A DNA stretch of 64,000 nucleotides from a virus. A model generated the notes under the pieces. The model searched no databases, was not told the DNA's origin, and worked only from the letters and a program-made list of their open reading frames with translations. This document shows, one piece after another, positions 1 to 64,000 of this stretch. The translations under genes were made by a program, and so were the position numbers. The DNA is taken from positions 1-64,000 of IMG/VR virus record IMGVR_UViG_3300009703_002976. The stretch is one strand, 5' to 3'. Each line of letters begins with the position of its first letter. Position 1 is the first letter of the stretch.

Positions 1-2
1 TA

Positions 3-422
3 CTGCGGCATAATTTTGATAAAAATATAAAATTTCTGCTTCCCGAAGGAAGACCAGATTTAAAAGAAGACGAATTTAATCCACAAAGAGGTTTTATTGA
101 AGGAATTGATGATGGAGCTACTTTGAATTATGAAGTAAGAAAATTATATTTATTTATTGAGGGAGGACATCCAACGTTAACCAGCGTAAAGCGTGAAACT
201 CTGTGGATCGAATTGGTTAACTCGTTGCACCCCTCTGAGGCTGATGATCTTTGGCATATGAAGGATAAAAAACTTCAAGAAAAATATGATAAGATTACTC
301 ACCTCGTGGCTTATAACTCTTTTCCGGAGTATCTTCGACAACCCGAACCCGAACCTACTAGGGATAGTCAGGGCCGTTTTACAAGCACCAAAAAAACTAA
401 GAAAAAGAAAGCAAAAAAATGA
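3..422 (+). CDS. DUF6433-like T4-type phage protein (5' end outside window)
   Basis: The reading frame is open from the left edge, so the start lies outside the window and the TTG at 123 is not a convincing start. The visible 139 residues begin LRHNFDKNIKFLLPEG and continue with LYLFIEGGHPTL and then a Leu/Glu-rich helical stretch, ending in a basic Lys-rich tail (KKTKKKKAKK). The FLLPEG and YLFIEGG segments match my memory of the DUF6433 family of cyanophage and pelagiphage T4-like genomes, whose function is unknown. The stop overlaps the next start by 4 bases (ATGA). The identification is from memory of the family, so moderately sure; no function is claimed. Confidence 0.6.
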   Translation: MRHNFDKNIKFLLPEGRPDLKEDEFNPQRGFIEGIDDGATLNYEVRKLYLFIEGGHPTLTSVKRETLWIELVNSLHPSEADDLWHMKDKKLQEKYDKITHLVAYNSFPEYLRQPEPEPTRDSQGRFTSTKKTKKKKAKK

Positions 423-1129
423 AAGTATTGATGACCTGTGCTGGCATGAATACAGAATTAAGGCCCTTTACGGATATGATGCCAAAGTGTTTATTGCCAG
501 TGAAGGCGAAACCGATTCTATTTCACAATCTTGAATGGCTACAAAAATTTAATATTGATGAAGTAATTCTTACAACAAGTTATTATCATAATCAAATTGA
601 ATTAGCATTAAAAAAATTTGGAAGTTTTATAGTTAATACTCATAAACAAAAGGGCGGTGTTGGATCAGCACAGTCTTTGAGAAATTTAAGTTATAAATTT
701 GAAAATGATGATTTTTTATTTTTACGTGGTGACAATTTATATAATTTTGATATAGATAAACATTATAAATCACATAAAGATAATAAAAAAATGATTTCTG
801 TTTTATCTCATATGACTATGGGAGATAGTAAATATAAAACTTTCATTAAATATAAAAATGATTCTGATAAAATAGAAAAGATTTCAGTTAGACCTGATTA
901 TAAAATGACTAAAGAACTTTTAGCAACATCAGGAGCATGTTTTTTAAGTCCAACGATTTTTGATAAAATTGGAAAGAGGGACAGACATTTAATCGATGAT
1001 ATTTTTCCTAAACAATTGGAAGATATTAATGTAATAGTAGATAATGCTTCCGTTCAATTTTTTAATACTGCAAAAGAATATTTGTCAATTGCTAATTCAA
1101 AAGGCATGACTGGTATTAGTAGAATGTAA
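419..1129 (+). CDS. Sugar-phosphate nucleotidyltransferase-like protein
   Basis: A 236-residue protein with the N-terminal signature of NTP transferases: a loop corresponding to GxGTRLxPxT reads AGMNTELRPFTDMMPKCLLPV, with PKCLLPV matching the PKxLLPV substrate motif, and FLRGDNLYNFD giving the metal-binding Asp. Family members such as RmlA or mannose-1-phosphate guanylyltransferase activate a sugar phosphate with an NTP to give a nucleotide sugar. The protein is short and lacks a left-handed beta-helix tail. The canonical Gly-rich loop is degenerate (MNTE instead of GTR), so activity is less certain than fold. It sits just before phage DNA-metabolism genes and could feed the glycosyltransferases downstream. 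ATG overlaps the previous stop. Confidence 0.75.
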   Translation: MKVLMTCAGMNTELRPFTDMMPKCLLPVKAKPILFHNLEWLQKFNIDEVILTTSYYHNQIELALKKFGSFIVNTHKQKGGVGSAQSLRNLSYKFENDDFLFLRGDNLYNFDIDKHYKSHKDNKKMISVLSHMTMGDSKYKTFIKYKNDSDKIEKISVRPDYKMTKELLATSGACFLSPTIFDKIGKRDRHLIDDIFPKQLEDINVIVDNASVQFFNTAKEYLSIANSKGMTGISRM

Positions 1130-1139
1130 AAGGATTATT

Positions 1140-1421
1140 ATGCCAACATATGATTATAAATGTACAAAATGTGGAAATGTCTTTGAAAAAGAATTAAAAA
1201 TAGCTGACAGAAAGATTCCAACTGAATCTCCTTGTGCAGAAGATGTTCCTCAGACAAAACATATGAATTTTAAGTGTAATGGTGAAATAATACAACTGCT
1301 TTCTGCTCCAGGATTTGCTTATGATAATATCGGCCCAAAGAAACCAGATGCTTCTTTTAATGATAAACTAAAAGAAATAAAGAAGGCTCATAAGTATAGT
1401 ACTTTACCTATAATTGAATAA
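1140..1421 (+). CDS. FmdB-type zinc ribbon protein
   Basis: A 93-residue protein starting MPTYDYKCTKCGNVFEKE, the classic opening of the FmdB/CxxC_CxxC_SSSS putative regulatory zinc-ribbon family. Two Cys (YKCTKC) are near the start; further Cys (SPCAED and FKCNGE) are spaced across an insertion and could complete the zinc site. Small FmdB-like proteins are frequent in T4-like marine phages, next to nuclease genes; their role is unknown and regulatory or nucleic-acid binding is only presumed. AAGGATT precedes the ATG as a ribosome-binding site. The stop overlaps the next ATG by one base. Confidence 0.8.
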   Translation: MPTYDYKCTKCGNVFEKELKIADRKIPTESPCAEDVPQTKHMNFKCNGEIIQLLSAPGFAYDNIGPKKPDASFNDKLKEIKKAHKYSTLPIIE

Positions 1422-2071
1422 TGTTTATACATGAAAATGTTCTTGGTGATTTAGAACTAAAAACTACAAATGAAAATGGAAAAAGATGTTATGTAACTCC
1501 TGATGGTGAAAAATATCCTTCCGTTACTACTGTACTTTCTGATTATAAAAAAGAAGGTATAATCAAATGGAGAAAACGTGTTGGTGAAAAACAGGCCAAT
1601 AAGATTTCCACTCAAGCATCCCGCCGCGGTACAAAAGTTCATAAACTGTGTGAAGATTATTTGAATAACGAATTATCATTTGACGATTATACTCCTGATA
1701 ATGTTGTTATGTTTAAAAGTATTCAATCTATTTTGGATGAAATAGAGTTGGTTTATGGCCAGGAACGTACACTATTTTCAAATCATTTAAGAGTAGGAGG
1801 AAGAGTCGATTGTGTTGGTAAATTTCGTGGAAAAAAACACATAATTGATTTTAAGACTTCAAGCAAACCCAAAAAAGAAGAATGGATTGATAATTATTTT
1901 ATGCAAGGGTCAGCATATTCTGTTATGTGGGAAGAAATGACTGGCATATCTATACCTTATATCGCAATAATTATTGCTGTAGCAGATGAAATGCCACAGA
2001 TTTTTATTGAACACAGAGATAATTGGATCGATAAGTTTATAGAGATTAGAAATAATTATGATAACACTTAA
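1421..2071 (+). CDS. PD-(D/E)XK family phage exonuclease
   Basis: A 216-residue protein with the RecB/Cas4-like nuclease core: RRGTKVHKLCEDYL (helix with the active-site His), then GGRVDCVGKFRGKKHIIDFKTS, giving the Asp of GxxD and the D-x-K catalytic motif (IDFKTS), followed by MQGSAYSVMWEE, the conserved Q-x-x-x-Y element. Opening residues YPSVTTVLS are typical of phage PD-(D/E)XK exonucleases found in T4-like marine phages. Probable role is DNA degradation, recombination or processing of host DNA for nucleotide recycling. It is the last housekeeping gene before the accessory cassette, whose first gene starts 14 bases inside it. Confidence 0.8.
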   Translation: MFIHENVLGDLELKTTNENGKRCYVTPDGEKYPSVTTVLSDYKKEGIIKWRKRVGEKQANKISTQASRRGTKVHKLCEDYLNNELSFDDYTPDNVVMFKSIQSILDEIELVYGQERTLFSNHLRVGGRVDCVGKFRGKKHIIDFKTSSKPKKEEWIDNYFMQGSAYSVMWEEMTGISIPYIAIIIAVADEMPQIFIEHRDNWIDKFIEIRNNYDNT

Positions 2072-3197
2072 TCTTGATGAGATCAAAAGAAAACCACAAT
2101 TATTATCAATATTAGAAGAATTGAAACATGAAAAAGATTCAATTTTACTATTTGATATGCCCGAAGGATCAAGATTATGGCCATTAGACGAAGAAGAAGA
2201 CTTTTCTTATATTTTATTTTCAAAAGCACATGAAATTTTACAATATCACAAATTTGATGTTTGGTATTTGTGTTCTGATGTAAATATTAAGACCAGATAT
2301 ACAAAATGGTGTAAAAAAGTAGGTGTTGAAAAAAAGTTTAATGTATTATATTTTCCATTTACTGTTAGATTAGATGTTATTGATTATATCAAACAAGAAC
2401 ACGTTGATTCTCTCGCCAATATTCCTAAGAAAAAAAATTTTATACAATTAATTTGTAATCCTGATGTTTCTAGAATAGCAACTGTTAATCGTTATTATAA
2501 ACATCTAAATTATGAATATTCTTTAGTTCCTCAGTTTCATAATGATCATGAAAATAATTTTGATATAAAAAATAGAATACTTACAGAAATTGAATTGTCT
2601 GATATATGGATTAATGATGTTGATGGAGGTAAAGAGTTAAAAGATTGGGAAACAATTACTGTAAATAATAAAAAACTTAATAAATATATTTTTAATGCAT
2701 TTCTTCCTAAAGAAAGTTTTGAATCTTGTTGTGATGTAGTATTAGAAACTTATTTAGATGGTCCACTTTATTTTACTGAAAAAACATGGAAACAATTTTT
2801 GTTTCAAAAGCCTTTTATTATGATAGGCACAAAAGGTATTAATCATTATTTACAAGATTTAGGATTTGAATTATATGATGAAATTTTTGATTATGATTAT
2901 GACTTAGAAGATAATAATATAAGAAGATTAGAGGGGTTTTGGACTCAAATAGAACGATATTTAGACCTTGATGTTTCTGATTTTGAGAAGAAACTTATTA
3001 TATTGAAAAAAAAGCTAATACATAATAGAAATACCTACATTAAATGGATATCAAATATAGATAACGTATTAAATGATCATCGACCAGAATATGATGAGTT
3101 GGCTCATTATTTCTATCTTTATTCTACTTTTTACGAAAAAGAATATTTACCAGATAAGGGGTTTAACATAATTAAAAAAATTTGTTTGGGGTGTTAA
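2058..3197 (+). CDS. Glycosyltransferase-like protein, paralogue 1 (FTEKT family)
   Basis: A 379-residue protein, one of three paralogues in the window (others begin at 12911 and 29081). The shared C-terminal block reads YFTEKTWKQFLFQKPFIMIG followed by LGFELYDEIFDYDYD; EKTxK plus a conserved PF and a downstream Asp-rich helix resembles the donor-site region of fucosyltransferase-like GT-B enzymes. The N-terminal half shares RLWPLD, a VWYLCSDVNI strand and a W-x-P-F segment with the other copies. I infer a sugar transferase, acceptor unknown; specificity cannot be read. It leads directly into the radical SAM pair, stop and start sharing TAATG. Confidence 0.5.
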   Translation: MITLNLDEIKRKPQLLSILEELKHEKDSILLFDMPEGSRLWPLDEEEDFSYILFSKAHEILQYHKFDVWYLCSDVNIKTRYTKWCKKVGVEKKFNVLYFPFTVRLDVIDYIKQEHVDSLANIPKKKNFIQLICNPDVSRIATVNRYYKHLNYEYSLVPQFHNDHENNFDIKNRILTEIELSDIWINDVDGGKELKDWETITVNNKKLNKYIFNAFLPKESFESCCDVVLETYLDGPLYFTEKTWKQFLFQKPFIMIGTKGINHYLQDLGFELYDEIFDYDYDLEDNNIRRLEGFWTQIERYLDLDVSDFEKKLIILKKKLIHNRNTYIKWISNIDNVLNDHRPEYDELAHYFYLYSTFYEKEYLPDKGFNIIKKICLGC

Positions 3198-3883
3198 TGG
3201 ATTATGATTTTACAATAAGTAGTCATTGTAACGCCGCATGTCCTTCTTGTAAGAGATATGAAAGTCACAATAATCCGATTAATTTATATAATGAACCTTT
3301 GCATCCAGGATTAAATCAAATTCATATGGATTTTGATGAATTTAAATATATTATTGAAAGAGATATTAATTTATTTAAAAACAAACTTGTAACATTTGAA
3401 GGTGAACTTGGGGATCCTATGGTTCATCCACATATAAAATCTTTTATAAATTTTAGTACAGGTGTTTTTAAAAAATTAAAAATAGTTACTAATGGTGGAA
3501 TTAGAAATGCAAAATTTTTTAATGATTTGGGAAATACATATAATAATTTAGAAATTATGTTTTCTATAGATGGTCTAGAAGATGATTTAAATGGGTTGTA
3601 TAGAGTAAAAGTAAATACTAAAAAAGCAATTGGTAATATGGTTGCATTTGCTAAAAGTAAGTATGGAAAATCATGGGGAGTGAGTTGGCAATATCTTATT
3701 TTTGAACACAACTGGTTTGAAATACCAGAAGTTTTAGATTTTGCAAAATTATACAATATACCTATTGTATTAAAAATAAATACTCGACCTAAATTTAGAA
3801 TAGAAGATAGATTAATACCTAGTGTTGTTAAACAATATGAAAAAAATAAATTTAAATTAAGCAATCTTGTTTTAGCGAATTAA
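3197..3883 (+). CDS. Radical SAM core protein without SPASM domain
   Basis: The start is set at the ATG overlapping the preceding TAA (TAATG); an upstream TTG at 3182 is a weaker choice. Residues 1-20 carry CNAACPSCKR, the CxxxCxxC motif binding the [4Fe-4S] cluster that cleaves S-adenosylmethionine. FEGELGDPMVHPH is the GGEP-like SAM-contact motif of the class found repeatedly here, and TNGGIRN and FSIDGLEDD are the usual later strands. At 228 residues it is only the TIM-barrel core; the C-terminal cysteine domain seen in its homologues at 36379 and 43966 is absent and may be supplied by a separate gene downstream. Confidence 0.88.
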   Translation: MDYDFTISSHCNAACPSCKRYESHNNPINLYNEPLHPGLNQIHMDFDEFKYIIERDINLFKNKLVTFEGELGDPMVHPHIKSFINFSTGVFKKLKIVTNGGIRNAKFFNDLGNTYNNLEIMFSIDGLEDDLNGLYRVKVNTKKAIGNMVAFAKSKYGKSWGVSWQYLIFEHNWFEIPEVLDFAKLYNIPIVLKINTRPKFRIEDRLIPSVVKQYEKNKFKLSNLVLAN

Positions 3884-4572
3884 TGTTACCTGCAGAAACT
3901 TTTATATACAATTTTGAAATTACATCGTATTGTAATGCTGATTGTCCTAGTTGTTTTAGAACAATGAATAAAAGTAAATTGCCACTTAGACATTTAAAAG
4001 TTGAAGATTTCGAATTTTTAATATTAAACAATATAAATTTTATAAAAAATAATCGATACGAAATACAAATTGCAAAATTTTGTGGAGAAGTTGGAGATCC
4101 TCTGTTACATCCTAAGATTGATCAATTAATTGGTATAGCTGAAAGTGTGTTTAATAGAGTTGAAATTTATACAAATGGTGGACTTAGAAATACAACTTGG
4201 ATAAAAAATCTATTTAGACGATATGGAAAAACTCGTTTTGTGTTTGGTATTGATGGATTGTCTGATGAAACAAATCAAATGTATAGAGTTAATGTGAGAA
4301 CTGATATTGCATTAAAAAATATGATTGAATCTGCAAAATATAGACCTACTAGATGGGAATATACGATATTTAGTCACAATTATTTAGAATTATTTGATGT
4401 GATAATGTTTGCAAAAAAACACGACTTAAAGTTATTATGTAGATTTAATGGCCGAACTTTTAATAAACTTGATGATGAAAATATAGTTAAGTGTGAAACA
4501 TTACTTAAAAAACATAATACAGACTATTACATATGCAAAGAAGATGTGAGAATGAAGAAGAAATTAAAATAA
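3883..4572 (+). CDS. Radical SAM core protein, second copy, SPASM split off
   Basis: A 229-residue paralogue of the previous gene, with CNADCPSCFR as cluster motif, FCGEVGDPLLHPK as GGEP-like motif and TNGGLRNT and FGIDGLSDETN as later core strands. It ends in a Lys-rich tail (RMKKKLK) where homologues continue into a C-terminal SPASM-like domain. That domain follows in the -1 frame as a separate ORF whose ATG lies 40 bases before this stop. Either this is a bipartite enzyme or a single-base slip in an A-rich tract has split a formerly single gene. Substrate unknown; relatives modify peptides or small molecules by radical chemistry. Confidence 0.88.
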   Translation: MLPAETFIYNFEITSYCNADCPSCFRTMNKSKLPLRHLKVEDFEFLILNNINFIKNNRYEIQIAKFCGEVGDPLLHPKIDQLIGIAESVFNRVEIYTNGGLRNTTWIKNLFRRYGKTRFVFGIDGLSDETNQMYRVNVRTDIALKNMIESAKYRPTRWEYTIFSHNYLELFDVIMFAKKHDLKLLCRFNGRTFNKLDDENIVKCETLLKKHNTDYYICKEDVRMKKKLK

Positions 4573-4838
4573 AATGTGATTTTTATAATTATGAATCTGC
4601 TAGTTGGAGTCAATATGAAATAGATTTAGATTTAAATGTATTTCCTTGTTGTCATTATTATATGGACCACACTTTAACTAAAAAACCTAATAAGCATATT
4701 AGTCATATAGATAATAGTCTTAAAACCAATTCTTTAAATAATATTTTTAAAGAATATGATAAAGTATTAAATGAAAAACTTTGGAAAAATAAAAAAACAT
4801 GTCCTCCTCTTTGTATGAAAATTTGCCGAAAAAAATAA
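4533..4838 (+). CDS. Detached SPASM-like iron-sulfur domain, copy a
   Basis: A 101-residue protein matching the C-terminal cysteine domain of full-length radical SAM homologues in this window. IKCDFYN is followed by DLDLNVFPCCHYYMD, which corresponds to GANRRLWPCCHLYDE in the gene at 36379, and the C-terminus KKTCPPLCMKICRKK corresponds to its LPRCYLTCG. These cysteines would ligate one or more auxiliary [4Fe-4S] clusters. It is in the -1 frame relative to the preceding radical SAM core and overlaps it by 40 bases, consistent with either a dedicated partner subunit or a frameshifted remainder. Identification rests on alignment by eye to neighbours. Confidence 0.75.
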   Translation: MQRRCENEEEIKIKCDFYNYESASWSQYEIDLDLNVFPCCHYYMDHTLTKKPNKHISHIDNSLKTNSLNNIFKEYDKVLNEKLWKNKKTCPPLCMKICRKK

Positions 4839-5158
4839 ATAATAATCAACATAATTTACCTGAAGAATTTGAAGATTTGGTTTATTGTATAGGATGGCAT
4901 GAACATAAAAAATGGGCAGAAGTTGAAATAGCATCTGATTTTTCTGTATATCCTTGTTGTGCTTTACATGCAGAGCATCAATTAAATAAAAGATTCTTAG
5001 ATAAAAAATTAGATAGTTTTGATAAGGAATGGAATAATTTAAAGAAACATAAATTGAAAGATATCTTAAAAATATGGAGAGAACATATTAAACCAGAATT
5101 TTGGAAAAAAGAAAAAACATTACCCGAATGCTGTAAAACATTATGCAAGATAAAATAA
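4799..5158 (+). CDS. Detached SPASM-like iron-sulfur domain, copy b
   Basis: A 119-residue second stand-alone cysteine domain. YCIGWHEHKKWAEVEI leads into DFSVYPCCALHAEH, and the protein ends LPECCKTLCKIK; the PCC and terminal Cys groups align with copy a and with the C-termini of intact SPASM-type radical SAM genes nearby. The helix before the end (LKDILKIWREHIKPEFWKK) matches the SIKDILSGEWYKKTLE segment of the 36379 protein. So the order here is core, core, SPASM, SPASM, suggesting one detached domain per core. It overlaps copy a by 40 bases and the next gene by 16. Confidence 0.75.
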   Translation: MSSSLYENLPKKINNNQHNLPEEFEDLVYCIGWHEHKKWAEVEIASDFSVYPCCALHAEHQLNKRFLDKKLDSFDKEWNNLKKHKLKDILKIWREHIKPEFWKKEKTLPECCKTLCKIK

Positions 5159-5949
5159 TAATATTTGGAGATAGTTTTGCAGATCCTGCAGACAGAAAAT
5201 ACGAAAATAAAAATGTAACAACGTGGTATGAATTTTTGAAATCAGATTATAAAATAACAAATCATGCTTTATCTGGTACAGGTCCTCACTATTCATTTAA
5301 AGAATATTATAATTTTATTTCTAGTGATAATAATAAAGAAGAGTATATTTGTATTTTTTTATTAAGTGGAGAAGATAGAATTCATTTCTATAATGCTGAT
5401 CCCCAAACTATTACACATATTAATTGGAACTTTGATAAAAAAGAAAGTTGGTGGGCAGAAGATTCAAATTTAACGAAACAAAAAATATATTATGATACAT
5501 TTAAATCTGAAATTGATTTTTTCTTTTTAACAATGCATGATGAATTAAAATGGTCTAATTTTAAAAATTTAGGATTCCTTTATATGAATTCTTTATTATT
5601 AAATATGAAAACATTTGTATTTTGTACTTATGGTATTAAAATATTAAGTGGAATGGGTAATTTTTTAAATCTTACGCAACTTAATAATTCAAATTTTTAT
5701 TTATATCCAACTGAATTGGGATATATTGCTCATCAAGAATTTGTTGATTTAGAAACTGCTGGTGGTTATGATTTTGTAGATTATAGAAGAAATCATTTAT
5801 CACAAGAAAATCATAAAGTTTTATATGAAAATATAAAAAAAATGATTAAAAATGATTATGAATATATTCCGTTTGTTAAAAATATAAATCATTCTCAAAA
5901 TCTTGGACAATTTCGTAATTCAAAAACAGGAAAATTTATTTATGAATAG
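5143..5949 (+). CDS. SGNH/GDSL hydrolase-like protein 1
   Basis: A 268-residue protein starting with IIIFGDSFADP, the block I GDS motif carrying the nucleophilic Ser of SGNH esterases and acyltransferases. SGTGPHYS supplies the Gly block, and NHLSQENHKVLYENI near residue 220 has the HxSxxNH arrangement expected for the C-terminal catalytic His. SGNH enzymes remove or transfer acetyl and other acyl groups on sugars. No signal peptide is visible, so action is probably cytoplasmic. It is the first of three adjacent paralogues and ends in KFIYE, a C-terminal tetrapeptide shared by all five SGNH proteins here. Confidence 0.7.
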   Translation: MQDKIIIFGDSFADPADRKYENKNVTTWYEFLKSDYKITNHALSGTGPHYSFKEYYNFISSDNNKEEYICIFLLSGEDRIHFYNADPQTITHINWNFDKKESWWAEDSNLTKQKIYYDTFKSEIDFFFLTMHDELKWSNFKNLGFLYMNSLLLNMKTFVFCTYGIKILSGMGNFLNLTQLNNSNFYLYPTELGYIAHQEFVDLETAGGYDFVDYRRNHLSQENHKVLYENIKKMIKNDYEYIPFVKNINHSQNLGQFRNSKTGKFIYE

Positions 5950-6805
5950 ATTATTTGTTTTTGGAGATAGTTTTAGTCATCCAAATAGAGTTGATATTGA
6001 TAAATTGCCTTTATGTGAGTTTATTGATGATAAATTTTTTACATTTTATCGTATAGTAGCAGAAAAGTTAAAAGCTGAATGTTATAATTTTTCATTAAGT
6101 GGTTCTGGCCCACAATATACAATGCTTAAATTTCATCAGGCTTTGTATCATTATAAATTTAAAAAAAATGATTATATAGTTTTATTATTGTCAGATCCTA
6201 GTAGAGATTATAACCCTATAGAAAATGATATAGAAGAAGTAAAATATGTTGAATTAGGGGACAGACCTCATTATGGATTTGAAAATATAAGAAATCTTAT
6301 ATATCTTCAATATATGTCAAAATATTTTTTTCCAGAAGTCAAGTTTTTTTGTAATGTTATATGGAAAGAAAGTTCATTTTTTGAAGGTGAATATTATTCA
6401 AGTAGAGAAGGTGAATTTGGAATACACCAAAATGATTTTCCATCTAAAGATTTTAAATTTGAAAAGTTATATAATTTAAATGATAGTAATAATTGGTTTT
6501 ATTTGTGCGATTGTGAATTAGGTATTATTCATATGAAAGAATTTAAAAAAAAATACAAGATTTATATGTCTCATGAACGATTGCATTTTACACACAATGA
6601 AGATTCACAATTTAAAGTAAAAGCAGAAGTCAATGATAGTAGAGTAAATCATATGAGTCAAAGAACTCATAATACTTTTGCTAATATTATTTTGGATTTT
6701 TTTATTAATAATAAAAGACCTATAAATACTGATAATTTTTTCGAAACTGGTTTTTTAGATTATGATGATCCACATTTAATTCCACAGGAATTTATATATG
6801 AATGA
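5942..6805 (+). CDS. SGNH/GDSL hydrolase-like protein 2
   Basis: The natural start is the ATG at 5942, giving MNRLFVFGDSFSHPN; the frame is open to a TTG at 5903 but the paralogues begin just before the GDS block. The 287 residues include SGSGPQYT and NHMSQRTHNTFANIILDFF, matching the Gly block and the H-x-S-x-x-x-H block of the neighbours. The C-terminus is EFIYE. Catalytic Ser and His are present, so a working acyl-ester hydrolase or O-acyltransferase is plausible; the substrate is unknown. The start lies within the FIYE codons of the previous gene. Confidence 0.7.
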   Translation: MNRLFVFGDSFSHPNRVDIDKLPLCEFIDDKFFTFYRIVAEKLKAECYNFSLSGSGPQYTMLKFHQALYHYKFKKNDYIVLLLSDPSRDYNPIENDIEEVKYVELGDRPHYGFENIRNLIYLQYMSKYFFPEVKFFCNVIWKESSFFEGEYYSSREGEFGIHQNDFPSKDFKFEKLYNLNDSNNWFYLCDCELGIIHMKEFKKKYKIYMSHERLHFTHNEDSQFKVKAEVNDSRVNHMSQRTHNTFANIILDFFINNKRPINTDNFFETGFLDYDDPHLIPQEFIYE

Positions 6806-7532
6806 TTTTCATATTTTTGGAGATAGTTTTGGGGAAAATCCATTACATAGTGATTCTCCTGAATTTTGCTGGTTCAATAATTTAAAATTAAAAGTTGATG
6901 GAACAGTTTTTAATTATTGCTTAGGATGTACTGGTCCAATAGAAAATTTAAAACTGCTTCTAGAAAAAAAATTAAAAGATACTAATATAATATTTTTGTT
7001 ATCTATAAAATACAGAATACCATTTCCTTTTTCGAAAGAACGTGGTCATAGTGAAGATTTTAAAGAAATTCATGATTCTCGCACTTCTCCTAGAAAAGAA
7101 GTTAATTATGCACTAGAATGGTTATATGAAATTGATATGGTTTATAACATGTTTGGAGATGAAATAGAAATGTCTCCTTTCTTATGTATATTATATTTAC
7201 ATTTTTATGCTTTAAAAAATAATTGTAAAATATTGATTTTTTTATGTGATCCAAATGATGTTGCAAATGAAAATTATTTTTATTTTAATAATGAACATTT
7301 TAAAGTACATAGAAAAAATATTTGGCATATGAGTCAAGAAGAATTTCGAAACAGAATAATTGATCCTATTGAAGAAGAAAAAAGAGTTTCGCATATAAGT
7401 GAATGTAATCATACAATCATGTTTAATATTATTTTAAATTTTTTTATGAATACTTCTTATAATGAATCATTTTATCAAAATTTATATGACGGATCAAAAG
7501 AAAAAATAAAAAATAGATTTATTTATGATTGA
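6798..7532 (+). CDS. SGNH/GDSL hydrolase-like protein 3
   Basis: A 244-residue third tandem paralogue, beginning MNDFHIFGDSFGENP with the nucleophile motif, then LGCTGPIEN in place of the Gly block, and SHISECNHTIMFNIILNFF as the likely His block. It ends RFIYD. The family copies differ strongly between the shared blocks, so they are old duplicates rather than recent ones and probably act on different acceptors. The gene overlaps its neighbours by 8 bases at each end, in both cases within the FIY(E/D) codons. Confidence 0.7.
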   Translation: MNDFHIFGDSFGENPLHSDSPEFCWFNNLKLKVDGTVFNYCLGCTGPIENLKLLLEKKLKDTNIIFLLSIKYRIPFPFSKERGHSEDFKEIHDSRTSPRKEVNYALEWLYEIDMVYNMFGDEIEMSPFLCILYLHFYALKNNCKILIFLCDPNDVANENYFYFNNEHFKVHRKNIWHMSQEEFRNRIIDPIEEEKRVSHISECNHTIMFNIILNFFMNTSYNESFYQNLYDGSKEKIKNRFIYD

Positions 7533-8217
7533 AAAAATAGAATACGATACTAAAAAATATAATTTTGTTAAAGTTTTTCAAGAATATTTTGAAGAAGATT
7601 TAACAAAATTACATAAAAAACTTCAATTTGAACGTGAATTTTCGGAAATGGCAGGAGGAACAGAAGAGTTTGAAGTAGTATCACAAACTTATACAGATGT
7701 TATTAAAACTTTAGCTTTTAATGATTTATGGATTGAATTTGTTGAAAATGTTATTAAATCATATTTTGATAATAAATCTATTTACATTCAAAAACTTCCT
7801 TCTTTTAGAATATTTCCTGCAGGACATTCTGTAAAATATGTTGAAAATACAACTGATGGATATAATAAACATTTAGATGCAGAGCCTCCTTATTATCATC
7901 CTAAATTTGAGAGCAGTTTTTGGATACCATTGACAGAATGTAATTATTTAAATGATTTTTATTATCAAGATGAATATGGATCATATCGAAGAGCAGATAT
8001 ACGTATAAATGAATTGCTAATTTTTAGTAGTGATGTGATACATGGAAATAGTGTACATAATAAATCTTCTCAAACTAGATGTTCTTTGGATTTTAAAGGT
8101 TTAGCAGTAGATGATTATGATGAAACTATGTTGAGTGATCAAATGATTTTAAAAAGAGGCTCACCATTTAAACAAAAAGATTGGTATAGTACAAAACATT
8201 ATTATATGGAAATGTGA
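7525..8217 (+). CDS. 2-oxoglutarate/Fe(II) oxygenase-like protein (StrG/phytanoyl-like)
   Basis: A 230-residue protein whose C-terminal half has a double-stranded beta-helix pattern: KHLDAEPPYYHPK gives the H-x-D pair, SSFWIPLTECN the typical strand, LLIFSSDVIHGNSVHN the distal His, and QTRCSLDFKG the Arg that binds 2-oxoglutarate. This arrangement recalls StrG-like proteins of aminoglycoside clusters and phytanoyl-type dioxygenases. Hydroxylation of a sugar or amino-acid-derived intermediate is likely; the substrate is not known. It lies directly before an amidinotransferase, which recalls the neighbourhood of StrG and StrB1 in streptomycin loci, though that parallel is an inference. Confidence 0.6.
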   Translation: MIEKIEYDTKKYNFVKVFQEYFEEDLTKLHKKLQFEREFSEMAGGTEEFEVVSQTYTDVIKTLAFNDLWIEFVENVIKSYFDNKSIYIQKLPSFRIFPAGHSVKYVENTTDGYNKHLDAEPPYYHPKFESSFWIPLTECNYLNDFYYQDEYGSYRRADIRINELLIFSSDVIHGNSVHNKSSQTRCSLDFKGLAVDDYDETMLSDQMILKRGSPFKQKDWYSTKHYYMEM

Positions 8218-9230
8218 TGGACGTTAATTCTCATAATGATTGGGATTCTCTTGAAGAAATAATTGTAGGTCGTGCAGATTTTGCACATATTCCTCCAGTG
8301 GATTCTTCAATGAAAAATTTCATGTTTGCAAATCTGTCAAATGAAGAAATAAAAAAACATGTTGGATCATATAATCAGGATCTTCTTAAAGAAGCAAATG
8401 AGGATCTTGATATTTTATCTGAAGTATTGGAAGATTGTGGAGTTGTAGTTCATAGACCAGAAAGAACACAACATCATCAGCGAATTCAGACTCCAAAATG
8501 GAGAACTACTGGTTGGCATAATTATTGTCCCAGAGATATTTTTTTAATTTTGGGAAATAATATTATCGAAGTTCCTAGTGTTATGAGAAGTCGGGTGTTT
8601 GAAACTTGGTCTTATAATACAATTTTACACAAAGCATTTGAAGATGGTGCAAGATGGTTTTCTGCACCAAAGCAAATTATTAAAGATGAAAGTTTTGATT
8701 TTTCAGATTTATCAAAACCAACATTAATGAACAATGAGATTCTTTTTGATGCCCCTAATGTAATAAGAATTAATAAAGATTTAATTTTTCAAATAAGTAA
8801 TAGTGGGAATGAAAAAGGAGCCGAATGGTTAGAAAGAATGTTTCCTGAATATAAAATTCATATTGAACATGATGCATATTCAGGCGCCCATTTTGATAGT
8901 ACAATAATTCCTTTAAGAGAAGGACTTGTATTATTAAATGGACTAAGATGTAATCAAGATAATTATCCTAAATTTTTTGATGATTGGGAAAGAATATTTT
9001 TTACTGATATTATTTCAACTAATTCTGAAGACTCTGGAATATCAAGCGATTCAATTGGATTAAATTTATTAAACATTAATCCCAATTTAGTCATTGTTGA
9101 TGAAAATCAAAAACCATTAATAAAAATTTTAGAACAATATAAAATAGATAGTATACCTTTATCTATGAAACATGCAAGAACATTAGGCGGTGGTTTCCAC
9201 TGTGTAACATTGGATTTAAAGAGAAAATGA
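8217..9230 (+). CDS. Amidinotransferase (AGAT/StrB1 family)
   Basis: The start is the ATG sharing TGATG with the previous stop; a GTG one codon earlier is possible. The 338-residue protein has all three catalytic positions of the arginine:X amidinotransferases: Asp in NYCPRDIFL, His in YSGAHFDSTIIPLREG, and the nucleophilic Cys near the C-terminus in TLGGGFHCVTLDL. The opening NDWDSLEEIIVGRAD is equally typical. The family moves an amidino group from arginine to an amine such as glycine or inosamine. Amidination of an amino sugar or amino acid in this cassette is the simplest reading. A second, divergent copy is at 30348. Confidence 0.9.
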   Translation: MDVNSHNDWDSLEEIIVGRADFAHIPPVDSSMKNFMFANLSNEEIKKHVGSYNQDLLKEANEDLDILSEVLEDCGVVVHRPERTQHHQRIQTPKWRTTGWHNYCPRDIFLILGNNIIEVPSVMRSRVFETWSYNTILHKAFEDGARWFSAPKQIIKDESFDFSDLSKPTLMNNEILFDAPNVIRINKDLIFQISNSGNEKGAEWLERMFPEYKIHIEHDAYSGAHFDSTIIPLREGLVLLNGLRCNQDNYPKFFDDWERIFFTDIISTNSEDSGISSDSIGLNLLNINPNLVIVDENQKPLIKILEQYKIDSIPLSMKHARTLGGGFHCVTLDLKRK

Positions 9231-11008
9231 AACAAGTAGGATTTCTTGAACTTTCTCATATTTTCACAAATCAAGTAAAATTACCATATTCTACTGGATG
9301 TATTTGGAGCTATTGTAAAACAGATGAAGAAATTTCAAATAATTATTCTTTTGATATTCATGATTGGTACTATGTACTTGATGGGTCTTTTGATGTTTCA
9401 TCCACAGCTAGGAAACTCGCTGAATGTGATATTATAGGAGTATCATATTTTGTATGGAATACTCATACAAGCGATAGAGTTAGTGCAGAAATAAAAAGAC
9501 TTAATCCCGCTTGTAGAATAATATATGGAGGATTGGGTACCCCTAAGTATGGTAGATGTCAAGAATTTTTGAATGATCGACCATATATTGATGCTATTGT
9601 ACACAATGAAGGAGAATTAGTTTTTGCAAACCTCTTAAAGAATGATGACTGGTCTAAAGTTAACGGAATTACAACTCATTCTTTTCAAACTCCCCTTGCA
9701 AATAGAATAAAAAATATTTCTGAAATGCCTAGTCCATATCTTGATGGGCTCTTTGATAATTTAGTTGCTACTAAAGATCATGATTATGAATGGGAAAGTT
9801 TAATTGAACTTGAACGAGGATGTCCATATACTTGTACTTTTTGTGAAGTTGGAGATAGACATTGGACTAAAGTTATTAAACAAGATTATGATAAGATGGT
9901 TAAAGAAATAAATTGGATTTCAGATCATAAGATTGATTATCTACATTTAATCGATAATAATTTTGGAATGTATAAAGAACATAAAATTATATCAGATTTA
10001 TTGATTGATAAATTAGAAACAAAAGGTTATCCAAATGCATTAAATATTACTTGGGCAAAACATAAAAAACCTTATCTTTTTGATATTGCCGAAGATTTGT
10101 GGAAAGTGGGTCTGAATAAAAGTGTAACTCTTGCCTTACAGTCCACTAATTCTTCTACTCTTAAAGCAGTTGAACGAGCAAATGAAAATACAAATTTGGA
10201 ACAGGTTATAGCTTATTTAAAAAAGAAAGGAATGCCTGCGTATATTGAGACTATTTTAGGATTACCAGAAGAGACTTTAAGTAGTTTTAAAGAAGGATTA
10301 TATAGATTGATTGATGATATAGGATATCATAATTATATTGGAATTTATACTATGGTAGCGTTACCAAATACACCATTTGGTGATCCCGAATATTTAAAAA
10401 AATATGGAGTAAAGATAGTTAAAACTGCTCCTTGTTTTTTTCATCATGAACATCCTTCAGAAAAACTTATGGAAGATACAAATGATGTTGTTATTGGTTC
10501 TAGTGTTATGTCTTATGATGATTATTTAAAAGCATGTGGTTGGAAATGGTATATGATATCTGTTCATTTTCTTGGTTGGTTAAGAGTTCTTGCAATAGAT
10601 TTAAAAAAGAAACATAATATTACTCATAGACAATTTTATGATGATTTATTTAATTGGTCTATACAAAATTCGTCTACTTTATTATATAAAGAATATTATG
10701 TGACAATGAGATTATTAAATAAAGTATTTAAAAAAGAAATTCCTTGGGGAAGAAAAGTAAAAGGAGCTTCTGACATTTATTGGGAATATGAAGAAGCAAC
10801 AGGTATTTATATCGCAAAAAACAAAAAAAGATTTTACAATGAAATCGGTGATTTTTTGGAGAATACATATAATAGTAGATATCCCGTATTAGTAAAAAAA
10901 CAATCAGACAAAATGCTTGATCCATTTCTTGTATATGAGGGAGATTTAGAAAAATATGCAAGAGAATGTTTGTGGTGGGGCAGACGAGCAGAAAGATTTT
11001 TTGTATGA
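9227..11008 (+). CDS. B12-binding-type radical SAM protein
   Basis: A 593-residue protein with an N-terminal cobalamin-binding-like Rossmann domain (DIIGVSYFVWNTHTSDRV, then CRIIYGGLGTP and AIVHNEGELVFANLL at residues 65-145) followed by a radical SAM core with ERGCPYTCTFCEVGD (CxxxCxxC, about residue 195). The C-terminal half carries the barrel strands (TLALQSTNSSTLKAVERAN and ETILGLPEET) and a long extension. The layout matches class B enzymes such as methyltransferases and ring-contracting enzymes. The usual DxHxxG lower-ligand motif is not evident, as in several B12-radical SAM families. It is the only radical SAM enzyme of this type in the window. Confidence 0.85.
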   Translation: MKQVGFLELSHIFTNQVKLPYSTGCIWSYCKTDEEISNNYSFDIHDWYYVLDGSFDVSSTARKLAECDIIGVSYFVWNTHTSDRVSAEIKRLNPACRIIYGGLGTPKYGRCQEFLNDRPYIDAIVHNEGELVFANLLKNDDWSKVNGITTHSFQTPLANRIKNISEMPSPYLDGLFDNLVATKDHDYEWESLIELERGCPYTCTFCEVGDRHWTKVIKQDYDKMVKEINWISDHKIDYLHLIDNNFGMYKEHKIISDLLIDKLETKGYPNALNITWAKHKKPYLFDIAEDLWKVGLNKSVTLALQSTNSSTLKAVERANENTNLEQVIAYLKKKGMPAYIETILGLPEETLSSFKEGLYRLIDDIGYHNYIGIYTMVALPNTPFGDPEYLKKYGVKIVKTAPCFFHHEHPSEKLMEDTNDVVIGSSVMSYDDYLKACGWKWYMISVHFLGWLRVLAIDLKKKHNITHRQFYDDLFNWSIQNSSTLLYKEYYVTMRLLNKVFKKEIPWGRKVKGASDIYWEYEEATGIYIAKNKKRFYNEIGDFLENTYNSRYPVLVKKQSDKMLDPFLVYEGDLEKYARECLWWGRRAERFFV

Positions 11009-11604
11009 AATATTATGAAGACTTTTTAAAATATTTTTTAGATGTAGATTTGTTGAATGAATTAAAGTCTATTTCAGAATGGGAAAATTTTGATCGTAAT
11101 ACAAGTCATATGAAAGAATATTATGGCGAAGGTCAGTTAATTAATAAAACACGACAATATTTGCATTCTAAAAAATGTATAGAGTGGGTTGAAAAAGAAT
11201 CAGGTGTAGATGGATTGGTTGTTGATGTTTATGGTACAGGTGAAGGAGTATCATTAATGGAATCAGGAGATCAGTTAGATCCTCATATAGATTTTAATTG
11301 GAATAATCGAATAAAAATGAATCGTGCAGTAAATTTAACGGTTTATTTTGGTACTGTTACTGGTGGCGAATTTACAGTATGGGATGAAGATATGAAAACA
11401 GTAACTTTTTCTAAATCACCCAAACATAATTCTGCAATTTTATTTCAACATAGTGAAACAAATGCTCATGGAGTTAAACCCGTAACTTCAGGTCAACGAT
11501 ATGCGATTAGACAATTTTATTATAAAAGCGAATCAACTTGTGATAATCCGCATCAGTCCCTTTATTGGTATAATCCAGAAAAAAATATGCCTACAAATAC
11601 ATAA
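11005..11604 (+). CDS. 2OG-Fe(II) oxygenase, prolyl-4-hydroxylase type
   Basis: The preferred start is the ATG at 11005 (MKYYEDFLKYFLD) overlapping the previous stop by 4 bases; the frame is open further upstream. The 199 residues contain LDPHIDFNWNNR (H-x-D), YFGTVTGGEFTVWDED (the Gly-Gly-x-phi element typical of P4H folds), NAHGVKPV (distal His) and SGQRYAIRQFYY (Arg that salt-bridges 2-oxoglutarate). All iron ligands are therefore present. Members hydroxylate prolines or free or tethered amino acids and sugars; which applies here is unknown. Confidence 0.82.
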   Translation: MKYYEDFLKYFLDVDLLNELKSISEWENFDRNTSHMKEYYGEGQLINKTRQYLHSKKCIEWVEKESGVDGLVVDVYGTGEGVSLMESGDQLDPHIDFNWNNRIKMNRAVNLTVYFGTVTGGEFTVWDEDMKTVTFSKSPKHNSAILFQHSETNAHGVKPVTSGQRYAIRQFYYKSESTCDNPHQSLYWYNPEKNMPTNT

Positions 11605-12320
11605 TGGAAATATTTCTTCACGGACCTGGGGGATGTATGACAACTTGGCCCCTAACAAGATTTGCTTATAATTGGTGGAAAGATAAACCAAAAAAAATGA
11701 TATTTGAATATTCTTGGAATCTTGAAGAAAATTGGAAAAATAACGAAGATTATTCATATTTACCTAGACAAAAACTTCTTAAAAAATTCGAAGTGCCTAG
11801 GGCCGCAGACTTTTTGTATGACAAATATTGGGCTGAAAATGATACGGCTTTATATATGTGTGATTATGATAATTGCATAATTTTTGTTGAATATGATAAT
11901 CGAGTATCTATGCATTATCCTGATGAATTATCATGTGTGAATTATGATATAGAATATCAATTTTCAACCGAAATGTTTTATTCGGGAGTTTCTTCAGAAA
12001 TAGGTAATTGGCAACATAAAAAATATAATACATTTATTCCGTTAAAAGATTTTAGATTACATGTTAAAAAGATTAATGGTCGAAAATGGATTTTTGATCT
12101 TGATGTAGAAAAAACTAAAGCAATGTATAATCTCTATGTTGAAACACCACATGTAGTAGATTGGTATTATAGATTACATGTTAGAAATAAAACTGTTATT
12201 GATAATTTTAGTGAATATACAGGTATAGATTTATCTTATGATATGAATTCAGGAGATAATTTGCGAGGAGATCCTGATACTTTAGATGTTTCTGATTTTA
12301 AATTTCATATTAATCGTTAG
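11604..12320 (+). CDS. Uncharacterised protein
   Basis: A 238-residue protein I do not recognise. It starts MEIFLHGPGGCMTTWPLTRF and is rich in Trp, Tyr and Asp, with no Cys cluster, no signal peptide and no membrane segment. A GPGG loop near the start might suggest a nucleotide or phosphate contact, but no standard P-loop follows. FMTEKT-type or DxD glycosyltransferase motifs are missing. Its start abuts the stop of the hydroxylase and it is read in the same transcription unit as a DegT-like protein, so a role in the same sugar pathway is possible by context only. Confidence 0.6.
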   Translation: MEIFLHGPGGCMTTWPLTRFAYNWWKDKPKKMIFEYSWNLEENWKNNEDYSYLPRQKLLKKFEVPRAADFLYDKYWAENDTALYMCDYDNCIIFVEYDNRVSMHYPDELSCVNYDIEYQFSTEMFYSGVSSEIGNWQHKKYNTFIPLKDFRLHVKKINGRKWIFDLDVEKTKAMYNLYVETPHVVDWYYRLHVRNKTVIDNFSEYTGIDLSYDMNSGDNLRGDPDTLDVSDFKFHINR

Positions 12321-12326
12321 AAGTAT

Positions 12327-12914
12327 ATGTGGAAACATGTAGATTTATTTGAAAGAGAGGTTGCAAGAATAATAGGAGCGCCTTATGGAATTGCTACAGA
12401 TTGTTGTACTCATGCAATTTTTATTTCTTTATTATGGGAAAAAGAACATGGATTAACTGAAATAGGATTACCTAAAAGAACATATATAAGTGTTCCTCAA
12501 GCATGTAGACATCTTAATTTAAAAATTCATTATCATAATACGCCTTGGAAAGGTTCTTATGATATTATTGGAAGCAACGTTGTGGATTCTGCTTGTCATT
12601 TTTCAGAGAACACATATAATGAAGGGTTTAGTCATTGTTTAAGTTTTCATCATCGCAAAACTTTATCTACAATACGTGGTGGTATGATTTTGACAGATAA
12701 TAAAGAGTTTGCAGATTGGGCTAGACTTATGATTTATGATGGTCGTGATAGAAATAAAATGATGAAAGACGACAATCCAACATTATGTGGATATCATTAT
12801 TATATGTCCCCCGAAACAGCAATATTGGGAATGCAAAATTTAATGAAATTGGATACCTATATTCAAAAATCTATTGCAACATATAAAGACTACAAAGATA
12901 TAAGTCATATATGA
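12327..12914 (+). CDS. Short DegT/DnrJ/EryC1/StrS-type PLP protein
   Basis: A 195-residue protein resembling the large domain of sugar aminotransferases: ATDCCTHAIFISLLW matches the GTDALxLAL cofactor loop, KRTYISVPQACRHLNLKIHY the following strand-helix, NVVDSACHFSENTY the D-x-A-H segment, and HHRKTLSTIRGGMILTD the PLP Lys with its Gly-Gly. The family is normally about 370 residues; here the small C-terminal domain is missing. It may be a minimal enzyme, a binding protein, or a decayed copy. Full-length relatives transaminate keto-sugars to amino-sugars, which would supply substrate for amidino- or carbamoyltransfer. Confidence 0.7.
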   Translation: MWKHVDLFEREVARIIGAPYGIATDCCTHAIFISLLWEKEHGLTEIGLPKRTYISVPQACRHLNLKIHYHNTPWKGSYDIIGSNVVDSACHFSENTYNEGFSHCLSFHHRKTLSTIRGGMILTDNKEFADWARLMIYDGRDRNKMMKDDNPTLCGYHYYMSPETAILGMQNLMKLDTYIQKSIATYKDYKDISHI

Positions 12915-14149
12915 TTTTTTGTGATATTCCTAAAATAGAAGATATTATTCCTCATTGTTGGACAGATCCAGTTGAGGGTTCTTTTCATTTACAAAAATAT
13001 CTTAAAGAAAACATTCCTATAGATTCTGATGTTTGTATTATTGATAGGTCTGAAGTTGAACGATTGTGGCCTTTAGATTTATCAGAAAGCAAAATTGTTC
13101 ATAATATACATGAAGCATTGTCAAACCATACAGGAAAAATATTTTATCTTAGCGGAGATTTGAATATTTTTAAACGTTATAATAAATGGGTATTGACAAC
13201 AAAACCTGATCGAAAAGTAACACCTATTGTTTTTCCTTTTTGTTTTTTTCCAAAACCGGGTTTAGTAGAAGATTTTTGTGTTGAAAGTTTAGAATTAACT
13301 TATTCTGATGAAGAACGAGAATTATATAAACAAATACGTTTAAAAGATAAAACTAAAAATTTTATAAATTTAACTTGTAGTCCAAAATTATTAAGACTAT
13401 TATTATTAAAAAGATATTATCATTATCAAAATTTTGATTATTCATTTTTTCCATGGCATCATGGAGAAAATTTTCCAGAAGTATCTATTGATTATCCTCT
13501 TGTATGGGATAAATCTGGTCAAAAAGTGAAAGGATCTGATGGTTTTTATCAATTGAGAGATACATGGTTTTTGTCTGAACCTATTCCTATAAGAGAATTG
13601 ACAGAATTTTCTGGTGAATGGAAATCGGGAAGTAAAGATAAAATATTTTTTGATGATTCAATGCCTCAGGAAGTTTTTACAAGTTGTTGTGATATAGTAA
13701 CAGAATCGTATTATTGTAATGATTCTGTGTTTTTTACTGAAAAAACTTTTAAAGAAATTATATTTAGAAGACCTTTTCTTATGTTGGGCGCTAAAAATCA
13801 ATATAAATTTTTTAAAAAATTGGGATTTGTATTATATGATGAAATTTTTAATTATGATTTTGATGATGCTGACAATCTTAAAGAAAGATATGAAGGATTT
13901 TGTGATCAAATAGATCGATATATACATTTATCACCAATCAAATTTAATAAAAAGTTAAAAATTTTAACTGAAAAAATAGAATATAATTTTCAATTATTAA
14001 ATCAAAAAATATTAGAAAGTGTAAACATCTATGAGATGATTTCTAGATGTCATGATGATGAAAATATATTTGTTGAAAATTCAAAAATGGATAAAATGTT
14101 TGAAGATGTTTTACCACAATTAGAAGATTATACAACAGAGGTATTATGA
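12911..14149 (+). CDS. Glycosyltransferase-like protein, paralogue 2 (FTEKT family)
   Basis: A 412-residue paralogue of the proteins at 2058 and 29081. FFTEKTFKEIIFRRPFLMLG and LGFVLYDEIFNYDFDD align with the C-terminal block of the other two, and ERLWPLDLSESKI, IFYLSGDLNIFKRYNKW and a P-F strand align with their N-terminal half. NLTCSPKLLRLLLLKRYY is also shared with paralogue 1 (QLICNPDVSRIATVNRYY). The EKTxK-containing block resembles the nucleotide-sugar region of fucosyltransferase-like enzymes. I infer glycosyl transfer; acceptor and donor are unknown. It begins in the 4-base overlap with the DegT-like gene and precedes an SGNH protein. Confidence 0.5.
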   Translation: MIFCDIPKIEDIIPHCWTDPVEGSFHLQKYLKENIPIDSDVCIIDRSEVERLWPLDLSESKIVHNIHEALSNHTGKIFYLSGDLNIFKRYNKWVLTTKPDRKVTPIVFPFCFFPKPGLVEDFCVESLELTYSDEERELYKQIRLKDKTKNFINLTCSPKLLRLLLLKRYYHYQNFDYSFFPWHHGENFPEVSIDYPLVWDKSGQKVKGSDGFYQLRDTWFLSEPIPIRELTEFSGEWKSGSKDKIFFDDSMPQEVFTSCCDIVTESYYCNDSVFFTEKTFKEIIFRRPFLMLGAKNQYKFFKKLGFVLYDEIFNYDFDDADNLKERYEGFCDQIDRYIHLSPIKFNKKLKILTEKIEYNFQLLNQKILESVNIYEMISRCHDDENIFVENSKMDKMFEDVLPQLEDYTTEVL

Positions 14150-15054
14150 CAATTTATCTTTTTGGTGATAGTTATGTAGAAAACGAGCCTGCTCACTTTC
14201 TTAATGTAAGAGATCATGAAAGATGGTATGATATTCTTTCGAAAAGAATGAATGAAGAAAATGTTAATTATGGTCAAGCTGGTGAAGGTCCTATAGAAAC
14301 CATGGAAAAATTTCAAACAGGTTTAGAGTCTGGTTATTATAATGAAAATGATAAATTTGTTATTGCATTATCTTCACCATTTCGTATACCTTGGAAATGG
14401 AGAAGGAAGGGTAGAAAAGAAGATAAAGCTAATCAATTAAGAGCCGATGATATTTTGAATTCTTCTGATTTTCTTTTTCGTTCTTTTAAACAAGAATTGG
14501 GTGTTGGGTTGGGGGGTGGTGTATCATCGGCTGTCATGGAAGATTCTTATTTTTCAGGAATTGATGATGCAGATGTAAAATTTAATGAAATGCAAATATT
14601 TACTCTAAAATCTTTTTATGATTGTATGCATGATGAATTATCATATACAAATGTAAAAAATATATGCTTATTGAAACACATTTCGATACAAAATAATTTA
14701 CCTATAATTGTTTTTACAGTTTTTGATTGGAATAATACTCCTATGGAAAAAAAATCGAATAATATGTCTGTATATAATTTAGAAAATATTAATGATGATT
14801 TATTTTATTATTATCCTACGCCCTTATTTGAACATTCAATGCGTGAATGGAAAAATAAAGAAAAGATGAATGAAGGAATGTTAAATCATTTTTCTGAACG
14901 TAATCATGAAATAGTTGCAAATATTATTTGTAATCATTTTACTGATTCTGATTATTCTGTAAAATTTCATGAGGGGTTTATTATAGGAGATAAAAATTCT
15001 GATAATCGAGGAAATATAGATTCAACAAAATATGTAGATTTTATTTATGATTAA
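14146..15054 (+). CDS. SGNH/GDSL hydrolase-like protein 4
   Basis: A 302-residue protein starting MTIYLFGDSYVENEP (nucleophile motif), with QAGEGPIETM as Gly block and NHFSERNHEIVANIICNHF as the C-terminal H-x-S-x-x-N-H block, all aligned with the three tandem paralogues at 5143-7532. It carries an extra Gly-rich insert (GVGLGGGVSSA) and ends in DFIYD. Probably an O-acyl hydrolase or acyltransferase. The next gene, a carbamoyltransferase, starts inside the FIYD codons. Confidence 0.7.
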   Translation: MTIYLFGDSYVENEPAHFLNVRDHERWYDILSKRMNEENVNYGQAGEGPIETMEKFQTGLESGYYNENDKFVIALSSPFRIPWKWRRKGRKEDKANQLRADDILNSSDFLFRSFKQELGVGLGGGVSSAVMEDSYFSGIDDADVKFNEMQIFTLKSFYDCMHDELSYTNVKNICLLKHISIQNNLPIIVFTVFDWNNTPMEKKSNNMSVYNLENINDDLFYYYPTPLFEHSMREWKNKEKMNEGMLNHFSERNHEIVANIICNHFTDSDYSVKFHEGFIIGDKNSDNRGNIDSTKYVDFIYD

Positions 15055-16411
15055 ATGGGGAACAACATTTGGTTCTCATGATGGAGCATTAGCAGTTTTT
15101 GAAAATGATAAACTTGTATTTGCTTCTGATGCAGAACGATGGTCAAGAAAAAAAAATGATCCTATCATTCCAGGTAGATTGGTAGAATTTGCAGAGAATA
15201 AATGGGGGGTTCCTGAAACAGTATATTTTTATGAAGATTGGAATCTTAAAAATGAACGAAGAAAATTTGCAGGACAAACATCTCTTGATGAAGTTTATTT
15301 TAAATATCCCATCAGATATTGTAATCATCATTTGTCTCATGCTCGTTATGGCTATTGGACTTCTCCTTTTGTAGATTGTACAGTTTTAGTGTTAGATGCA
15401 ATTGGTGAATGGAATACTATGACTCAATGGAAAGTGAAAGATGGTAATTTTTCATTAAGTAGAGAATGGAATTATCCTAAATCTCTTGGTTTGTTTTATT
15501 CTGCAATGACTCAGGCGGCAGGTTGGAAACCAAATGAAGAAGAATATATTTTGATGGGAGCATCAGCAGTCACACAAAACTACAATATACATGATTATCA
15601 ATATATTAAATCAATGTGGGACGATAATAAAAGTTTTCATCAAGGAATAGATATAGAAGGATTGACTGATGAGTTTGAGATAGCCGCTATAGCACAAGAC
15701 ATTTATGAAGAAGAATTTCAAAAAATTATAGGTGAAATTGATGATGAAAATCTTGTTTTTGTTGGAGGATGTGCTTTAAACGTATCAGCAAATCGTTTTC
15801 TTACAAAATTTAATACATTTATTCCCTGCAATCCAGGTGATGGTGGATCTGCTATTGGGTGTGCTTTAGATCATAAAATAGAAGCAAATCCATATCTTGG
15901 TTACGAAATTGCAGGAGAATATCCCGTCACAGAAATTATCAAAGAACTTAAAGAAAATCATATGGTAGGTGTGGCGAAGGGTCGAGCAGAATTTGGACCA
16001 AGAGCATTGGGTAATAGATCATTTCTTGCTGATCCATCTCTTCCTGATATGAAAGATAGAGTGAATAAAGTTAAAGGACGAGAAGAATTTAGACCATTTG
16101 CACCAATGATATTAAAAGAAGATGTAGATAGATATTTTGAAAAAGGTATTTCATCACCTTTTATGAATACAATTCGTAAGGCAAAGAAAGAAACATTGGA
16201 TAAATATATGTGTATAGTACATTTAGATGGAACATCAAGAATACAAGAAGTGTCTGAGGAACCACACAGAACCCTACTTGAAGAATGGAAAAAAGAAACA
16301 GGATGTCCAATGCTATTGAATACTTCTTTGAATATTAAGGGAGAACCAATAGTAAATACTGAACAAGATGCTAAAAAGTTTAAATTAAAAACAGGCATAG
16401 AAGTTTTATAG
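15047..16411 (+). CDS. NodU/CmcH-family carbamoyltransferase
   Basis: A 454-residue protein with both domains of O-carbamoyltransferases. The Kae1-like N-terminal domain shows GSHDGALAVFENDKL, CNHHLSHARYGYW (metal-binding HHxxH) and GGCALNVSANR with CNPGDGGSAIGCAL. The C-terminal YrdC-like part shows GRAEFGPRALGNRSFLADP, REEFRPFAPMIL and MLLNTSLNIKGEPIVNT. The family uses carbamoyl phosphate and ATP to carbamoylate a hydroxyl group, for example on nodulation factors, aminoglycosides or cephamycins. At 454 residues it is shorter than the usual 530-600, but no key motif is missing. The substrate is probably a sugar made by this cassette. Confidence 0.92.
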   Translation: MIKWGTTFGSHDGALAVFENDKLVFASDAERWSRKKNDPIIPGRLVEFAENKWGVPETVYFYEDWNLKNERRKFAGQTSLDEVYFKYPIRYCNHHLSHARYGYWTSPFVDCTVLVLDAIGEWNTMTQWKVKDGNFSLSREWNYPKSLGLFYSAMTQAAGWKPNEEEYILMGASAVTQNYNIHDYQYIKSMWDDNKSFHQGIDIEGLTDEFEIAAIAQDIYEEEFQKIIGEIDDENLVFVGGCALNVSANRFLTKFNTFIPCNPGDGGSAIGCALDHKIEANPYLGYEIAGEYPVTEIIKELKENHMVGVAKGRAEFGPRALGNRSFLADPSLPDMKDRVNKVKGREEFRPFAPMILKEDVDRYFEKGISSPFMNTIRKAKKETLDKYMCIVHLDGTSRIQEVSEEPHRTLLEEWKKETGCPMLLNTSLNIKGEPIVNTEQDAKKFKLKTGIEVL

Positions 16412-16418
16412 GAGACAT

Positions 16419-17099
16419 ATGCACATGCATGGATCATTTAATAAGATGTTGAGAGAGACTATTCATGAATCTCAAAAATGTCAAAGAAACTGGGATTTAA
16501 GTAAGCAAATTTCAGAAGAAGATAAAAATTTAATAGTTGAAGCGGCTACAAATTCTCCTTCAAAACAAAATTTAAATTATTTTAAATTACATGTGATTGA
16601 AGATAGAGATATGATCGAAGACATACATGAAAATACTAGAGGATTTGGTCCAATTTATAAAAATTTTGATGCTGATAAAACTCCAAAAAAATTATCAGAA
16701 GAAGGAAAAGCTCATTATGAAGAAGGGGATGGTGATGGGAATTGGTACACTAATTCTCAAGTTTTAGGACAACTGTTGTTAGCATTTACTAAAAATGAAC
16801 CAACACAAATACGAGAAGAAGATGATTCTTATGAAGAAGATCGAGCCATGGCTATTGGAATAGCGGCGGGTTATGTAAATGTGATTGCTACTCAATTGGG
16901 ATATTCTACTGGATGTTGTAAATGTATGGATTCTGATACAATACAGAATATTTTAGGAGGAGAAGCCCCTATTTTGTTGATGGGAGTTGGTGTAGCAGAT
17001 AAAACAAGAGATCGTAGAGAACATCATACAGAAACCAATTTTACATTTCCCTCATTAAAATCTCTGAAAAATATTGAGACTGTTACATATCCAGCATAA
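16419..17099 (+). CDS. Nitroreductase-family flavoprotein
   Basis: A 226-residue protein with the FMN-dependent nitroreductase pattern: the Arg/Ser stretch KCQRNWD and AATNSPSKQNLNYFKLHVIED near the start (FMN-binding R..R and the SPS-x-Q-N element), an acidic helix, then AIGIAAGYVNVIATQLGYSTGCCKCMD and ILLMGVGVAD, corresponding to the A-x-L-G-x-x-x-C and G-x-G segments. The family reduces nitro groups, oxidises rings or handles FMN. It has one of the few clear ribosome-binding sites in the cassette, AGGAG 5 to 6 bases before ATG. It sits directly before a flavin-dependent halogenase and could provide reduced flavin, which is an inference. Confidence 0.8.
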   Translation: MHMHGSFNKMLRETIHESQKCQRNWDLSKQISEEDKNLIVEAATNSPSKQNLNYFKLHVIEDRDMIEDIHENTRGFGPIYKNFDADKTPKKLSEEGKAHYEEGDGDGNWYTNSQVLGQLLLAFTKNEPTQIREEDDSYEEDRAMAIGIAAGYVNVIATQLGYSTGCCKCMDSDTIQNILGGEAPILLMGVGVADKTRDRREHHTETNFTFPSLKSLKNIETVTYPA

Positions 17100-17118
17100 C
17101 AAAATAATATAGGATATT

Positions 17119-18354
17119 ATGAAAATATGCATAGTGGGAGGTAGTACCGCAGGTTGGTGGGCGGCAGGTTATCTGGAAAAAAATATGCCAGAGTGTGAAA
17201 TTGTATTATATGATTCTCCTGATATACCAAATTTAGGTGTAGGGGAATCTACCTTACCTCAAATAAAAACTTGGTTTGATGATATAGGAATAAAAGAAGA
17301 AAATTGGTTTGATAAGTGTAATGCCGTTAAGAAATATGGTAATTATAAGCAAGGTTGGAATACTCCCCCAATAGATGATTCAATGACATTGAGATTTTGG
17401 TATGATAGGGGATTATTTGAAGATTTATTTAATGAACCTCAAAATTGGAATAAAGATCAAACTCCAAAGAAACAAAATTTTTATGATGTTTTTGAAACAA
17501 ATTATGATTATGCTTATCATATTTGTGCAGAGTCATCTGGAAAAATGTTGAAGAATTTTTGTGAACGTACTGAAACACGATATGAGACACTTGATAAATT
17601 ACCCCCTGGTTTTGATTTATATCTTGATTGTACAGGTTTTAGTAGAAAGTTTGTTAATGATTTTACTGAGATGTCTATCAGTAAATATCATATTCTAGAT
17701 AATGCATGGGTTATAAATCTACAAAGAGAAAATGATGTTCCCATTTGTGATTTTACAAAATCTATTGCAAAAAAATATGGATGGCAATTTCAAATAGATT
17801 TACAAAACAGAACAGGTATAGGTTATGTTTTTAGTAGTCAACATATTGATGTTGAATCTGCTCTTTTAGAGTTTAGAACGTTTTATAAGAATCGTACTCC
17901 GGTGGAAAGTGGTCATTTATGTGAACCCAAATTATATCAATGGAAACCACTTGTACTTCAAAATCCTTGGTCAAATAATATTGTAGCACTTGGTACTTCA
18001 GCGGGTTTTGTAGAACCTTTAGAAGCTACCACACTTTTTAATTTGCAAGCAGGTATAACTACTTTAGTAAGATGTTTGAAACATAAAATTCCATCAAAAG
18101 TGTATAACCGACAAATGAGAAATATTTGGAGAGACAGTTTACGGTTTATAGAATGTCATTATACGTTGAGTGATCGAAAAGATTCTAGTTTTTGGAGATA
18201 TATAACAAAAGAAAAACCCAAATATCAAAAATTAATTTGGGAATATTATGATAAATATAGTTCTGAATTTACAAATATTTTTCCATCAGGCGTCTGGGCT
18301 CAACAAATAATTTATATGAATGCATATGATAATAGGACCACTGCAACTAACTGA
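17119..18354 (+). CDS. Flavin-dependent (tryptophan) halogenase-like protein
   Basis: A 411-residue protein of the FAD halogenase family. KICIVGGSTAGWWAAGYL is the dinucleotide-binding motif, GVGESTLPQIKTWFDDIGI the second conserved block, and AVKKYGNYKQGW holds the position of the catalytic Lys. YGWQFQIDLQNRTGIGYVFS matches the WxWxIPLxxRxGxGYVYS halogenase signature, with both Trp positions partly replaced (W, F). TSAGFVEPLEATTLFN completes the flavin site. Such enzymes install chlorine, bromine or iodine on aromatic substrates; a halogenase (VirX1) is known from a cyanophage. At 411 residues it is shorter than the 500-540 typical of tryptophan halogenases, so the substrate may differ. Confidence 0.88.
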   Translation: MKICIVGGSTAGWWAAGYLEKNMPECEIVLYDSPDIPNLGVGESTLPQIKTWFDDIGIKEENWFDKCNAVKKYGNYKQGWNTPPIDDSMTLRFWYDRGLFEDLFNEPQNWNKDQTPKKQNFYDVFETNYDYAYHICAESSGKMLKNFCERTETRYETLDKLPPGFDLYLDCTGFSRKFVNDFTEMSISKYHILDNAWVINLQRENDVPICDFTKSIAKKYGWQFQIDLQNRTGIGYVFSSQHIDVESALLEFRTFYKNRTPVESGHLCEPKLYQWKPLVLQNPWSNNIVALGTSAGFVEPLEATTLFNLQAGITTLVRCLKHKIPSKVYNRQMRNIWRDSLRFIECHYTLSDRKDSSFWRYITKEKPKYQKLIWEYYDKYSSEFTNIFPSGVWAQQIIYMNAYDNRTTATN

Positions 18355-18790
18355 TGATCATATTTTACAAGTTCATGAATTTTGTTCTAAGTGTAAAAAA
18401 TATAATTATGTTAATAATGAATCTCTAGAATCTATGAAATGGGAAAAAGCAGATTGGTTTGCACATTTTATTAGTGATAAGATAGTTTCATTAAGTGGAG
18501 TACATGAATTTTTAGATGGTTTTAGAATAATGTTTAGAGGAGCAACATTACCTGGTACGACAAATAAGTTATTAAATAGAGAACAGGCATATGCTCAAAT
18601 GGCTTTCATACGTAATATTCACGATAAGCCCATTTTTTATTTTACTTTGAATATATCAAATAATGTTGGAAGTAAGAGTAATAGATTAAGAAAATGGATG
18701 CATAATGGTAAATTTGGTCTGGGAGAATATGTTAAAACTGAAAAAATATTTGGTATTGAACAAGAGATTTGGCAAGTAAATAATACATGA
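18326..18790 (+). CDS. Putative GNAT-like acyltransferase
   Basis: About 155 residues beginning MIIGPLQLTDDHI (ATG at 18326; another ATG two codons upstream at 18320 is possible). NYVNNESLESMKWEKADWF, IVSLSGVHEF, FRIMFRGATLPG and PIFYFTLNIS recall a small phage-borne family with an acetyltransferase-like fold that I have seen in marine myoviruses, but the usual acetyl-CoA loop (R/QxxGxG/A) is not clear. Function is therefore tentative. It overlaps the halogenase by 29 bases and the adenylation protein by 4. Confidence 0.4.
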   Translation: MIIGPLQLTDDHILQVHEFCSKCKKYNYVNNESLESMKWEKADWFAHFISDKIVSLSGVHEFLDGFRIMFRGATLPGTTNKLLNREQAYAQMAFIRNIHDKPIFYFTLNISNNVGSKSNRLRKWMHNGKFGLGEYVKTEKIFGIEQEIWQVNNT

Positions 18791-19395
18791 AAATAACTAT
18801 TTTTACAAGCGGTTCTACAGGACAATCTAAAAAGATTACACATGAAGAGACTGATTTTTATAAACCCGCTAGATTTTTGTGTGAAAAATGGAAGTTGACA
18901 TCTAATGATGTGATTTTAAATCCGTTTCCTTCTTGGACTATTGCAAATTGGTCTTTTTGTTTTTTTCCAGCACAACTGAGTGGTTGTCAAATGATTAATG
19001 TGAAAATGGAACCTTTGAAATTTTGGGATTTGGTTACAGAACTCAGACCTACTGTATTAACTCTCCCCATACGTACTATACGTACAATATTAAAACGAAA
19101 AAATCCAGATTTAAGTTTTTTAAATATTTTTGCTACAGGTTCTGCTCCTGTTTCGGAATATGATATACAATTGATGAAAAGTACAGGTGCAAAAAATATT
19201 TGGAATATTTATGGTTCTACAGAATGTATTCCTCCAGTTTTAATGTCAAATAATGATGAATTCGATTTTAAAGATTCTCCTTATTATCTTGAGTATGATA
19301 ATACTTTAATCGTGAATGGTTTTGATACTAAAGATAAATTTGAATATAATAAATGTTTAGGAAGAATGATTGTAAATGAAACATGGAAGAGTTAA
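18787..19395 (+). CDS. Miniature AMP-forming adenylation (ANL-type) protein
   Basis: A 202-residue protein that starts almost directly at the ANL superfamily P-loop: ITIFTSGSTGQSKKI (A3 core, TSGSTGxxK). It continues with ILNPFPSWTIANW, PTVLTLPIRTIRTIL, IFATGSAPVSEYD (A4/A5 region) and IWNIYGSTECIPP (A5 YGxTE). The family is normally over 500 residues; the N-terminal third, the A7 TGD aspartate and the C-terminal lid with the catalytic Lys are absent. It should still be able to bind ATP and an acyl substrate, but full adenylation would need a partner or a different mechanism. Neighbours are a GNAT-like protein and a radical SAM enzyme. Confidence 0.82.
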   Translation: MKITIFTSGSTGQSKKITHEETDFYKPARFLCEKWKLTSNDVILNPFPSWTIANWSFCFFPAQLSGCQMINVKMEPLKFWDLVTELRPTVLTLPIRTIRTILKRKNPDLSFLNIFATGSAPVSEYDIQLMKSTGAKNIWNIYGSTECIPPVLMSNNDEFDFKDSPYYLEYDNTLIVNGFDTKDKFEYNKCLGRMIVNETWKS

Positions 19396-20573
19396 TCTGT
19401 ACATATCAACAAAATCATTTATCGATAACACAACCTGAAGGTAAAATAACTCCATGTTGTCATTTCGACAATAAACCTTATCCACATTGGGATGAAGTAA
19501 ATTTAAACTCAGTAAATTCTTTAAGTAAATTACTCAAATCTTATAGATGGTTTGAATTGAGAGATATTTTTTCTGAAGGTATAAAATATGAAGGATGTAT
19601 AAATTGCTGGAATGCTGAAAAAATAGGATATTTGAGTAAAAGAGAATATTATAATCTTATTTCAGAGAAATATGAAAAAGAAAAAATAGAAGATTTAGAA
19701 ATTGCTCTAGATTTTAATTGTAATTTCATGTGTAGATCATGTAGACCAGGTATAAGTTCAAAATGGAATACAGCAACATCTGTTATAGATCAATTAAAAG
19801 AATTTGAAAAAGATCATTATGAACCATTATCTATTGACAATTATTCTTTCAAGTTGCGAACAATATTAGAACAATCTGACCTTTCAAATTTAAAAAGAGT
19901 TGCGATAGTTGGAGGGGAGCCTTTTTTAAGTTATAATTTAAAATGGTTTTTAAATAGTTTAAATTTAGAAAATATACAATTAAAAATTACTACTAATGGA
20001 AGTATTTTTCCAGATAAAGAATTGATGGAATTGATGAATAGATGTAAAAATGTTTATTTAGATATAAGTATTGATGCAATTGATGATTTAGCAGAAGTGA
20101 TGAGATTTGGGGCTCCTTGGAAAATGATAGTTAATAATATTGAGAAATTTTTAAAAACAGATTTTATTGTTAAATTGGTAACTACTGTGAGTATAATGAA
20201 TATAAATAAATTGCAAAGTATTTTAGAGTTTTCTAGAAAATATAATTTACCACAAACATGTTATTCGCTTTTTTGGCCCAATCATTTAAGATCAAATATT
20301 GTTCCTTTAGATATAAGAAAATCTTGGACTATTAATCTTCCTCAAAAATTGAATATAATAGAATTTATGGGATATAAACATAAAAATTATAATGATGTTG
20401 AAGATTTTAATACTATAATATTAGATGAAACACAATCAGAGAATAATTTATTAGAATTTGTCAAAACAATGAATTATCTTGATGAATTTCAAAATAAAAA
20501 ATTTTCTGATGTAAATTCTGAAATATGGGAGTTAGCACATACATGCGAGAGAGTAAAAAAATATTATGCTTAG
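19383..20573 (+). CDS. Radical SAM protein with N-terminal twitch-like Cys domain
   Basis: A 396-residue protein. Residues 1-75 hold an N-terminal cysteine module (GKITPCCHFDN and GCINCWNAEKIGYLSKRE) typical of the twitch/SPASM-like radical SAM proteins of phages. DFNCNFMCRSCRPG carries CxxxCxxC, VGGEPFLSYN the GGEP motif, and TTNGSIFPDKE and DISIDAIDDL the later strands. It therefore belongs with 32005, 35303, 38275 and 40872. Substrate unknown. ATG overlaps the previous stop by 13 bases. Confidence 0.88.
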   Translation: MEELICTYQQNHLSITQPEGKITPCCHFDNKPYPHWDEVNLNSVNSLSKLLKSYRWFELRDIFSEGIKYEGCINCWNAEKIGYLSKREYYNLISEKYEKEKIEDLEIALDFNCNFMCRSCRPGISSKWNTATSVIDQLKEFEKDHYEPLSIDNYSFKLRTILEQSDLSNLKRVAIVGGEPFLSYNLKWFLNSLNLENIQLKITTNGSIFPDKELMELMNRCKNVYLDISIDAIDDLAEVMRFGAPWKMIVNNIEKFLKTDFIVKLVTTVSIMNINKLQSILEFSRKYNLPQTCYSLFWPNHLRSNIVPLDIRKSWTINLPQKLNIIEFMGYKHKNYNDVEDFNTIILDETQSENNLLEFVKTMNYLDEFQNKKFSDVNSEIWELAHTCERVKKYYA

Positions 20574-21268
20574 GATGTAGTTATACAGATAAAAATTATA
20601 GACCCGATCTTACATTTTTAAGATGGCCTGAAATTTTAGGTCAAGAGTTAAATGTTGAAATTATTAATTTAGGTCAAACTGCAGTTGGAAATGAAAAAAT
20701 TTTTTATATTTTATATGATTATTTATATGATAATTCTGATATAACTGATGTATGCATTTTATGGACAGGATGGGATAGACAAAGTTTTTTCGAAACAGAT
20801 TCTAAAGACATAACCTCTTCTCTTATTATGAGAATGATACAAGAATATGAAAGAGGCCTGCCGCATGGTTTTGCATATAAACATTTTTCATTAGAAAAAG
20901 TGGTTAATTTAAATTTAAGAATGTTTTATATGACTAAACAATTATGTGAATCTAAAGATATAAATTATCTTTGTAGTCAAGGCATTAGTCCTTTACAAAT
21001 ATCAAAACTTGAAAAATTTAAACTTCAAGGTTATAATGCTCCCTATGATATTTTTAATCTTGGTGAATTTACAAATTTATGTAAGAAAAATCGTTATTGG
21101 GAAGGACATATGCCCAATCTTTTACATATTTTAGATTATGAAAATAAAAAAGAGTTTCATATAAGTAAAGAAGATTTTCATCCTAATGAATTGGGACATA
21201 AAGCTATATCAAATTATTTTTTAACATATTATAAAAATGATATGGAAGGTGATTTTATATATGAATGA
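20543..21268 (+). CDS. SGNH/GDSL hydrolase-like protein 5
   Basis: Start taken at ATG 20543 (MRESKKILCLGCSYTD); an in-frame ATG at 20525 is possible. The nucleophile block is GCSYTD, with Cys in place of Asp before Ser, and the catalytic Asp-x-x-His block is unusually clear: DFHPNELGHKAISNYF. GQTAVGNEKIFY gives the Gly/Asn blocks. It is thus a more canonical SGNH enzyme at its C-terminus than the four others, though it ends in DFIYE like them. Likely an esterase or acyltransferase acting on a glycan. Confidence 0.75.
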   Translation: MRESKKILCLGCSYTDKNYRPDLTFLRWPEILGQELNVEIINLGQTAVGNEKIFYILYDYLYDNSDITDVCILWTGWDRQSFFETDSKDITSSLIMRMIQEYERGLPHGFAYKHFSLEKVVNLNLRMFYMTKQLCESKDINYLCSQGISPLQISKLEKFKLQGYNAPYDIFNLGEFTNLCKKNRYWEGHMPNLLHILDYENKKEFHISKEDFHPNELGHKAISNYFLTYYKNDMEGDFIYE

Positions 21269-22091
21269 AACATATAGTGCTATAAAAGGAGGAAGAAGAT
21301 ATTTTGGTGAAATGAAAAATAATATAGAACATGGATTGGGTTTTTATGATATTGAATTATGGAATCAAAAGTTTGTTGGAGAATTTTTAAATGATAAAGC
21401 AACAGGAATAGGTTTAAAAATTCAAGGTTCAGGAACAGATTGGGAACGAAAAATTGTTTGTGAATTTAATAATAATTCACATGAAGGTATAGGAATGTAT
21501 AAGTGGCCTTCGGGAGCAACATATGTTGGCGAATTTAAAGATGATCGTGCTTATGGTATGGGATGTTTCAGGATATGGAATGGAAATAAATATTTTGGAA
21601 AAATGGGTATTGGTCCTATGGGAATGAAGGGTGATGATTTTTGGATAATGGGTGATGGAAAATGGACAGACTCTTTATCGCATAATTTTGATGAACATGG
21701 TTTTTGTAAAAAAAAGAATAAAGAGATATGGCCTGATGGAACTTACTATGTTGGCGAATTTGATGATCATGAAAATTATTGTGGAACTGGTACATTGATA
21801 TTTTCTAAAAGTAGATTTTATGAAGGTGAATTTTTAAATGGGTATTTTCATGGACAGGGTATTTTTTATCATGGAAATGAATATGTGATGGGCGAATTTA
21901 AAGATGGTCATGTGCATGGATATGGTGAAGCAATATTTAACACAGGAAGTTATAAAGGATATTGGCAAAAAAATAGATTTCATGGAAAAGGAATTTTAAA
22001 ATTTAAAGATGAAACATATGATGGTGAATTTTATAACATAAACATAAATGATTCAGGAGGTCGTGATACAGGTTTTCGTAGGTTACGATAA
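21261..22091 (+). CDS. MORN-repeat protein
   Basis: The natural start is ATG 21261 (MNETYSAIKGGRRYFGEM), overlapping the previous FIYE codons; the frame is open to ATG 21237. At least eight MORN-like units of about 23 residues run through the protein, for example YVGEFKDDRAYGMG, YYVGEFDDHENYCGTG, YEGEFLNGYFHGQG, VMGEFKDGHVHGYG and YKGYWQKNRFHGKG. MORN repeats form an elongated antiparallel beta-sheet and mediate protein or lipid contacts in eukaryotes and some bacteria; no enzyme domain is attached. A scaffold or a membrane- or surface-binding role is possible. It follows an SGNH protein and precedes a glycosyltransferase-like gene. Confidence 0.88.
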   Translation: MNETYSAIKGGRRYFGEMKNNIEHGLGFYDIELWNQKFVGEFLNDKATGIGLKIQGSGTDWERKIVCEFNNNSHEGIGMYKWPSGATYVGEFKDDRAYGMGCFRIWNGNKYFGKMGIGPMGMKGDDFWIMGDGKWTDSLSHNFDEHGFCKKKNKEIWPDGTYYVGEFDDHENYCGTGTLIFSKSRFYEGEFLNGYFHGQGIFYHGNEYVMGEFKDGHVHGYGEAIFNTGSYKGYWQKNRFHGKGILKFKDETYDGEFYNININDSGGRDTGFRRLR

Positions 22092-22653
22092 TGAAAGATC
22101 ATGGATACATGATAATTGTATAGACAGTTTAAAAAAATTTGGATGTCAATCAAATCCCATAGGCTCTTCTTTATTAAGTTCAACTATATGGTATAGAGAA
22201 AGGAATATTAAAGATTCAACTGAGTTTTCTGTGTGTAGATTTTTAGTTCCGTTTCTTTCTAATTTTGAAGGATGGTCTATTTTTATGGATGATGATTTTA
22301 TATGGAAAGTAGATCCAATGGAATTAAAACAATTTTGTGATCCATCAAAATCAGTATTGGTATGTCAGCATAATTATACACCCAAAACTGAAAAAAAATG
22401 GGGTGATTTAATTCAGTTTAAATACGAAAGAAAAAATTGGTCTTCATTGATGTTATTTAATAATTCACATTCAGATTGCCGAAAATTATCAGTTCGAATG
22501 ATTAATAGCATTCAGCCTTTGTGGTTGCATCAATTTAAATGGACCTCATCAATTGGAAGCATACCTTTAGAATATAATCATCTTGTGGGAGAATATGATA
22601 ACATAGAAGAAGCAAAAGCATTGCATTATACAAACGGATATGATAACAGTTAA
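22063..22653 (+). CDS. GT8-like glycosyltransferase
   Basis: I prefer GTG at 22063, giving (M)IQVFVGYDNE, which places the family opening at the N-terminus; ATG at 22048 adds five residues. An AGGAGG at 22055-22060 lies just before the GTG, closer than usual. The protein has FVGYDNERSWIHDN (donor-binding N-terminus), TEFSVCRFLVPFL (acceptor helix), IFMDDDFIWKVDP (D-x-D metal motif) and ALHYTNG (C-terminal His), a pattern found in GT-A enzymes related to GT8 and to phage LPS-like transferases. Donor unknown. Confidence 0.68.
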   Translation: MIQVFVGYDNERSWIHDNCIDSLKKFGCQSNPIGSSLLSSTIWYRERNIKDSTEFSVCRFLVPFLSNFEGWSIFMDDDFIWKVDPMELKQFCDPSKSVLVCQHNYTPKTEKKWGDLIQFKYERKNWSSLMLFNNSHSDCRKLSVRMINSIQPLWLHQFKWTSSIGSIPLEYNHLVGEYDNIEEAKALHYTNGYDNS

Positions 22654-23683
22654 AACAATAATAGAAAGTCCAAAAGAATTTAAAGATAAAGAATCTTTTA
22701 AATCTTTTATGGTAAAAGAATATGCTCCAGAATCTTCTAGTATTAGAAAATATAATTTCGATTTAATGGATAAATATGGACATTGTTTCTTCAATTTACA
22801 ATTTCTTCCTCCAAATACAGGAGTTCTTTATCATAGATATCATACACAAGAAGAATATGAAAAAAGTATTCCTTTAAGAGAAGAACAGGAGAGAGAATTT
22901 ATAAATGCGGGATTAAAATATGAATATGAACTTAACTCAAAAATATCTATTATTGATGAAGAAGAATATGAAAAATTACATATATCAGAACTTGCCCCAA
23001 TAGATATAAAAATTGATGTAGAATATTTTTTAGAAGAAATTGTACAATATAAAAAATATTTTAAACAATGGGGTGATAAATTTCAAGATTATGGAAGATT
23101 TGGATTACCATTAGTTAACATGAACGGAATGATTGATAATAAAATAGAACCTTCATGTTGGCCTTTAGATAGATGGAATTTTGTTAATTTGGGTTATAGA
23201 GATACTCCAGAAGATTTTACTAAATTTTATACAAATTCTTTTGATATGTCTACTATGGTAAATGAAACAGATTTTACATTTAAAACAGAAGTTATGAACA
23301 TACCTTCATTAAAAGTTTTAAAGCCCATTGAAAAATATATGATTCGTTCTTGTATTTTAAAATTTCATACACTTGCACATTTTAAACCCCATGTAGACAC
23401 CTGGAAAGAAAAATCTTCTTGGTTACGATTGTGGGGCACTACTCATCCTGATTCTGTAAAATTACGTTATAAATCTGATGAAGGGGAAAAATTAGTGTGG
23501 AATGATATTAAAAAAGAATATGAAAGTTATATTCCTATAGAAAATATAGAAGCAGGAAGATTATATTTACATGATAGTTCAATATGGCATGATGCAATGT
23601 CATTTGAAGATAATACATATCAATTTTTTATTGCATTATCACCAAATGCTTTTCAAACATTGGGAGCGTTATGTATAGAGTAG
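22640..23683 (+). CDS. Aspartyl/asparaginyl beta-hydroxylase-like protein
   Basis: A 347-residue protein. The C-terminal third has HFKPHVDTWKEKSSWLRLWG (H-x-D iron ligands followed by the Arg-containing strand), YLHDSSIWHDAMSFED (distal His) and a closing hydrophobic strand, consistent with the Asp/Asn hydroxylase branch of the 2OG oxygenases. The first 200 residues are of unknown nature and contain several Tyr/Glu-rich helices. It is the first of three consecutive but different oxygenase-like genes. The substrate could be a protein side chain or a free intermediate. Confidence 0.65.
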   Translation: MITVKTIIESPKEFKDKESFKSFMVKEYAPESSSIRKYNFDLMDKYGHCFFNLQFLPPNTGVLYHRYHTQEEYEKSIPLREEQEREFINAGLKYEYELNSKISIIDEEEYEKLHISELAPIDIKIDVEYFLEEIVQYKKYFKQWGDKFQDYGRFGLPLVNMNGMIDNKIEPSCWPLDRWNFVNLGYRDTPEDFTKFYTNSFDMSTMVNETDFTFKTEVMNIPSLKVLKPIEKYMIRSCILKFHTLAHFKPHVDTWKEKSSWLRLWGTTHPDSVKLRYKSDEGEKLVWNDIKKEYESYIPIENIEAGRLYLHDSSIWHDAMSFEDNTYQFFIALSPNAFQTLGALCIE

Positions 23684-24192
23684 AAGATAATTTTTATGAT
23701 TTTCCAATATTTTTAGAAATATTGAATTTAATTAAAGATAGACCTCTTAATCAAATACCAGAGAAATATGATGGGAAGAGATGTTCTTATGGTGAAACTA
23801 GACAATATTTAACTGAAGATTCTGTTCTTGCTGATCTTATACTTTCTAAATTTCCTTATAAAAAAGATTATAGAAGAAAAATAGAAATAGGTAATGATGT
23901 AAATGGTTTTTGGTTAAAACCGCATTCTGATCATTCAGCAAAAAAAGATGTTACAGTAATTTATTTTGAAGGTCAACAAAATAACGGAACTACTTTTCAT
24001 TATGAAGATCATAATGAAACAACGGAATTTATTCCTAATAGAGCGGTTCATTTTTATCCTGATTTAAAAGATACTTATGATTCTGAAAGTTGGAAACATT
24101 CAGTTAAAAAAATTGATATGAATGTTAGACGAACTATAGTTGTAAATTATGTTGATAATACTTGGAGGGATATAGAAGATTGTTATGATTGA
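23671..24192 (+). CDS. 2OG-Fe(II) oxygenase-like protein
   Basis: A 173-residue single-domain protein: GFWLKPHSDHSAKKDVTVIYF gives the H-x-D pair and first strands, NNGTTFHYED the middle strand, RAVHFYPD the turn, WKHSVKKI the distal His and RRTIVVNYV the 2-oxoglutarate-binding Arg. The layout is that of prolyl-4-hydroxylase-like enzymes. Its short length and lack of extra domains suggest a small-molecule substrate or a short tethered one. Overlaps both neighbours. Confidence 0.72.
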   Translation: MYRVEDNFYDFPIFLEILNLIKDRPLNQIPEKYDGKRCSYGETRQYLTEDSVLADLILSKFPYKKDYRRKIEIGNDVNGFWLKPHSDHSAKKDVTVIYFEGQQNNGTTFHYEDHNETTEFIPNRAVHFYPDLKDTYDSESWKHSVKKIDMNVRRTIVVNYVDNTWRDIEDCYD

Positions 24193-24769
24193 TCGAATAG
24201 GAAAATTGTTGGATCTGAATAAAATAAAAGAATTTTTTAACAGATCAGATAAAGAACAATTTGAATATACAGGATTAGAACGTACAGATGGATTAGCAAA
24301 TCATGGATATAGAGGATTAGGAGAAGAATTAGCGGCAAAGGAAAGTTATAATTTTTCAAGACATCATGGATATAATCCTTTTGAATCTGAAGAAATTTTT
24401 GATTCTTTAGATGATATTGTTAGAAAATATTATGATGAAGATTTTGATGCAATTCTTAGAATAACACATTACCCTAAAATAAAATTAAAAATTACTGGCA
24501 ATGATAGTGAAGGAGAAGGTGATAAAATTTTTAGATTATGTTCACATAAAGATTATGGTCCCCTAACCTTATATTATGAATATACTCCCAATACAGGATT
24601 TCAAATTTTTAGAAATGAAGAATGGATAGATCCTGGATCTTGTATTATTTGGAATGAACTACATCGGGTAGTATATACAGATCCCATAAAAGAAAGATGG
24701 ACTGTGACTTATCATGTAGATTATAAAGATTGTAAGATTTCAATGAATACTAGATTAGGAATAAAATGA
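24185..24769 (+). CDS. Isopenicillin-N-synthase-like 2OG oxygenase
   Basis: A 194-residue protein with the C-terminal domain of the IPNS-like family: RLCSHKDYGPLTLYYEY gives H-x-D with the following GxLTLL-like strand, GFQIFRNEEWIDPGSCIIWNEL the Gly-phi-Q-phi segment and the turn, ELHRVVYTDPIKERWTVTYHVD the distal His and the R-x-T/S motif binding 2-oxoglutarate. The N-terminal domain of standard members (about 100 residues longer) is shortened. Family members close rings, hydroxylate or desaturate small molecules. Confidence 0.78.
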   Translation: MIDRIGKLLDLNKIKEFFNRSDKEQFEYTGLERTDGLANHGYRGLGEELAAKESYNFSRHHGYNPFESEEIFDSLDDIVRKYYDEDFDAILRITHYPKIKLKITGNDSEGEGDKIFRLCSHKDYGPLTLYYEYTPNTGFQIFRNEEWIDPGSCIIWNELHRVVYTDPIKERWTVTYHVDYKDCKISMNTRLGIK

Positions 24770-25584
24770 ATGAATTTACTTCTAGCAATCATATTAATTT
24801 TAGAGCCGCCCAATATAGTAATTTAAATTCTGTTTTAGGAATGTCTACTCTTGAAATAAATCCAACAGAACTTTGTAATAGGACATGTAGTTTTTGTCCC
24901 AGAGGAGATTGGTATCCCAATAAAAATGAACATTTATCAATAGATGATACATATTTAATTAAAAAAAGACTTGATGAATTTGAATATCAAGGAATTATTA
25001 TTATAAGCGGTAAAGGGGAGCCTCTACTACATCCAAATATTTTTAAGATTGTTAATGTATTTAAAAATGAATGGATAGAATTAATCACAAATGGTGATAA
25101 TATATTAGAATCACCAGATATATTAGATAAATTGTTTGATAGCGGATTAAGTAGAATAATTTTAGATGAATATGATAATGAAGAAAATTATAATAAAAAA
25201 ATAGAAATTTTGGGCGATAGATGTGGAGTAGTAAAAAATCATTTTACAGGAATATTACAATCTTCAATTTATAACAATAGATCGGGATCTTTTAAAACTA
25301 TAGAAAAGTCATTAGATAGAAAATGTTATTTACCTTTTTATAAAGGATATATTGATTTGACCATGGACCTTAGATTTTGTTGTAATGATTGGAAATATAA
25401 AGAAAGTTTGGGAAATTTAAGAGAAAATACATTAAAAGAACTTTGGATGTCTGATAAAATGAATAGATATAGAAAAGAATTATCTAAAGGTAATAGATGT
25501 AATATAATATCGTGTAAAGAATGTGATGCAAATGGATTGTTATTGGGTGAAAATAGTTATAATGAATTGATGGAGATTATATGA
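24766..25584 (+). CDS. Radical SAM/SPASM protein
   Basis: A 272-residue protein with CNRTCSFCPRGDWYPN (CxxxCxxC plus the CPR following it), IIISGKGEPLLHPN (GGEP-like), LITNGD and a C-terminal SPASM domain: CYLPFYKGYIDLTMDLRFCC and CNIISCKECDANG with SLGNLRENTLKELW between. This is the standard architecture of maturases and some sugar-modifying dehydrogenases. The next gene encodes a CMP-sugar synthetase-like enzyme and overlaps by 4 bases, so a sugar substrate is a reasonable but unproven guess. Confidence 0.88.
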   Translation: MNEFTSSNHINFRAAQYSNLNSVLGMSTLEINPTELCNRTCSFCPRGDWYPNKNEHLSIDDTYLIKKRLDEFEYQGIIIISGKGEPLLHPNIFKIVNVFKNEWIELITNGDNILESPDILDKLFDSGLSRIILDEYDNEENYNKKIEILGDRCGVVKNHFTGILQSSIYNNRSGSFKTIEKSLDRKCYLPFYKGYIDLTMDLRFCCNDWKYKESLGNLRENTLKELWMSDKMNRYRKELSKGNRCNIISCKECDANGLLLGENSYNELMEII

Positions 25585-26252
25585 AATATGCAATGATAGC
25601 TTGCAGACTTGGTAGCACAAGAGCAAAATTTAAAAATTTAGCATTAATAGGTGGAGAGCCCATGATGGCATGGGCTACAAAAGCCGCTCTTGAATCAAAT
25701 TGTTTTGATAAAGTCATAATTAATGGAGATAATGATATTTTTAAGCAGATTGCAGAAGAATATGGTGTTGAATATTATGAAAGACCTATAGAATTGGGTT
25801 CATCTGAAACATTAATTGATGATGTATTTTATGATTTTATAGAAAAAAATCCATGTGAAACTGCCGCAATAGTAAATACAGTTAATCCTCTGCAAACAGG
25901 AGAAGAAGTTGCTAAAGCAATGGCTTATTATGAAGATAATAAATTAGATTCTTGTAATACATATGAATTAAAATATGTTCATACGTGTTTAGGAGATACT
26001 CCTATTAATTTTGAATACGGTAAGATGTGTAAGACTCAAGATTTAGAACCTATAAAGTCAATAGCTTATTCTGTTCAAATAGTAAGAACGAAAGTTTTTA
26101 TGAAAGAAAAACATATTTTTTGTGGAAAACATGGAATGTATGGTCCTATATCAAAAAAAGCAGGAATGTTAGTTAAAACTCCCGAAGATATTAAGATAAT
26201 AAATGCTATATTGCATTATCATTCATCAATTGGATATTATGAGGGACGATAA
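25581..26252 (+). CDS. CMP-sugar synthetase-like cytidylyltransferase
   Basis: A 223-residue protein of the NeuA/KdsB/PseF-type cytidylyltransferase family. ACRLGSTRAKFKNLALIGGEPM is the CTP-binding loop (AxxxSxRxxxKN equivalent), ELGSSETLIDDVFYDF the acidic region and VNTVNPLQTGEEVAKA the PxxP-like substrate strand. Such enzymes activate nonulosonic acids such as sialic, legionaminic or pseudaminic acid with CTP. The classic R-I-P-x-K is changed to RLGSTRAKFKN, so an unusual acid sugar is possible. It is followed by an aminotransferase. Confidence 0.8.
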   Translation: MKYAMIACRLGSTRAKFKNLALIGGEPMMAWATKAALESNCFDKVIINGDNDIFKQIAEEYGVEYYERPIELGSSETLIDDVFYDFIEKNPCETAAIVNTVNPLQTGEEVAKAMAYYEDNKLDSCNTYELKYVHTCLGDTPINFEYGKMCKTQDLEPIKSIAYSVQIVRTKVFMKEKHIFCGKHGMYGPISKKAGMLVKTPEDIKIINAILHYHSSIGYYEGR

Positions 26253-27195
26253 AAAACATATAAAACTTCTTAAACGTGAAAGATCAAAAGGAGTTAATAA
26301 AAAAGGACTACCATTAGATAAAAATGAAAGAATTATTCCATTTTCTAAATTTGAATTAGATGATTTGAGAAAACATTTGGGTACTAATCTTTGGAAATAT
26401 CCTGATGTAGATGCATATTATAAAATTTTTGCCGATTGGTTGAAAATAGATGAAAAGAAATTATTTTTTACTGAAGGAGTGTCTGGTGCTATTAGGTCTT
26501 TAATGGAATTATATGCCTCAAAAACAGTATATTATGATACTCCTACTTATGCTATGTATGATGTTTATTCTGAAATTTTTAATTTGATTCATGCTCCTAT
26601 GGAAAATGCTGATATAATATTTTTACAAAATCCAAATATTCCTTATGGCACTACTTATAGTGAAGATCAAATTCGTAAAATATGTTTACTTAATTCAATG
26701 AAATTAATTGTATTAGATGATGTATATTTCGAATTTAATATGCCAGATCATCTTTGGTTGATAGATGAAATTAAAAATTTGGTAATTATGAGAAGTTTTT
26801 CTAAAGCATTTGGATTAGCAAGTATTAGATTGGGTTATATAGTTTCAAATGAAGAAAATATTAAATTTATTTCGAATAATAGAAATGGATATGAAACTAA
26901 TTTATTATCTTTACAAACGGCTCATTATTTTATTCGTAATGAATCAATAAAAAATAATTATATTAATCAATTAAATTTTGGTCGTGATTATTTAATGGAA
27001 CAATTGGATAGAATGAATATTGAAAGAGAAGGAGGATATTGTGGTAATTTTGTTTTTATTCGTACAGATCCTAAAAATACAGACAAACTTGCGGAAAAAG
27101 GTATTCTTGTAAGAAAATGTGATGATGGTATAAGAGTAACATTGGGTCCTAGAAATGAAATGGAGAAATTTATTGCTGTATTCAGAGACCTCTAA
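26239..27195 (+). CDS. HisC-like class I/II PLP aminotransferase
   Basis: Start set at ATG 26239 (MRDDKKHIKLLKRERSKG); the frame is open upstream to 26203. The 318 residues contain FTEGVSGAIRSLM (cofactor phosphate loop), YDTPTYAMYD, IIFLQNPNIPYGTT (N-P-N-x-P-x-G), LIVLDDVYFEF (D-x-Y) and MRSFSKAFGLASIRLGY, with the PLP Lys in SFSKAFG and the conserved Arg later. This is the histidinol-phosphate aminotransferase or threonine-phosphate decarboxylase fold. Context suggests transamination of a small molecule in the cassette rather than host histidine synthesis. Confidence 0.85.
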   Translation: MRDDKKHIKLLKRERSKGVNKKGLPLDKNERIIPFSKFELDDLRKHLGTNLWKYPDVDAYYKIFADWLKIDEKKLFFTEGVSGAIRSLMELYASKTVYYDTPTYAMYDVYSEIFNLIHAPMENADIIFLQNPNIPYGTTYSEDQIRKICLLNSMKLIVLDDVYFEFNMPDHLWLIDEIKNLVIMRSFSKAFGLASIRLGYIVSNEENIKFISNNRNGYETNLLSLQTAHYFIRNESIKNNYINQLNFGRDYLMEQLDRMNIEREGGYCGNFVFIRTDPKNTDKLAEKGILVRKCDDGIRVTLGPRNEMEKFIAVFRDL

Positions 27196-27835
27196 TTTTG
27201 CTTTTTTCTTATGTCATAGTAATGCTAATCATTCTATTTGTATGGCTTTAGAAACTTTAATGGATCGTGAACACGATTATTCTTGGGACTGGGAAAATAG
27301 AAGCGAATATGGTTATAAACATGTATCACCATCGGGATTATTGTCTACAGATTCTTTTAATTTTAAAGAAATAATAGGAGACGAATGGTATGATTTAAAA
27401 AAAATAACTACTGTTAGAAATCCCTGGTCTCGATTATATGATTTTTATACTTGGCATTTTACTATAGAACGACCAATAAAAAAAATAGAACAAAAAATTT
27501 ATGATTTTACAATATCAAAAAGTAGTTTTGATGAATGGATATCTTCTTTAGAAAAAGATAAAACTTTTGATTGGTGGGGAGAAATTTTTAATCAAGAAAT
27601 TATGAGAAGACATTGTAATTATGTTATTAGATATGAGTATTTGAATGAAGATATTAATAATATATTTCCAGGATTAAAGATTCCTTCTGCATCTGTATCT
27701 CATCCTGGTCAATGGTATGCGGAAGACAATAAATATTTAATGACTATTAAAACTAAAAATATTATTAACTATTTTTGTAAAGAAGATATTATAAATTACG
27801 AATATACATATGACGGAGAACAAACACTTAGTTAG
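27155..27835 (+). CDS. Sulfotransferase-like protein
   Basis: A 226-residue protein with TTVRNPWSRLYDFYTWHF, the 3'-phosphate-binding RNPxxRLxSxY motif of sulfotransferases, VIRYEYLNEDI later, and an N-terminal strand-loop FFLCHSNANHSICMALE in the place of the 5'-phosphosulfate loop. In active enzymes that loop normally carries a Lys (for example PKTAGTS), here replaced, so either a variant cofactor contact or loss of PAPS-dependent activity is possible. If active, it would sulfate a sugar hydroxyl or Tyr. It overlaps the aminotransferase by 41 bases. Confidence 0.7.
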   Translation: MKWRNLLLYSETSNFAFFLCHSNANHSICMALETLMDREHDYSWDWENRSEYGYKHVSPSGLLSTDSFNFKEIIGDEWYDLKKITTVRNPWSRLYDFYTWHFTIERPIKKIEQKIYDFTISKSSFDEWISSLEKDKTFDWWGEIFNQEIMRRHCNYVIRYEYLNEDINNIFPGLKIPSASVSHPGQWYAEDNKYLMTIKTKNIINYFCKEDIINYEYTYDGEQTLS

Positions 27836-28238
27836 AAAAGTGGGAGAAATAGATTTAGATAAATTGATCGCCGCTTGTGAAGAACGTAGCTGGTTGAATC
27901 CCATTTTTGTTCATGATGATTCACCAAAAACATGGGAAGGTGGAGAGTTACCAGATATACTACAAGAAATTAGTGAAGAATTTAACGTTACTCAATCGAG
28001 AATACTATGTTTGCCTCCTTTGTCTACATTAGATTATCACATGGATTCTAATAATAGAATTAATATTCCTATACTTACTAATGATTATTGTTTTTTTATT
28101 TTTGATGATGTATTATATAAGTTTCCTGCAGATGGTAGTGTTTATTTAACAAATACTAAAGTTTTACATACTGCAGTAAATGCATCTTATACACATCGTT
28201 TTCATTTAATAGGTTTTACAGATGTTGAATTTGATTGA
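27810..28238 (+). CDS. Small cupin-type 2OG oxygenase-like protein
   Basis: A 142-residue protein. LSTLDYHMDSNNRINIPIL gives an H-x-D pair followed by an Arg strand, YCFFIFDDVLYKFPADGSVYLTN is the beta-strand and turn, KVLHTAVNASYTHRFHLIG the distal His and closing Arg strand. This is the arrangement of the aspartyl-beta-hydroxylase-like cupins. It is very small, so it may rely on a partner or be a regulatory or binding protein. ATG lies inside the previous gene. Confidence 0.6.
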   Translation: MTENKHLVRKVGEIDLDKLIAACEERSWLNPIFVHDDSPKTWEGGELPDILQEISEEFNVTQSRILCLPPLSTLDYHMDSNNRINIPILTNDYCFFIFDDVLYKFPADGSVYLTNTKVLHTAVNASYTHRFHLIGFTDVEFD

Positions 28239-28596
28239 AGACATGAATATCGCATTAAAATATGGTTTAAAATTGATAAAAGAAGAATCTGTTCGAATGC
28301 CTGATATGACAACTTTACAATTACAATTGATTATAGAATGTGTGAGGGGAGGCGGTGGAACCGTTCCAGAAAGTACACAATCTGTTATTGGATATGATGA
28401 CTTGACAGATAAAGATATAGATGTTTTTAGAAAAACAATTCAAAAAGAATTGAATTTGTCGGATGATGATATGATTATAAATGATAATGATGAATTAAAA
28501 AATTATGTTTCAAAGACTGTTCATAGTAGTGCATGTTTGATAGGAAATGCTAAAAAAATTAATGGATCCACTGAATATTGGCAAGATGTCGGATGA
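28222..28596 (+). CDS. Uncharacterised small protein
   Basis: Up to 124 residues; ATG 28222 or ATG 28243 (MNIALKYGLKLIKEES), the latter preceded by GAAG. I do not recognise the family. It has an N-terminal helix rich in Lys/Glu/Leu, a GGGG run near the middle (CVRGGGGTVPES), an acidic patch (SDDDMIINDNDE) and a terminal SSACLIGNAKK. Size and Gly run would fit either a carrier or a substrate peptide, but no cleavage or attachment site is provable. It lies between a cupin and a second unknown gene. Confidence 0.55.
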   Translation: MLNLIEDMNIALKYGLKLIKEESVRMPDMTTLQLQLIIECVRGGGGTVPESTQSVIGYDDLTDKDIDVFRKTIQKELNLSDDDMIINDNDELKNYVSKTVHSSACLIGNAKKINGSTEYWQDVG

Positions 28597-29084
28597 TTTT
28601 TGATAAAATTTTACATAAAAATATTTATAATTATGGTATAGATTATGAATTTAGAAAAAGAAATAAAGGCGATAGTATAGAATTTTATATTATTGAAGAA
28701 TGTAGTAATGAAAAAGAATATAAATTTTATGTTTCTTCATATAGACCTTTGATAAAAAAATCGGGTTTAAAAAATCGAAATGGAGATTCTGATTATGCTT
28801 TGTTGTGGACTGATTTTCCAGAAAGAATTGATGATGCATTTGATAAGCAAATGCAATGGCATTATAATAGAAATGTGGGTCTTGCTGATGTTGATTATAA
28901 AATTTCTTCTTTGATAATAAATCCTCATGGTATATTTTTTTATAGTTTGGGTAGTAATTTATATGTTCATGATTTAAAAATTTCAAACTATCAATTTTTT
29001 AATTCAACAGTATTAGAAAAAAATGTTTATTGGCAAATTGATCCTGTAAAATTAAACTTTATACGTAAATATGAGATAATATGA
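28593..29084 (+). CDS. Uncharacterised protein
   Basis: About 163 residues from the ATG overlapping the previous TGA (MIFDKILHKNIYNYGIDYEF); the frame is open upstream. The protein is rich in aromatic and charged residues and shows no Cys cluster, no DxD, no membrane segment. SLIINPHGIFFYSLGSNLYVHD is its most hydrophobic part. I cannot assign a family. It is followed without gap by a glycosyltransferase-like paralogue. Confidence 0.5.
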   Translation: MIFDKILHKNIYNYGIDYEFRKRNKGDSIEFYIIEECSNEKEYKFYVSSYRPLIKKSGLKNRNGDSDYALLWTDFPERIDDAFDKQMQWHYNRNVGLADVDYKISSLIINPHGIFFYSLGSNLYVHDLKISNYQFFNSTVLEKNVYWQIDPVKLNFIRKYEII

Positions 29085-30361
29085 AATGGACTGGTGATCC
29101 CAATTGGAATTATATTTTTGATGGCAGATTCTATACAAAAGAAGATTTAAAATGGATGGGGGCTAGTGAATCTCCGGGAGAAATATTAAAAACTCCTGAG
29201 GATTGGGATGCTTCTATAAAAAAATTAAGTGAAAAAACGGATCGATATACGTGTATATATGAACCAGTGAAATGGGAACGTAATGATGTATTAAAAAAAA
29301 TTTATGAAAATATACATCCCGAAAATGCTTCAAATACATTTTATTGTAATGGAGATTTGAGACTTGAACAAAATCATGAAAAATTATTAAAAACATATAA
29401 TTTTGATTTTCGTATAAATGTATATACATTTCCATGGATACCTATACAATCTTGGATATGGAGAGATAAAAAATATACAGAAAAAAGTGGAATGAAGGGA
29501 TGTTTTGGAGATACGTATATAAAACATGCGAAATTAGATTATCATAAAAAGTATAAAATAGTTTGTCCAGTTAATCATCCAAAAATTAACAGAGTAATGA
29601 CTTTAGGTAAATTTGCTCAACATCATGAATTTGCATATTCATTTAAAAATACTGATACTGTAAATATTGATGGTTCTTTTAATGATGATGAGTTTTGGTA
29701 TTATTTAACTCATGACATAGAATGTAGAGATAAGAAAAAATGGTCTTGGTCTAAAGATGGTAATTATATTGAAGGAGATGATTTTGTATTACCGGTTGAT
29801 CATGGTATTAAATTTCCTATAAATGATTTTGATATTAGCACACAAAAAAGTTTAACAGATATATTACAAGTCCCATCAGTTTGGCCCGAAGATTTACAAG
29901 AAAATGATTATCACAATTATTTTCCAACATTGGAATGGTTACAATCTCATATTGAACTAATACATGAAACTTATTGTGTTAATAGTGGTGTTTTTAGTGA
30001 AAAAACAGCTAAGGTAATCGGACTTCAAAAACCCTTTCTTACCATTGGTTGTCAAAATTGGTATAAGCATTTTAAATCTTTTGGATTTAAATTATATGAT
30101 GAATTATTTGATTATACGTTTGATTCAATGCCTTCTTATAAAGATAGATGGGAAAATATTATGCAACAATGTGAAAATATTTTAGAAACTTCACATGATG
30201 AATTGAATGATAAAATAGAAAAAATACAACCAAAACTTGACCACAATAAAGAAGTAATGAAAAGTATTGGAAGATCATATATGAATAGAGTTGTTGATGC
30301 TTGGTTATTAGCTAATAGAATTCTATCACTTTCTTTTGGATTTGCAAATGATAAAAAATGA
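29081..30361 (+). CDS. Glycosyltransferase-like protein, paralogue 3 (FTEKT family)
   Basis: A 426-residue third copy. The shared block reads VFSEKTAKVIGLQKPFLTIG and FGFKLYDELFDYTFDS; the ERWPLD-like opening of copies 1 and 2 is not seen here, but FYCNGDLRLEQNHEKLLK and FPWIPIQSW match their second block. A long aspartate-rich insert replaces the N-terminal Trp-containing strand. It is the most diverged of the three, and is followed by the second amidinotransferase, as the first amidinotransferase is near paralogue 2. Inferred glycosyl transfer only. Confidence 0.5.
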   Translation: MKWTGDPNWNYIFDGRFYTKEDLKWMGASESPGEILKTPEDWDASIKKLSEKTDRYTCIYEPVKWERNDVLKKIYENIHPENASNTFYCNGDLRLEQNHEKLLKTYNFDFRINVYTFPWIPIQSWIWRDKKYTEKSGMKGCFGDTYIKHAKLDYHKKYKIVCPVNHPKINRVMTLGKFAQHHEFAYSFKNTDTVNIDGSFNDDEFWYYLTHDIECRDKKKWSWSKDGNYIEGDDFVLPVDHGIKFPINDFDISTQKSLTDILQVPSVWPEDLQENDYHNYFPTLEWLQSHIELIHETYCVNSGVFSEKTAKVIGLQKPFLTIGCQNWYKHFKSFGFKLYDELFDYTFDSMPSYKDRWENIMQQCENILETSHDELNDKIEKIQPKLDHNKEVMKSIGRSYMNRVVDAWLLANRILSLSFGFANDKK

Positions 30362-31328
30362 ATGGGATAAATTAAAAGAAGTTATTGTAGGAATTTCATA
30401 TTCTAATTGTAATATAAATGGATTAGATAGAGTTATTGAAGAAACAAATGAAGATTTGGATGATCTAGAAAATATTTTTAAAGATTTAGGAGTAACTGTA
30501 TATCGACCAAATCAACCAAAATTTTCTTTAGATGTACATCATCCAATAATGCCTAGAGATATTTTAGGTTTTTTTGATGATGTAATTGTTAAAGCATATG
30601 GCGCAGTTTATTCACGTATTGAAGAACATAAATGTTATGAAGATATAATAAACGGACAATGTTTATTAGAAATGCCAGTTCCTAAAATAATTAAAACTGA
30701 GGAATATGAAATTGTACAAAATCATACGAATAAAATAAAAATGCAACAACGATATGATAAATATGAAGATGAAGTGCTTTTTGAAACTGCGAATATTTTG
30801 AAATGTAATGATATGTTATTACATACACAGACCGCCAGTAAAGATACTGCAAATGGTAAAGGAACAGAAAAAGGATTAAACTGGTTGAAATCAAAATTTC
30901 CTGAAAAACAATGGGTGGAAATTCCTGCAGGAGGACATGCAGATGGAAAATTAGCATTATTAAGAGAAGGTCTATTGTTGACTTGGAGAGAAGATTATAT
31001 TCCTGATGAGTTGAAACATTGGGATAAAATAATAGTTCAGGATAATGCAGAGTTTCCTAAAGAATTTGTTGAGCAAAGAAAAAAACAATATTATACAGAA
31101 TATGTAATGAAATATCTTTCTGATTGGGTTGGGTATGCAAGTGAAACTTGGTTTGATGTTAATTGTATTTCAGTAGATCCTAATACGATTATTACTGTAG
31201 GTAAAAATAAAGAAAATATTAAACAACTTGAAAAATATGATATTAATGTAGTTGTATGGAATTATAGACATCGTTATTTTTGGGATGGAGGGGCTCATTG
31301 TTGTACTCAGGACATATCAAGAATATAG
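30348..31328 (+). CDS. Amidinotransferase-like protein, second copy
   Basis: Start at ATG 30348 (MIKNEWDKLKEVIVGIS), overlapping the previous stop by 14 bases. The 326 residues hold HHPIMPRDILGF (catalytic Asp), PAGGHADGKLALLREG (catalytic His) and a terminal WDGGAHCCTQDISRI with the nucleophilic Cys; two adjacent Cys are present and the second aligns with the family nucleophile. It shares the same fold and catalytic residues as the gene at 8217 but little else, so a different amine acceptor is likely. This gene ends the unbroken first cassette. Confidence 0.87.
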   Translation: MIKNEWDKLKEVIVGISYSNCNINGLDRVIEETNEDLDDLENIFKDLGVTVYRPNQPKFSLDVHHPIMPRDILGFFDDVIVKAYGAVYSRIEEHKCYEDIINGQCLLEMPVPKIIKTEEYEIVQNHTNKIKMQQRYDKYEDEVLFETANILKCNDMLLHTQTASKDTANGKGTEKGLNWLKSKFPEKQWVEIPAGGHADGKLALLREGLLLTWREDYIPDELKHWDKIIVQDNAEFPKEFVEQRKKQYYTEYVMKYLSDWVGYASETWFDVNCISVDPNTIITVGKNKENIKQLEKYDINVVVWNYRHRYFWDGGAHCCTQDISRI

Positions 31329-31334
31329 CAGGAA

Positions 31335-31342
31335 GATAAATA
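31335..31342 (+). promoter_or_regulatory. Possible weak late-type promoter before 31381
   Basis: GATAAATA lies 39 bases upstream of the next ATG and differs at one base from the T4 late promoter TATAAATA. The gap of 52 bases is one of the very few intergenic spaces in the plus-strand cassette. In such AT-rich DNA an imperfect match is expected often by chance, so the intergenic location is the only support. Confidence 0.25.
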
Positions 31343-31367
31343 GTTAAAAATAATTAAGAACAATCTC

Positions 31368-31374
31368 AGAGGAA
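31368..31374 (+). promoter_or_regulatory. Strong ribosome-binding site of the 31381 gene
   Basis: AGAGGAA, 6 bases before the ATG, matches Shine-Dalgarno. Most cassette genes start inside the previous gene without one, so this marks a gene that is translated independently. Confidence 0.75.
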
Positions 31375-31380
31375 CAAATT

Positions 31381-31980
31381 ATGTATATAACAAACAATAA
31401 AATTACAACAGATTTGGATCTATCTTCTTCTATAGAACTATTAAATAAAATAAAATTTGCTCTTTTTTCTTCAGATGAAAGTTTGTTAAATTTTGATCTT
31501 TCTAATGCATTGAATTATGAACTTCCTAGATTGTATGTTATGGAAAGTAATAATATTATGAATTTTATTGAATTTTATAAATCTGAACCAGATATAGATA
31601 CAAAGAATTCATTAAAATCCTATTGTGCCCAACATCTTACTTGGACAAATACTTTATTTCATGTAACTGTATCTGATGCATTAGTAACTACAATTAACAA
31701 AGTTTTTACTAATTTTACAACAGCAATGGGTAGTGATGTAGATGAAAGAATTGAATCTGCTACTGGTAGTCCATTATATGATGCAACAACTACAATAGGA
31801 ACAAATTTGGACTCTGTTGATTTGACTAATATTGATTCAGAGACAGCTAAAACTTCATGGACGGAAAAAGAATTAAAAGATTTGGGAATTTTTATGTTAC
31901 AAGCATCAGGAAGTATTCCATATGATTTAATTAAAGATGATGTATTGGTTGTTTTAAGTGATTCACCTACAAGTTTATAG
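31381..31980 (+). CDS. Uncharacterised protein, Ser/Thr-rich C-terminal half
   Basis: A 199-residue protein I cannot assign. The N-terminal half has amphipathic helical stretches (DLSSSIELLNKIKFAL, YVMESNNIMNFIEFYK) and the C-terminal half is rich in Thr, Ser and Asp (NKVFTNFTTAMGSDVDER, SPLYDATTTIGTNLDSVD). No signal peptide or Cys. It has its own leader with a ribosome-binding site and stands directly before the radical SAM block. That position and the Ser/Thr content would fit a structural protein or a modification substrate, but nothing in the sequence proves either. Confidence 0.6.
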   Translation: MYITNNKITTDLDLSSSIELLNKIKFALFSSDESLLNFDLSNALNYELPRLYVMESNNIMNFIEFYKSEPDIDTKNSLKSYCAQHLTWTNTLFHVTVSDALVTTINKVFTNFTTAMGSDVDERIESATGSPLYDATTTIGTNLDSVDLTNIDSETAKTSWTEKELKDLGIFMLQASGSIPYDLIKDDVLVVLSDSPTSL

Positions 31981-32004
31981 ATTTTTTTAAAAATATATTA
32001 TTTA

Positions 32005-33435
32005 ATGATTGATAAAGATCCTGAAAATCTCCCCTCATCTACTTTTTGTGCATTACCGTGGATGCACATTTCTACTCGCCCCAATGGACATATGCGTGTA
32101 TGTTGTACTGCAAATGCATCCGCAGTACAAGATAAAGATTCAACAAATAAAACAATTTCAGAAGCAGGTGTTCTTAGGAGAGATGATGGAAAGCCTGCCA
32201 ATTTAGCAACAACAAGTTTACTAGATGCATGGAATAATGAATATATGAAATCCGTGCGAAAGATGATGCTTAGAGGTGAACGTCCTGCATCTTGTCTAAA
32301 ATGTTTTAAGGAGGAAGATGCTGGACATAGATCAAAACGACAATGGGAAACAGCAAAATGGGTTAACGAAATTGGACTTGAAGAAATTATTGATGAAACC
32401 ACAGTTGAAGGAGCCGTTCCACCTAAAGTACGGTATATTGATCTTCGGCTTGGTAGTAAGTGTCAGCTTGCATGTGTTATGTGTAGTCCTCATGATTCAT
32501 CTAAGTGGGTAAAAGAGTATAAAGAAATATATCCAGAAATAAAAAATCCTAGATTAAAAGATTCGCAATTATGGGAAAAGGAATCTGGAAAATTAGCTTG
32601 GTCTGGTGGATCATATGCTTGGCATAAATCAAATCCCAATTTCTGGGAAGAATTTTATACTCAAGTGCCAACTCTTAAACAATTATATTGGGCTGGCGGT
32701 GAATCATTAATTATGAAAGAACATTATGAAGTTCTTGAAAAAATTATTGAGATGGGTTATGCTAAAGATATTGAAGTTAGATATAATTCGAATGGACTTG
32801 AATGGGATTCTAATTTGTTTGATCTTTGGAAAGAATATAAGAATGTTATTTTTCATTTTAGTGTAGATTCATATAAAGAAAAAAATCATTTCATTAGATA
32901 TCCTTCTCGTTGGAAAAGAATTGTAAAACAAATGCATGTGTTAGATGATTATCCTCATGGTAATCTTAGATTGACAACAGCAACTACAATTACTGCTCTC
33001 AATATTTTTTATCTTCCAGAATTTATAAGTTGGAAATTAGAAGAAGATTGGAAATTACTTAATAAATTTCCTGCTGGTGCTGGTATGATTGATTTGCATC
33101 TTGCATATTGGCCCCCCCAATTAAATTGTAAGGTATTACCTAAATGGTTTAAACGAGATGTAACTGATAAATTCGAAGAGTTTTATCCATGGCTTGAAGA
33201 GAATTGGAAAAAATGTAATGGAGTTGAGGTCGAAAATATCGACTTCAAAGAGTGGAGAGAATTGCCGTATGGTATAAAAAGACTTGAGGGCCTTGTGTCT
33301 TTTATGAACTCTGAAGATTGGTCTGAAAGATTGCCCGAAACTGCTGAATGGTGTTTTACTATTGCAAAGACAAGAAACTTAGATTTTATAAAAATATTTC
33401 CTGATTTAGAATGGCTGGAGTGGTATGCAAATTGA
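32005..33435 (+). CDS. Twitch-domain radical SAM protein
   Basis: A 476-residue protein of a type known in cyanophages. The N-terminal domain has FCALPWMHISTRPNGHMRVCC and ASCLKCFKEEDAGHRSKRQ, an auxiliary cluster module; the core carries LGSKCQLACVMCSPHDS (CxxxCxxC near residue 150), YWAGGESLIMKE (GGEP-like, with Ser for Pro) and RYNSNGLEWD. A long C-terminal extension ends in a Glu/Trp-rich region. Its base composition is slightly richer in GC than most neighbours near its start. It opens a run of nine radical SAM genes. Substrate unknown. Confidence 0.9.
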   Translation: MIDKDPENLPSSTFCALPWMHISTRPNGHMRVCCTANASAVQDKDSTNKTISEAGVLRRDDGKPANLATTSLLDAWNNEYMKSVRKMMLRGERPASCLKCFKEEDAGHRSKRQWETAKWVNEIGLEEIIDETTVEGAVPPKVRYIDLRLGSKCQLACVMCSPHDSSKWVKEYKEIYPEIKNPRLKDSQLWEKESGKLAWSGGSYAWHKSNPNFWEEFYTQVPTLKQLYWAGGESLIMKEHYEVLEKIIEMGYAKDIEVRYNSNGLEWDSNLFDLWKEYKNVIFHFSVDSYKEKNHFIRYPSRWKRIVKQMHVLDDYPHGNLRLTTATTITALNIFYLPEFISWKLEEDWKLLNKFPAGAGMIDLHLAYWPPQLNCKVLPKWFKRDVTDKFEEFYPWLEENWKKCNGVEVENIDFKEWRELPYGIKRLEGLVSFMNSEDWSERLPETAEWCFTIAKTRNLDFIKIFPDLEWLEWYAN

Positions 33436-34177
33436 AATTCCCAAAACAATACGTAGATTGAAACAAAAATTCATTGAAGAACTTTATTCAAAATATGAGG
33501 GCGAAGATGTTTGGAAAAATCTAAGACATTATAAAGACAAATGTTATGAAGAAAAGTTTGTAAATACTATAGGTATTTGGATGTCGGGTGGAGCAGATAG
33601 TTCAATGTTAGCATATTTACTTGCTAAAAAAATTAAAGAAGAAAATTTAAATATAAAAATTCAACCTTTGTCTGTTAGAAGAGGAAGACCTAATAATCCA
33701 ATATATGCTGGAAATGTTATAGATTGGATTGAAGAAGAATTAAATATTAAAATGAATGATCATATCATATATTTTCCAGATATTACAGATAAGCATCAAC
33801 GAGAAATAAAAGAATTTTGGGATAGAGATGATGAAAATTTTAGAAATGATTTATTTCAAATTCTTTATTCTGGAATAACGTGTAATCCTCCTGTTAATGA
33901 TAAAACTATTCCTTTAAATAAAGAACGTAGTAGAGATGAAAATGCGGATAGACCTTTAATATCAGAAAATGGAATTCGTTATTATTTAAATCCTTTTTTT
34001 GATATAAACAAAAAACAATTAGCAGAATTATATAAAGAAAATAATTTATTAAATACTCTTTTTTCTCAAACTTATAGTTGTGAGGGAGAGGCCGAAGACA
34101 CTAAAACACATACTCAGCATTGTGAAAAATGTTGGTGGTGTCAAGAAAGATTTTGGGCGTTTGGAAGATATGTATAA
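33425..34177 (+). CDS. QueC-like PP-loop ATPase
   Basis: A 250-residue protein with IGIWMSGGADSSMLAYLLAK, the SGGxDSS PP-loop of N-type ATP pyrophosphatases, and a C-terminal SCEGEAEDTKTHTQHCEKC followed by WWCQERFWAFGRYV, which matches the zinc-binding C...C-x-x-C-x-x-C and RxxAF tail of QueC. QueC converts 7-carboxy-7-deazaguanine to the nitrile by adenylation. An extra 60-residue insert in the middle and the absence of QueD, QueE or folE homologues nearby argue against ordinary deazaguanine synthesis; activation of another carboxylate or amide is more likely. It overlaps a radical SAM gene on each side. Confidence 0.82.
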   Translation: MQIEIPKTIRRLKQKFIEELYSKYEGEDVWKNLRHYKDKCYEEKFVNTIGIWMSGGADSSMLAYLLAKKIKEENLNIKIQPLSVRRGRPNNPIYAGNVIDWIEEELNIKMNDHIIYFPDITDKHQREIKEFWDRDDENFRNDLFQILYSGITCNPPVNDKTIPLNKERSRDENADRPLISENGIRYYLNPFFDINKKQLAELYKENNLLNTLFSQTYSCEGEAEDTKTHTQHCEKCWWCQERFWAFGRYV

Positions 34178-35306
34178 TATTGAAGATCAATCAAATCGAT
34201 ATCAAATAATATGGGATCTTGGAAGAAGATGTTCATATGCATGTTCCTATTGTCCGCCTCATAGAAATAATAAAACATCCTCGTTTGTAAATTATAAAAC
34301 ATTATGTAAGTCTATGGATAATGTTGCAGAATATGCGTTGCTTTATGATACATTTAGAAAAAAACCTGCTAAGAAAAAATTGAGCTTTACTGGTGGTGAA
34401 CCAACAGTACACCCTGATTTTTTTAGATTTTTAAAATATGTAAAAAAAGAATATCCTGATTTTAGTCGAGGATTGACAACTAATGGATGGTTTGGTAATA
34501 ATATTTTAGATAAAGTTTTATCATTGACTACGGGAGGAACATTATCTTATCATTGTGAAGCAACAAAGAAACAAAAACAACAAGTAATATCAAATGCAAT
34601 ATATTTAAGACAAAAATATAAAGTTAATGTGATGTTTCATAAAGATTATTTTGAAGAATGTATAGATGTATGTGAACAATTAGAAAAAAATAGTGTAGAT
34701 TATGTACCAAGAATTATAGGAGATGATAATCCTAACGATAAAAAGTCTATAATATTGGGTTATACACATAAGTATAATAAAGATCAAATGAAATGGTTTC
34801 GTAACTATTGGAAACAAAGGGGACAAAATGTCTCAGAAAAAGGAAACACTCAAAAAGGACTGGGAAGACCGTGTTGTGGAGGAAGATGTTTCAAGGCAGA
34901 CGGTGTGGATACTTATTTTTTGCCTGACACTAATTTTTTGGGGTGGAATTGCATGGTTAATTGGTACTTTCTTTTTTTAAATTCTGAATTAGATGCAGTT
35001 TATACACATCAAACTTGTGGAGTTAATTTAAATGGTGAAGTTGCTCCTTTAGGAAAAATATCAGAGTTTGATAAAATCATAGATGACTTAGCAGATAATA
35101 TGTATCAAAAAAAGGTACCTATGATTACTTGCCCAAAAACTTTTTGTGGATGCGGTATGTGCATTACAAAATCTAAAGACTCTATAGATGAAATGTTTAA
35201 TCGACACGTAATTGATGAGTTAAATTATGAAAAAGTATCTCAAAAAACAAGTGATTGGAATACAGATTTAACAGTTAAAAAATTATTTGAAAATAATGTG
35301 TTATGA
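34170..35306 (+). CDS. Radical SAM protein with Cys-rich C-terminal domain
   Basis: Start set at ATG 34170 (MYNIEDQSNRYQIIWDLG); the frame is open further upstream within the PP-loop gene. RRCSYACSYCPPHRN gives CxxxCxxC, SFTGGEPTVHPDFFRF the GGEP motif, TTNGWFGNN the third strand. The C-terminal part holds GRPCCGGRCFKADG, GWNCMVNW, THQTCGVNL and TCPKTFCGCGMCITKS, enough Cys for two further clusters. It shares this layout with 39618 (LGRFCNYRCSYCWPY), and both overlap or neighbour different enzymes. Substrate unknown. Confidence 0.88.
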   Translation: MYNIEDQSNRYQIIWDLGRRCSYACSYCPPHRNNKTSSFVNYKTLCKSMDNVAEYALLYDTFRKKPAKKKLSFTGGEPTVHPDFFRFLKYVKKEYPDFSRGLTTNGWFGNNILDKVLSLTTGGTLSYHCEATKKQKQQVISNAIYLRQKYKVNVMFHKDYFEECIDVCEQLEKNSVDYVPRIIGDDNPNDKKSIILGYTHKYNKDQMKWFRNYWKQRGQNVSEKGNTQKGLGRPCCGGRCFKADGVDTYFLPDTNFLGWNCMVNWYFLFLNSELDAVYTHQTCGVNLNGEVAPLGKISEFDKIIDDLADNMYQKKVPMITCPKTFCGCGMCITKSKDSIDEMFNRHVIDELNYEKVSQKTSDWNTDLTVKKLFENNVL

Positions 35307-36391
35307 AACATTTTTGCATGGCTCCCTTTGTACACATTCAAAGAAATTCTTTTGGTGAATTTAATCCTTGTTGTATGTTTAGTGATAGAATTTATTCTGA
35401 ATATAATTCTATATACGAAGCATTCAATAGTGGAGAGAATAATAATCTTAGACAAAGAATGTTAAATGATGAAAAAATAGAAGGATGTAATAAATGTTAT
35501 AGAGATGAGTCTTTGGGAAAACACAGTTATAGACAACGTTTTAATGAAAGATATAAACAAGAATATATTGATAATCCAAAAATAAAAGAATTAGAATTAG
35601 CATTAAGTAATAAATGTAATTATAAATGTGTAGACTGTAATACGAAATTTAGTTCTTCTTGGTATGAAGATGATCTGTTATTAGAAAGAACTCACTATAC
35701 TTTTAAAGGACGAGATGTAAAAAATACAATTCATGAAGAAGATTTTAAAATCATGGATTTGAATGAAATAAAAATTTTAGGGGGCGAGCCATTTTTAGAT
35801 AAAAGATATATTGATGTTTTTAAAAAAATAGATGCTGAAAATATTAAGTTGTTTCTTGTTACAAATAATTCTGTTTTCCCTAATAAAGAATGGATAGAAC
35901 AATTAAAAAGATTTAAACATATTAATTTTAATATTAGTATTGATGGTGTTCATGAAGTTGCAGAATTTGTAAGATATGGAACTAAATTTATAAAATTTGA
36001 AAAAAATTATAAAAAATGGTTGGATTTAAATTTTCATAATATAGACATAATTCCTCATTTTGTTTTTCATTCTTTAAATGTTTTAAACTTTGATCAGACG
36101 ATAGATTGGTTAATTGATGTTTATGATTCAGATATAGAAACAATATTAAATTATATTTCCTATGATTTTTTATCAATGCCTGAAATGTTAAATTGTTCAT
36201 TTTTAACGGATGAATGTAAAAATATGATTGTTGATAATAGTGTTTATTTTAAAAATGAATTAGAAAATTTTCTTGAAAGCAATTCATATAATTCGACATA
36301 TATTGATGAATTGAAAAAATTTGTTTCTTTTTTGAATTTAAGAAGTGAAATACCCAATCAATCTTTTCAAGTTATATCATGTTTAAAATAA
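35303..36391 (+). CDS. Twitch-domain radical SAM protein
   Basis: A 362-residue protein: MKHFCMAPFVHIQRNSFGE with NPCCMFSD and GCNKCYRDESLGKHSYRQR form the N-terminal cysteine module, SNKCNYKCVDCNTKFSS the core CxxxCxxC, ILGGEPFLDKR the GGEP, VTNNSVFPNKE and NISIDGVHEVAEF the later strands. Very similar in plan to 19383. ATG overlaps the previous stop by 4 bases. Confidence 0.9.
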   Translation: MKHFCMAPFVHIQRNSFGEFNPCCMFSDRIYSEYNSIYEAFNSGENNNLRQRMLNDEKIEGCNKCYRDESLGKHSYRQRFNERYKQEYIDNPKIKELELALSNKCNYKCVDCNTKFSSSWYEDDLLLERTHYTFKGRDVKNTIHEEDFKIMDLNEIKILGGEPFLDKRYIDVFKKIDAENIKLFLVTNNSVFPNKEWIEQLKRFKHINFNISIDGVHEVAEFVRYGTKFIKFEKNYKKWLDLNFHNIDIIPHFVFHSLNVLNFDQTIDWLIDVYDSDIETILNYISYDFLSMPEMLNCSFLTDECKNMIVDNSVYFKNELENFLESNSYNSTYIDELKKFVSFLNLRSEIPNQSFQVISCLK

Positions 36392-37365
36392 ATGTTATAG
36401 AAATAGAATTGTCATCTCTTTGTAACGCAAAATGTTCTGCATGTATGCGTACTATATTAGATGAACGTGGAAAATATTATTTAAAAGATAATTTGCCTTT
36501 GAATGAAATTGAATCGTGGTTTAATGACATAGATTTATCAAATACTAAAATAAAAATGTGTGGAGTATTGGGTGATCCAATGATTAATCCGGAATTGCAT
36601 GATATTGTTTTTTATTTTTTATATGAAAAACATGTAAGAGATATTGAAATGTCTACGAATGGTGGTACTCGTACACTTGATTTCTGGAAAGAATTGGGTA
36701 TGTTATCAAAAAATTCGAATAAAAGATTTTATGTTCATTGGGCTATTGATGGAGTTACAAAAAATGACTATAGAGAAAACGTTGTACTCGATAGAGTATG
36801 GAATAATATTAATGCTTACCATTCTACTGGCGGCCATAGTATCTGGCAGTATATCATTTTTGATTATAATGAAGACGAAGTTGAAATGGCCAGAGAAAAA
36901 GCAAAAGAAAATGGAATGAAATTTGCAACTCGTAAAAGTTGGAGAAATAATTCAGATTTTGCTAAAGTTAAATCTAGGGCCGCTAAAGAAATTGATGCTG
37001 AAAAGTATGAAGAAGTTGAAAAACGAGCATATGAGAAATCATATGAAGATGCAAAAATTGTATGTAGACATAAAGTAAAAGGAGAAATATACATTGGTGC
37101 AAATAGAAGATTGTGGCCTTGTTGTCATTTATATGATGAAGATGTTGCTCAAAAAAATAATTCTATGAAACATTTATTTGAGTCTGTGGGACACAATTTT
37201 AATGATTTAAATAAACATAGTATAAAAGATATTTTATCTGGTGAGTGGTATAAAAAGACTTTAGAAGATAGTTGGAATAAATTTCATCCTATGCATTTGC
37301 CTAGATGTTATTTGACATGTGGAGATGAAGGAAAACGAGCGGTTATTAAAAATGTGGAAAACTAA
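36379..37365 (+). CDS. Radical SAM/SPASM protein
   Basis: A 328-residue protein: LSSLCNAKCSACMRTILDE (CxxxCxxC), KMCGVLGDPMINPELHD (GGEP-like), STNGGTRTLDFW and WAIDGVTKNDYR in the core, then CRHKVKGEIYIGANRRLWPCC, SIKDILSGEWYKKTLE and LPRCYLTCGDEG as an attached SPASM domain. It is the intact template against which the split genes at 3197-5158 can be read. Tandem with the next gene, which is a paralogue. Confidence 0.9.
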   Translation: MFKINVIEIELSSLCNAKCSACMRTILDERGKYYLKDNLPLNEIESWFNDIDLSNTKIKMCGVLGDPMINPELHDIVFYFLYEKHVRDIEMSTNGGTRTLDFWKELGMLSKNSNKRFYVHWAIDGVTKNDYRENVVLDRVWNNINAYHSTGGHSIWQYIIFDYNEDEVEMAREKAKENGMKFATRKSWRNNSDFAKVKSRAAKEIDAEKYEEVEKRAYEKSYEDAKIVCRHKVKGEIYIGANRRLWPCCHLYDEDVAQKNNSMKHLFESVGHNFNDLNKHSIKDILSGEWYKKTLEDSWNKFHPMHLPRCYLTCGDEGKRAVIKNVEN

Positions 37366-38281
37366 AACAGTAGAATGGATCGATGTTGAATTAACATCAT
37401 TTTGTAATATAGCATGTCCTGGTTGTTTGAGACAAGAAAAAAGAAAACAAGTAGATCATATTTTAGATAAAGATATGATACAATTTTCTGATTTGCAAAA
37501 ATGGATCAGAAAAGAAGATTTCCCTAATTTAAAATTGCTTAATTTTTGTGGATCTGTAGATGAGCCCACAACACATCCTGAATTATTAGATATAGTAGAA
37601 TATTTTTTAACATTTACAGAGATAAATATTGCATCCAATGGATCGACTAAGACAAAAGATTTTTGGAAAAAATTAGGAGAATATGGTGTATCTGTATTTT
37701 TTGGTATTGATGGTATAGATCAGAAATCGTTAGAGAAATATAGAATAGGTTCTAGTTTTAAAAAAATACAGGAAAATTATAGAGCATTTATTAAAGCGGG
37801 GGGTAATGCTACTTGGCAATTTATAGTATTTGAACATAATGAACATCTTTTGGAAGATGCAAAAGCTCTTTCAGAAAAAGAAGGATTTACAAATTTTAGA
37901 ACAATATTTTCTCATAGAAAAGGAAGTGGAGAGATTGAAAAAAAGACAGTTGAAGAACAAGAGATATATTGTAAGTATGGACATCAAAAAAGACTTTTTA
38001 TAAATCATACAGGAGCTTTGATACCATGTTGTTATTTAAACTCTGAAGCACTTGAATTACATGCTAATGAAACTATTAAAACTAAATTTGGGACAAAATA
38101 TATGGAATTAGATGGAGTGTTATCAAATAATCTTAAATATAATACAGTATCGGAAGTATTGAATGGAGAATTATTTAAATATATTATTGAATCTTGGAAT
38201 GATGATCCAGTTGAAAAGTGTTGGCAAACATGTAAACAGAAAAAAAGAGATATTTTTATAGATGAGAAAGTAACATGCTGA
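37352..38281 (+). CDS. Radical SAM/SPASM protein
   Basis: Start at ATG 37352 (MWKTKTVEWIDVELTSFCN), inside the end of the previous gene. The 309 residues contain CNIACPGCLRQEKR (CxxxCxxC), NFCGSVDEPTTHPE (GGEP-like, with a Ser-Val insertion), ASNGSTKTKDFW and FGIDGIDQKSLEKYR, then GALIPCCYLNSE, TVSEVLNGELFKYI and CWQTCKQKK as SPASM. Paralogue of 36379 and probably derived from it by an old duplication. Confidence 0.9.
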   Translation: MWKTKTVEWIDVELTSFCNIACPGCLRQEKRKQVDHILDKDMIQFSDLQKWIRKEDFPNLKLLNFCGSVDEPTTHPELLDIVEYFLTFTEINIASNGSTKTKDFWKKLGEYGVSVFFGIDGIDQKSLEKYRIGSSFKKIQENYRAFIKAGGNATWQFIVFEHNEHLLEDAKALSEKEGFTNFRTIFSHRKGSGEIEKKTVEEQEIYCKYGHQKRLFINHTGALIPCCYLNSEALELHANETIKTKFGTKYMELDGVLSNNLKYNTVSEVLNGELFKYIIESWNDDPVEKCWQTCKQKKRDIFIDEKVTC

Positions 38282-39621
38282 CTTGTTTTTACGCCCTTGG
38301 TGGAATTAATTATAAAAATGGAGTTATAACAACTTGTCCAAGACAAGCAAATCAATTAGTATTTGCTCATGAAACAATATTGCCCTCAGAAATATTTAAT
38401 CATAAAAATTTTAAAGAACTTAGAAAATCATTATATCAAAATAAATGGCCTAGTGGATGTGATACATGTGAGAATATGGAACAGGTAGGAGCAAAGTCTA
38501 TGAGAAAAGATTATGTTTTAAATTCTGATAATTTTTTTCATAAGCCACAAAAAGACGATTATTCGGACGGAGATCCACAAAAAAATAAATTAAAAGATGA
38601 AAAAACAGAAATAAGATTATATGATTGTTATAATCCTATAACACATGAAGTAAACACAAAAGGATTGCGACATGTTGAGTTTAGATTTAGTACGGCTTGT
38701 AATTTTTCTTGTTTACATTGTTCAAAAGTTTATTCCTCGGGATGGACTAAAAAATTACGTAATTATGAACCCGATCAAGAAGTTATACTAAATGATTTAA
38801 GACAATTGTTAGGAACAGAACATAGACATGGCCCAAATGATAGAAATGAAATGTCTTTATCTATTGAAGAATCTTTAAAAATTGTAGAAGACCTGAATGA
38901 AAATTTTCCATTATTACAATATGTGGATTTTGCAGGAGGAGAATTACTATATCAAAAGCAATTTTTTCCCACATTGAAAAAATTAGCAGATCATCCTAAT
39001 GCAAAAAATATAAAAATATCTTTTCATACAAATTTTAATGCTGATTTTGATGTTGCACTTTTGTCTAAACATCTGGAATGTTTTGGCTCTTCAGCAATAA
39101 TAATATCTGTTGATGCGGGTAAAACATTTTATTCTTATTTTAGAAATGGGGGTGAATGGGACAAATTGAAAAATAATATTCAAGAATTTAAAAAAATAAA
39201 TGATTTTACTTGGGTTGATATGAGTTGTACAACTTCAATTTATCAAATGTTGGATATATATGATGTTTTTGATTCGTTTTATGATTTGAATTTAAACTTT
39301 GATGCATCTATAGTTCAAACTCCACAATATTTGGATCCGTCATTAATACTTTATGATTTTTATGATGAGACTATGAAAGATATTGAAAAAACATATGAGT
39401 TAATTGAAAAAAGACAAAAAAATCCTGAAGGAAAAAGTGATTATTCAAAATATTGGTTTAATTATATTGTGGATTATGTAAAGCAAACGAAAATAAGTTA
39501 TAATAATTTTAATAGATTTTTAATATATCGAAAAAAATCAGATGAGATTTGGAATCAAGATTTTAATGATTATTTTGAAAATTATCAAATCGAAAATAAT
39601 GAATTAGTGAGAGTTAAGTGA
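38275..39621 (+). CDS. Twitch-domain radical SAM protein
   Basis: A 448-residue protein: LTCFYALGGINYKNG with TTCPRQANQL and GCDTCENMEQVGAKSMRKD make the N-terminal module, STACNFSCLHCSKVYSS the core motif, DFAGGELLYQKQFF the GGEP variant (Leu for Pro), and HTNFNADFD and ISVDAGKTFYSYFRN later strands. A 90-residue segment between module and core is unique among its neighbours. Substrate unknown. The next gene starts with GTG in the TGA overlap. Confidence 0.9.
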   Translation: MLTCFYALGGINYKNGVITTCPRQANQLVFAHETILPSEIFNHKNFKELRKSLYQNKWPSGCDTCENMEQVGAKSMRKDYVLNSDNFFHKPQKDDYSDGDPQKNKLKDEKTEIRLYDCYNPITHEVNTKGLRHVEFRFSTACNFSCLHCSKVYSSGWTKKLRNYEPDQEVILNDLRQLLGTEHRHGPNDRNEMSLSIEESLKIVEDLNENFPLLQYVDFAGGELLYQKQFFPTLKKLADHPNAKNIKISFHTNFNADFDVALLSKHLECFGSSAIIISVDAGKTFYSYFRNGGEWDKLKNNIQEFKKINDFTWVDMSCTTSIYQMLDIYDVFDSFYDLNLNFDASIVQTPQYLDPSLILYDFYDETMKDIEKTYELIEKRQKNPEGKSDYSKYWFNYIVDYVKQTKISYNNFNRFLIYRKKSDEIWNQDFNDYFENYQIENNELVRVK

Positions 39622-40685
39622 AATTAAGTGAATATGATTTTACCAAGATACCTTGGAATAAAATTGAACGAGTTGGGACTTGGAAGATGCTGGAGTCTGA
39701 CTTATTTACAGTTTCATGGTTGTTAGGGAGATTTTGTAATTATAGATGTTCATATTGCTGGCCATATGCAAGAAGTAATACTAAAGATCATCGTCCTGTG
39801 AAATTATGTCTCAATACAATTGATGAAATTAAACGACAGGCCAGAGAAAGAAATTTTAATTCCTTTCATTTTAGTCTATCTGGAGGTGAGCCCACTTTTC
39901 ATCCAGCATATCTTGATATACTTGAACATCTTGCAGATGATGTAGTATACACTAATTATTCATCTGTCCATATGACTTCAAATTGTTCTCGACCTATGAA
40001 GTGGTTTGAACGATATGTTGAGTCAGCAAAGAAATTTTCAAGAGCATCTATTACTGCATCATTTCATCGTGAATATATTACAAAAAATAAACTTAATGAT
40101 TTTGCAGATAAACTTGATTTTTGTCAACGTAATGGTGTAAGAGTAACAATTAATTCTGTAATGGTACCAGAAAAATTTGATGAAATATATAAAGACTTAT
40201 TGTATTTTTATGAACGAGGCATAAACGTAACACTTAAACCACAAAGTGATCCTACTGCATCATTTGTTGTTGATGGATATTCTGAAGAACAGATGCAAGT
40301 ATTGCATAATGGTATGCCTCAGATTACAAACATGGAAGTTAAATCAAAAAAACTTCAAAACATTCGTCAAGAATTTGAAATTGTTATGAATGATGATGAA
40401 GGAAAAGAGTGGTATCTTGATCAAGCAGAAAGATTTAATGCATTTAATTTTAATAATTTTAAAGGATGGACTTGCTCTACTGGTTATCGTAGTTGCATTA
40501 TTCGTGAACCTGATGGAAGCATTAAACGATCTTATTCTTGTGGAGATGCTCCTTTAGGAAATATAGAAACAGGATTTAAATTATTTGATTCGCCTGTGAT
40601 ATGTACTACAAATGCGTGTGTAAGTTCTGCTGATAGTAAAATTCCTAAAAAGAAATCTAATTGTACCTTACCATTATGGAAATAG
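39618..40685 (+). CDS. Radical SAM protein, 34170-type
   Basis: A 355-residue protein with GTG as start in a GTGA overlap. LLGRFCNYRCSYCWPYARS (CxxxCxxC), SLSGGEPTFHPAYLDIL (GGEP), HMTSNCSRPMKW in the core, and a C-terminal region WTCSTGYRSCIIREPDGS, RSYSCGDAPLGN and VICTTNACVSS with five Cys. Its closest relative here is the gene at 34170, which follows the PP-loop protein. Base composition is slightly less AT-rich than the flanking genes. Confidence 0.9.
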   Translation: MKLSEYDFTKIPWNKIERVGTWKMLESDLFTVSWLLGRFCNYRCSYCWPYARSNTKDHRPVKLCLNTIDEIKRQARERNFNSFHFSLSGGEPTFHPAYLDILEHLADDVVYTNYSSVHMTSNCSRPMKWFERYVESAKKFSRASITASFHREYITKNKLNDFADKLDFCQRNGVRVTINSVMVPEKFDEIYKDLLYFYERGINVTLKPQSDPTASFVVDGYSEEQMQVLHNGMPQITNMEVKSKKLQNIRQEFEIVMNDDEGKEWYLDQAERFNAFNFNNFKGWTCSTGYRSCIIREPDGSIKRSYSCGDAPLGNIETGFKLFDSPVICTTNACVSSADSKIPKKKSNCTLPLWK

Positions 40686-40885
40686 ATAATATTATAAATG
40701 ATTATTCTTTGAGAGAATTACAAATTATTTCTTCAAGAATATTATCAGAACATGAAGCTACAAATAATTTTATAAAACAATTTAAAGCAGATCATGATAG
40801 TCATCAATTTTATAAAAACGTTATTAAATGGTATATTGAAAAATATAAACATTTTCCTGAATTGAAAAAATATGATTCCTTCTAA
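40676..40885 (+). CDS. Small uncharacterised helical protein
   Basis: Start at ATG 40676 (MEIDNIINDYSLRELQIISS), inside the previous gene's last codons; 69 residues. It is predicted to be mostly helical, with Leu, Glu and Lys heptad-like spacing and a His/Tyr-rich end (KYKHFPELKKYDSF). No Cys, no leader-type Gly-Gly, no known domain. It overlaps two radical SAM genes, so it is a candidate partner or substrate, but no recognised precursor motif is present. Confidence 0.55.
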   Translation: MEIDNIINDYSLRELQIISSRILSEHEATNNFIKQFKADHDSHQFYKNVIKWYIEKYKHFPELKKYDSF

Positions 40886-42401
40886 AGATAATACTTTTTG
40901 TTTTTATCCTTTTTATGCCATGGTTTTTAAACTATGGAAAAAGAATAGTAATGAATTAAGAGCAGTTGCACCATGTTGTATGATGCATGACACTAAAGAT
41001 ATAACAGGAATTAAAATAGATGTTTCATATACTGCTACAAATCCTGTGGTTATTACAAGTATAAATCATGAATTAATTGATGATGATAAAATAGAAATTT
41101 ATGAAGTAAATGGAGATGGAGTTGATGTGGGGCCATATACAGTAACAGTACTTTCTTCAGATACATTTTCTATTCCTGAAGATGCTACAAAGGGCAATGT
41201 TGGTAAATTGAATTATCATATGAGAGAACCGAATTCAATTTTAACTAGAAGAGATTTAAAAGGATTGTCTCCTCATGATATTTTTCATCATAAAAAATTT
41301 GAAGAATTAAGAAAAAACTTACTTAATAATGTGCGGGATTCTCGTTGTTCCACATGTTGGAATCAGGAAGATTTGGGAATAATGTCTCATAGAATGTATA
41401 CACGATGGCAATTTCCAGAAAAATTTAAAACAAGTTTAAAAGAAATAGACATATCAATATCTAATAAGTGTAATTTAGCATGTAGAATGTGTAATACAGG
41501 ATCTTCACATCAACTAAATGAAGATGTGAATAAATTAAGAAAAAATAATAAATTGCTTTTATTTGAAGAAGTTTCAGATAATGGTTTAGGATCACTTAAT
41601 TTACCATTGGATGTTAAAAATAATCATTTAATACAATGGATATATCACAATACTGATAAAATAAAAATTTTAAAAGCATCTGGAGGAGAGCCACTATATG
41701 ATAGAAATATATTAAATTTGTTAAGAAAATATGTGAAAGATGGTAATAGTAAATCAACAGAATTACAATTCCATACAAATGCAATGTTAATAACAGATAA
41801 AATTATTAAACTCATGGACGAATTTAAATTACAAAGACATTCATTTAGTATAGATGGAGTTGATAAGACTTATAATTACATAAGACATAAAGCAAATTTT
41901 TCGATTTTAGAAAAAAATATTAAAAATTGGTTTAACAAATCTAATAACATTTATGCAGTAAATATTAATTTAGTATTGTCTGCGTTAAATATAGGTAATG
42001 TTGTTGAGTTTTTGGAATGGACAGCTTTGATGTTTCATGATAAGATTAGATGTAATGTTTTTATTTCTGAAGTGCGGCCTCATGGTAGAGGACTCGATAT
42101 TGCAAATTTACCAATCTCTTATTTAGAAAAAATACGAAAAGATATTATAGAATATAGAGATGGTTTTGAAACATTTAGAACTAAAATATATAATTATATG
42201 CATAAAGGAAATTTTTTCCATTATGAAATTGATAAATTATTATCGTTAATTGATCATGCAATAACAAATAATGTATGTGATATTTTTCGTTTATATACTG
42301 AAATAACATTATTAGATGAAACAAGAAATCAAAGTTATAAAAATTTTTTAGATTCTTCTTTAGTTTCTATTTTAGAAAACTATGAATCGCAAGAAAAATA
42401 A
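40872..42401 (+). CDS. Twitch-domain radical SAM protein with inserted FCCH-like beta domain
   Basis: A 509-residue protein. Residues 1-45 are the N-terminal cysteine module (FCFYPFYAMVFKLWKKN, VAPCCMMHD), completed by SRCSTCWNQEDLGIMSHR about residue 156. Between them, residues 50-105 form an insertion: SYTATNPVVITSINHELIDD followed by a D-K-I-E-I-Y strand and GPYTVTVLSSDTFSI. That pattern, V-I-T-x-x-x-H-x-L...G-x-Y-T-V-x-V-x-S-x-x-T-F-S-I, matches small beta repeats common in phage tail proteins. The core has SNKCNLACRMCNTGSS (CxxxCxxC) and KASGGEPLYDRN (GGEP). The insertion is unusual for an enzyme of this class. Confidence 0.88.
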   Translation: MIPSKDNTFCFYPFYAMVFKLWKKNSNELRAVAPCCMMHDTKDITGIKIDVSYTATNPVVITSINHELIDDDKIEIYEVNGDGVDVGPYTVTVLSSDTFSIPEDATKGNVGKLNYHMREPNSILTRRDLKGLSPHDIFHHKKFEELRKNLLNNVRDSRCSTCWNQEDLGIMSHRMYTRWQFPEKFKTSLKEIDISISNKCNLACRMCNTGSSHQLNEDVNKLRKNNKLLLFEEVSDNGLGSLNLPLDVKNNHLIQWIYHNTDKIKILKASGGEPLYDRNILNLLRKYVKDGNSKSTELQFHTNAMLITDKIIKLMDEFKLQRHSFSIDGVDKTYNYIRHKANFSILEKNIKNWFNKSNNIYAVNINLVLSALNIGNVVEFLEWTALMFHDKIRCNVFISEVRPHGRGLDIANLPISYLEKIRKDIIEYRDGFETFRTKIYNYMHKGNFFHYEIDKLLSLIDHAITNNVCDIFRLYTEITLLDETRNQSYKNFLDSSLVSILENYESQEK

Positions 42402-43161
42402 TCTTAGATTTGTATTTCCAGTAAATCAACCTGGACTTGGTGATAGATTTATCATGACTTCAAATATTCTTTATGCTAGAAAAGAAGTTGAGCATGAATG
42501 TTGTATTATTGATATTTTTCTTAAAAATATCAAGCCAAGTAAGAATTATGAGTTTGATCAAAAACAATATTTAAATCTTACAGATTTTTATGATATTATA
42601 GATTTTTTTCATTTTAAAAGACCAGATAAAAGTGAACCATTAATAATTTCAAATATAATAGATGAAGAACCTCCTCCATTTCATGCCAGCACAGGTCACC
42701 GTAATATTGAGTATGAAATAACAAATAATGAATATAAGAGAAGCCACAATTTTCTTTATAATCGAGAACAATATTGGCCTATAAATTATGATAAAACTAT
42801 AAAAAAAGATATTATAACATTTATGTTTTATGTAGATGATTCATTACCCGAACATAAATTTATTACAGTAGAGGAAGAAAAAGAATTTCAATTATTAAAA
42901 ACGAATTTATCATCATTTAATTTTCATCGTTTAGAAGATTTTAATTTTAAAAAAAATGTAGAATTATTATCTAGAAGTAAGTTATTAATATCATCAGAAG
43001 GAATGTGGACACATCTTTCAAGAGCAATGGATATTGATACTATTACGATTTCAAGAGATTCTAAGTTTATTAAAGAATTTACTCGACAAGGTTATTTTTG
43101 TTCTGGAATTCAAGAATGTTTAAATGAATTAGAAAAAAGATGTCATGAATCACAGGTCTAG
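42382..43161 (+). CDS. GT9-like glycosyltransferase fragment, tandem copy a
   Basis: A 259-residue protein. FPVNQPGLGDRFIMTSNILY resembles the opening GxGDxxxxxP loop of heptosyltransferase-type GT-B enzymes, and LLISSEGMWTHLSRAMDIDTI their nucleotide-sugar-binding G-S-x-x-x-H-L-A region. The middle (FYDIIDFFHFKRPD) is characteristic only of this pair. A protein of 259 residues is shorter than a full GT9 (about 350). It precedes an almost identical-start paralogue. Confidence 0.5.
   Translation: MNRKKNNLRFVFPVNQPGLGDRFIMTSNILYARKEVEHECCIIDIFLKNIKPSKNYEFDQKQYLNLTDFYDIIDFFHFKRPDKSEPLIISNIIDEEPPPFHASTGHRNIEYEITNNEYKRSHNFLYNREQYWPINYDKTIKKDIITFMFYVDDSLPEHKFITVEEEKEFQLLKTNLSSFNFHRLEDFNFKKNVELLSRSKLLISSEGMWTHLSRAMDIDTITISRDSKFIKEFTRQGYFCSGIQECLNELEKRCHESQV
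42400..42472 (+). repeat. Tandem-duplication repeat, copy a
   Basis: The 73 bases from AATCTTAGATTTG to the start of the ATTCTT run are the same as those at 43193-43265 except for three substitutions that I can see, and in frame. The two genes diverge further on. It marks a gene duplication with recently conserved or converted 5' ends. Confidence 0.85.
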
Positions 43162-44014
43162 TTATTGGGAAACAGGTTATTTTAAAAAAAAGAATCTTAG
43201 ATTTGTATTTCCAGTAAATCAACCTGGACTGGGTGATAGATTTATCATGGCCTCAAATATTCTTTTTACTATGAAAGAAGTTGAACACGAATCTTGTATT
43301 GTTGATATTTTTCTTAAAAACACAAAGACGGTGCATAAAAGCCAGTATTTAAATCTTATAGATTTTTATGATATTATAGATTTTTTTCATTTTAAAAGAC
43401 CAGATGAAAGTGAATCATCAATAATTACAAATATAATAGATGAAGCTCCTCCTACATATAAAGAGATATTGGCTTCAAAACGAAAAAATATTACAGGTGA
43501 TGTTGCTTGTCATGATTTTAATTCTAGATATAATGAATATGTTATAAGTAATTATTTTCTTTATAACGAAGCACGATATTGGCCTATAAATTATGATAAA
43601 ACTGCAAAAAAGCAACTTATAACATTTATGTTTTATGTAGATGATTCAGTACCCGAACATAAATTTATCACAACAGAGGAAGAAAAAGAATTTAATAAGG
43701 TAAAAGATTATTATGGACATTATTTTCATCGACATGAATATTATTTTGTTCGTTTAGAAGATTTTAATTATAAAAGAAATATAGAATTATTATCTAAAAG
43801 TTTGTTTTTAATAGCATCAGAAGGAATGTGGACCCATTTATCTAGAGCAATGAAAGTTAATACCATAGCATATTCTAGGGATATTACTTTTATTGAGGAA
43901 TTTAATAAACAGGGACATTTTTGTTCTGGATTTTTTGAAAAATGTTTAATTGAATTAGAAAAAAAATGTATAGAATTAAAAAAGAAGAGCAACTTTATAA
44001 GTTTGAAGAGATAA
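43145..44014 (+). CDS. GT9-like glycosyltransferase fragment, tandem copy b
   Basis: A 289-residue paralogue of the previous gene, with a longer start (MNHRSSYWETGYFKKKNLRF), the same FPVNQPGLGDRFIMASN loop and SLFLIASEGMWTHLSRAMKV block, and an extra 30-residue loop in the middle. It overlaps the next radical SAM gene by 49 bases. Probable sugar transferase or sugar-binding domain, donor unknown. Confidence 0.5.
   Translation: MNHRSSYWETGYFKKKNLRFVFPVNQPGLGDRFIMASNILFTMKEVEHESCIVDIFLKNTKTVHKSQYLNLIDFYDIIDFFHFKRPDESESSIITNIIDEAPPTYKEILASKRKNITGDVACHDFNSRYNEYVISNYFLYNEARYWPINYDKTAKKQLITFMFYVDDSVPEHKFITTEEEKEFNKVKDYYGHYFHRHEYYFVRLEDFNYKRNIELLSKSLFLIASEGMWTHLSRAMKVNTIAYSRDITFIEEFNKQGHFCSGFFEKCLIELEKKCIELKKKSNFISLKR
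43193..43265 (+). repeat. Tandem-duplication repeat, copy b
   Basis: Second copy of the near-identical 73-base segment described at 42400-42472; direct orientation, in the same reading frame of the paralogous gene. Confidence 0.85.
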
Positions 44015-45033
44015 AACATATACATTTTGAACCTACGCAAAGATGTCAGGCGGCGTGTCCTATGTGTGATAGAACTAATAATCCACATATAAAAAATGCT
44101 GAACTTTCTATAGAACAATTTAAACAAATTGTAAATGCTAATTTAGCAAAACAATTAAATAGTTTTCTTATGTGTGGTAATCATGGAGATCCTATGATTG
44201 CAAAGGATACCCTTGAAATGTTTGACTGGTTACGCTATAATAATAATGAACTATATCTTCATATGACTACAAATGCTGGAGGACGATCTGATGATTGGTG
44301 GAAAAGACTTGCGGAAATTTTTGGTGATTATGGAAAAGTATCTTTTTCAGTAGATGGTTTAGAAGACACAAATCATTTATATCGAGTAAATGTAGATTGG
44401 AATCGTGTTGAAAATTCAATGGATGTTTTTACTCAAGCAGGAGGAAAAGGTTATTGGGTATTTTTAATATTTGAACATAATGAACATCAAGTAGAAGAAG
44501 CAGAACGAATGGCTAAATTATTTGGACTTGAATTTGTGAGAAAAAAGTCTGGAAGATGGGTGCAAAGTTATAAAAATAAGAAAATTGACAAAAAGATAAC
44601 CACTAAGGGGAATGAGATTAAGCCACCAGCTAATCCAGAGAATCAGAATAAGAGTGTTAACAGTTATGATAAATTGATTAAAAGTCATGGTTCCTTTCAA
44701 GAGTATTTAGATAAAACAAAAATAAAATGTAAGTCAATAGATACTAAAGAAATTTTTATTTCAGCAGAAGGTCTTGTGACTCCTTGTTGTTGGACTGCTG
44801 GAAAATTATATAAAGTATATGAAAAAATAGGACAAAATCAAATATGGTCTTATATAGATGATATTAAAAATATTAATGCTTTATATAAACCTTTAAATGA
44901 AATTATTGAAGGAGATTTTTTTAAAAAGATTAAACAATCTTGGAATTTGCCTTCTTGTTCACAAGGAAAATCAAAAGTTTGTGCAGAGAAGTGTGGTACT
45001 GATTTTAACGCATTTGCAGATCAATGGAAATAA
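43966..45033 (+). CDS. Radical SAM/SPASM protein
   Basis: A 355-residue protein: TQRCQAACPMCDRTNNPH (CxxxCxxC), LMCGNHGDPMIAKD (GGEP-like), TTNAGGRSDDWW and FSVDGLEDTNHLYRVN in the core, and a SPASM-like end with IKCKSIDTKEIFISAEGLVT, PCCWTAGKL, and SCSQGKSKVCAEKCGTD. A basic Lys/Asn-rich linker of about 50 residues (KNKKIDKKITTKGNEIK) separates the two. Closest in core motifs to the split genes at 3197 and 3883. Last radical SAM gene in the window. Confidence 0.9.
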   Translation: MYRIKKEEQLYKFEEIKHIHFEPTQRCQAACPMCDRTNNPHIKNAELSIEQFKQIVNANLAKQLNSFLMCGNHGDPMIAKDTLEMFDWLRYNNNELYLHMTTNAGGRSDDWWKRLAEIFGDYGKVSFSVDGLEDTNHLYRVNVDWNRVENSMDVFTQAGGKGYWVFLIFEHNEHQVEEAERMAKLFGLEFVRKKSGRWVQSYKNKKIDKKITTKGNEIKPPANPENQNKSVNSYDKLIKSHGSFQEYLDKTKIKCKSIDTKEIFISAEGLVTPCCWTAGKLYKVYEKIGQNQIWSYIDDIKNINALYKPLNEIIEGDFFKKIKQSWNLPSCSQGKSKVCAEKCGTDFNAFADQWK

Positions 45034-45746
45034 AAATTAATTGTCTTAAATGGGGAACAAAATATGATTCTTCATATGTTAATAGAACATATGGTGGGTT
45101 ATTAAAACATTGTAATGAATCATTTCATTTCGTTTGTTATACTGATAATCCTAAGGGAATATCTTCTAAAATTGAAACAAAAGATATTGAAGAACTTAGA
45201 CCATATAATACAAATATGATGTTTACATATGAAAAATTAATGCTGATAGACAAAGACGAATATGATAAGAATCTCTGGATAGATTTAGATGTATTAGTAC
45301 ATGAAAATGTAACTGAATTAATAACAAGAAAGCATAATAATATTACATTTATATGGAATTATTGGAATGATTATGAAAAAATAAGTTTATTTAATTTTGG
45401 TAGGGGAGTTTCTTGTCATGTAAATTCTTCATTTGTTGCATGGGATAAGGGAACAGCTTCTTGGCTTTTAAAATATACTAAAGAAAATTGGAAAAAAATA
45501 GAATGGACATATAAAAGTCTTGATAAGTATTTGTTTTATCAACATTACAGAAATAATAAAATTAATTTATGGGAAGATGGATTTTTTTCAAATTATAATA
45601 AAGAAAATTATAAATTAAAAAATAAAGTAACATTATTTAATACATCACATCTTTATAACAATAAAAATATGAAAGAAATTAAACATTACGAATTAGATGA
45701 ATCACCAGTACAGGAATTATGGAAAAGTTATTCTCTTGGGTTGTAA
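45024..45746 (+). CDS. GT-A glycosyltransferase-like protein
   Basis: A 240-residue protein beginning MEIKINCLKWGTKYDSSYVN. LWIDLDVLVHENV is a D-x-D metal motif in the usual strand, MFTYEKLMLIDKDE the acceptor helix before it, and CHVNSSFVAWDKGTASWLL a helix after it. LFNTSHLYNN may carry the C-terminal His. The pattern fits small GT8/GT-32-like phage glycosyltransferases. Donor and acceptor unknown. Confidence 0.65.
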   Translation: MEIKINCLKWGTKYDSSYVNRTYGGLLKHCNESFHFVCYTDNPKGISSKIETKDIEELRPYNTNMMFTYEKLMLIDKDEYDKNLWIDLDVLVHENVTELITRKHNNITFIWNYWNDYEKISLFNFGRGVSCHVNSSFVAWDKGTASWLLKYTKENWKKIEWTYKSLDKYLFYQHYRNNKINLWEDGFFSNYNKENYKLKNKVTLFNTSHLYNNKNMKEIKHYELDESPVQELWKSYSLGL

Positions 45747-46138
45747 ATCATGAAAAAATTTCTGTATTATGTTGTCCAAGTTTTAAATTTATTAAAACAT
45801 TAAAAGGACTGGATATGGAGATTGATAATATAAATTATGATATTAATTTTAGAGATATGCCAAATGTGATTTGTAAAGATTTTGTATTTGATAATGTTAA
45901 ATTATATAATTGTGTATTGCATTATAATTGTGAGAAAACATATCCTGTGGGACGAATGCATGAAGGAATTTTTATATTAAGGGGTGATGATAAAGAACAT
46001 AATGGTGATTGTAATCCTATTCATTCGATTGATAAATTAATAGATGATAATGAATTGACAGAAGTTTTTGATTCATTTGAAATACAAAGTAAAAATAAAA
46101 AATACAAACATTATTGTGTATATGGAACAAATCTATAA
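45719..46138 (+). CDS. Short protein related to the following methyltransferase-like gene
   Basis: A 139-residue protein. Its C-terminal half (CKDFVFDNVKLYNCVLHYNC, EKTYPV, CNPIHSIDKLIDDNELTEVF) aligns by eye with FKDFFERKEM, LIINTSSEHM and INCVKEVDELIEKNQIKNVL in the next gene. The N-terminal half (VLCCPSFKFIKTLKGLDMEI) is too short for a complete SAM-binding Rossmann motif. It is either a truncated paralogue or a regulatory subunit; the former looks likelier. Confidence 0.45.
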   Translation: MEKLFSWVVNHEKISVLCCPSFKFIKTLKGLDMEIDNINYDINFRDMPNVICKDFVFDNVKLYNCVLHYNCEKTYPVGRMHEGIFILRGDDKEHNGDCNPIHSIDKLIDDNELTEVFDSFEIQSKNKKYKHYCVYGTNL

Positions 46139-46892
46139 TTGGAGAAAAAATAAAAACGATATAAGTTTGCACAATATTGAAATAGGTTCTTATAATGAAA
46201 AGATTGGAGAACTTAAAGAAGAAATAGGTTCTATTAGAGAGACTATTGGAGAACATAGAGAACAAATTTCTATATGTGAAAATGATAATAGAGAAACACC
46301 ATATTATTGGGTCAATCAATGGGTTAATAATAATTTGCCTTCATATTCTAATAGTTTTGAAGACTCTGTATCTCAAGGACAATATGAATCTAAATTATGG
46401 TTAAATGAAAAATTAGAAAAATTTATTTCTATGCCAGAACTTCATATTGATATTATCGGTTCTTGGTTTGGATTTCCTTTAATAGAAATGTTAGCAAATG
46501 CGTTTGATATAAAACAAATAGATTTATATGATATTGATGAGGATTGTCATAAAGTAACTGCTCAATATATAAATCATTTTGATTGTGATTTTAAAATAGT
46601 GCAATTTAAAGATTTTTTTGAACGTAAAGAAATGAGAAGAAGACATTTAATTATTAATACATCATCTGAACATATGTCTGATATAGTTCTTATGAAAGAA
46701 TATTATAAAGATTATCCAGTAAAACCTATTTTAGCAATACAATCAAATAATTATTTTGATGTTGAAGATCATATAAATTGTGTAAAAGAGGTTGATGAAT
46801 TAATAGAAAAAAATCAAATTAAAAATGTTTTGTATAAAGGAAAACGTTCTTTGCCATTATATGATAGATTTATGGTGATAGGTAAATGGTAG
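46122..46892 (+). CDS. Methyltransferase-like protein with N-terminal coiled-coil repeat
   Basis: Start at ATG 46122 (MEQIYNWRKNKNDISLHN), inside the previous stop region. Residues 20-55 contain seven-residue repeats (EKIGELKEEIGSIRETIGEH), likely a short coiled coil. The following Rossmann-like part has HIDIIGSWFGFPLIEMLAN and IKQIDLYDIDEDCHKVTAQY, resembling a SAM-methyltransferase motif I with altered Gly positions (D-I-I-G-S-W-F-G) and a motif II Asp. INTSSEHMSDI and DHINCVKEVDELI complete it. Probably a methyltransferase of the phage glycan pathway. Confidence 0.58.
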   Translation: MEQIYNWRKNKNDISLHNIEIGSYNEKIGELKEEIGSIRETIGEHREQISICENDNRETPYYWVNQWVNNNLPSYSNSFEDSVSQGQYESKLWLNEKLEKFISMPELHIDIIGSWFGFPLIEMLANAFDIKQIDLYDIDEDCHKVTAQYINHFDCDFKIVQFKDFFERKEMRRRHLIINTSSEHMSDIVLMKEYYKDYPVKPILAIQSNNYFDVEDHINCVKEVDELIEKNQIKNVLYKGKRSLPLYDRFMVIGKW

Positions 46893-47455
46893 TTATTGTT
46901 CTTGTACGCACAGGAAGTAAATATGATGAATGGTATGAAAATAATATCATTTATATGATACGTAAATTTGGAGAAATGAAAAGATGTGAATATTATATTA
47001 TAAGAGAGGGAGAAGGTAGTGTATATGATAAACTTAAAATGTTTAAGGAATGTACTGATGATGTAAATTATTTATATTTTGACTTAGATATTATTATTAA
47101 GAAGCCCATAGACTATTTAATTAAAGATGATTTTACACTTGTTAATGCTTGGTGGAGGGCGCCATTTCATACTCCTTTGAATTCTTCAATAATGTCATGG
47201 AAAGGAAATTATTCTCATATTTATGACAAATTTTATGAAGATGAAGATTATAGCAGAGTAAAATATTGGAAAGGTATTGATGAATATATTTACAAAGAAA
47301 TGGAGTATAATACTTATGATGATAAAGTATGTTGGTCTTATCCCTGGAATAGACAAGAATTAGATTATTCTATTTGTTTGTTCAATCATGAATTTGCTCC
47401 TGCAATGAGAATAAAAGGATGGATGGAAAAATATGTGTTATTAGAAACTTCTTAA
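46886..47455 (+). CDS. GT-A glycosyltransferase-like protein
   Basis: A 189-residue protein with VVIVLVRTGSKYDEWYENNI at the start, YLYFDLDIIIKKPIDYL (D-x-D metal motif) and NAWWRAPFHTPLNSSIMSW after it. The same plan, with LVIDIDMLF and TAKSWWKDTW, is seen in the gene at 49796, so the two are distant paralogues. It lacks a longer C-terminal domain. Probable sugar transferase. Confidence 0.62.
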   Translation: MVVIVLVRTGSKYDEWYENNIIYMIRKFGEMKRCEYYIIREGEGSVYDKLKMFKECTDDVNYLYFDLDIIIKKPIDYLIKDDFTLVNAWWRAPFHTPLNSSIMSWKGNYSHIYDKFYEDEDYSRVKYWKGIDEYIYKEMEYNTYDDKVCWSYPWNRQELDYSICLFNHEFAPAMRIKGWMEKYVLLETS

Positions 47456-47952
47456 CAGAAGAAGAATGTTTTAATTTTATTATAACTTATAGAAAAAAAG
47501 TTCGGCGAGCCGGAGTTATAAATGAAGAATTTTCTGATTATCGAAGATCAAAAGTTTTTATTTGGCATAAAGATTCTTTTTTAGAAAACAAATTTAATTG
47601 TTCTAATATGATATTTCAATTTTCAGAATATTCTAAATTAAATTATTATCATTGGCATAATGATTTTAATACTACTCAATCGGAGCGTAAAAGAATAGAA
47701 ACATGTGTGGTGCCTTTAAATGAGGAATATCAAGGAGGTCTTTTTGAAATTAAAGATCAAGATCCAATTGAATTAAATGTAGGAGATTGTCTTAGATTTG
47801 ATTCAAAATTAGAACATAGAGTTAATCCTGTATTAAAAGGAAAAAGATATTCTTTAACTGCTTGGGTTATTGAACAAAAGTCAATAAAACATTATTTTGA
47901 AGATGAAATTTATAAACATCTTGTAATTGCAAACGATTTGGAATTAATATGA
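47419..47952 (+). CDS. 2OG-Fe(II) oxygenase, prolyl-4-hydroxylase type
   Basis: A 177-residue protein. KLNYYHWHNDFNTTQ gives H-x-D (HND), CVVPLNEEYQGGLFEIKDQD the Gly-Gly-x-phi element, LRFDSKLEHRVNPVLKGKRY the distal His with the Arg of the 2-oxoglutarate site, and SLTAWVIEQ the final strand. All iron ligands are present. This is the PKHD-type pattern frequent in marine phages. It sits between glycosyltransferase genes and may act on the same substrate. Confidence 0.8.
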   Translation: MDGKICVIRNFLTEEECFNFIITYRKKVRRAGVINEEFSDYRRSKVFIWHKDSFLENKFNCSNMIFQFSEYSKLNYYHWHNDFNTTQSERKRIETCVVPLNEEYQGGLFEIKDQDPIELNVGDCLRFDSKLEHRVNPVLKGKRYSLTAWVIEQKSIKHYFEDEIYKHLVIANDLELI

Positions 47953-49028
47953 CAGATAAAACATCCGATATAGTTTTGATACATGCTTATTTGTCTGATG
48001 AAGAAAGAAAATCAGTTTGTCATAAATTTATAAAACAATTTAAATCTTTTGGGTATGATGTTATAATCACAAGTCATTTGCCCCTTGATAAAGATACACA
48101 AGAATTGGTTGATTATGCAATTTATGATAAAGATAATATTTTGTTAAATGATCCTACACTTAAAGGATATTTGGTAAATTATGCTTATGCTCCTGATGAT
48201 GAAGGAAATCCTATACCCCTTTTTAATATTGCAAGTAGAGAATTTTTTAAAAATAATACAATACTTGCAGTTTTACGTTTATTGCTTGCTGGTGTTACGT
48301 ATGCAAAACTTCTTAATAAAAAAATAATACATTTATTTGATTATGATGGATTTTTGCCTACTGATGAAGAGTTAATAAAAAATAGCGATATTATATTGAA
48401 TCAAGGAAAACAAGCAGTATTTTATGAACGTGAGACAGAAAATTTAGATGCCGAACATTGGGGCGAAAGAAGAATTAGACATTGGCAAATTATGACATTA
48501 ATTATGTCTTGTAATGTAGATTTTTTATATCGAAGATTGAATATGTATTCTGATGATCATCTTAAAAAAATGATTACTTATAAAGGTATGCAAATGGGAG
48601 AAGAGTTATTAGGATATGTTCTTGGGGTGTCTTATTTAAATAAAGAAAAAGATACTTTTGAAGAAAACATTGAAATAAAAAATCTTGAAGAAAGTTCTCA
48701 AAGAATAGGTTTTGAAAAACAAAAAGTTTATACTGATGCTGAATTTCCTTGGATATGTCTTGCAAAAGATCCGGCACAAGATGGATATAGATTTTTTGCT
48801 ATGCCACCGAAAGGAACAATTCATGTGAAAGTTTTTTATAATCATAATTTATATTCTGCATTTACTTGTTCTGATTGGGGATATAGAACAGATTATTTTG
48901 CTTCAGAAGGACTTGAAAATATAACAATTCATGTGAATGATGAATTTTTTAGAGAATATGATTTTACTGATCCAAAAACAGAAGCACTTATTTTAATGAA
49001 TAGTATTTGGACTGATGCACCAAAATAA
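47949..49028 (+). CDS. Putative glycosyltransferase-like phage protein
   Basis: A 359-residue protein opening with IVLIHAYLSDEERKSVCHKF and FGYDVIITSHLPLDKDTQEL, a start that I associate with a phage glycosyltransferase-like family in which a sugar nucleotide domain is followed by a beta-rich end. IIHLFDYDGFLPTDEEL has a D-x-D-like group in the right strand. The last 120 residues (FPWICLAKDPAQDGYRFFAM, VFYNHNLYSAFTC) look beta-rich. Transferase function is tentative. Confidence 0.5.
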   Translation: MTDKTSDIVLIHAYLSDEERKSVCHKFIKQFKSFGYDVIITSHLPLDKDTQELVDYAIYDKDNILLNDPTLKGYLVNYAYAPDDEGNPIPLFNIASREFFKNNTILAVLRLLLAGVTYAKLLNKKIIHLFDYDGFLPTDEELIKNSDIILNQGKQAVFYERETENLDAEHWGERRIRHWQIMTLIMSCNVDFLYRRLNMYSDDHLKKMITYKGMQMGEELLGYVLGVSYLNKEKDTFEENIEIKNLEESSQRIGFEKQKVYTDAEFPWICLAKDPAQDGYRFFAMPPKGTIHVKVFYNHNLYSAFTCSDWGYRTDYFASEGLENITIHVNDEFFREYDFTDPKTEALILMNSIWTDAPK

Positions 49029-49803
49029 AATAACTATTATAATTCATACATGTGATGAATACAGTCATTTTTGGGATGGTTGGTATACCATGTTCGATCA
49101 TTTTGGATTTTTAGATTTAGGATGGCCCATACATTTTTGCAATGAAGAAGTAGATTTGCCTTTTAATGATCAGAGAATAACTCAGATTAAAACAGGTAAA
49201 AGTAAAAAGTATATGGGAGTTGAATGGAGAGAATGGTTACCTACTTTTGGGGGACCTAAACAAGTTGATGAAGGATGGAGTGATAGACTTATAGCATCTT
49301 TAAATTCAACTCAAACAAAGTATGTTTTATACATGCAAGAAGATCAATGGCCTTTTAAACAGATTAATGTAAATTTATTTAATAAATTATTAAATTTCGT
49401 ATCTATTCATGATATAAATGGATTAAGATTACATCGACTTATATCTTCTTATGATCTAAATGAATTTGAAGAAACAGACTATTATATAGACAATAAAAAA
49501 GTTTTAAGAGTCAAAAGGGATGCCGGTTTTTTATTATGTCATCAACCTACTATTTGGAATAAAGACTTTTTATTAGATGTGAGTATTCATGGAGAAGGGT
49601 TTAGAGATAATGAATATGCTGGAAGTGAAAGAGTTAGAGAAAAATATAAAGATCCAAAAATTTTTGTATATAATCATCATTGGTTTTTAGAAAAATCTGC
49701 TTCTTCTGCTGGTTTATGGATACCAGAAATTGAATGGGAATATAGAGAAGTTGCAAGAGAACGTGATGTTTATAAACATTTTAATATGATTAAAAATGAA
49801 TAA
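49015..49803 (+). CDS. Glycosyltransferase-like protein
   Basis: A 262-residue protein: KITIIIHTCDEYSHFWDGWY at the start, KYVLYMQEDQWPFKQINVNL as a probable E-x-D metal motif, GLRLHRLISSYDLNE, then LLCHQPTIWNKDFLLDV and FVYNHHWFLEKS. This is the arrangement of small GT-A transferases annotated as LPS-type in phage glycan cassettes. It has no membrane segment. It overlaps the neighbours by 8 to 14 bases. Confidence 0.6.
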   Translation: MHQNKITIIIHTCDEYSHFWDGWYTMFDHFGFLDLGWPIHFCNEEVDLPFNDQRITQIKTGKSKKYMGVEWREWLPTFGGPKQVDEGWSDRLIASLNSTQTKYVLYMQEDQWPFKQINVNLFNKLLNFVSIHDINGLRLHRLISSYDLNEFEETDYYIDNKKVLRVKRDAGFLLCHQPTIWNKDFLLDVSIHGEGFRDNEYAGSERVREKYKDPKIFVYNHHWFLEKSASSAGLWIPEIEWEYREVARERDVYKHFNMIKNE

Positions 49804-50521
49804 AACAAAAGTTTTTGCAGTTAGAATAGGCGACAAGTATGGACAAGATGTAGAAAATTACATTGAATCCAAAATTTCAAATGTAACTTGGATTCGTGAT
49901 GAATTACCAGATGTAAAATTACAATGGAATAAGTTACGAGTTATGAATATGGACATAGATGAACCTGTTCTTGTGATTGATATAGATATGCTTTTTATGA
50001 ATGATTATGTTAAAGCAATAGATTATCCAATTAAAAAAGGTGAATTTTTAACTGCAAAGTCTTGGTGGAAAGATACTTGGAATGAAAATTATTCTTTATG
50101 TGGGGGATTTCAAAAATATTATCCAAAAGATTGTAAATACATTTATGATGAATTTATGAGTGATATTGATTATTGGTCACAATATTATATTACACGTAAA
50201 ATAACAATTGGACCAGTTAATGGAGAGCAATATTTTGTAGAAGATCAAGTAAAGAATCGACTAAAATTAAAATATCTTCCAGAAACATGGATGTCTAGGA
50301 TGTGTAATAAAAATGATTTAGAAGAACTTGCTTTAATAAATTCTCAATATCCAGGAGAATATGTTTATTTAGATGGGTTTCATAATGATATCAAAATAAT
50401 ACATTTTAAAGATTATGAAATAGATTATTCTTTTTCTTCTGGATATAGTTCCGCATCTCTTTCTGCTTCAACATCAGGTGTTTCTTCTTCACCTTCACCC
50501 TCATTAAGAATTTCAGAATAA
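49796..50521 (+). CDS. GT-A glycosyltransferase-like protein with overprinted Ser-rich tail
   Basis: A 241-residue protein: KVFAVRIGDKYGQDVENYI, PVLVIDIDMLFMNDYVKAI (D-x-D), AKSWWKDTWNENYSLCGGF and EQYFVEDQVKNRLKLKYLPE are typical of the DxD type transferases. The final 30 residues (SFSSGYSSASLSASTSGVSS and beyond) are low-complexity Ser-rich and are encoded by the strand opposite to the Glu-rich end of the minus-strand gene that overlaps it by 97 bases. That tail is therefore probably a reading-through of antisense sequence, not part of the fold. Confidence 0.65.
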   Translation: MNKTKVFAVRIGDKYGQDVENYIESKISNVTWIRDELPDVKLQWNKLRVMNMDIDEPVLVIDIDMLFMNDYVKAIDYPIKKGEFLTAKSWWKDTWNENYSLCGGFQKYYPKDCKYIYDEFMSDIDYWSQYYITRKITIGPVNGEQYFVEDQVKNRLKLKYLPETWMSRMCNKNDLEELALINSQYPGEYVYLDGFHNDIKIIHFKDYEIDYSFSSGYSSASLSASTSGVSSSPSPSLRISE

Positions 50522-51312
50522 GCCGCAAATAATGAAACTAAATCTTCAGCTTTTCTAATTCTGGATCTGGCATCTTTATTTTCACTATTTTGTACATTTT
50601 CTTTTTCGAAAAGTTGTAATTTCCATTTAAAAATTTGTTCGGAACTTCCACCAAGTAATACTTCTATATTTGTAGGAATTTTTTCTGCTGTATCTTCCGG
50701 TACATCACCATTAACTATCAAATAATACCAATACATTGCTTCAATAATTGAACTAGCTTTTCTGATATTTTGACGATACTCTTTATTTTCACATTCTTGT
50801 ACTGGAGGGGATTCAAATATTTCAAGTTTTGTTTGAAATAATTCTTCTGTTGAAGCATTTCTTATTGAGTCCCATGTAATAGGTCTTGTTTCATCAATAG
50901 TTTCTATTTTAATATTGCCATTTGCTCTATATTCTAGATACTCTTGAAAATCTTTTTCTCTTTGTAAATTATCATTATGCCATGCCTCAGTAAATTTTTC
51001 TATTTCTTCAAATGTCTTGAATTTGTGATCATCAGGCATAGAATCTATCAATGCTCGACATAATTCTGTTTCAACCATTGTTTCTAATTGTTGTACATCA
51101 ATCTCGGGATGAGGAACAGTCAAATCTTCACCTTCAGGAATTTCTCTCCAACGAACCCATAAGGGATTATCTACATCAGGTGTATTCAATGGATATTTGT
51201 AAAATATACCAGTAATTCTACATTGCTTCCAATATGATGTCCATGTTTCATAATCTGAAGCGTGATATGCTTCTGCAAGAGTAGTTCTTTTTTGGACACT
51301 TTGTTCAGCCAT
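50425..51312 (-). CDS. Probable virion-associated protein with internal repeat
   Basis: A 295-residue minus-strand protein following the S/T-rich gene by 13 bases and preceded by a good AAGGAGA ribosome-binding site. Residues about 145-285 contain two copies of a 44-residue unit: ASTEELFQTKLEIFESPPVQ and GSSEQIFKWKLQLFEKENVQ open the copies, followed by ENKEYRQNIRKAS and ENKDARSRIRKAE. The tail is very acidic (EGEGEEETPDVEAERDAELY). It may be a tail fibre or baseplate accessory, or an assembly factor for the gene before it; no family assigned. Confidence 0.65.
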   Translation of the reverse strand: MAEQSVQKRTTLAEAYHASDYETWTSYWKQCRITGIFYKYPLNTPDVDNPLWVRWREIPEGEDLTVPHPEIDVQQLETMVETELCRALIDSMPDDHKFKTFEEIEKFTEAWHNDNLQREKDFQEYLEYRANGNIKIETIDETRPITWDSIRNASTEELFQTKLEIFESPPVQECENKEYRQNIRKASSIIEAMYWYYLIVNGDVPEDTAEKIPTNIEVLLGGSSEQIFKWKLQLFEKENVQNSENKDARSRIRKAEDLVSLFAAYSEILNEGEGEEETPDVEAERDAELYPEEKE

Positions 51313-51325
51313 TATATTTTCTCCT

Positions 51326-52279
51326 TTAAGGTGTTCTTTGTCCTGGTGTTATAAAATAATATGGTCCGCCATTATCTACTAATGATCCGCTTGGAGTATA
51401 TGTTCTTGTATAGACTCCTCCAGAAGGCCCACTTAATGAGTTAGTGTAACTATTATATATTTTATCGTAAAAAGTTCCTCTATTTGTTCCTGAATTTGTT
51501 GTTGATACATTATACAATAAATGTCTTCTATAAAGTACTTGTAAATAAACATCATTTACCAATTTATTAGTGGAAGCATTTGTACTTGATTCTAATTGTA
51601 TTTCAGAATTGGTGCTGTCCCATCTAATATAATTATCAGGAGATGAGGGTTCAGTTGTATTTGCAGTTTTTAGATATAATTTATAAGTTGCATTTGTTGC
51701 ACCATAGTATGTGTCAGTAAACCATGTTCCCTTATCGGACCAAGTTCCTCCTCCTGGATCAGATGTTGCCACTCTATAAGTTCCCACTTCATCACCAGAA
51801 AGCATTTGAGTAAGACAATGAGTTGCGAGAGTGTCTAGTAAGTCTGCTTCAACTATTGGTCCCATTTTTAAATCTGGAGAAGTCCAATACAATAATCCTG
51901 TGGCATTTATATCGGTATCATTGATACTTCCTGGATGATTGTTTGATGTATTTTGGTAAAATGTAGATGTTGAATTAGCTAAAGTTGTTTGATCACTACT
52001 GAAGTTTGTGTCTGGTTCTGCTCCACTGCTAGGAGAATTATCATCAGGTTCTGTGTGAGATCCTTGAGCCCGTACCCCATTAATAGCCGTTCCTATAGTT
52101 ACATCATCAGCACCGTTTGGTTGAGAAAGTCCCACATGTCCTGGAGTGGTATTAGTAGAATCTAAAAGGGCCGCATATCTTTTTCTTAGAAAATAGCTAA
52201 GAACTTCTAATTCAGAATCAGAAAACATTCTGAGATCGGCATTTCCTGAATCCCAGTATAAGTGTCTATATTGTGTCAT
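51326..52279 (-). CDS. Phage virion structural protein, Ser/Thr/Asn-rich
   Basis: A 317-residue minus-strand protein with a short helical start (YRHLYWDSGNADLRMFSDSE), then a long Ser/Thr/Asn/Gly-rich region (SGAEPDTNFSSDQTTLANST, ATYKLYLKTANTTEPSSPDN) with alternating beta-type pattern and a GPSGGVYTRTYTPSGSL end. This composition is typical of T4-like tail or neck structural proteins. It is read from a T4-type late promoter. Its many Ser/Thr and its position beside glycosyltransferase genes make it a candidate acceptor for glycosylation (inference). Confidence 0.72.
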   Translation of the reverse strand: MTQYRHLYWDSGNADLRMFSDSELEVLSYFLRKRYAALLDSTNTTPGHVGLSQPNGADDVTIGTAINGVRAQGSHTEPDDNSPSSGAEPDTNFSSDQTTLANSTSTFYQNTSNNHPGSINDTDINATGLLYWTSPDLKMGPIVEADLLDTLATHCLTQMLSGDEVGTYRVATSDPGGGTWSDKGTWFTDTYYGATNATYKLYLKTANTTEPSSPDNYIRWDSTNSEIQLESSTNASTNKLVNDVYLQVLYRRHLLYNVSTTNSGTNRGTFYDKIYNSYTNSLSGPSGGVYTRTYTPSGSLVDNGGPYYFITPGQRTP

Positions 52280-52289
52280 AAATAGTCCA

Positions 52290-52318
52290 TTGACAAGTGG
52301 TTCAAAATAGTGTAAACT
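52290..52318 (+). promoter_or_regulatory. Sigma70-like promoter for the plus-strand glycosyltransferases
   Basis: TTGACA (52290-52295), a 17-base spacer and TAAACT (52313-52318) form a consensus -35 and a reasonable -10 box in the 102-base divergent gap. The next plus-strand ATG is at 52382. A TATAAT at 52320-52325 is an alternative -10 only with a too-long spacer. This would be an early-type host-polymerase promoter. Confidence 0.5.
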
Positions 52319-52349
52319 ATATAATTGTATATCTTGTTTATATTATATG

Positions 52350-52357
52350 TATTTATA
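52350..52357 (-). promoter_or_regulatory. T4-type late promoter for 52279-50425
   Basis: On the minus strand this reads TATAAATA, the exact T4 late promoter sequence recognised by gp55-loaded RNA polymerase, 71 bases upstream of the structural gene ATG. Chance matches are common in AT-rich DNA, but the intergenic place and the structural gene downstream support it. Confidence 0.6.
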
Positions 52358-52381
52358 TTTATTTAGTCATCAAAAGTGCTT

Positions 52382-55042
52382 ATGAAAATCCTATATATTA
52401 CTCCTCACCTATCTACAGGTGGTGCCCCACAGTATCTTCTTAAAAAAATAGAATTCTTACATAGTGACAATGATATTTATGTCATCGAATATAATGATTA
52501 TGGTATCTATAGAGTTCAAAAAGATAAAATATTAAACATTTTAAATGACCGATTAATAACTTTGTCTGAAGACAAAACTGATATACTGAAATATTTAGAT
52601 GAAATAAAACCCCATATTGTTCACTTTGAGGAGATGCCTGAATTTTTTGTGGACGATGAAATAGCAGAACAAATTTATCAAAAAGAAAGAAGATATTTAA
52701 TTTTTGAAACTTCTCATGATTCTTCATTCAATCCTGATGAAAAAAGATTTTTACCAGATAAATTTTTATTCTGTAGTGATAATCAATTAATAAAATTTAG
52801 ATCATTAGATGTTCCTGCATGTGTTATAGAATATCCTGTTGATAAAAAAGTAGAAGAGAAACGAAGAGATGTTGCTTTAAGAGAATTAGGAGTTGATCCT
52901 GCCTTGAAGCACGTATTGAATGTTGGATTATGGACATCTAGAAAAAATCAAGCAGAAATTATTGAATATGCCAAACTTTTACCTGATGTACAATTTCATT
53001 TTGTAGGGAATCTTGCAGAAAATTTCAAAGAATATTGGGAACCCCTAACAAAAGATTTGCCTGATAATTGTATCGTTTGGGGAGAACGAGAAGATGTAGA
53101 CAGATTTTATTCATGTATGGATTTATTTTTATTTGCTTCAAGGGGGAATGAACACGATAAAGAAACGAATCCATTAGTATTAAAAGAAGCATTATCTTGG
53201 AAGATACCTGTTTTAGCACATAAACTTGATTCATATCTTGACAAATATAATGATAAAGTTACTTGGCTTTCTGATAATGTTGAAATTAATACAATTAAAA
53301 TATGCAGAATGTTGAATATAAGTGATCGAATTGTAAATTGTTCCATTGATGAAACTAAAGTAACTTTACACTTCACGAATTTTTATGAATGTTTTCATGA
53401 AAAATTATTATGTATCTATGAAATAGATACTGAATTGTTGGCGTATAGATCCCATATTATATGCAATTCGATGTGGGCTCAACCGCATTGTGGTAAAGAT
53501 GTTACAAATGGATTTATAGTAAAAATATATGATGCTCCTAAAAATTATTTTTCGAATATAAATGATGAAAATTTAGTAGATGATCATCATCTTTTATTCG
53601 AAAAAACGTTTTCATGGAAAAATGAAGTAGATATTGCAGTTCTTGGTGAAAGAAAAAAATTTCATGGAATACCAGATGATCCCTCTTCTTGGTATACTCT
53701 TTATGAAACGTTAATATTAAAATATTATAATAAATTAAATTTAATAGAAGGCGATACTGTAATTGATATTGGAGGTCACTATGGATTTTTTACTATGTAC
53801 GCCTTAAACAAAGGTGCTTCTCAGGTTCATACAATTGAACCCACAAAAACAACTTTTGATGTTTTATGTAAAAATTTAAAAGATTATGATAATGTTAAAA
53901 AATATAATTTAGCAATTTCTTCTGATAATGAAAGTAGAGAACTTATTGCTATTGGTTCTAGTTCATGTAATTCTTTTCATGAAAACTTTAATAATAGTCC
54001 AGACAATAAAGAAAATTTAGGAATAAGAAAAAAACAAGTTGTTAATTGTGTTACACTTGAACAATTTATGAAAAATAATAATATTGATAGAATAGATGCA
54101 TTGAAATTAGATTGTGAAGGAGCAGAATGGGATATGTTACCAGCAATTAGTGATGATTTTTTTAAGTATAAGATAAGAAAACTTTCTATGGAAGCACATC
54201 CAGATGGTGTGGGTCAAGAAGGAATGAAAAATAGGGCAATTGAATTTATAGAACGATTAGAGGGTTTAAATTATCATGTCATTGCTGATTCTCAAATAAC
54301 ATCAAATGGAGAATTGGGTAATTTATGGGCATCAAGAAAACCAAAAATAAAAATAGTTCATATGCTTGTTGATCCTGATGGAGAAAGAGAAAAAGAATCG
54401 ATAAGACATCTTACAAAATTATCTGAATATTCGAACTGGAAATATGAACAAATAATAAATCCCTTATATAAAGATTTTCCACCAAAAGAAACATGTGCTA
54501 GACCAGAATCTGTCCAAATGAAGCCAGGAGAATATAAATTAACTCCTGCACATTATGGTAATTATTCTGCTCATAAAGATGCTATAAACAAACATTTAAA
54601 TGATGAATTTGATGCGATTTTATTTTGTGAATGTGATGCTATTTTTATAAAACCGGTTCATGTGGTTTATAGAGAAATTATGGATAGATTAGATGATATA
54701 AATCAATATGATTTGTATTATATGTCTTTTGGAAAAAGAATTCCTGATTGGGAACACGAAGACTATGAATATTTTGGTGTGACGAATAGAATGTCTGAAG
54801 CACATTGTTATTTACTGCCCACAGATAAAAAGAGAAAATTATATTTTAGAAAGAAATTAAAAGACACGAAGTGGGATACATATGATTTATGGTTGAATAA
54901 CAATATATTTCCAGATAAGAAATGTGGCATAGTTAAATCTCCTATTTCAATTCAATGTTCAGGTGAGTCATATCTAGACAAATCTTTTAAAGATGGAACT
55001 ACTTTATTAACTGATGAAGAACTAACACATGAAACGTTTTAA
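52382..55042 (+). CDS. Three-domain GT4 / FkbM methyltransferase / GT-A protein
   Basis: Start taken at ATG 52382 (MKILYITPHLSTGGAPQYLL); a GTG two codons earlier is possible. Residues 1-320 are a GT4 glycosyltransferase (STGGAPQYLL, LNVGLWTSRKNQAEIIEYA, DLFLFASRGNEHDKETNPLV). Residues 440-640 are an FkbM-type methyltransferase (TVIDIGGHYGFFTMYALNKG, VHTIEPTKTTFDVL, IDALKLDCEGAEWDML). From about 655 to the end is a third domain (IKIVHMLVDPDGEREKESIR, ILFCECDAIFIKPV with a C-D/D-x metal-like motif). Transfers a sugar, methylates and may add a second sugar, probably onto one glycan. Confidence 0.85.
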   Translation: MKILYITPHLSTGGAPQYLLKKIEFLHSDNDIYVIEYNDYGIYRVQKDKILNILNDRLITLSEDKTDILKYLDEIKPHIVHFEEMPEFFVDDEIAEQIYQKERRYLIFETSHDSSFNPDEKRFLPDKFLFCSDNQLIKFRSLDVPACVIEYPVDKKVEEKRRDVALRELGVDPALKHVLNVGLWTSRKNQAEIIEYAKLLPDVQFHFVGNLAENFKEYWEPLTKDLPDNCIVWGEREDVDRFYSCMDLFLFASRGNEHDKETNPLVLKEALSWKIPVLAHKLDSYLDKYNDKVTWLSDNVEINTIKICRMLNISDRIVNCSIDETKVTLHFTNFYECFHEKLLCIYEIDTELLAYRSHIICNSMWAQPHCGKDVTNGFIVKIYDAPKNYFSNINDENLVDDHHLLFEKTFSWKNEVDIAVLGERKKFHGIPDDPSSWYTLYETLILKYYNKLNLIEGDTVIDIGGHYGFFTMYALNKGASQVHTIEPTKTTFDVLCKNLKDYDNVKKYNLAISSDNESRELIAIGSSSCNSFHENFNNSPDNKENLGIRKKQVVNCVTLEQFMKNNNIDRIDALKLDCEGAEWDMLPAISDDFFKYKIRKLSMEAHPDGVGQEGMKNRAIEFIERLEGLNYHVIADSQITSNGELGNLWASRKPKIKIVHMLVDPDGEREKESIRHLTKLSEYSNWKYEQIINPLYKDFPPKETCARPESVQMKPGEYKLTPAHYGNYSAHKDAINKHLNDEFDAILFCECDAIFIKPVHVVYREIMDRLDDINQYDLYYMSFGKRIPDWEHEDYEYFGVTNRMSEAHCYLLPTDKKRKLYFRKKLKDTKWDTYDLWLNNNIFPDKKCGIVKSPISIQCSGESYLDKSFKDGTTLLTDEELTHETF

Positions 55043-58000
55043 ATTATCTCTTGTAACTTCTTGTTACAATGCTGAGTCTTATTTGGAAGAGTTAGCGAAT
55101 TCTGTTTTTTATCAAAATTATGATCATTGGGAATGGATTCTTGCTGATGATTTTTCTGTTGATAATACTCGTACATTAATGGAAGAATTAAAAAGAAAAG
55201 ATTCTAGAATAAGAATTGTAGAACCCAAACATAAAAAAGAAATTTGGTGGAATCCACAACTTCATGCTGTTGGTGAAATAGTATGTCATTTAGATGCTGA
55301 TGATGCAATTTTACCTGGAACATTTGATAAAATAATACATTATTTTAATTTATTTCCAGAAGCAGTTTTACTTCATTTTAATGCAAACAAATATTTTAAT
55401 ACCCTACCCCAAAATACAACTAATCTCTTTGATAATTTTAAAGACAATGTATACATGACAAGAGATAACAATTCTTTTTTAGAAGGATTTGAAAAGTTGT
55501 GGCCCCAACGAACAAATATTTTTGGATATTTGAGAATATTTAAAAATTTACCAGGATTGCATTTTCCAGAACATAAAGATGATGATGCTTGTTTATCAAA
55601 TGATGGACAATGGCTTTTACATTTAGAAAGATATGGAAAATGGTTAACTATTCCTAGAACATCATATCTTGCAAGAGAACACGGTGAATGTGAAAACTTT
55701 AGAAACTGGAATCCTCGTGGAGAAGCACAATTAGTAATAAATGAAAAAAGAGATAGAAATAATTTTATTTTAGAATATCCAAGAAATATTAAATATTTTG
55801 ATGATATCTATGATTTAGCAGAATCTACTTATTTGAGCAAATTGAATTATGAAACAGAAAGAAAAAATGTAAGTTTTTTAAATTTTAATTATGGTGAAGA
55901 ACAACGAACAAAAGTAAAACAATTATTTTTTGATCATGATATAGTTTTTGAAAAGTATCTAGACAATATTTCTTATTATTTTGTTAAAATAAATTTAGAA
56001 GATACATCAGATACAATAAGAACAATTATATCTAAATTACCTGTAGCAAATTTTGAATTAAGTTTTTTTTCAGATAATGTGCATTTACATCAAAATAATC
56101 GTACACAATCAGACAATATTGAAAATATAAAAGAGACTATTACATCAGATGGTCGAAGTGTTTTTTGGTATGCACAAGATAATCGAATACAATTTATTTC
56201 TGCTGTTCAACAAATAAAAGATGTTTCTGATATTGTTTTATCTACAGGAAATGCATATGTTTTAGAAAGAAAAAAAGAAAGAGAAGAAGAAAATAATAAT
56301 TTAAAAATAATGCAAGTACATATTGGTTGTGGGCTTGATATTCCACCCAAAGGATATGGGGGATTAGAAGAAGTCATGTATCAATATATGAGAGTAGCAA
56401 AGGGTAGAGGACATGAAGTAGAGTTAAAATGGTTAGATGATATAACGCAAAGTGATTTAGAAAAATATGATGTATTTCATAATCATACTGGTGGATTTTA
56501 TGATTTATTGAGAGATAGATGTATACCTTATATTTTTACAATGCATGATGCTTTTGTGAAAATACATGGAAAAGATTCTCATTTTTATATGACTAATAAT
56601 GAGACTATAAAAAATTCTTTATTCAGTTTAATTCCAACTGAAGATATGATAGATTTTTTTCTATATCCAGATAAGTTAAGAAGATTGCATCATGGTGTAG
56701 ATACGAATTTTTATTTTCCTGTAAAAAACAAAAATGATGTACGATTGATTTGCGTGGGTGGAGGAGATGATAGAAAAGGATTTCATTTAGCAGTTCAGGC
56801 GGCAAAAACATTAGGACTTCCTATAACGATTGTTGGACCAGATTCAATACATGCAGTATATAATAAAACTTTTTATGATATTGTAGAAGAATGTAAAAAT
56901 CATATTGATATAACTCTTACAGGTAATGTAGAAAAATATGAATTAAGAAATATATTAAATGAACATCATATAATGATTCATCCAGCATCATTAGAAACAG
57001 GGCAACCCTGTCTTGCAGTTCTTGAAGCAATGGCGTGTGGATTACCTGTAGTTGGAACAATGCAAGATAAAATTTCTTTGAAAGGATTTGAATTATGTAC
57101 TAGAGAAGTTGATGATATTGTAAATAAGGTTAAACTTGTTTTAAATGACTATGATGAATATTCAAAGAAAGCAAGAGAATTTGCTAAAGAAAGAGATTGG
57201 GAAAATATTTTTGATGAATTGGAAAAATATTATTATGAAGCAAAAGAATTAAAATATACTAAGCCATTTGATATGAAAGATAGATTGTTATTTGCGTATC
57301 AAAATACAGATGCAGATGGTAAAAATATTTTCGATTTAAATATGCAAAAAAATCCTTATTTGGCTGTTAAAGGATCTATTCCTGGAAATTATAAAATTAA
57401 TTTTATTGATAGAGATACGGGTGGGGTTCATTATTCAAATGATGTTTCTGCGGGTGGCTGGGTTGCTTGTGGTATTGATTATTATGTTAATTGGAGAGTT
57501 GAAGCAATAAATGTTCAAACAGAAGAAATAGAATTTGAATATGAACAAGATTTTACAAATAAAAATATTTTTGTTTGGTTTGATTCAGTAGCATTGGGAG
57601 ATACTTTAGCTTGGGTACCAGTTGTTGAAGCATTTCGCAAGAAACATAAATGTAAAATGTATTGTAGTACATTTTGGAACGATTTAGTATCTGAATCATA
57701 CCCAGAAATAACCTTTATAACCCCTGAATCTGGATTTAATGATTTTGTATCTTCTTATCGAATAGGTTTTTTTGAAGAAAGTCTTCAATCTCCAGTAGAT
57801 ATGAAAAATGTTTCGTTACAGAAATTATGTGCAGGTATTCTTGGTTTTAAAGATTTTGAAGAAACAAAATGTGAAATAATAGTTAAAGAAAGAGAGGAAG
57901 ATCCACAATTAATTCGAAAGCCTTATGTGTGCATTGGTATGCAATCAACTGCTCAAGCAAAATATTGGAATTATCCAGGAGGATGGGATGAGGTGGTTGA

Positions 58001-58442
58001 CTTTTTATCCAAAAAGGGATATAATATAGTATGTATAGATAAACACCATTCTTTTGGACAAGGAGAATATTTTAATAAATCACCAAAAAATGTGATAGGA
58101 AGACATGAACGAACTTTAGATCAAACAATTGCTACTTTAAATGGTGCTGAATTTTTTATTGGATTGGGTTCTGGTTTATCGTGGTTGGCGTGGTCTTTAA
58201 ATAAATATGTAGTAATGATATCGGGATTTAGTAATCCTATATCTGAATTCTCTTCAAAATGTTTTAGAATCCATAATGATACAGTTTGTAATAGTTGTTA
58301 TAATCGGCATAAATTTGATCCCGGTGATTGGTTGTGGTGTCCAGATCATAAAAATACTGACAGAATGTTTGAATGCACAAAAAACATTGAACCAGTAAAA
58401 GTTTGTGATGCTATTGAAGAAGTAATAAAACTAATAGACTAA
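55029..58442 (+). CDS. GT2 / GT4 / TibC-like O-heptosyltransferase fusion
   Basis: An 1137-residue protein. Residues 1-250 are GT2 (LVTSCYNAESYLEELANSVF, ILADDFSVDNT, CHLDADDAILPGTF). Residues 427-740 are GT4 (IPPKGYGGLEEVMYQYMRVA, CVGGGDDRKGFHLAVQAA, PASLETGQPCLAVLEAMACG). The last 290 residues match the autotransporter O-heptosyltransferase family (TibC/Aah): FVWFDSVALGDTLAWVPVVE, MYCSTFWNDLVSESYP, CIGMQSTAQAKYWNYPGGWD, FFIGLGSGLSWLAWSLNKYV, and a four-Cys iron-site pattern in VCNSCYNRHKFDPG to MFECTK. That family glycosylates Ser residues of outer-membrane proteins. The 250-427 segment is unassigned. Confidence 0.88.
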   Translation: MKRFKLSLVTSCYNAESYLEELANSVFYQNYDHWEWILADDFSVDNTRTLMEELKRKDSRIRIVEPKHKKEIWWNPQLHAVGEIVCHLDADDAILPGTFDKIIHYFNLFPEAVLLHFNANKYFNTLPQNTTNLFDNFKDNVYMTRDNNSFLEGFEKLWPQRTNIFGYLRIFKNLPGLHFPEHKDDDACLSNDGQWLLHLERYGKWLTIPRTSYLAREHGECENFRNWNPRGEAQLVINEKRDRNNFILEYPRNIKYFDDIYDLAESTYLSKLNYETERKNVSFLNFNYGEEQRTKVKQLFFDHDIVFEKYLDNISYYFVKINLEDTSDTIRTIISKLPVANFELSFFSDNVHLHQNNRTQSDNIENIKETITSDGRSVFWYAQDNRIQFISAVQQIKDVSDIVLSTGNAYVLERKKEREEENNNLKIMQVHIGCGLDIPPKGYGGLEEVMYQYMRVAKGRGHEVELKWLDDITQSDLEKYDVFHNHTGGFYDLLRDRCIPYIFTMHDAFVKIHGKDSHFYMTNNETIKNSLFSLIPTEDMIDFFLYPDKLRRLHHGVDTNFYFPVKNKNDVRLICVGGGDDRKGFHLAVQAAKTLGLPITIVGPDSIHAVYNKTFYDIVEECKNHIDITLTGNVEKYELRNILNEHHIMIHPASLETGQPCLAVLEAMACGLPVVGTMQDKISLKGFELCTREVDDIVNKVKLVLNDYDEYSKKAREFAKERDWENIFDELEKYYYEAKELKYTKPFDMKDRLLFAYQNTDADGKNIFDLNMQKNPYLAVKGSIPGNYKINFIDRDTGGVHYSNDVSAGGWVACGIDYYVNWRVEAINVQTEEIEFEYEQDFTNKNIFVWFDSVALGDTLAWVPVVEAFRKKHKCKMYCSTFWNDLVSESYPEITFITPESGFNDFVSSYRIGFFEESLQSPVDMKNVSLQKLCAGILGFKDFEETKCEIIVKEREEDPQLIRKPYVCIGMQSTAQAKYWNYPGGWDEVVDFLSKKGYNIVCIDKHHSFGQGEYFNKSPKNVIGRHERTLDQTIATLNGAEFFIGLGSGLSWLAWSLNKYVVMISGFSNPISEFSSKCFRIHNDTVCNSCYNRHKFDPGDWLWCPDHKNTDRMFECTKNIEPVKVCDAIEEVIKLID

Positions 58443-58444
58443 AA

Positions 58445-58669
58445 ATGATTAAAACAATAAAGCCTCAAGATTTTGCAATTATTATAGAAGATATTGTTGC
58501 TAATAAAAAAATGACTTATTTAGATGCAATATCTCATTACTGTGAAGAAACAAAAATGGAACCAGAAACAGTTGGAAAACTTGTTCAAGGAAATTTAAAA
58601 GCCAAGCTAAGAGAAGAAGTTACGGCCTTGCATTTTCTCCCAAAAACTGCTACAATACCAGGACTATGA
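58445..58669 (+). CDS. 33: Late-promoter transcription accessory protein (gp33-like)
   Basis: A 74-residue protein (MIKTIKPQDFAIIIEDIVAN, YLDAISHYCEETKMEPETVG). Its small size, its helical pattern and its place immediately before gp59 and gp32 correspond to T4 gene 33, the co-activator linking the sliding clamp to RNA polymerase at late promoters. Similarity to T4 gp33 itself is low in marine phages, so the assignment rests mainly on synteny and length. It begins two bases after the giant glycosyltransferase. Confidence 0.75.
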   Translation: MIKTIKPQDFAIIIEDIVANKKMTYLDAISHYCEETKMEPETVGKLVQGNLKAKLREEVTALHFLPKTATIPGL

Positions 58670-59286
58670 TAAAAATGGATCCGTTTGATTGTTATAAAGA
58701 ATACGTTTCAATCAAGACTCATTTTCATGCTAATAAGTATGATTACTTTAAGCATAAAAAAAGAAAAATCTCATTGAATGCTTTTAAAAAACGTAATGAT
58801 CAATTCTTTTTTGTAAGATTGTCAAAAAGTTATAAAGATGATGAGATATCGAAATTCTTTGTTGCTAACTTTATTGAGAATGAAAACTTGTGGATAGGTG
58901 ATGCACTTGATTCACAAGCAGAAATGAAATATAAAGAATGGCAAAAAAGAATACAAAGCATGAGTTATATTTTTAGCAATGATATTGAAAAATTGTTGAA
59001 CAAAGAAGATTTTGAAAATTGGTTCAAAGTTGAAAAGGGTCAACATCCTTTATTGCTGAAACAAACGATTGCTAAATATATTTGTATGGAAACTTTTTCC
59101 ATACTTAATATGATACTTAACTTTGTTCCTGATTGGGATCAAAAGATAAAAGAAACTTTTGTCTGGCCTCAGTTTAGAGATAAAGTTTTAAAATACACTC
59201 CATTTTTGGAGGTGGATAAGACGAAATTTCGTAAAATACTACGAGATACAATTAATACAACGAATATAACGAATATGAAAGGTTAA
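58666..59286 (+). CDS. 59: Helicase loader gp59
   Basis: A 206-residue protein: MDPFDCYKEYVSIKTHFHAN, KYDYFKHKKRKISLNAFKKR, NDQFFFVRLSKSYKDDEISK and FVANFIENENLWIGDALDS correspond to the N-terminal HMG-like domain of T4 gp59, which loads gp41 helicase onto gp32-coated forks. The C-terminal helices (HPLLLKQTIAKYICMETFSI) are typical too. It lies between genes 33 and 32, the T4 order. It acts in phage DNA replication. Confidence 0.9.
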   Translation: MIKMDPFDCYKEYVSIKTHFHANKYDYFKHKKRKISLNAFKKRNDQFFFVRLSKSYKDDEISKFFVANFIENENLWIGDALDSQAEMKYKEWQKRIQSMSYIFSNDIEKLLNKEDFENWFKVEKGQHPLLLKQTIAKYICMETFSILNMILNFVPDWDQKIKETFVWPQFRDKVLKYTPFLEVDKTKFRKILRDTINTTNITNMKG

Positions 59287-59287
59287 C

Positions 59288-60172
59288 ATGGCACAACTAT
59301 CTGCACTAAAAAAATCCCGCAAATCCTTTATGCAAAATCTTCACAAAGAAATTGAGAAGATTGATACTCCTTCTGAATCGAAGAGTTATATCGATGATCG
59401 ATTTTGGAAGCCAGAAATAGATAAGTCTGGAAATGGATATGCTGTTATTCGATTTCTTCCCCCAGTAGATGGAGAAGATATTCCATGGGCGAGAGTTTTC
59501 AACCATGGTTTTCAAGGACCAACAGGTCTTTGGTACATTGAAAATTCTTTGACAACTCTTGGTAAGAAAGATCCTGTCTCAGAATATAATTCTCAACTCT
59601 GGAATTCTGGAATCGAGGCGAACAAAGAGATTGCTCGTAAGCAAAAACGCCGTCTAACTTATATCAGTAACATTTATATTGTTTCTGATTCAAAGAATCC
59701 TCAGAACGAAGGAAAAGTTTTTCTATACAAATTTGGAAAAAAGATTTTCGATAAAGTCAATGATTTGATGAATCCCGAATTTGAAGATGAAACTCCTGTA
59801 AATCCTTTTGATCTTTGGGAAGGTGCGAACTTCAAATTGAAGATTCGTAAAGTTGAGGGTTATCAAAATTATGATAAGAGTGAATTTGATAAACCTGCAC
59901 AACTTGTAGAAGATGAAACTGAGCTTGAAAAAGTTTGGAATTCACAGTATGCTCTTACAGAATTTACTGGTGATGATCAATTTAAGTCTTATGAGGATTT
60001 GAAAGCGAGATTAGATTCTGTTCTTGCAGTAGAAACTCCTCCTATTACTGAGCCTGTTTCTCGACCTGTTACTAAACCTAAAACTGCTGAAGATGTATCA
60101 TCAGAAGATAAAACAACTTCTGAAGATGATGAAGATATGTCTTATTTTGCTAAGTTAGCAGAAGATAATTAA
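59288..60172 (+). CDS. 32: Single-stranded DNA-binding protein gp32
   Basis: A 294-residue protein. The start MAQLSALKKSRKSFMQNLHK has the basic LAST-like motif by which gp32 binds cooperatively; DDRFWKPEIDKSGNGYAVIR and FLPPVDGEDIPWARVFNHGF are the OB-fold strands. The C-terminus (SEDKTTSEDDEDMSYFAKLA) is the acidic tail that recruits partners. The Cys/His zinc site of T4 gp32 is not obvious here, as in several marine homologues. Codon use is less AT-extreme than in the accessory genes. Preceded by an AAAGGT ribosome-binding site. Confidence 0.93.
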   Translation: MAQLSALKKSRKSFMQNLHKEIEKIDTPSESKSYIDDRFWKPEIDKSGNGYAVIRFLPPVDGEDIPWARVFNHGFQGPTGLWYIENSLTTLGKKDPVSEYNSQLWNSGIEANKEIARKQKRRLTYISNIYIVSDSKNPQNEGKVFLYKFGKKIFDKVNDLMNPEFEDETPVNPFDLWEGANFKLKIRKVEGYQNYDKSEFDKPAQLVEDETELEKVWNSQYALTEFTGDDQFKSYEDLKARLDSVLAVETPPITEPVSRPVTKPKTAEDVSSEDKTTSEDDEDMSYFAKLAEDN

Positions 60173-60177
60173 TCTAA

Positions 60178-60192
60178 GAGTGCTTAGTACTC
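60178..60192. terminator. Short hairpin after gene 32
   Basis: GAGTGC-TTA-GTACTC: a six-base-pair stem including one G-T pair, starting 6 bases after the gene 32 stop. It lies directly before the larger hairpin and both are in the gap between convergent genes. Confidence 0.5.
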
Positions 60193-60198
60193 ACTTTA

Positions 60199-60241
60199 AT
60201 TAGGGGGCCTGGAGTGTCGTTCCAGCGGCACGCCTCCTAAT
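60199..60241. terminator. Bidirectional terminator-type bulged hairpin
   Basis: ATTAGGGGGC (60199-60208) pairs with GCCTCCTAAT (60232-60241) with one G-U or A-C type mismatch depending on strand; inside, CTGGA (60209-60213) pairs with TCCAG (60221-60225) around a seven-base loop, leaving a six-base one-sided bulge (60226-60231). It is GC-rich in AT-rich surroundings and ends 3 bases before the stop of the minus-strand gene. No T-run follows on the plus strand, so it may be a processing or stability element as much as a terminator. Confidence 0.6.
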
Positions 60242-60243
60242 CA

Positions 60244-62097
60244 TCAACGAGCCCCATCAAATAAACCATCACCCATATAATTAAAGTCTACATTTTGTTG
60301 AATATCAGATCGAACAGTATTATGAGTAGTTTCTTGTAAAACTACATTATCTCCTCCTCCTCCTCGATTAACTGATCTTCTTCTTGTCTCTTCCCATTGT
60401 GCCAATATTTGTTGTGCTTTTAATTCACGTAGTTTATGCAATTGGTCCACATCTACATTTCCTGCTTCTAACAATTTTTGCATAACTAGACTATTTTTTA
60501 ATGCTCCTGGACCAATTTGATGATCTGGAATAGGTGGAGCGTTTTTACCTGGAAACCATATATCCCATAAACCTCCAGCATTTTTTATTGCTGAAAGTAT
60601 CGTTGACAGTCCTAAACTGGTTGTTGGACTAACTCCTTGAGCCCGTAATGCATCATCTATTACTTCTAAATCTTGTTGAGCTTGATGCATTTTTGTCTGT
60701 GTAGTTTGAGCCCCCCCATATGTAGCAAGTTCTTCTTCCAATTTCGCCGCTACTACTGCTTTCTTTTTGGATATACCAAAAAGTGCATCAAGTTCATCAG
60801 TCACGACTTGCAATGCATATCCTAGTGCCGCTCCTAAAATCATACCTCCAAGTATTCCAGGTATACTTCCTGCAGTTAAAAATGCACCAGCTATACCGCC
60901 CAAAGCTCCCCCAGCAACCATTTTCCTAGCATATGGACTGGCTTTAAAATATTCAACTAAAGCCTTTTTATAGGCATTTGCCATTCCTTTTCCTTCAGCT
61001 TTGTCAATTCTTAATGCTTCTGCTAAGACTGGTCCTGCTAATAGTCCAGCTCCAGCTCCAAGTATTAAACCAGCCATCATTCCTGCTGGACCAAATTTAC
61101 TTAATACTAATGCACCAAAAAGTGCGCCACCTCCAGGAGCAAATTCTAAAACACCTTTCATTTGATCACTTGAAAACCATTTCACTAAACCTGCAGTCAT
61201 TGCCGATTTCCAATCTGCTCCAGTAGCTCTTTCTATCTCCATCATTTCTTTTATTGTACCAGCACCTATTATTCCAATACCTGCTCCAAGAATTGCTCCA
61301 GCCACCATTCCTGCAGGACCAAATAACATTCCCATTTTACCAAACAGAGCCGCCCCGCCCAATCCCATATAAGGAATAAAATTTTTGTATAAATGCTCTT
61401 TCACTTTATTCATTACATTTTTGGAATCTACTTTTGATTTATCTTCTGCAAAAATATGATTTAATCCAGTTAATGCCCCTCCAAGTACTCCGCCAATTAT
61501 TGCTCCTCTTGGTCCCAATAAACCAAAACCGATCAAAGCTCCTTTTCCAGCACCTCCTGCCGCGGCTTCAGCAAGTGATTTATATGCTCCTCCTGATGGA
61601 GAAAAAAATGAATCTATAAATGCTCTAACGCCACCACTAAAGGTGTCTTGATCAAATCCTGCTTGTAATGCTTGAACTAATGCTGGTCCTGCAACGAGTA
61701 AAGCAATACCTCTTGCTAATTTGGGCAATAGTGCCATACCTAAAGATGCGGGCATGAATCTTCTTAATCCTCCAGGAATTCCCATAAGTGCAGTAGATAA
61801 GAAATTTCCCAACATTCCCATGAAACCCTTTCCTGAGAATCTTGGTAAATTCATCTTGGATTTCATATTTAATTCTTTTCTGCCTTCTTTTTTTTCCTCA
61901 AGTTCGTTTTCTCTATCTTTTCGGTCCTTAACTTTATCTGCATTTACCCCTTTTAGCAGAAGTCCTCTCATACTGTATAATAAAGCGGACTGTACTTCCA
62001 TCTGTTTTTCGATGGTTGCAATATTATTTTTATTTTGATCTTTTAGTTCATTGACAAGATTTTGAAAATGAGAATAATTGTGGGGTTTACGTGCCAT
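60244..62097 (-). CDS. Large Gly/Ala-rich virion protein (hub or tape-measure-like)
   Basis: A 617-residue minus-strand protein with a Lys/Glu coiled-coil start (NKNNIATIEKQMEVQSALLY, DRKDRENELEEKKEGRKEL), then repeated Gly/Ala-rich hydrophobic segments of 20-25 residues (GALIGFGLLGPRGAIIGGVL, FGPAGMVAGAILGAGIGIIG, FGPAGMMAGLILGAGAGLLA, GIAGAFLTAGSIPGILGGMI) resembling glycine-zipper helices. The C-terminus is polar (GGGGDNVVLQETTHNTVRSD). Position after gp26 and gp51 suggests a baseplate-hub or tail-length protein that may also pass through membranes during DNA ejection. T4 gp29 is similar in length but not in composition. Confidence 0.6.
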   Translation of the reverse strand: MARKPHNYSHFQNLVNELKDQNKNNIATIEKQMEVQSALLYSMRGLLLKGVNADKVKDRKDRENELEEKKEGRKELNMKSKMNLPRFSGKGFMGMLGNFLSTALMGIPGGLRRFMPASLGMALLPKLARGIALLVAGPALVQALQAGFDQDTFSGGVRAFIDSFFSPSGGAYKSLAEAAAGGAGKGALIGFGLLGPRGAIIGGVLGGALTGLNHIFAEDKSKVDSKNVMNKVKEHLYKNFIPYMGLGGAALFGKMGMLFGPAGMVAGAILGAGIGIIGAGTIKEMMEIERATGADWKSAMTAGLVKWFSSDQMKGVLEFAPGGGALFGALVLSKFGPAGMMAGLILGAGAGLLAGPVLAEALRIDKAEGKGMANAYKKALVEYFKASPYARKMVAGGALGGIAGAFLTAGSIPGILGGMILGAALGYALQVVTDELDALFGISKKKAVVAAKLEEELATYGGAQTTQTKMHQAQQDLEVIDDALRAQGVSPTTSLGLSTILSAIKNAGGLWDIWFPGKNAPPIPDHQIGPGALKNSLVMQKLLEAGNVDVDQLHKLRELKAQQILAQWEETRRRSVNRGGGGDNVVLQETTHNTVRSDIQQNVDFNYMGDGLFDGAR

Positions 62098-62099
62098 TA

Positions 62100-62288
62100 T
62101 TAGGCCCTTCTTTCTTGATCTTTTTGTTTACTATTTTCTTGTTCTATATGAGCAATTAGCATTTCTACGTATATGTCTCTTTCAAAAGGCATTAAATTTT
62201 CTATTTCTGTTAAACTATATTTATGATGTTGCATCAATTGAAACGTTAGTTGATAATAGTTTGCTAAAGTATTATGACTACACATCAT
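62100..62288 (-). CDS. 51: Baseplate hub assembly protein gp51-like
   Basis: A 62-residue protein, MMCSHNTLANYYQLTFQLMQ then YSLTEIENLMPFERDIYVEM and a charged end. The LMPFERDIYVEML segment matches the short T4 gp51-like proteins, and the gene lies directly downstream of gp26 as in T4, overlapping it by 4 bases. gp51 acts catalytically in baseplate hub assembly and is not part of the final virion. Confidence 0.75.
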   Translation of the reverse strand: MMCSHNTLANYYQLTFQLMQHHKYSLTEIENLMPFERDIYVEMLIAHIEQENSKQKDQERRA

Positions 62289-63028
62289 AAAAAAAAATCG
62301 CCAATTCCATTCAAAGTTTGTTTTTCATGACATTTACATTTAGAACATGTAAATTCAATATCGTGTAATATAGCAGGCATTGTGCCAAAAAACAGTTTAA
62401 GTTTTTCAAATTGATCACTTGATAAACTACTAATAAATTCTTCCAGTTCTTCTTTATTATATTCACCTGCATTAAATACTTCTTCACCAGAATATATGTT
62501 ATCAATACAATCAATAACAATACTAAACAATTCTGCTACAGTTGAAGTTTTTTCATTTTCCATGTCTGCTAAACGATTATAAACTTCCATTGTTGGATAT
62601 TTCATTTCAACAGTAATTGTATCTGTTAATTTAATGTTCTTAGAATGTTTATCGTTTGTAGTAAGTTTTATATCAGCAAGATTTATTTTTACTTTTGTTT
62701 GAGCATCACAAGATTCCCCATTACTATTTGTTTCTTCTCGATGTTTTATCATTAGTTCAACAACTTCACCAACAGATTTTGCTCTTATATTTAATAATGC
62801 CATCTGTAAATCAAATAATGGTAATTCTTCAGCATTTACTTCTTCTGATAAAATACAATTATTGATTATTTGTTTTGAAGTTCTTACTATTTCATCTTGT
62901 TCTCCCCCCTCCATAGCCATCAATAAAAGTTTCTCTTCTTTGACTAGAAAGGGTCTGTAAGTTACTGGTTTTTTTATTGAAGTCAAGTTCATTGTAAATG
63001 TAGGTGCTTCAATTTTGGGTAAACTCAT
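62285..63028 (-). CDS. 26: Baseplate hub protein gp26-like
   Basis: A 247-residue protein: MSLPKIEAPTFTMNLTSIKK, PVTYRPFLVKEEKLLLMAME, ILSEEVNAEELPLFDLQMAL and RAKSVGEVVELMIKHREETN match the T4 baseplate gp26 family (PF12322), whose start is YRPFLVKEEK. A C-terminal CSKCKCHEKQ could bind a metal. A GGAGA ribosome-binding site precedes it on the minus strand. It takes part in building the central hub of the baseplate. Confidence 0.88.
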   Translation of the reverse strand: MSLPKIEAPTFTMNLTSIKKPVTYRPFLVKEEKLLLMAMEGGEQDEIVRTSKQIINNCILSEEVNAEELPLFDLQMALLNIRAKSVGEVVELMIKHREETNSNGESCDAQTKVKINLADIKLTTNDKHSKNIKLTDTITVEMKYPTMEVYNRLADMENEKTSTVAELFSIVIDCIDNIYSGEEVFNAGEYNKEELEEFISSLSSDQFEKLKLFFGTMPAILHDIEFTCSKCKCHEKQTLNGIGDFFL

Positions 63029-63053
63029 TATATCTCCATTTTTTAATTATTTT

Positions 63054-63596
63054 TTACGCAACACTAGGGGGATTGGCTCCAGTTGAAATTCTGCTCATTT
63101 CCCATTTTCGATATGCAAAGGTAACACTAAGTCTTGCATATTCATTATTTTGTGACCATCCCAAATTTATTGCTCCCACATTTAGGGGAAATGCTTCTCT
63201 AAATCTTATTCCATAACTTCTAACATTTTCTTCTGTAAATGTTCTTAACCAAATATCAGTTGTATAATCATTATAATATGAAGCATCATATAGATCGGGA
63301 TCAACTATATCATTTTGCCAATTGTCAAAAAACTCTTTTTCTTTCCATCCCTCTGCAGAACAAATAAATGTCATTGTAGTATCAATGAACATTTGACCAT
63401 AACCTATTTTTCTTACTGGTCCATATAATTTATCTTCAACTGTAAGCATAGTTTTACCAGGAAGTTCTGCTTGTTCGCATTGAAATACGCTAAAATCAGA
63501 ATCTTGTCTACCGATATAGACTTCATATCTATTTAATGGTGCGGGACCATGTTTAACATTTAATTTGCTTCTAAAATTATCTACACTTAAAGGCAT
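63054..63596 (-). CDS. gp19-like tail tube family protein
   Basis: A 180-residue protein with NRYEVYIGRQDSDFSVFQCE, QAELPGKTML, FFDNWQNDIVDPDLYDASYY, YTTDIWLRTF, EENVRSYGIRFREAFPLNVG and INLGWSQNNEYARLSVTFAY. The LPG turn, the W-x-N-D-I segment and the final F-P-x-x-V-G...W-x-x-N-N-E...V-T-F-A-Y pattern are those of the T4 gp19/gp48/gp54 tube fold. T4 gp19 is 163 residues. Marine T4-likes often have several gp19-like genes, so tube or tube-initiator cannot be told apart. AGGAGA precedes the start. Confidence 0.8.
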   Translation of the reverse strand: MPLSVDNFRSKLNVKHGPAPLNRYEVYIGRQDSDFSVFQCEQAELPGKTMLTVEDKLYGPVRKIGYGQMFIDTTMTFICSAEGWKEKEFFDNWQNDIVDPDLYDASYYNDYTTDIWLRTFTEENVRSYGIRFREAFPLNVGAINLGWSQNNEYARLSVTFAYRKWEMSRISTGANPPSVA

Positions 63597-64000
63597 TAAA
63601 TCATTCTCCTACTATCTCCCCAAACAACGAGTTTGTTTTCTTTTTTGAATCTTTCTGTTGGTAAAAATAATGCAATTTCTTTTTCATCATCATCTACAAT
63701 TACAACTCTAGATGTTATGTGTTTATATAGATATCTTTTTACTGTTGGTTTAATTTGTTTAATTCTTGCAAGTCCTTCATAATTTACTGATTTTGACCGA
63801 TCAATAGCATCCATTAATTTTGCCCTAAGTAATGGAGGAAGATAATGAAAATTTAAACCAAGAAAACCATTTCCATACATTTTTACGCACATGATTAATG
63901 GGAATCTATCATAATACTTCATTTTATCTTTAGTTTTTGGATCATAAAAATATGATGCCATTGCACCAGGTGCTATTGTTCCCTTACCTGATTTTTTAGC
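63596..64000 (-). CDS. Conserved T4-like phage structural protein (5' end outside window)
   Basis: The reading frame stays open to the right edge: before the ATG at 63961 the minus strand reads AKKSGKGTIAPGA in frame, so the true start is probably outside. The visible part has YFYDPKTKDKMKYYDRFPLI, MYGNGFLGLNFHYLPPLLRA and IKPTVKRYLYKHITSRVVIV, ending LFLPTERFKKENKLVVWGDS. The YDPKTK...YYDxFPL...FLGxNFHYLP pattern occurs in marine T4-like phages next to baseplate genes. I cannot name its function; it may be a hub or tail-completion component. Confidence 0.6.
   Translation of the reverse strand, partial: AKKSGKGTIAPGAMASYFYDPKTKDKMKYYDRFPLIMCVKMYGNGFLGLNFHYLPPLLRAKLMDAIDRSKSVNYEGLARIKQIKPTVKRYLYKHITSRVVIVDDDEKEIALFLPTERFKKENKLVVWGDSRRMI

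Follow-up and report, generated by a model that had tools for sequence, protein, structure and literature searches.

Genes for radical SAM (rSAM) enzymes recur in surveys of marine viruses, according to the available sections of several papers (PMC5332604, PMC7150976, PMC9301287, PMC7029224). Viral records carry 3 to 23 such genes, and in phages they are sometimes annotated as molybdenum cofactor or haem enzymes. The T4-like environmental virus TARA_ERS488813_N000010 carries 12 of them within 183 kb, where they were described as Fe-S proteins; it shares this richness with the island described here, but the accessible text of its description gives no gene order, core or slot and no counterpart in bacteria (PMC5332604). 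In pelagimyophages, the host recognition cluster is a hypervariable island between VrlC and gp14, with rSAM cassettes and glycosyltransferases, and O-chain modification has been proposed for the latter; the available part of that account mentions the cassettes in passing and describes no conserved trio (PMC7029224). In Pelagibacter phage Mosig EXVC030M (MT647606), the annotation names three molybdenum cofactor enzymes, and the gene for one of them matches R9 of our island (27% over half the query); a nitroreductase, a hydroxylase, an aminotransferase and a carbamoyltransferase are also present. Among 50,697 GenBank phage records, a set from which records very near our phage may be absent, a search at E 1e-5 brought no match for R7 and only weak ones for R1 and R9. 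The suggestion that the array is unlike any described phage therefore keeps its force for these three proteins but not for rSAM richness as such, since rSAM-rich T4-like phages are in print (passages of PMC5332604 and PMC7029224). Such phages are already known; a description of the trio or of the slot was not found in the literature.

The window, that is, the whole stretch of 64,000 nucleotides analysed, contains between 32005 and 45033 nine intact rSAM genes and a gene for a QueC-like PP-loop protein (Table 1), as the original prediction had it. All nine rSAM genes exceed the PF04055 gathering score of 29.5, the lowest being R4, and each has an open frame and one CxxxCxxC. GGEP- or GxxGDP-type motifs are seen in the nine genes, with the variants AGGES in R1 and AGGEL in R6. 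For these genes and the PP-loop gene, dN/dS against the closest orthologue is 0.10 to 0.24, which indicates purifying selection; with the intact motifs, this rules out decay of the nine. Three architectures had been assigned to them. The twitch class is upheld, as R1, R3, R6 and R8 exceed the 170-bit cut-off of NF033640 (N-terminal twitch, N_Twi_rSAM), as does the upstream gene 19383, and the remaining rSAM genes of the nine fall below it; NF033640 is a family without an assigned reaction and says nothing of a cluster. Alignments likewise uphold the pair R2 and R7, whose conserved Cys-rich C-terminal end is distinct from SPASM. In the SPASM class, only R5, with 25.3, is above the PF13186 gathering score of 21.5; R4 (17.6) and R9 (18.3) are below it.

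The embedded PP-loop protein passes PF06508 (27.2 against a cut-off of 22), an assignment at the level of the family: the TIGR00364 equivalog is not reached (26.8 against 150.3 bits), and an identity as QueC, the 7-cyano-7-deazaguanine synthase, was rejected. In the PDB its profile matches AsnB and Cap9, weakly in both cases, and its relatives occur in three loci only in our scan. Modification of DNA with 7-deazaguanine was dropped, since no partner genes were seen among the proteins scanned, a subset of the window's open reading frames. The small helical protein predicted within the island, hereafter sm, is present, its helices being those of a structural model. The insert in R8 was matched by tblastn to L051:11302-11520 (about 75302-75520 of the record); it resembles PF16190 weakly (16.1 against 29.5) and was observed in this phage only.

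Five more rSAM genes had been placed upstream, and all five are found: 3883, 9227, 19383 and 24766 pass PF04055, and 3185, at 20.1 against 29.5, fails but retains its CxxxCxxC. The SPASM match of 4799 (16.1) is below the cut-off, and 4533 is SPASM-like by eye; in another locus, L018, a relative of 4799 adjoins a relative of 3185. Glycosyltransferase (GT) domains occur in 52376 and 55029 and, weakly, in 45024, a type of gene that recurs 3′ of R9. The window further encodes a carbamoyltransferase, aminotransferases, a halogenase and a cytidylyltransferase, and by eye there are amidinotransferase-like genes. A scan for relatives of 31381-31980 found none. In relatives of the island, the right flank holds PHROGs such as clamp loader, HNH endonuclease and thymidylate synthase.

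Table 1. Features of the window discussed in the text, in order of position.
Feature	Position	Strand	Assignment and basis
3185, 3883, 4533, 4799	3185..5158	+	Core-only rSAM (3185, 3883), then SPASM-like-only (4533, 4799); Pfam, by eye
9227	9227..11008	+	rSAM with B12-binding-like N-terminus; PF04055 passed, B12-binding 19.5 against cut-off 32.1
19383	19383..20573	+	Twitch rSAM; NF033640 above cut-off
24766	24766..25584	+	rSAM with SPASM; PF04055 and PF13186 above cut-off
R1	32005..33435	+	N-terminal twitch/SPASM and rSAM core; NF033640 397.5 bits, PF04055; core-trio member, left end of slot; alignment A1 (22 rows); relatives in bacterial genomes
PP-loop ATPase, QueC-like	33425..34177	+	Slot gene; SGGxDS and Cys-rich C-terminal site; alignment A4
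R2	34170..35306	+	Slot gene; rSAM core and Cys-rich C-terminus; PF04055, alignment A5
R3	35303..36391	+	Slot gene; twitch rSAM; NF033640 235.6 bits
R4	36379..37365	+	Slot gene; rSAM and SPASM-like C-terminus; PF04055 30.1, SPASM 17.6 (below cut-off)
R5	37352..38281	+	Slot gene; rSAM and SPASM; PF04055 and PF13186 above cut-off
R6	38275..39621	+	Slot gene; twitch rSAM; NF033640 198.8 bits
R7	39618..40685	+	Core-trio member, right end of slot; rSAM core and Cys-rich C-terminus; PF04055 58.4 bits
sm, 69-residue protein	40676..40885	+	Predicted helical (model); R9 companion; alignment A6
R8	40872..42401	+	Twitch rSAM with FCCH-like insert, between sm and 42382; NF033640 208.8 bits
Insert in R8	41004..41219	+	59% identity to a domain found in this phage's own Ig-like protein
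42382 protein	42382..43161	+	Paralogue of 43145; GT9-like by eye
43145 protein	43145..44014	+	Paralogue of 42382; adjoins R9
R9	43966..45033	+	Core-trio member; rSAM and SPASM-like C-terminus; PF04055 39.3 bits, alignment A2
Glycosyltransferase-like	45024..45746	+	PHROG 1962 glycosyltransferase, E 6e-5; no Pfam match
MT, methyltransferase-like	46068..46892	+	Motif by eye; family of 141 ORFs, alignment A8

The nine genes had been taken for one assembly line, to be supported by conservation of the set as a block. In viral neighbourhoods, only R1, R7 and R9 are conserved together. R1 lies upstream of R7 on the same strand in all 46 non-redundant viral loci that have both, our window included, and R9 precedes R1 by 1-8 genes in 42 of 51 loci; the window, with R9 after R7, shows the minority order. 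At least 486 viral stretches encode relatives of R7. Where loci were seeded on R7 and covered over 10 kb, R1 (at least 45% identity) was present in 23 of 46 and R9 in 13. In these surveys the stretches retained were the best 80 of 108, the best 80 of at least 486 (R7) and the best 80 of 296, and all 40 loci of R1 were kept. Between the three proteins, distance matrices are correlated, with r 0.52-0.70 across 32 loci and 0.64-0.83 when 19 viral loci are taken, and none of 2000 permutations, which ignore shared phage ancestry, reached as high. The contigs L136, L137, L138, L142 and L159 come from metagenome-assembled genomes (MAGs), look viral and were excluded from the bacterial counts; L159, placed with the bacterial rows in the matrix test, fell among the viral ones.

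The interval between R1 and R7 is a variable slot of 0-11 genes. Over 46 loci, it holds 282 genes, 149 of them rSAM, in 118 clusters, 48 of which are rSAM clusters; 84 of the 85 listed proteins were covered by the slot protein scan. The genes exchanged are other rSAM genes, PP-loop genes and hydroxylase genes, and the largest cluster of R2 is present in 15 of the 46 slots. Between L136 and the window, R1 (91% identity), R2 (89%) and a fragment of R7 (98%) are close, and the other genes between them have 39-68%. Because the interval varies among phages and the interior of L136 is divergent, this is not a fixed nine-step line, a reading ruled out by the joint conservation of R1, R7 and R9 only. 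The idea of one system is supported for these three and, through its link to R9, for sm; the six remaining rSAM genes, like the PP-loop gene, come and go and look like swappable add-ons.

The trio is also found in bacteria. R7 and R9 are both present in 16 of 16 R1-bearing Bdellovibrionota MAGs (loci with R1 of at least 47%; L140, a near-copy of L139, excluded), and the three genes are clustered in 12 of them. Among 144 Bdellovibrionota genomes, a sample that includes six known positive beforehand, 8 carry R1, the same 8 carry R7, and 7 of these carry R9; of the new positives, G055 has R9 on a contig separate from R1 and R7, G059 has R9 alone, and G111 lacks R9. Further bacterial hosts may be missed, because the scan of genome contigs used two peptide patterns. 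The bacterial contigs are up to 936 kb long with the trio's GC near the local value, and no phage family appears among the 25 of 89 families listed for the flanks. The neighbourhood is rich in glycosyltransferases, as surface-glycan biosynthesis loci require, with further rSAM genes present or absent. GT2 was found in 9 of the 68 flank proteins and in no more than 1 of the 68 controls; one control GT2 is possible because 25 of the 141 control families are listed. The 68 flank proteins were taken from 104 ORFs, leaving aside GT-like and methyltransferase-like ones, those already scanned and some short or edge ORFs, and the controls were drawn at random from 113; L141:12451-14019, excluded from the flank test, is also GT2. 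Taken together, these comparisons support the view that R1, R7 and R9 would be the core of one functional system, travelling together across phages and bacteria.

As for the companions of the trio, all 28 loci seeded on sm contain R9, and all 28 contain MT (counting loci of 12 kb or more, from 36 non-redundant ones of the best 80). sm is conserved over its full length, without a variable core or leader/core pattern. A search of the 16 bacterial genomes, run without a positive control, did not find it, and a profile search of L136-L187 at full sensitivity recovered it in L142 and L159 only; this absence from bacterial loci weakens its candidacy as a universal substrate. Fold searches with its model in PDB and BFVD gave nothing below E 0.001, and in a PDB profile search the best hit, a designed protein at E 0.038, was not convincing. 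MT has no Pfam or PHROG match. The 42382/43145 family has neither, and its PDB profile search was empty; a relative matches only a PHROG of unknown function, so that a glycosyltransferase assignment finds no support. Relatives of 43145 adjoin sm in L057 (35%) and are fused to it in L011 (53%) and L060 (41%), fusions that we do not count toward a glycan reading because the family lacks that support. A different, weakly GT-like partner shares one open frame of 654 codons with an R9-family rSAM, a natural fusion, and in another genome, L362, shares one with a GT2 domain. Its Pfam matches (E 0.0026 and 0.0013) are below the cut-offs, and its PDB profile search gave nothing below E 0.5. The window lacks it, and in 4 of the 16 bacterial genomes the search for it came up empty.

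The AlphaFold model of R7 is weak (pLDDT 68, with the C-terminus mostly below 50). BlsE is its best VIA match, one Z unit ahead of viperin, MoaA and peptide maturases, with BlsE, viperin and MoaA at Z 12.5 to 11.5; nucleoside, cofactor and peptide enzymes are nearly tied, and none of the families listed decides between them as to substrate. The predicted likeness consists of the fold and, for viperin and MoaA, of weak profile matches in sequence; identity is 11-12% to BlsE, T. virens viperin and MoaA, and 18-20% to four other viperin chains. BlsE, viperin and MoaA act on nucleosides or nucleotides, BlsE on a sugar nucleoside. R2 and R7 are not viperins by NF038283 (38.8 and 44 against a curated cut-off of 180).

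It is tempting to propose, with a confidence that falls just short of even, that the island combines a core with exchangeable cassettes of tailoring genes, and that its enzymes modify a surface glycan or a nucleotide sugar. The region would be one copy of a modular rSAM system composed of R9 (SPASM-like end), R1 (twitch) and R7 (Cys-rich end), often accompanied by a methyltransferase-like protein, sm and the weakly GT-like partner. The core would make a radical-dependent change on a sugar, either a nucleotide sugar or the growing surface glycan; associated glycosyltransferases would handle the modified sugar, and the slot enzymes would add further, strain-specific changes. In this way the phage may diversify a surface glycan, most likely that of the infected cell, as has been suggested for the glycosyltransferases of pelagimyophages (PMC7029224). 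We draw the link to a glycan from the fusion of an R9-family rSAM to the GT-like partner, the fusion of that partner to GT2, the enrichment of GT2 in the bacterial flanks and the GT domains of the window. The best VIA match of R7, BlsE with its sugar nucleoside substrate, also speaks for this reading. A more specific version, which we hold only tentatively, would have the trio with its GT-like, methyltransferase-like and 69-residue companions as a radical system of phages and bacteria, to which phages add a frame for an exchangeable array diversifying a surface modification, with sm as a phage-specific carrier or adaptor for R9. The logic of such a cassette array has been likened, within that version, to antigen variation, and the trio would be common to hundreds of uncultured phage sequences and Bdellovibrio-like genomes.

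The substrate could instead be a peptide or protein, perhaps sm itself, modified by the rSAM/SPASM enzymes in a RiPP-like manner. The constant tie of sm to R9 would fit, as would profile matches to peptide maturases (SkfB for R1; ChlB and YydG for R2) and distant relatives of R7, with 24-25% identity, that are encoded on one plasmid of Vibrio and one of Photobacterium in the company of a small ORF, GT2, HlyD and a peptidase-domain ABC transporter. We find this unlikely: the window proteins scanned have no RRE or PqqD Pfam match, sm is conserved throughout with no variable core, and, within the limits given above, it was not recovered from the bacterial genomes. Somewhat more doubtful still is synthesis of a nucleoside-like or aminoglycoside-like small molecule, for instance against competitors or host defence. 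Here the resemblance of R7 and R2 to BlsE, viperin and MoaA is set beside the amidinotransferase-like (by eye), carbamoyltransferase, aminotransferase, halogenase and cytidylyltransferase genes of the window, but such genes are usual in exotic-sugar pathways, the bacterial trios sit among glycosyltransferases, and the proteins scanned, a subset of the window, included none recognisable as an exporter or as conferring resistance.

We regard it as improbable that the phage decorates its own virion, e.g., tail fibres, and not the host. At its end, 55029-58442 has a GT9 region that weakly matches the type of TibC, which is a protein heptosyltransferase, but at E 0.0016 this is below the cut-off; R8 shares a domain with the phage's Ig-like protein, yet the insert was seen in this phage only. 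Such islands are located in the host recognition cluster (available sections of PMC7029224), a position that must be weighed against trios on long bacterial contigs of local GC, with no phage family among those listed for their flanks. Least probable is the absence of any system, with unrelated rSAM genes gathered in a recombination hot spot. The 118 slot clusters, the strong differences among loci and the 23 of 46 R7-seeded loci in which R1 was not seen nearby are what such a hot spot would leave; the fixed order of R1 and R7, the co-occurrence of the trio in bacteria, the fusion and strong purifying selection speak against it. It is disfavoured for the trio and possible for single slot genes.

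If the core with exchangeable cassettes is taken as the working model, a trio with both a phage and a bacterial form reduces the long lists of rSAM genes to three proteins, obtainable from bacterial genomes, that can be assayed, and the fusion of an R9-family enzyme to the GT-like partner offers a handle on the class of substrate. The array between R1 and R7, with its 48 rSAM clusters in 46 loci, may share one type of substrate.

The window covers bases 1-64000 of an IMG/VR record of 87,167 bases. On its + strand, nine radical SAM (rSAM) genes, R1 to R9, overlap or are tightly packed between 32005 and 45033, and five more lie upstream, which bears out the original count of 14. This total is not unusual for the group: 20 viral records with such loci each have between 3 and 23 PF04055 matches at E 0.001.

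Radical SAM genes between 32005 and 45033
Gene	Start	Strand	rSAM, over PF04055 gathering score	Further features
R1	32005	+	yes	over NF033640 cut-off
R2	34170	+	yes	core + conserved Cys-rich C-terminus
R3	35303	+	yes	over NF033640 cut-off
R4	36379	+	yes	
R5	37352	+	yes	
R6	38275	+	yes	over NF033640 cut-off
R7	39618	+	yes	core + conserved Cys-rich C-terminus
R8	40872	+	yes	over NF033640 cut-off
R9	43966	+	yes	

Two of the three predicted architectures also hold: four genes match NF033640, an N-terminal twitch family, and the distinct Cys-rich ends of R2 and R7 are conserved in alignments. The possible loss of cluster cysteines in several genes is contradicted, as CxxxCxxC is intact in all nine proteins and dN/dS against the closest orthologue is 0.10-0.24 for R1-R9 and for the PP-loop protein. 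No rSAM cysteine varies across the aligned rows of R1 (22), R9 (33), R7 (11) and R2 (11), and the auxiliary cysteines in these alignments are invariant or almost so, one R7 row being incomplete. The protein encoded at 33425, described earlier as QueC-like, is a PP-loop protein, with SGGxDS, a Cys-rich C-terminal site in the alignment and a score above the PF06508 cut-off; it is far under the QueC equivalog. The record looks T4-like, with a gp59-like gene at 58666, a gp32-like gene at 59288 and baseplate-like genes farther on, all assigned by eye, and one weak Pfam match to a baseplate wedge.

IMG/VR was scanned with R1 (40 loci), R9 (best 80 of 108 encoding stretches) and R7 (best 80 of at least 486). 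Removal of near-copies left 124 of 204 viral loci, the window included. Each reaches 10 kb on either side, so that a missing partner may lie outside or be truly absent; presence required 45% identity for R1, 52% for R7 and 36% for R9. Both R1 and R7 are present in 46 of the 124, and in all 46 R1 precedes R7 on the same strand, separated by 0-11 genes, of which 0-7 are rSAM. This variable stretch, the slot, holds 282 genes (149 rSAM) in 118 clusters, 48 of them containing rSAM. The proposed block of nine genes is conserved in the order of R1 and R7 and not in what lies between them. R9 is 5′ of R1, at a distance of 1-8 genes, in 42 of the 51 loci with both, and 3′ in nine, including the window. 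Counting against joint conservation, partners are often missing: among loci of at least 18 kb, those found with R9 have R1 in 16/20 and R7 in 10/20, those found with R1 have R9 in 9/13 and R7 in 4/13, and those found with R7 show R1 in only 23/46 and R9 in 13/46.

In one locus, L136, R1, R2 and R7 are 91, 89 and 98% identical to those of the window (221 R7 residues being present), whereas relatives of R3-R6 share just 42-68% and that of R8 39%, with extra genes too. It looks as if genes were swapped while the ends stayed conserved. The non-redundant loci contain 47 PP-loop genes: 23 have an R2 relative at most three genes away, and for 15 the locus has no R2 relative. Slot genes other than rSAM include hydroxylases (5/84), methyltransferases (4/84) and nitroreductases (4/84).

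The N-terminal twitch module of R8 is broken by about 72 residues (41004-41219) that are missing from aligned R8 relatives and share 59% identity with a domain of an Ig-like protein of 1313 residues encoded by this phage (L051:11302-11520); this looks like a recent domain transfer within one genome. Elsewhere in the window, 3185-5158 holds two core-only rSAM ORFs and two SPASM-like-only ORFs, and cores and SPASM-like domains are separate genes in loci L018 and L192 too. In six slots, the C-terminal piece of R2 is a separate gene, and in phage Mosig (MT647606 62425-63391) a small ORF comes after a gene of 211 residues that matches R9. An auxiliary cluster may work in trans.

When 84,980 species genomes were searched with the R1 alignment, relatives of 47-55% identity appeared in MAGs titled Bdellovibrionia, Bdellovibrionales, Oligoflexia, Bacteriovoracaceae or Halobacteriovoraceae, and in one titled only "bacterium". 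All 16 R1-bearing bacterial genomes tested have R7 and R9 relatives. The trio lies mutually within about 10 kb in 12, with varying order and orientation; one has R9 about 20 kb away on the same contig, and three have the genes on different contigs. Bacterial loci carry 3-9 rSAM genes, exactly three in 6 of 14, so a bare trio is not the universal bacterial form. Among 144 genomes sampled from the phylum Bdellovibrionota, six of them previously known positives, R1 occurs in eight, R7 in the same eight and R9 in eight, seven being common. The newly found positives are G055 (R9 on a different contig from R1 and R7), G059 (R9 without R1 or R7) and G111 (no R9, R7 at a contig end, R1 weaker). GC content of the trio differs by at most about 5 points from its surroundings. 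Twelve bacterial rows form one group in the R1 tree (support 99/98); viral rows group together in the R7 tree (97/94), and L159, probably a viral contig, falls among them. Four island-bearing contigs, L136, L137, L138 and L159, look viral and have been placed by a public genome collection in MAGs of Chloroflexi, Acidimicrobiaceae, Planctomycetota and Gammaproteobacteria. Transfer between phage and bacteria may have gone in either direction.

The small protein at 40676-40885 (69 residues) was handled apart (best 80 of 296 encoding stretches; 28 non-redundant loci, 8 kb each side). Its model is helical (pLDDT 79), with no significant match in fold searches. All 28 loci contain R9 within 4 kb and a methyltransferase-like protein, which is directly 5′ in 24, spaced from a 10-base overlap to a 14-base gap. 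R1 is present in 23 and R7 in four. In L011 and L060, the small protein is joined to a relative of 43145, a family without assignment. It was not found in bacterial trio loci, nor, in a search without positive control, in the 16 bacterial genomes.

What might these enzymes modify? A weakly glycosyltransferase-like protein, which carries a DGD(N) motif, is encoded in 24 of those 28 loci, in 78 of the loci compared and in 12 of the 16 bacterial genomes; the window lacks it. In one bacterial genome, a 654-codon open frame joins it to an R9-family rSAM, and in another (G009, locus L362) an 893-codon frame joins it to a GT2 domain and to a C-terminal segment that contains CxxxCxxC; the GT2 domain matches glycosyltransferases of the PDB, at best with E 2e-8. 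GT2 is found in 9/68 bacterial flank proteins versus at most 1/68 controls. The window itself encodes a carbamoyltransferase, DegT and class I aminotransferases and a cytidylyltransferase. These fused frames, the GT2 excess and the sugar-type genes are the grounds for proposing that the system may act on a glycan. Also in the window, 45024 gives a weak glycosyltransferase match, the large proteins 52376 and 55029 contain GT domains (55029-58442, 1137 residues, having GT2, GT4-type and GT9 domains and a weak TibC-type match), and 46886, 49015 and 49796 are GT-like by eye. A halogenase of the tryptophan-halogenase family (PF04820, 217 bits) lies at 17119-18354 within the phage island.

The main rival to a glycan is a peptide substrate, favored by two Vibrionaceae plasmids in which a GT2, a peptidase-domain exporter and a small ORF neighbor remote R7 relatives. 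These plasmids, from Vibrio alginolyticus (L278) and Photobacterium damselae (L279), share an operon-like run annotated as lysine-acyltransferase, SelO-type protein, GT2, small ORF, radical SAM protein, HlyD and peptidase-domain ABC transporter. The R7 AlphaFold model (pLDDT 68) best matches BlsE (Z 12.5), with viperin, MoaA, ChlB and SkfB at 11.5, a near tie that favors neither a sugar nor a nucleotide nor a peptide. Profile searches of the PDB yielded weak matches throughout: SkfB for R1, NifB for R9, viperin and sulfatase maturase for R7, MoaA for R2, and AsnB and Cap9 for the PP-loop protein.

The enzyme families and rSAM-rich phage islands are already known. A T4-like environmental genome is reported to have 12 radical SAM genes (PMC5332604), rSAM cassettes lie inside the pelagimyophage host recognition cluster, with phage glycosyltransferases proposed to modify the O-chain (PMC7029224), and viral rSAM genes are counted as auxiliary genes (PMC9301287, PMC7150976), including 261 ahbD hits whose function is termed speculative in that study (PMC9301287). 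The original remark that the set is not recognizable from any described phage is partly right: rSAM-rich genomes as such are described, yet R7 has no match at E 1e-5 among 50,697 GenBank phage records, where R1 has three weak matches and R9 four. Searches of openly accessible full-text literature listed no description of the conserved trio or slot. As far as the literature and database searches show, the organized trio and its bacterial form are undescribed. The core-plus-slot arrangement is well supported, with gaps; its chemistry, as we infer it, would be the modification of a surface glycan or nucleotide sugar.
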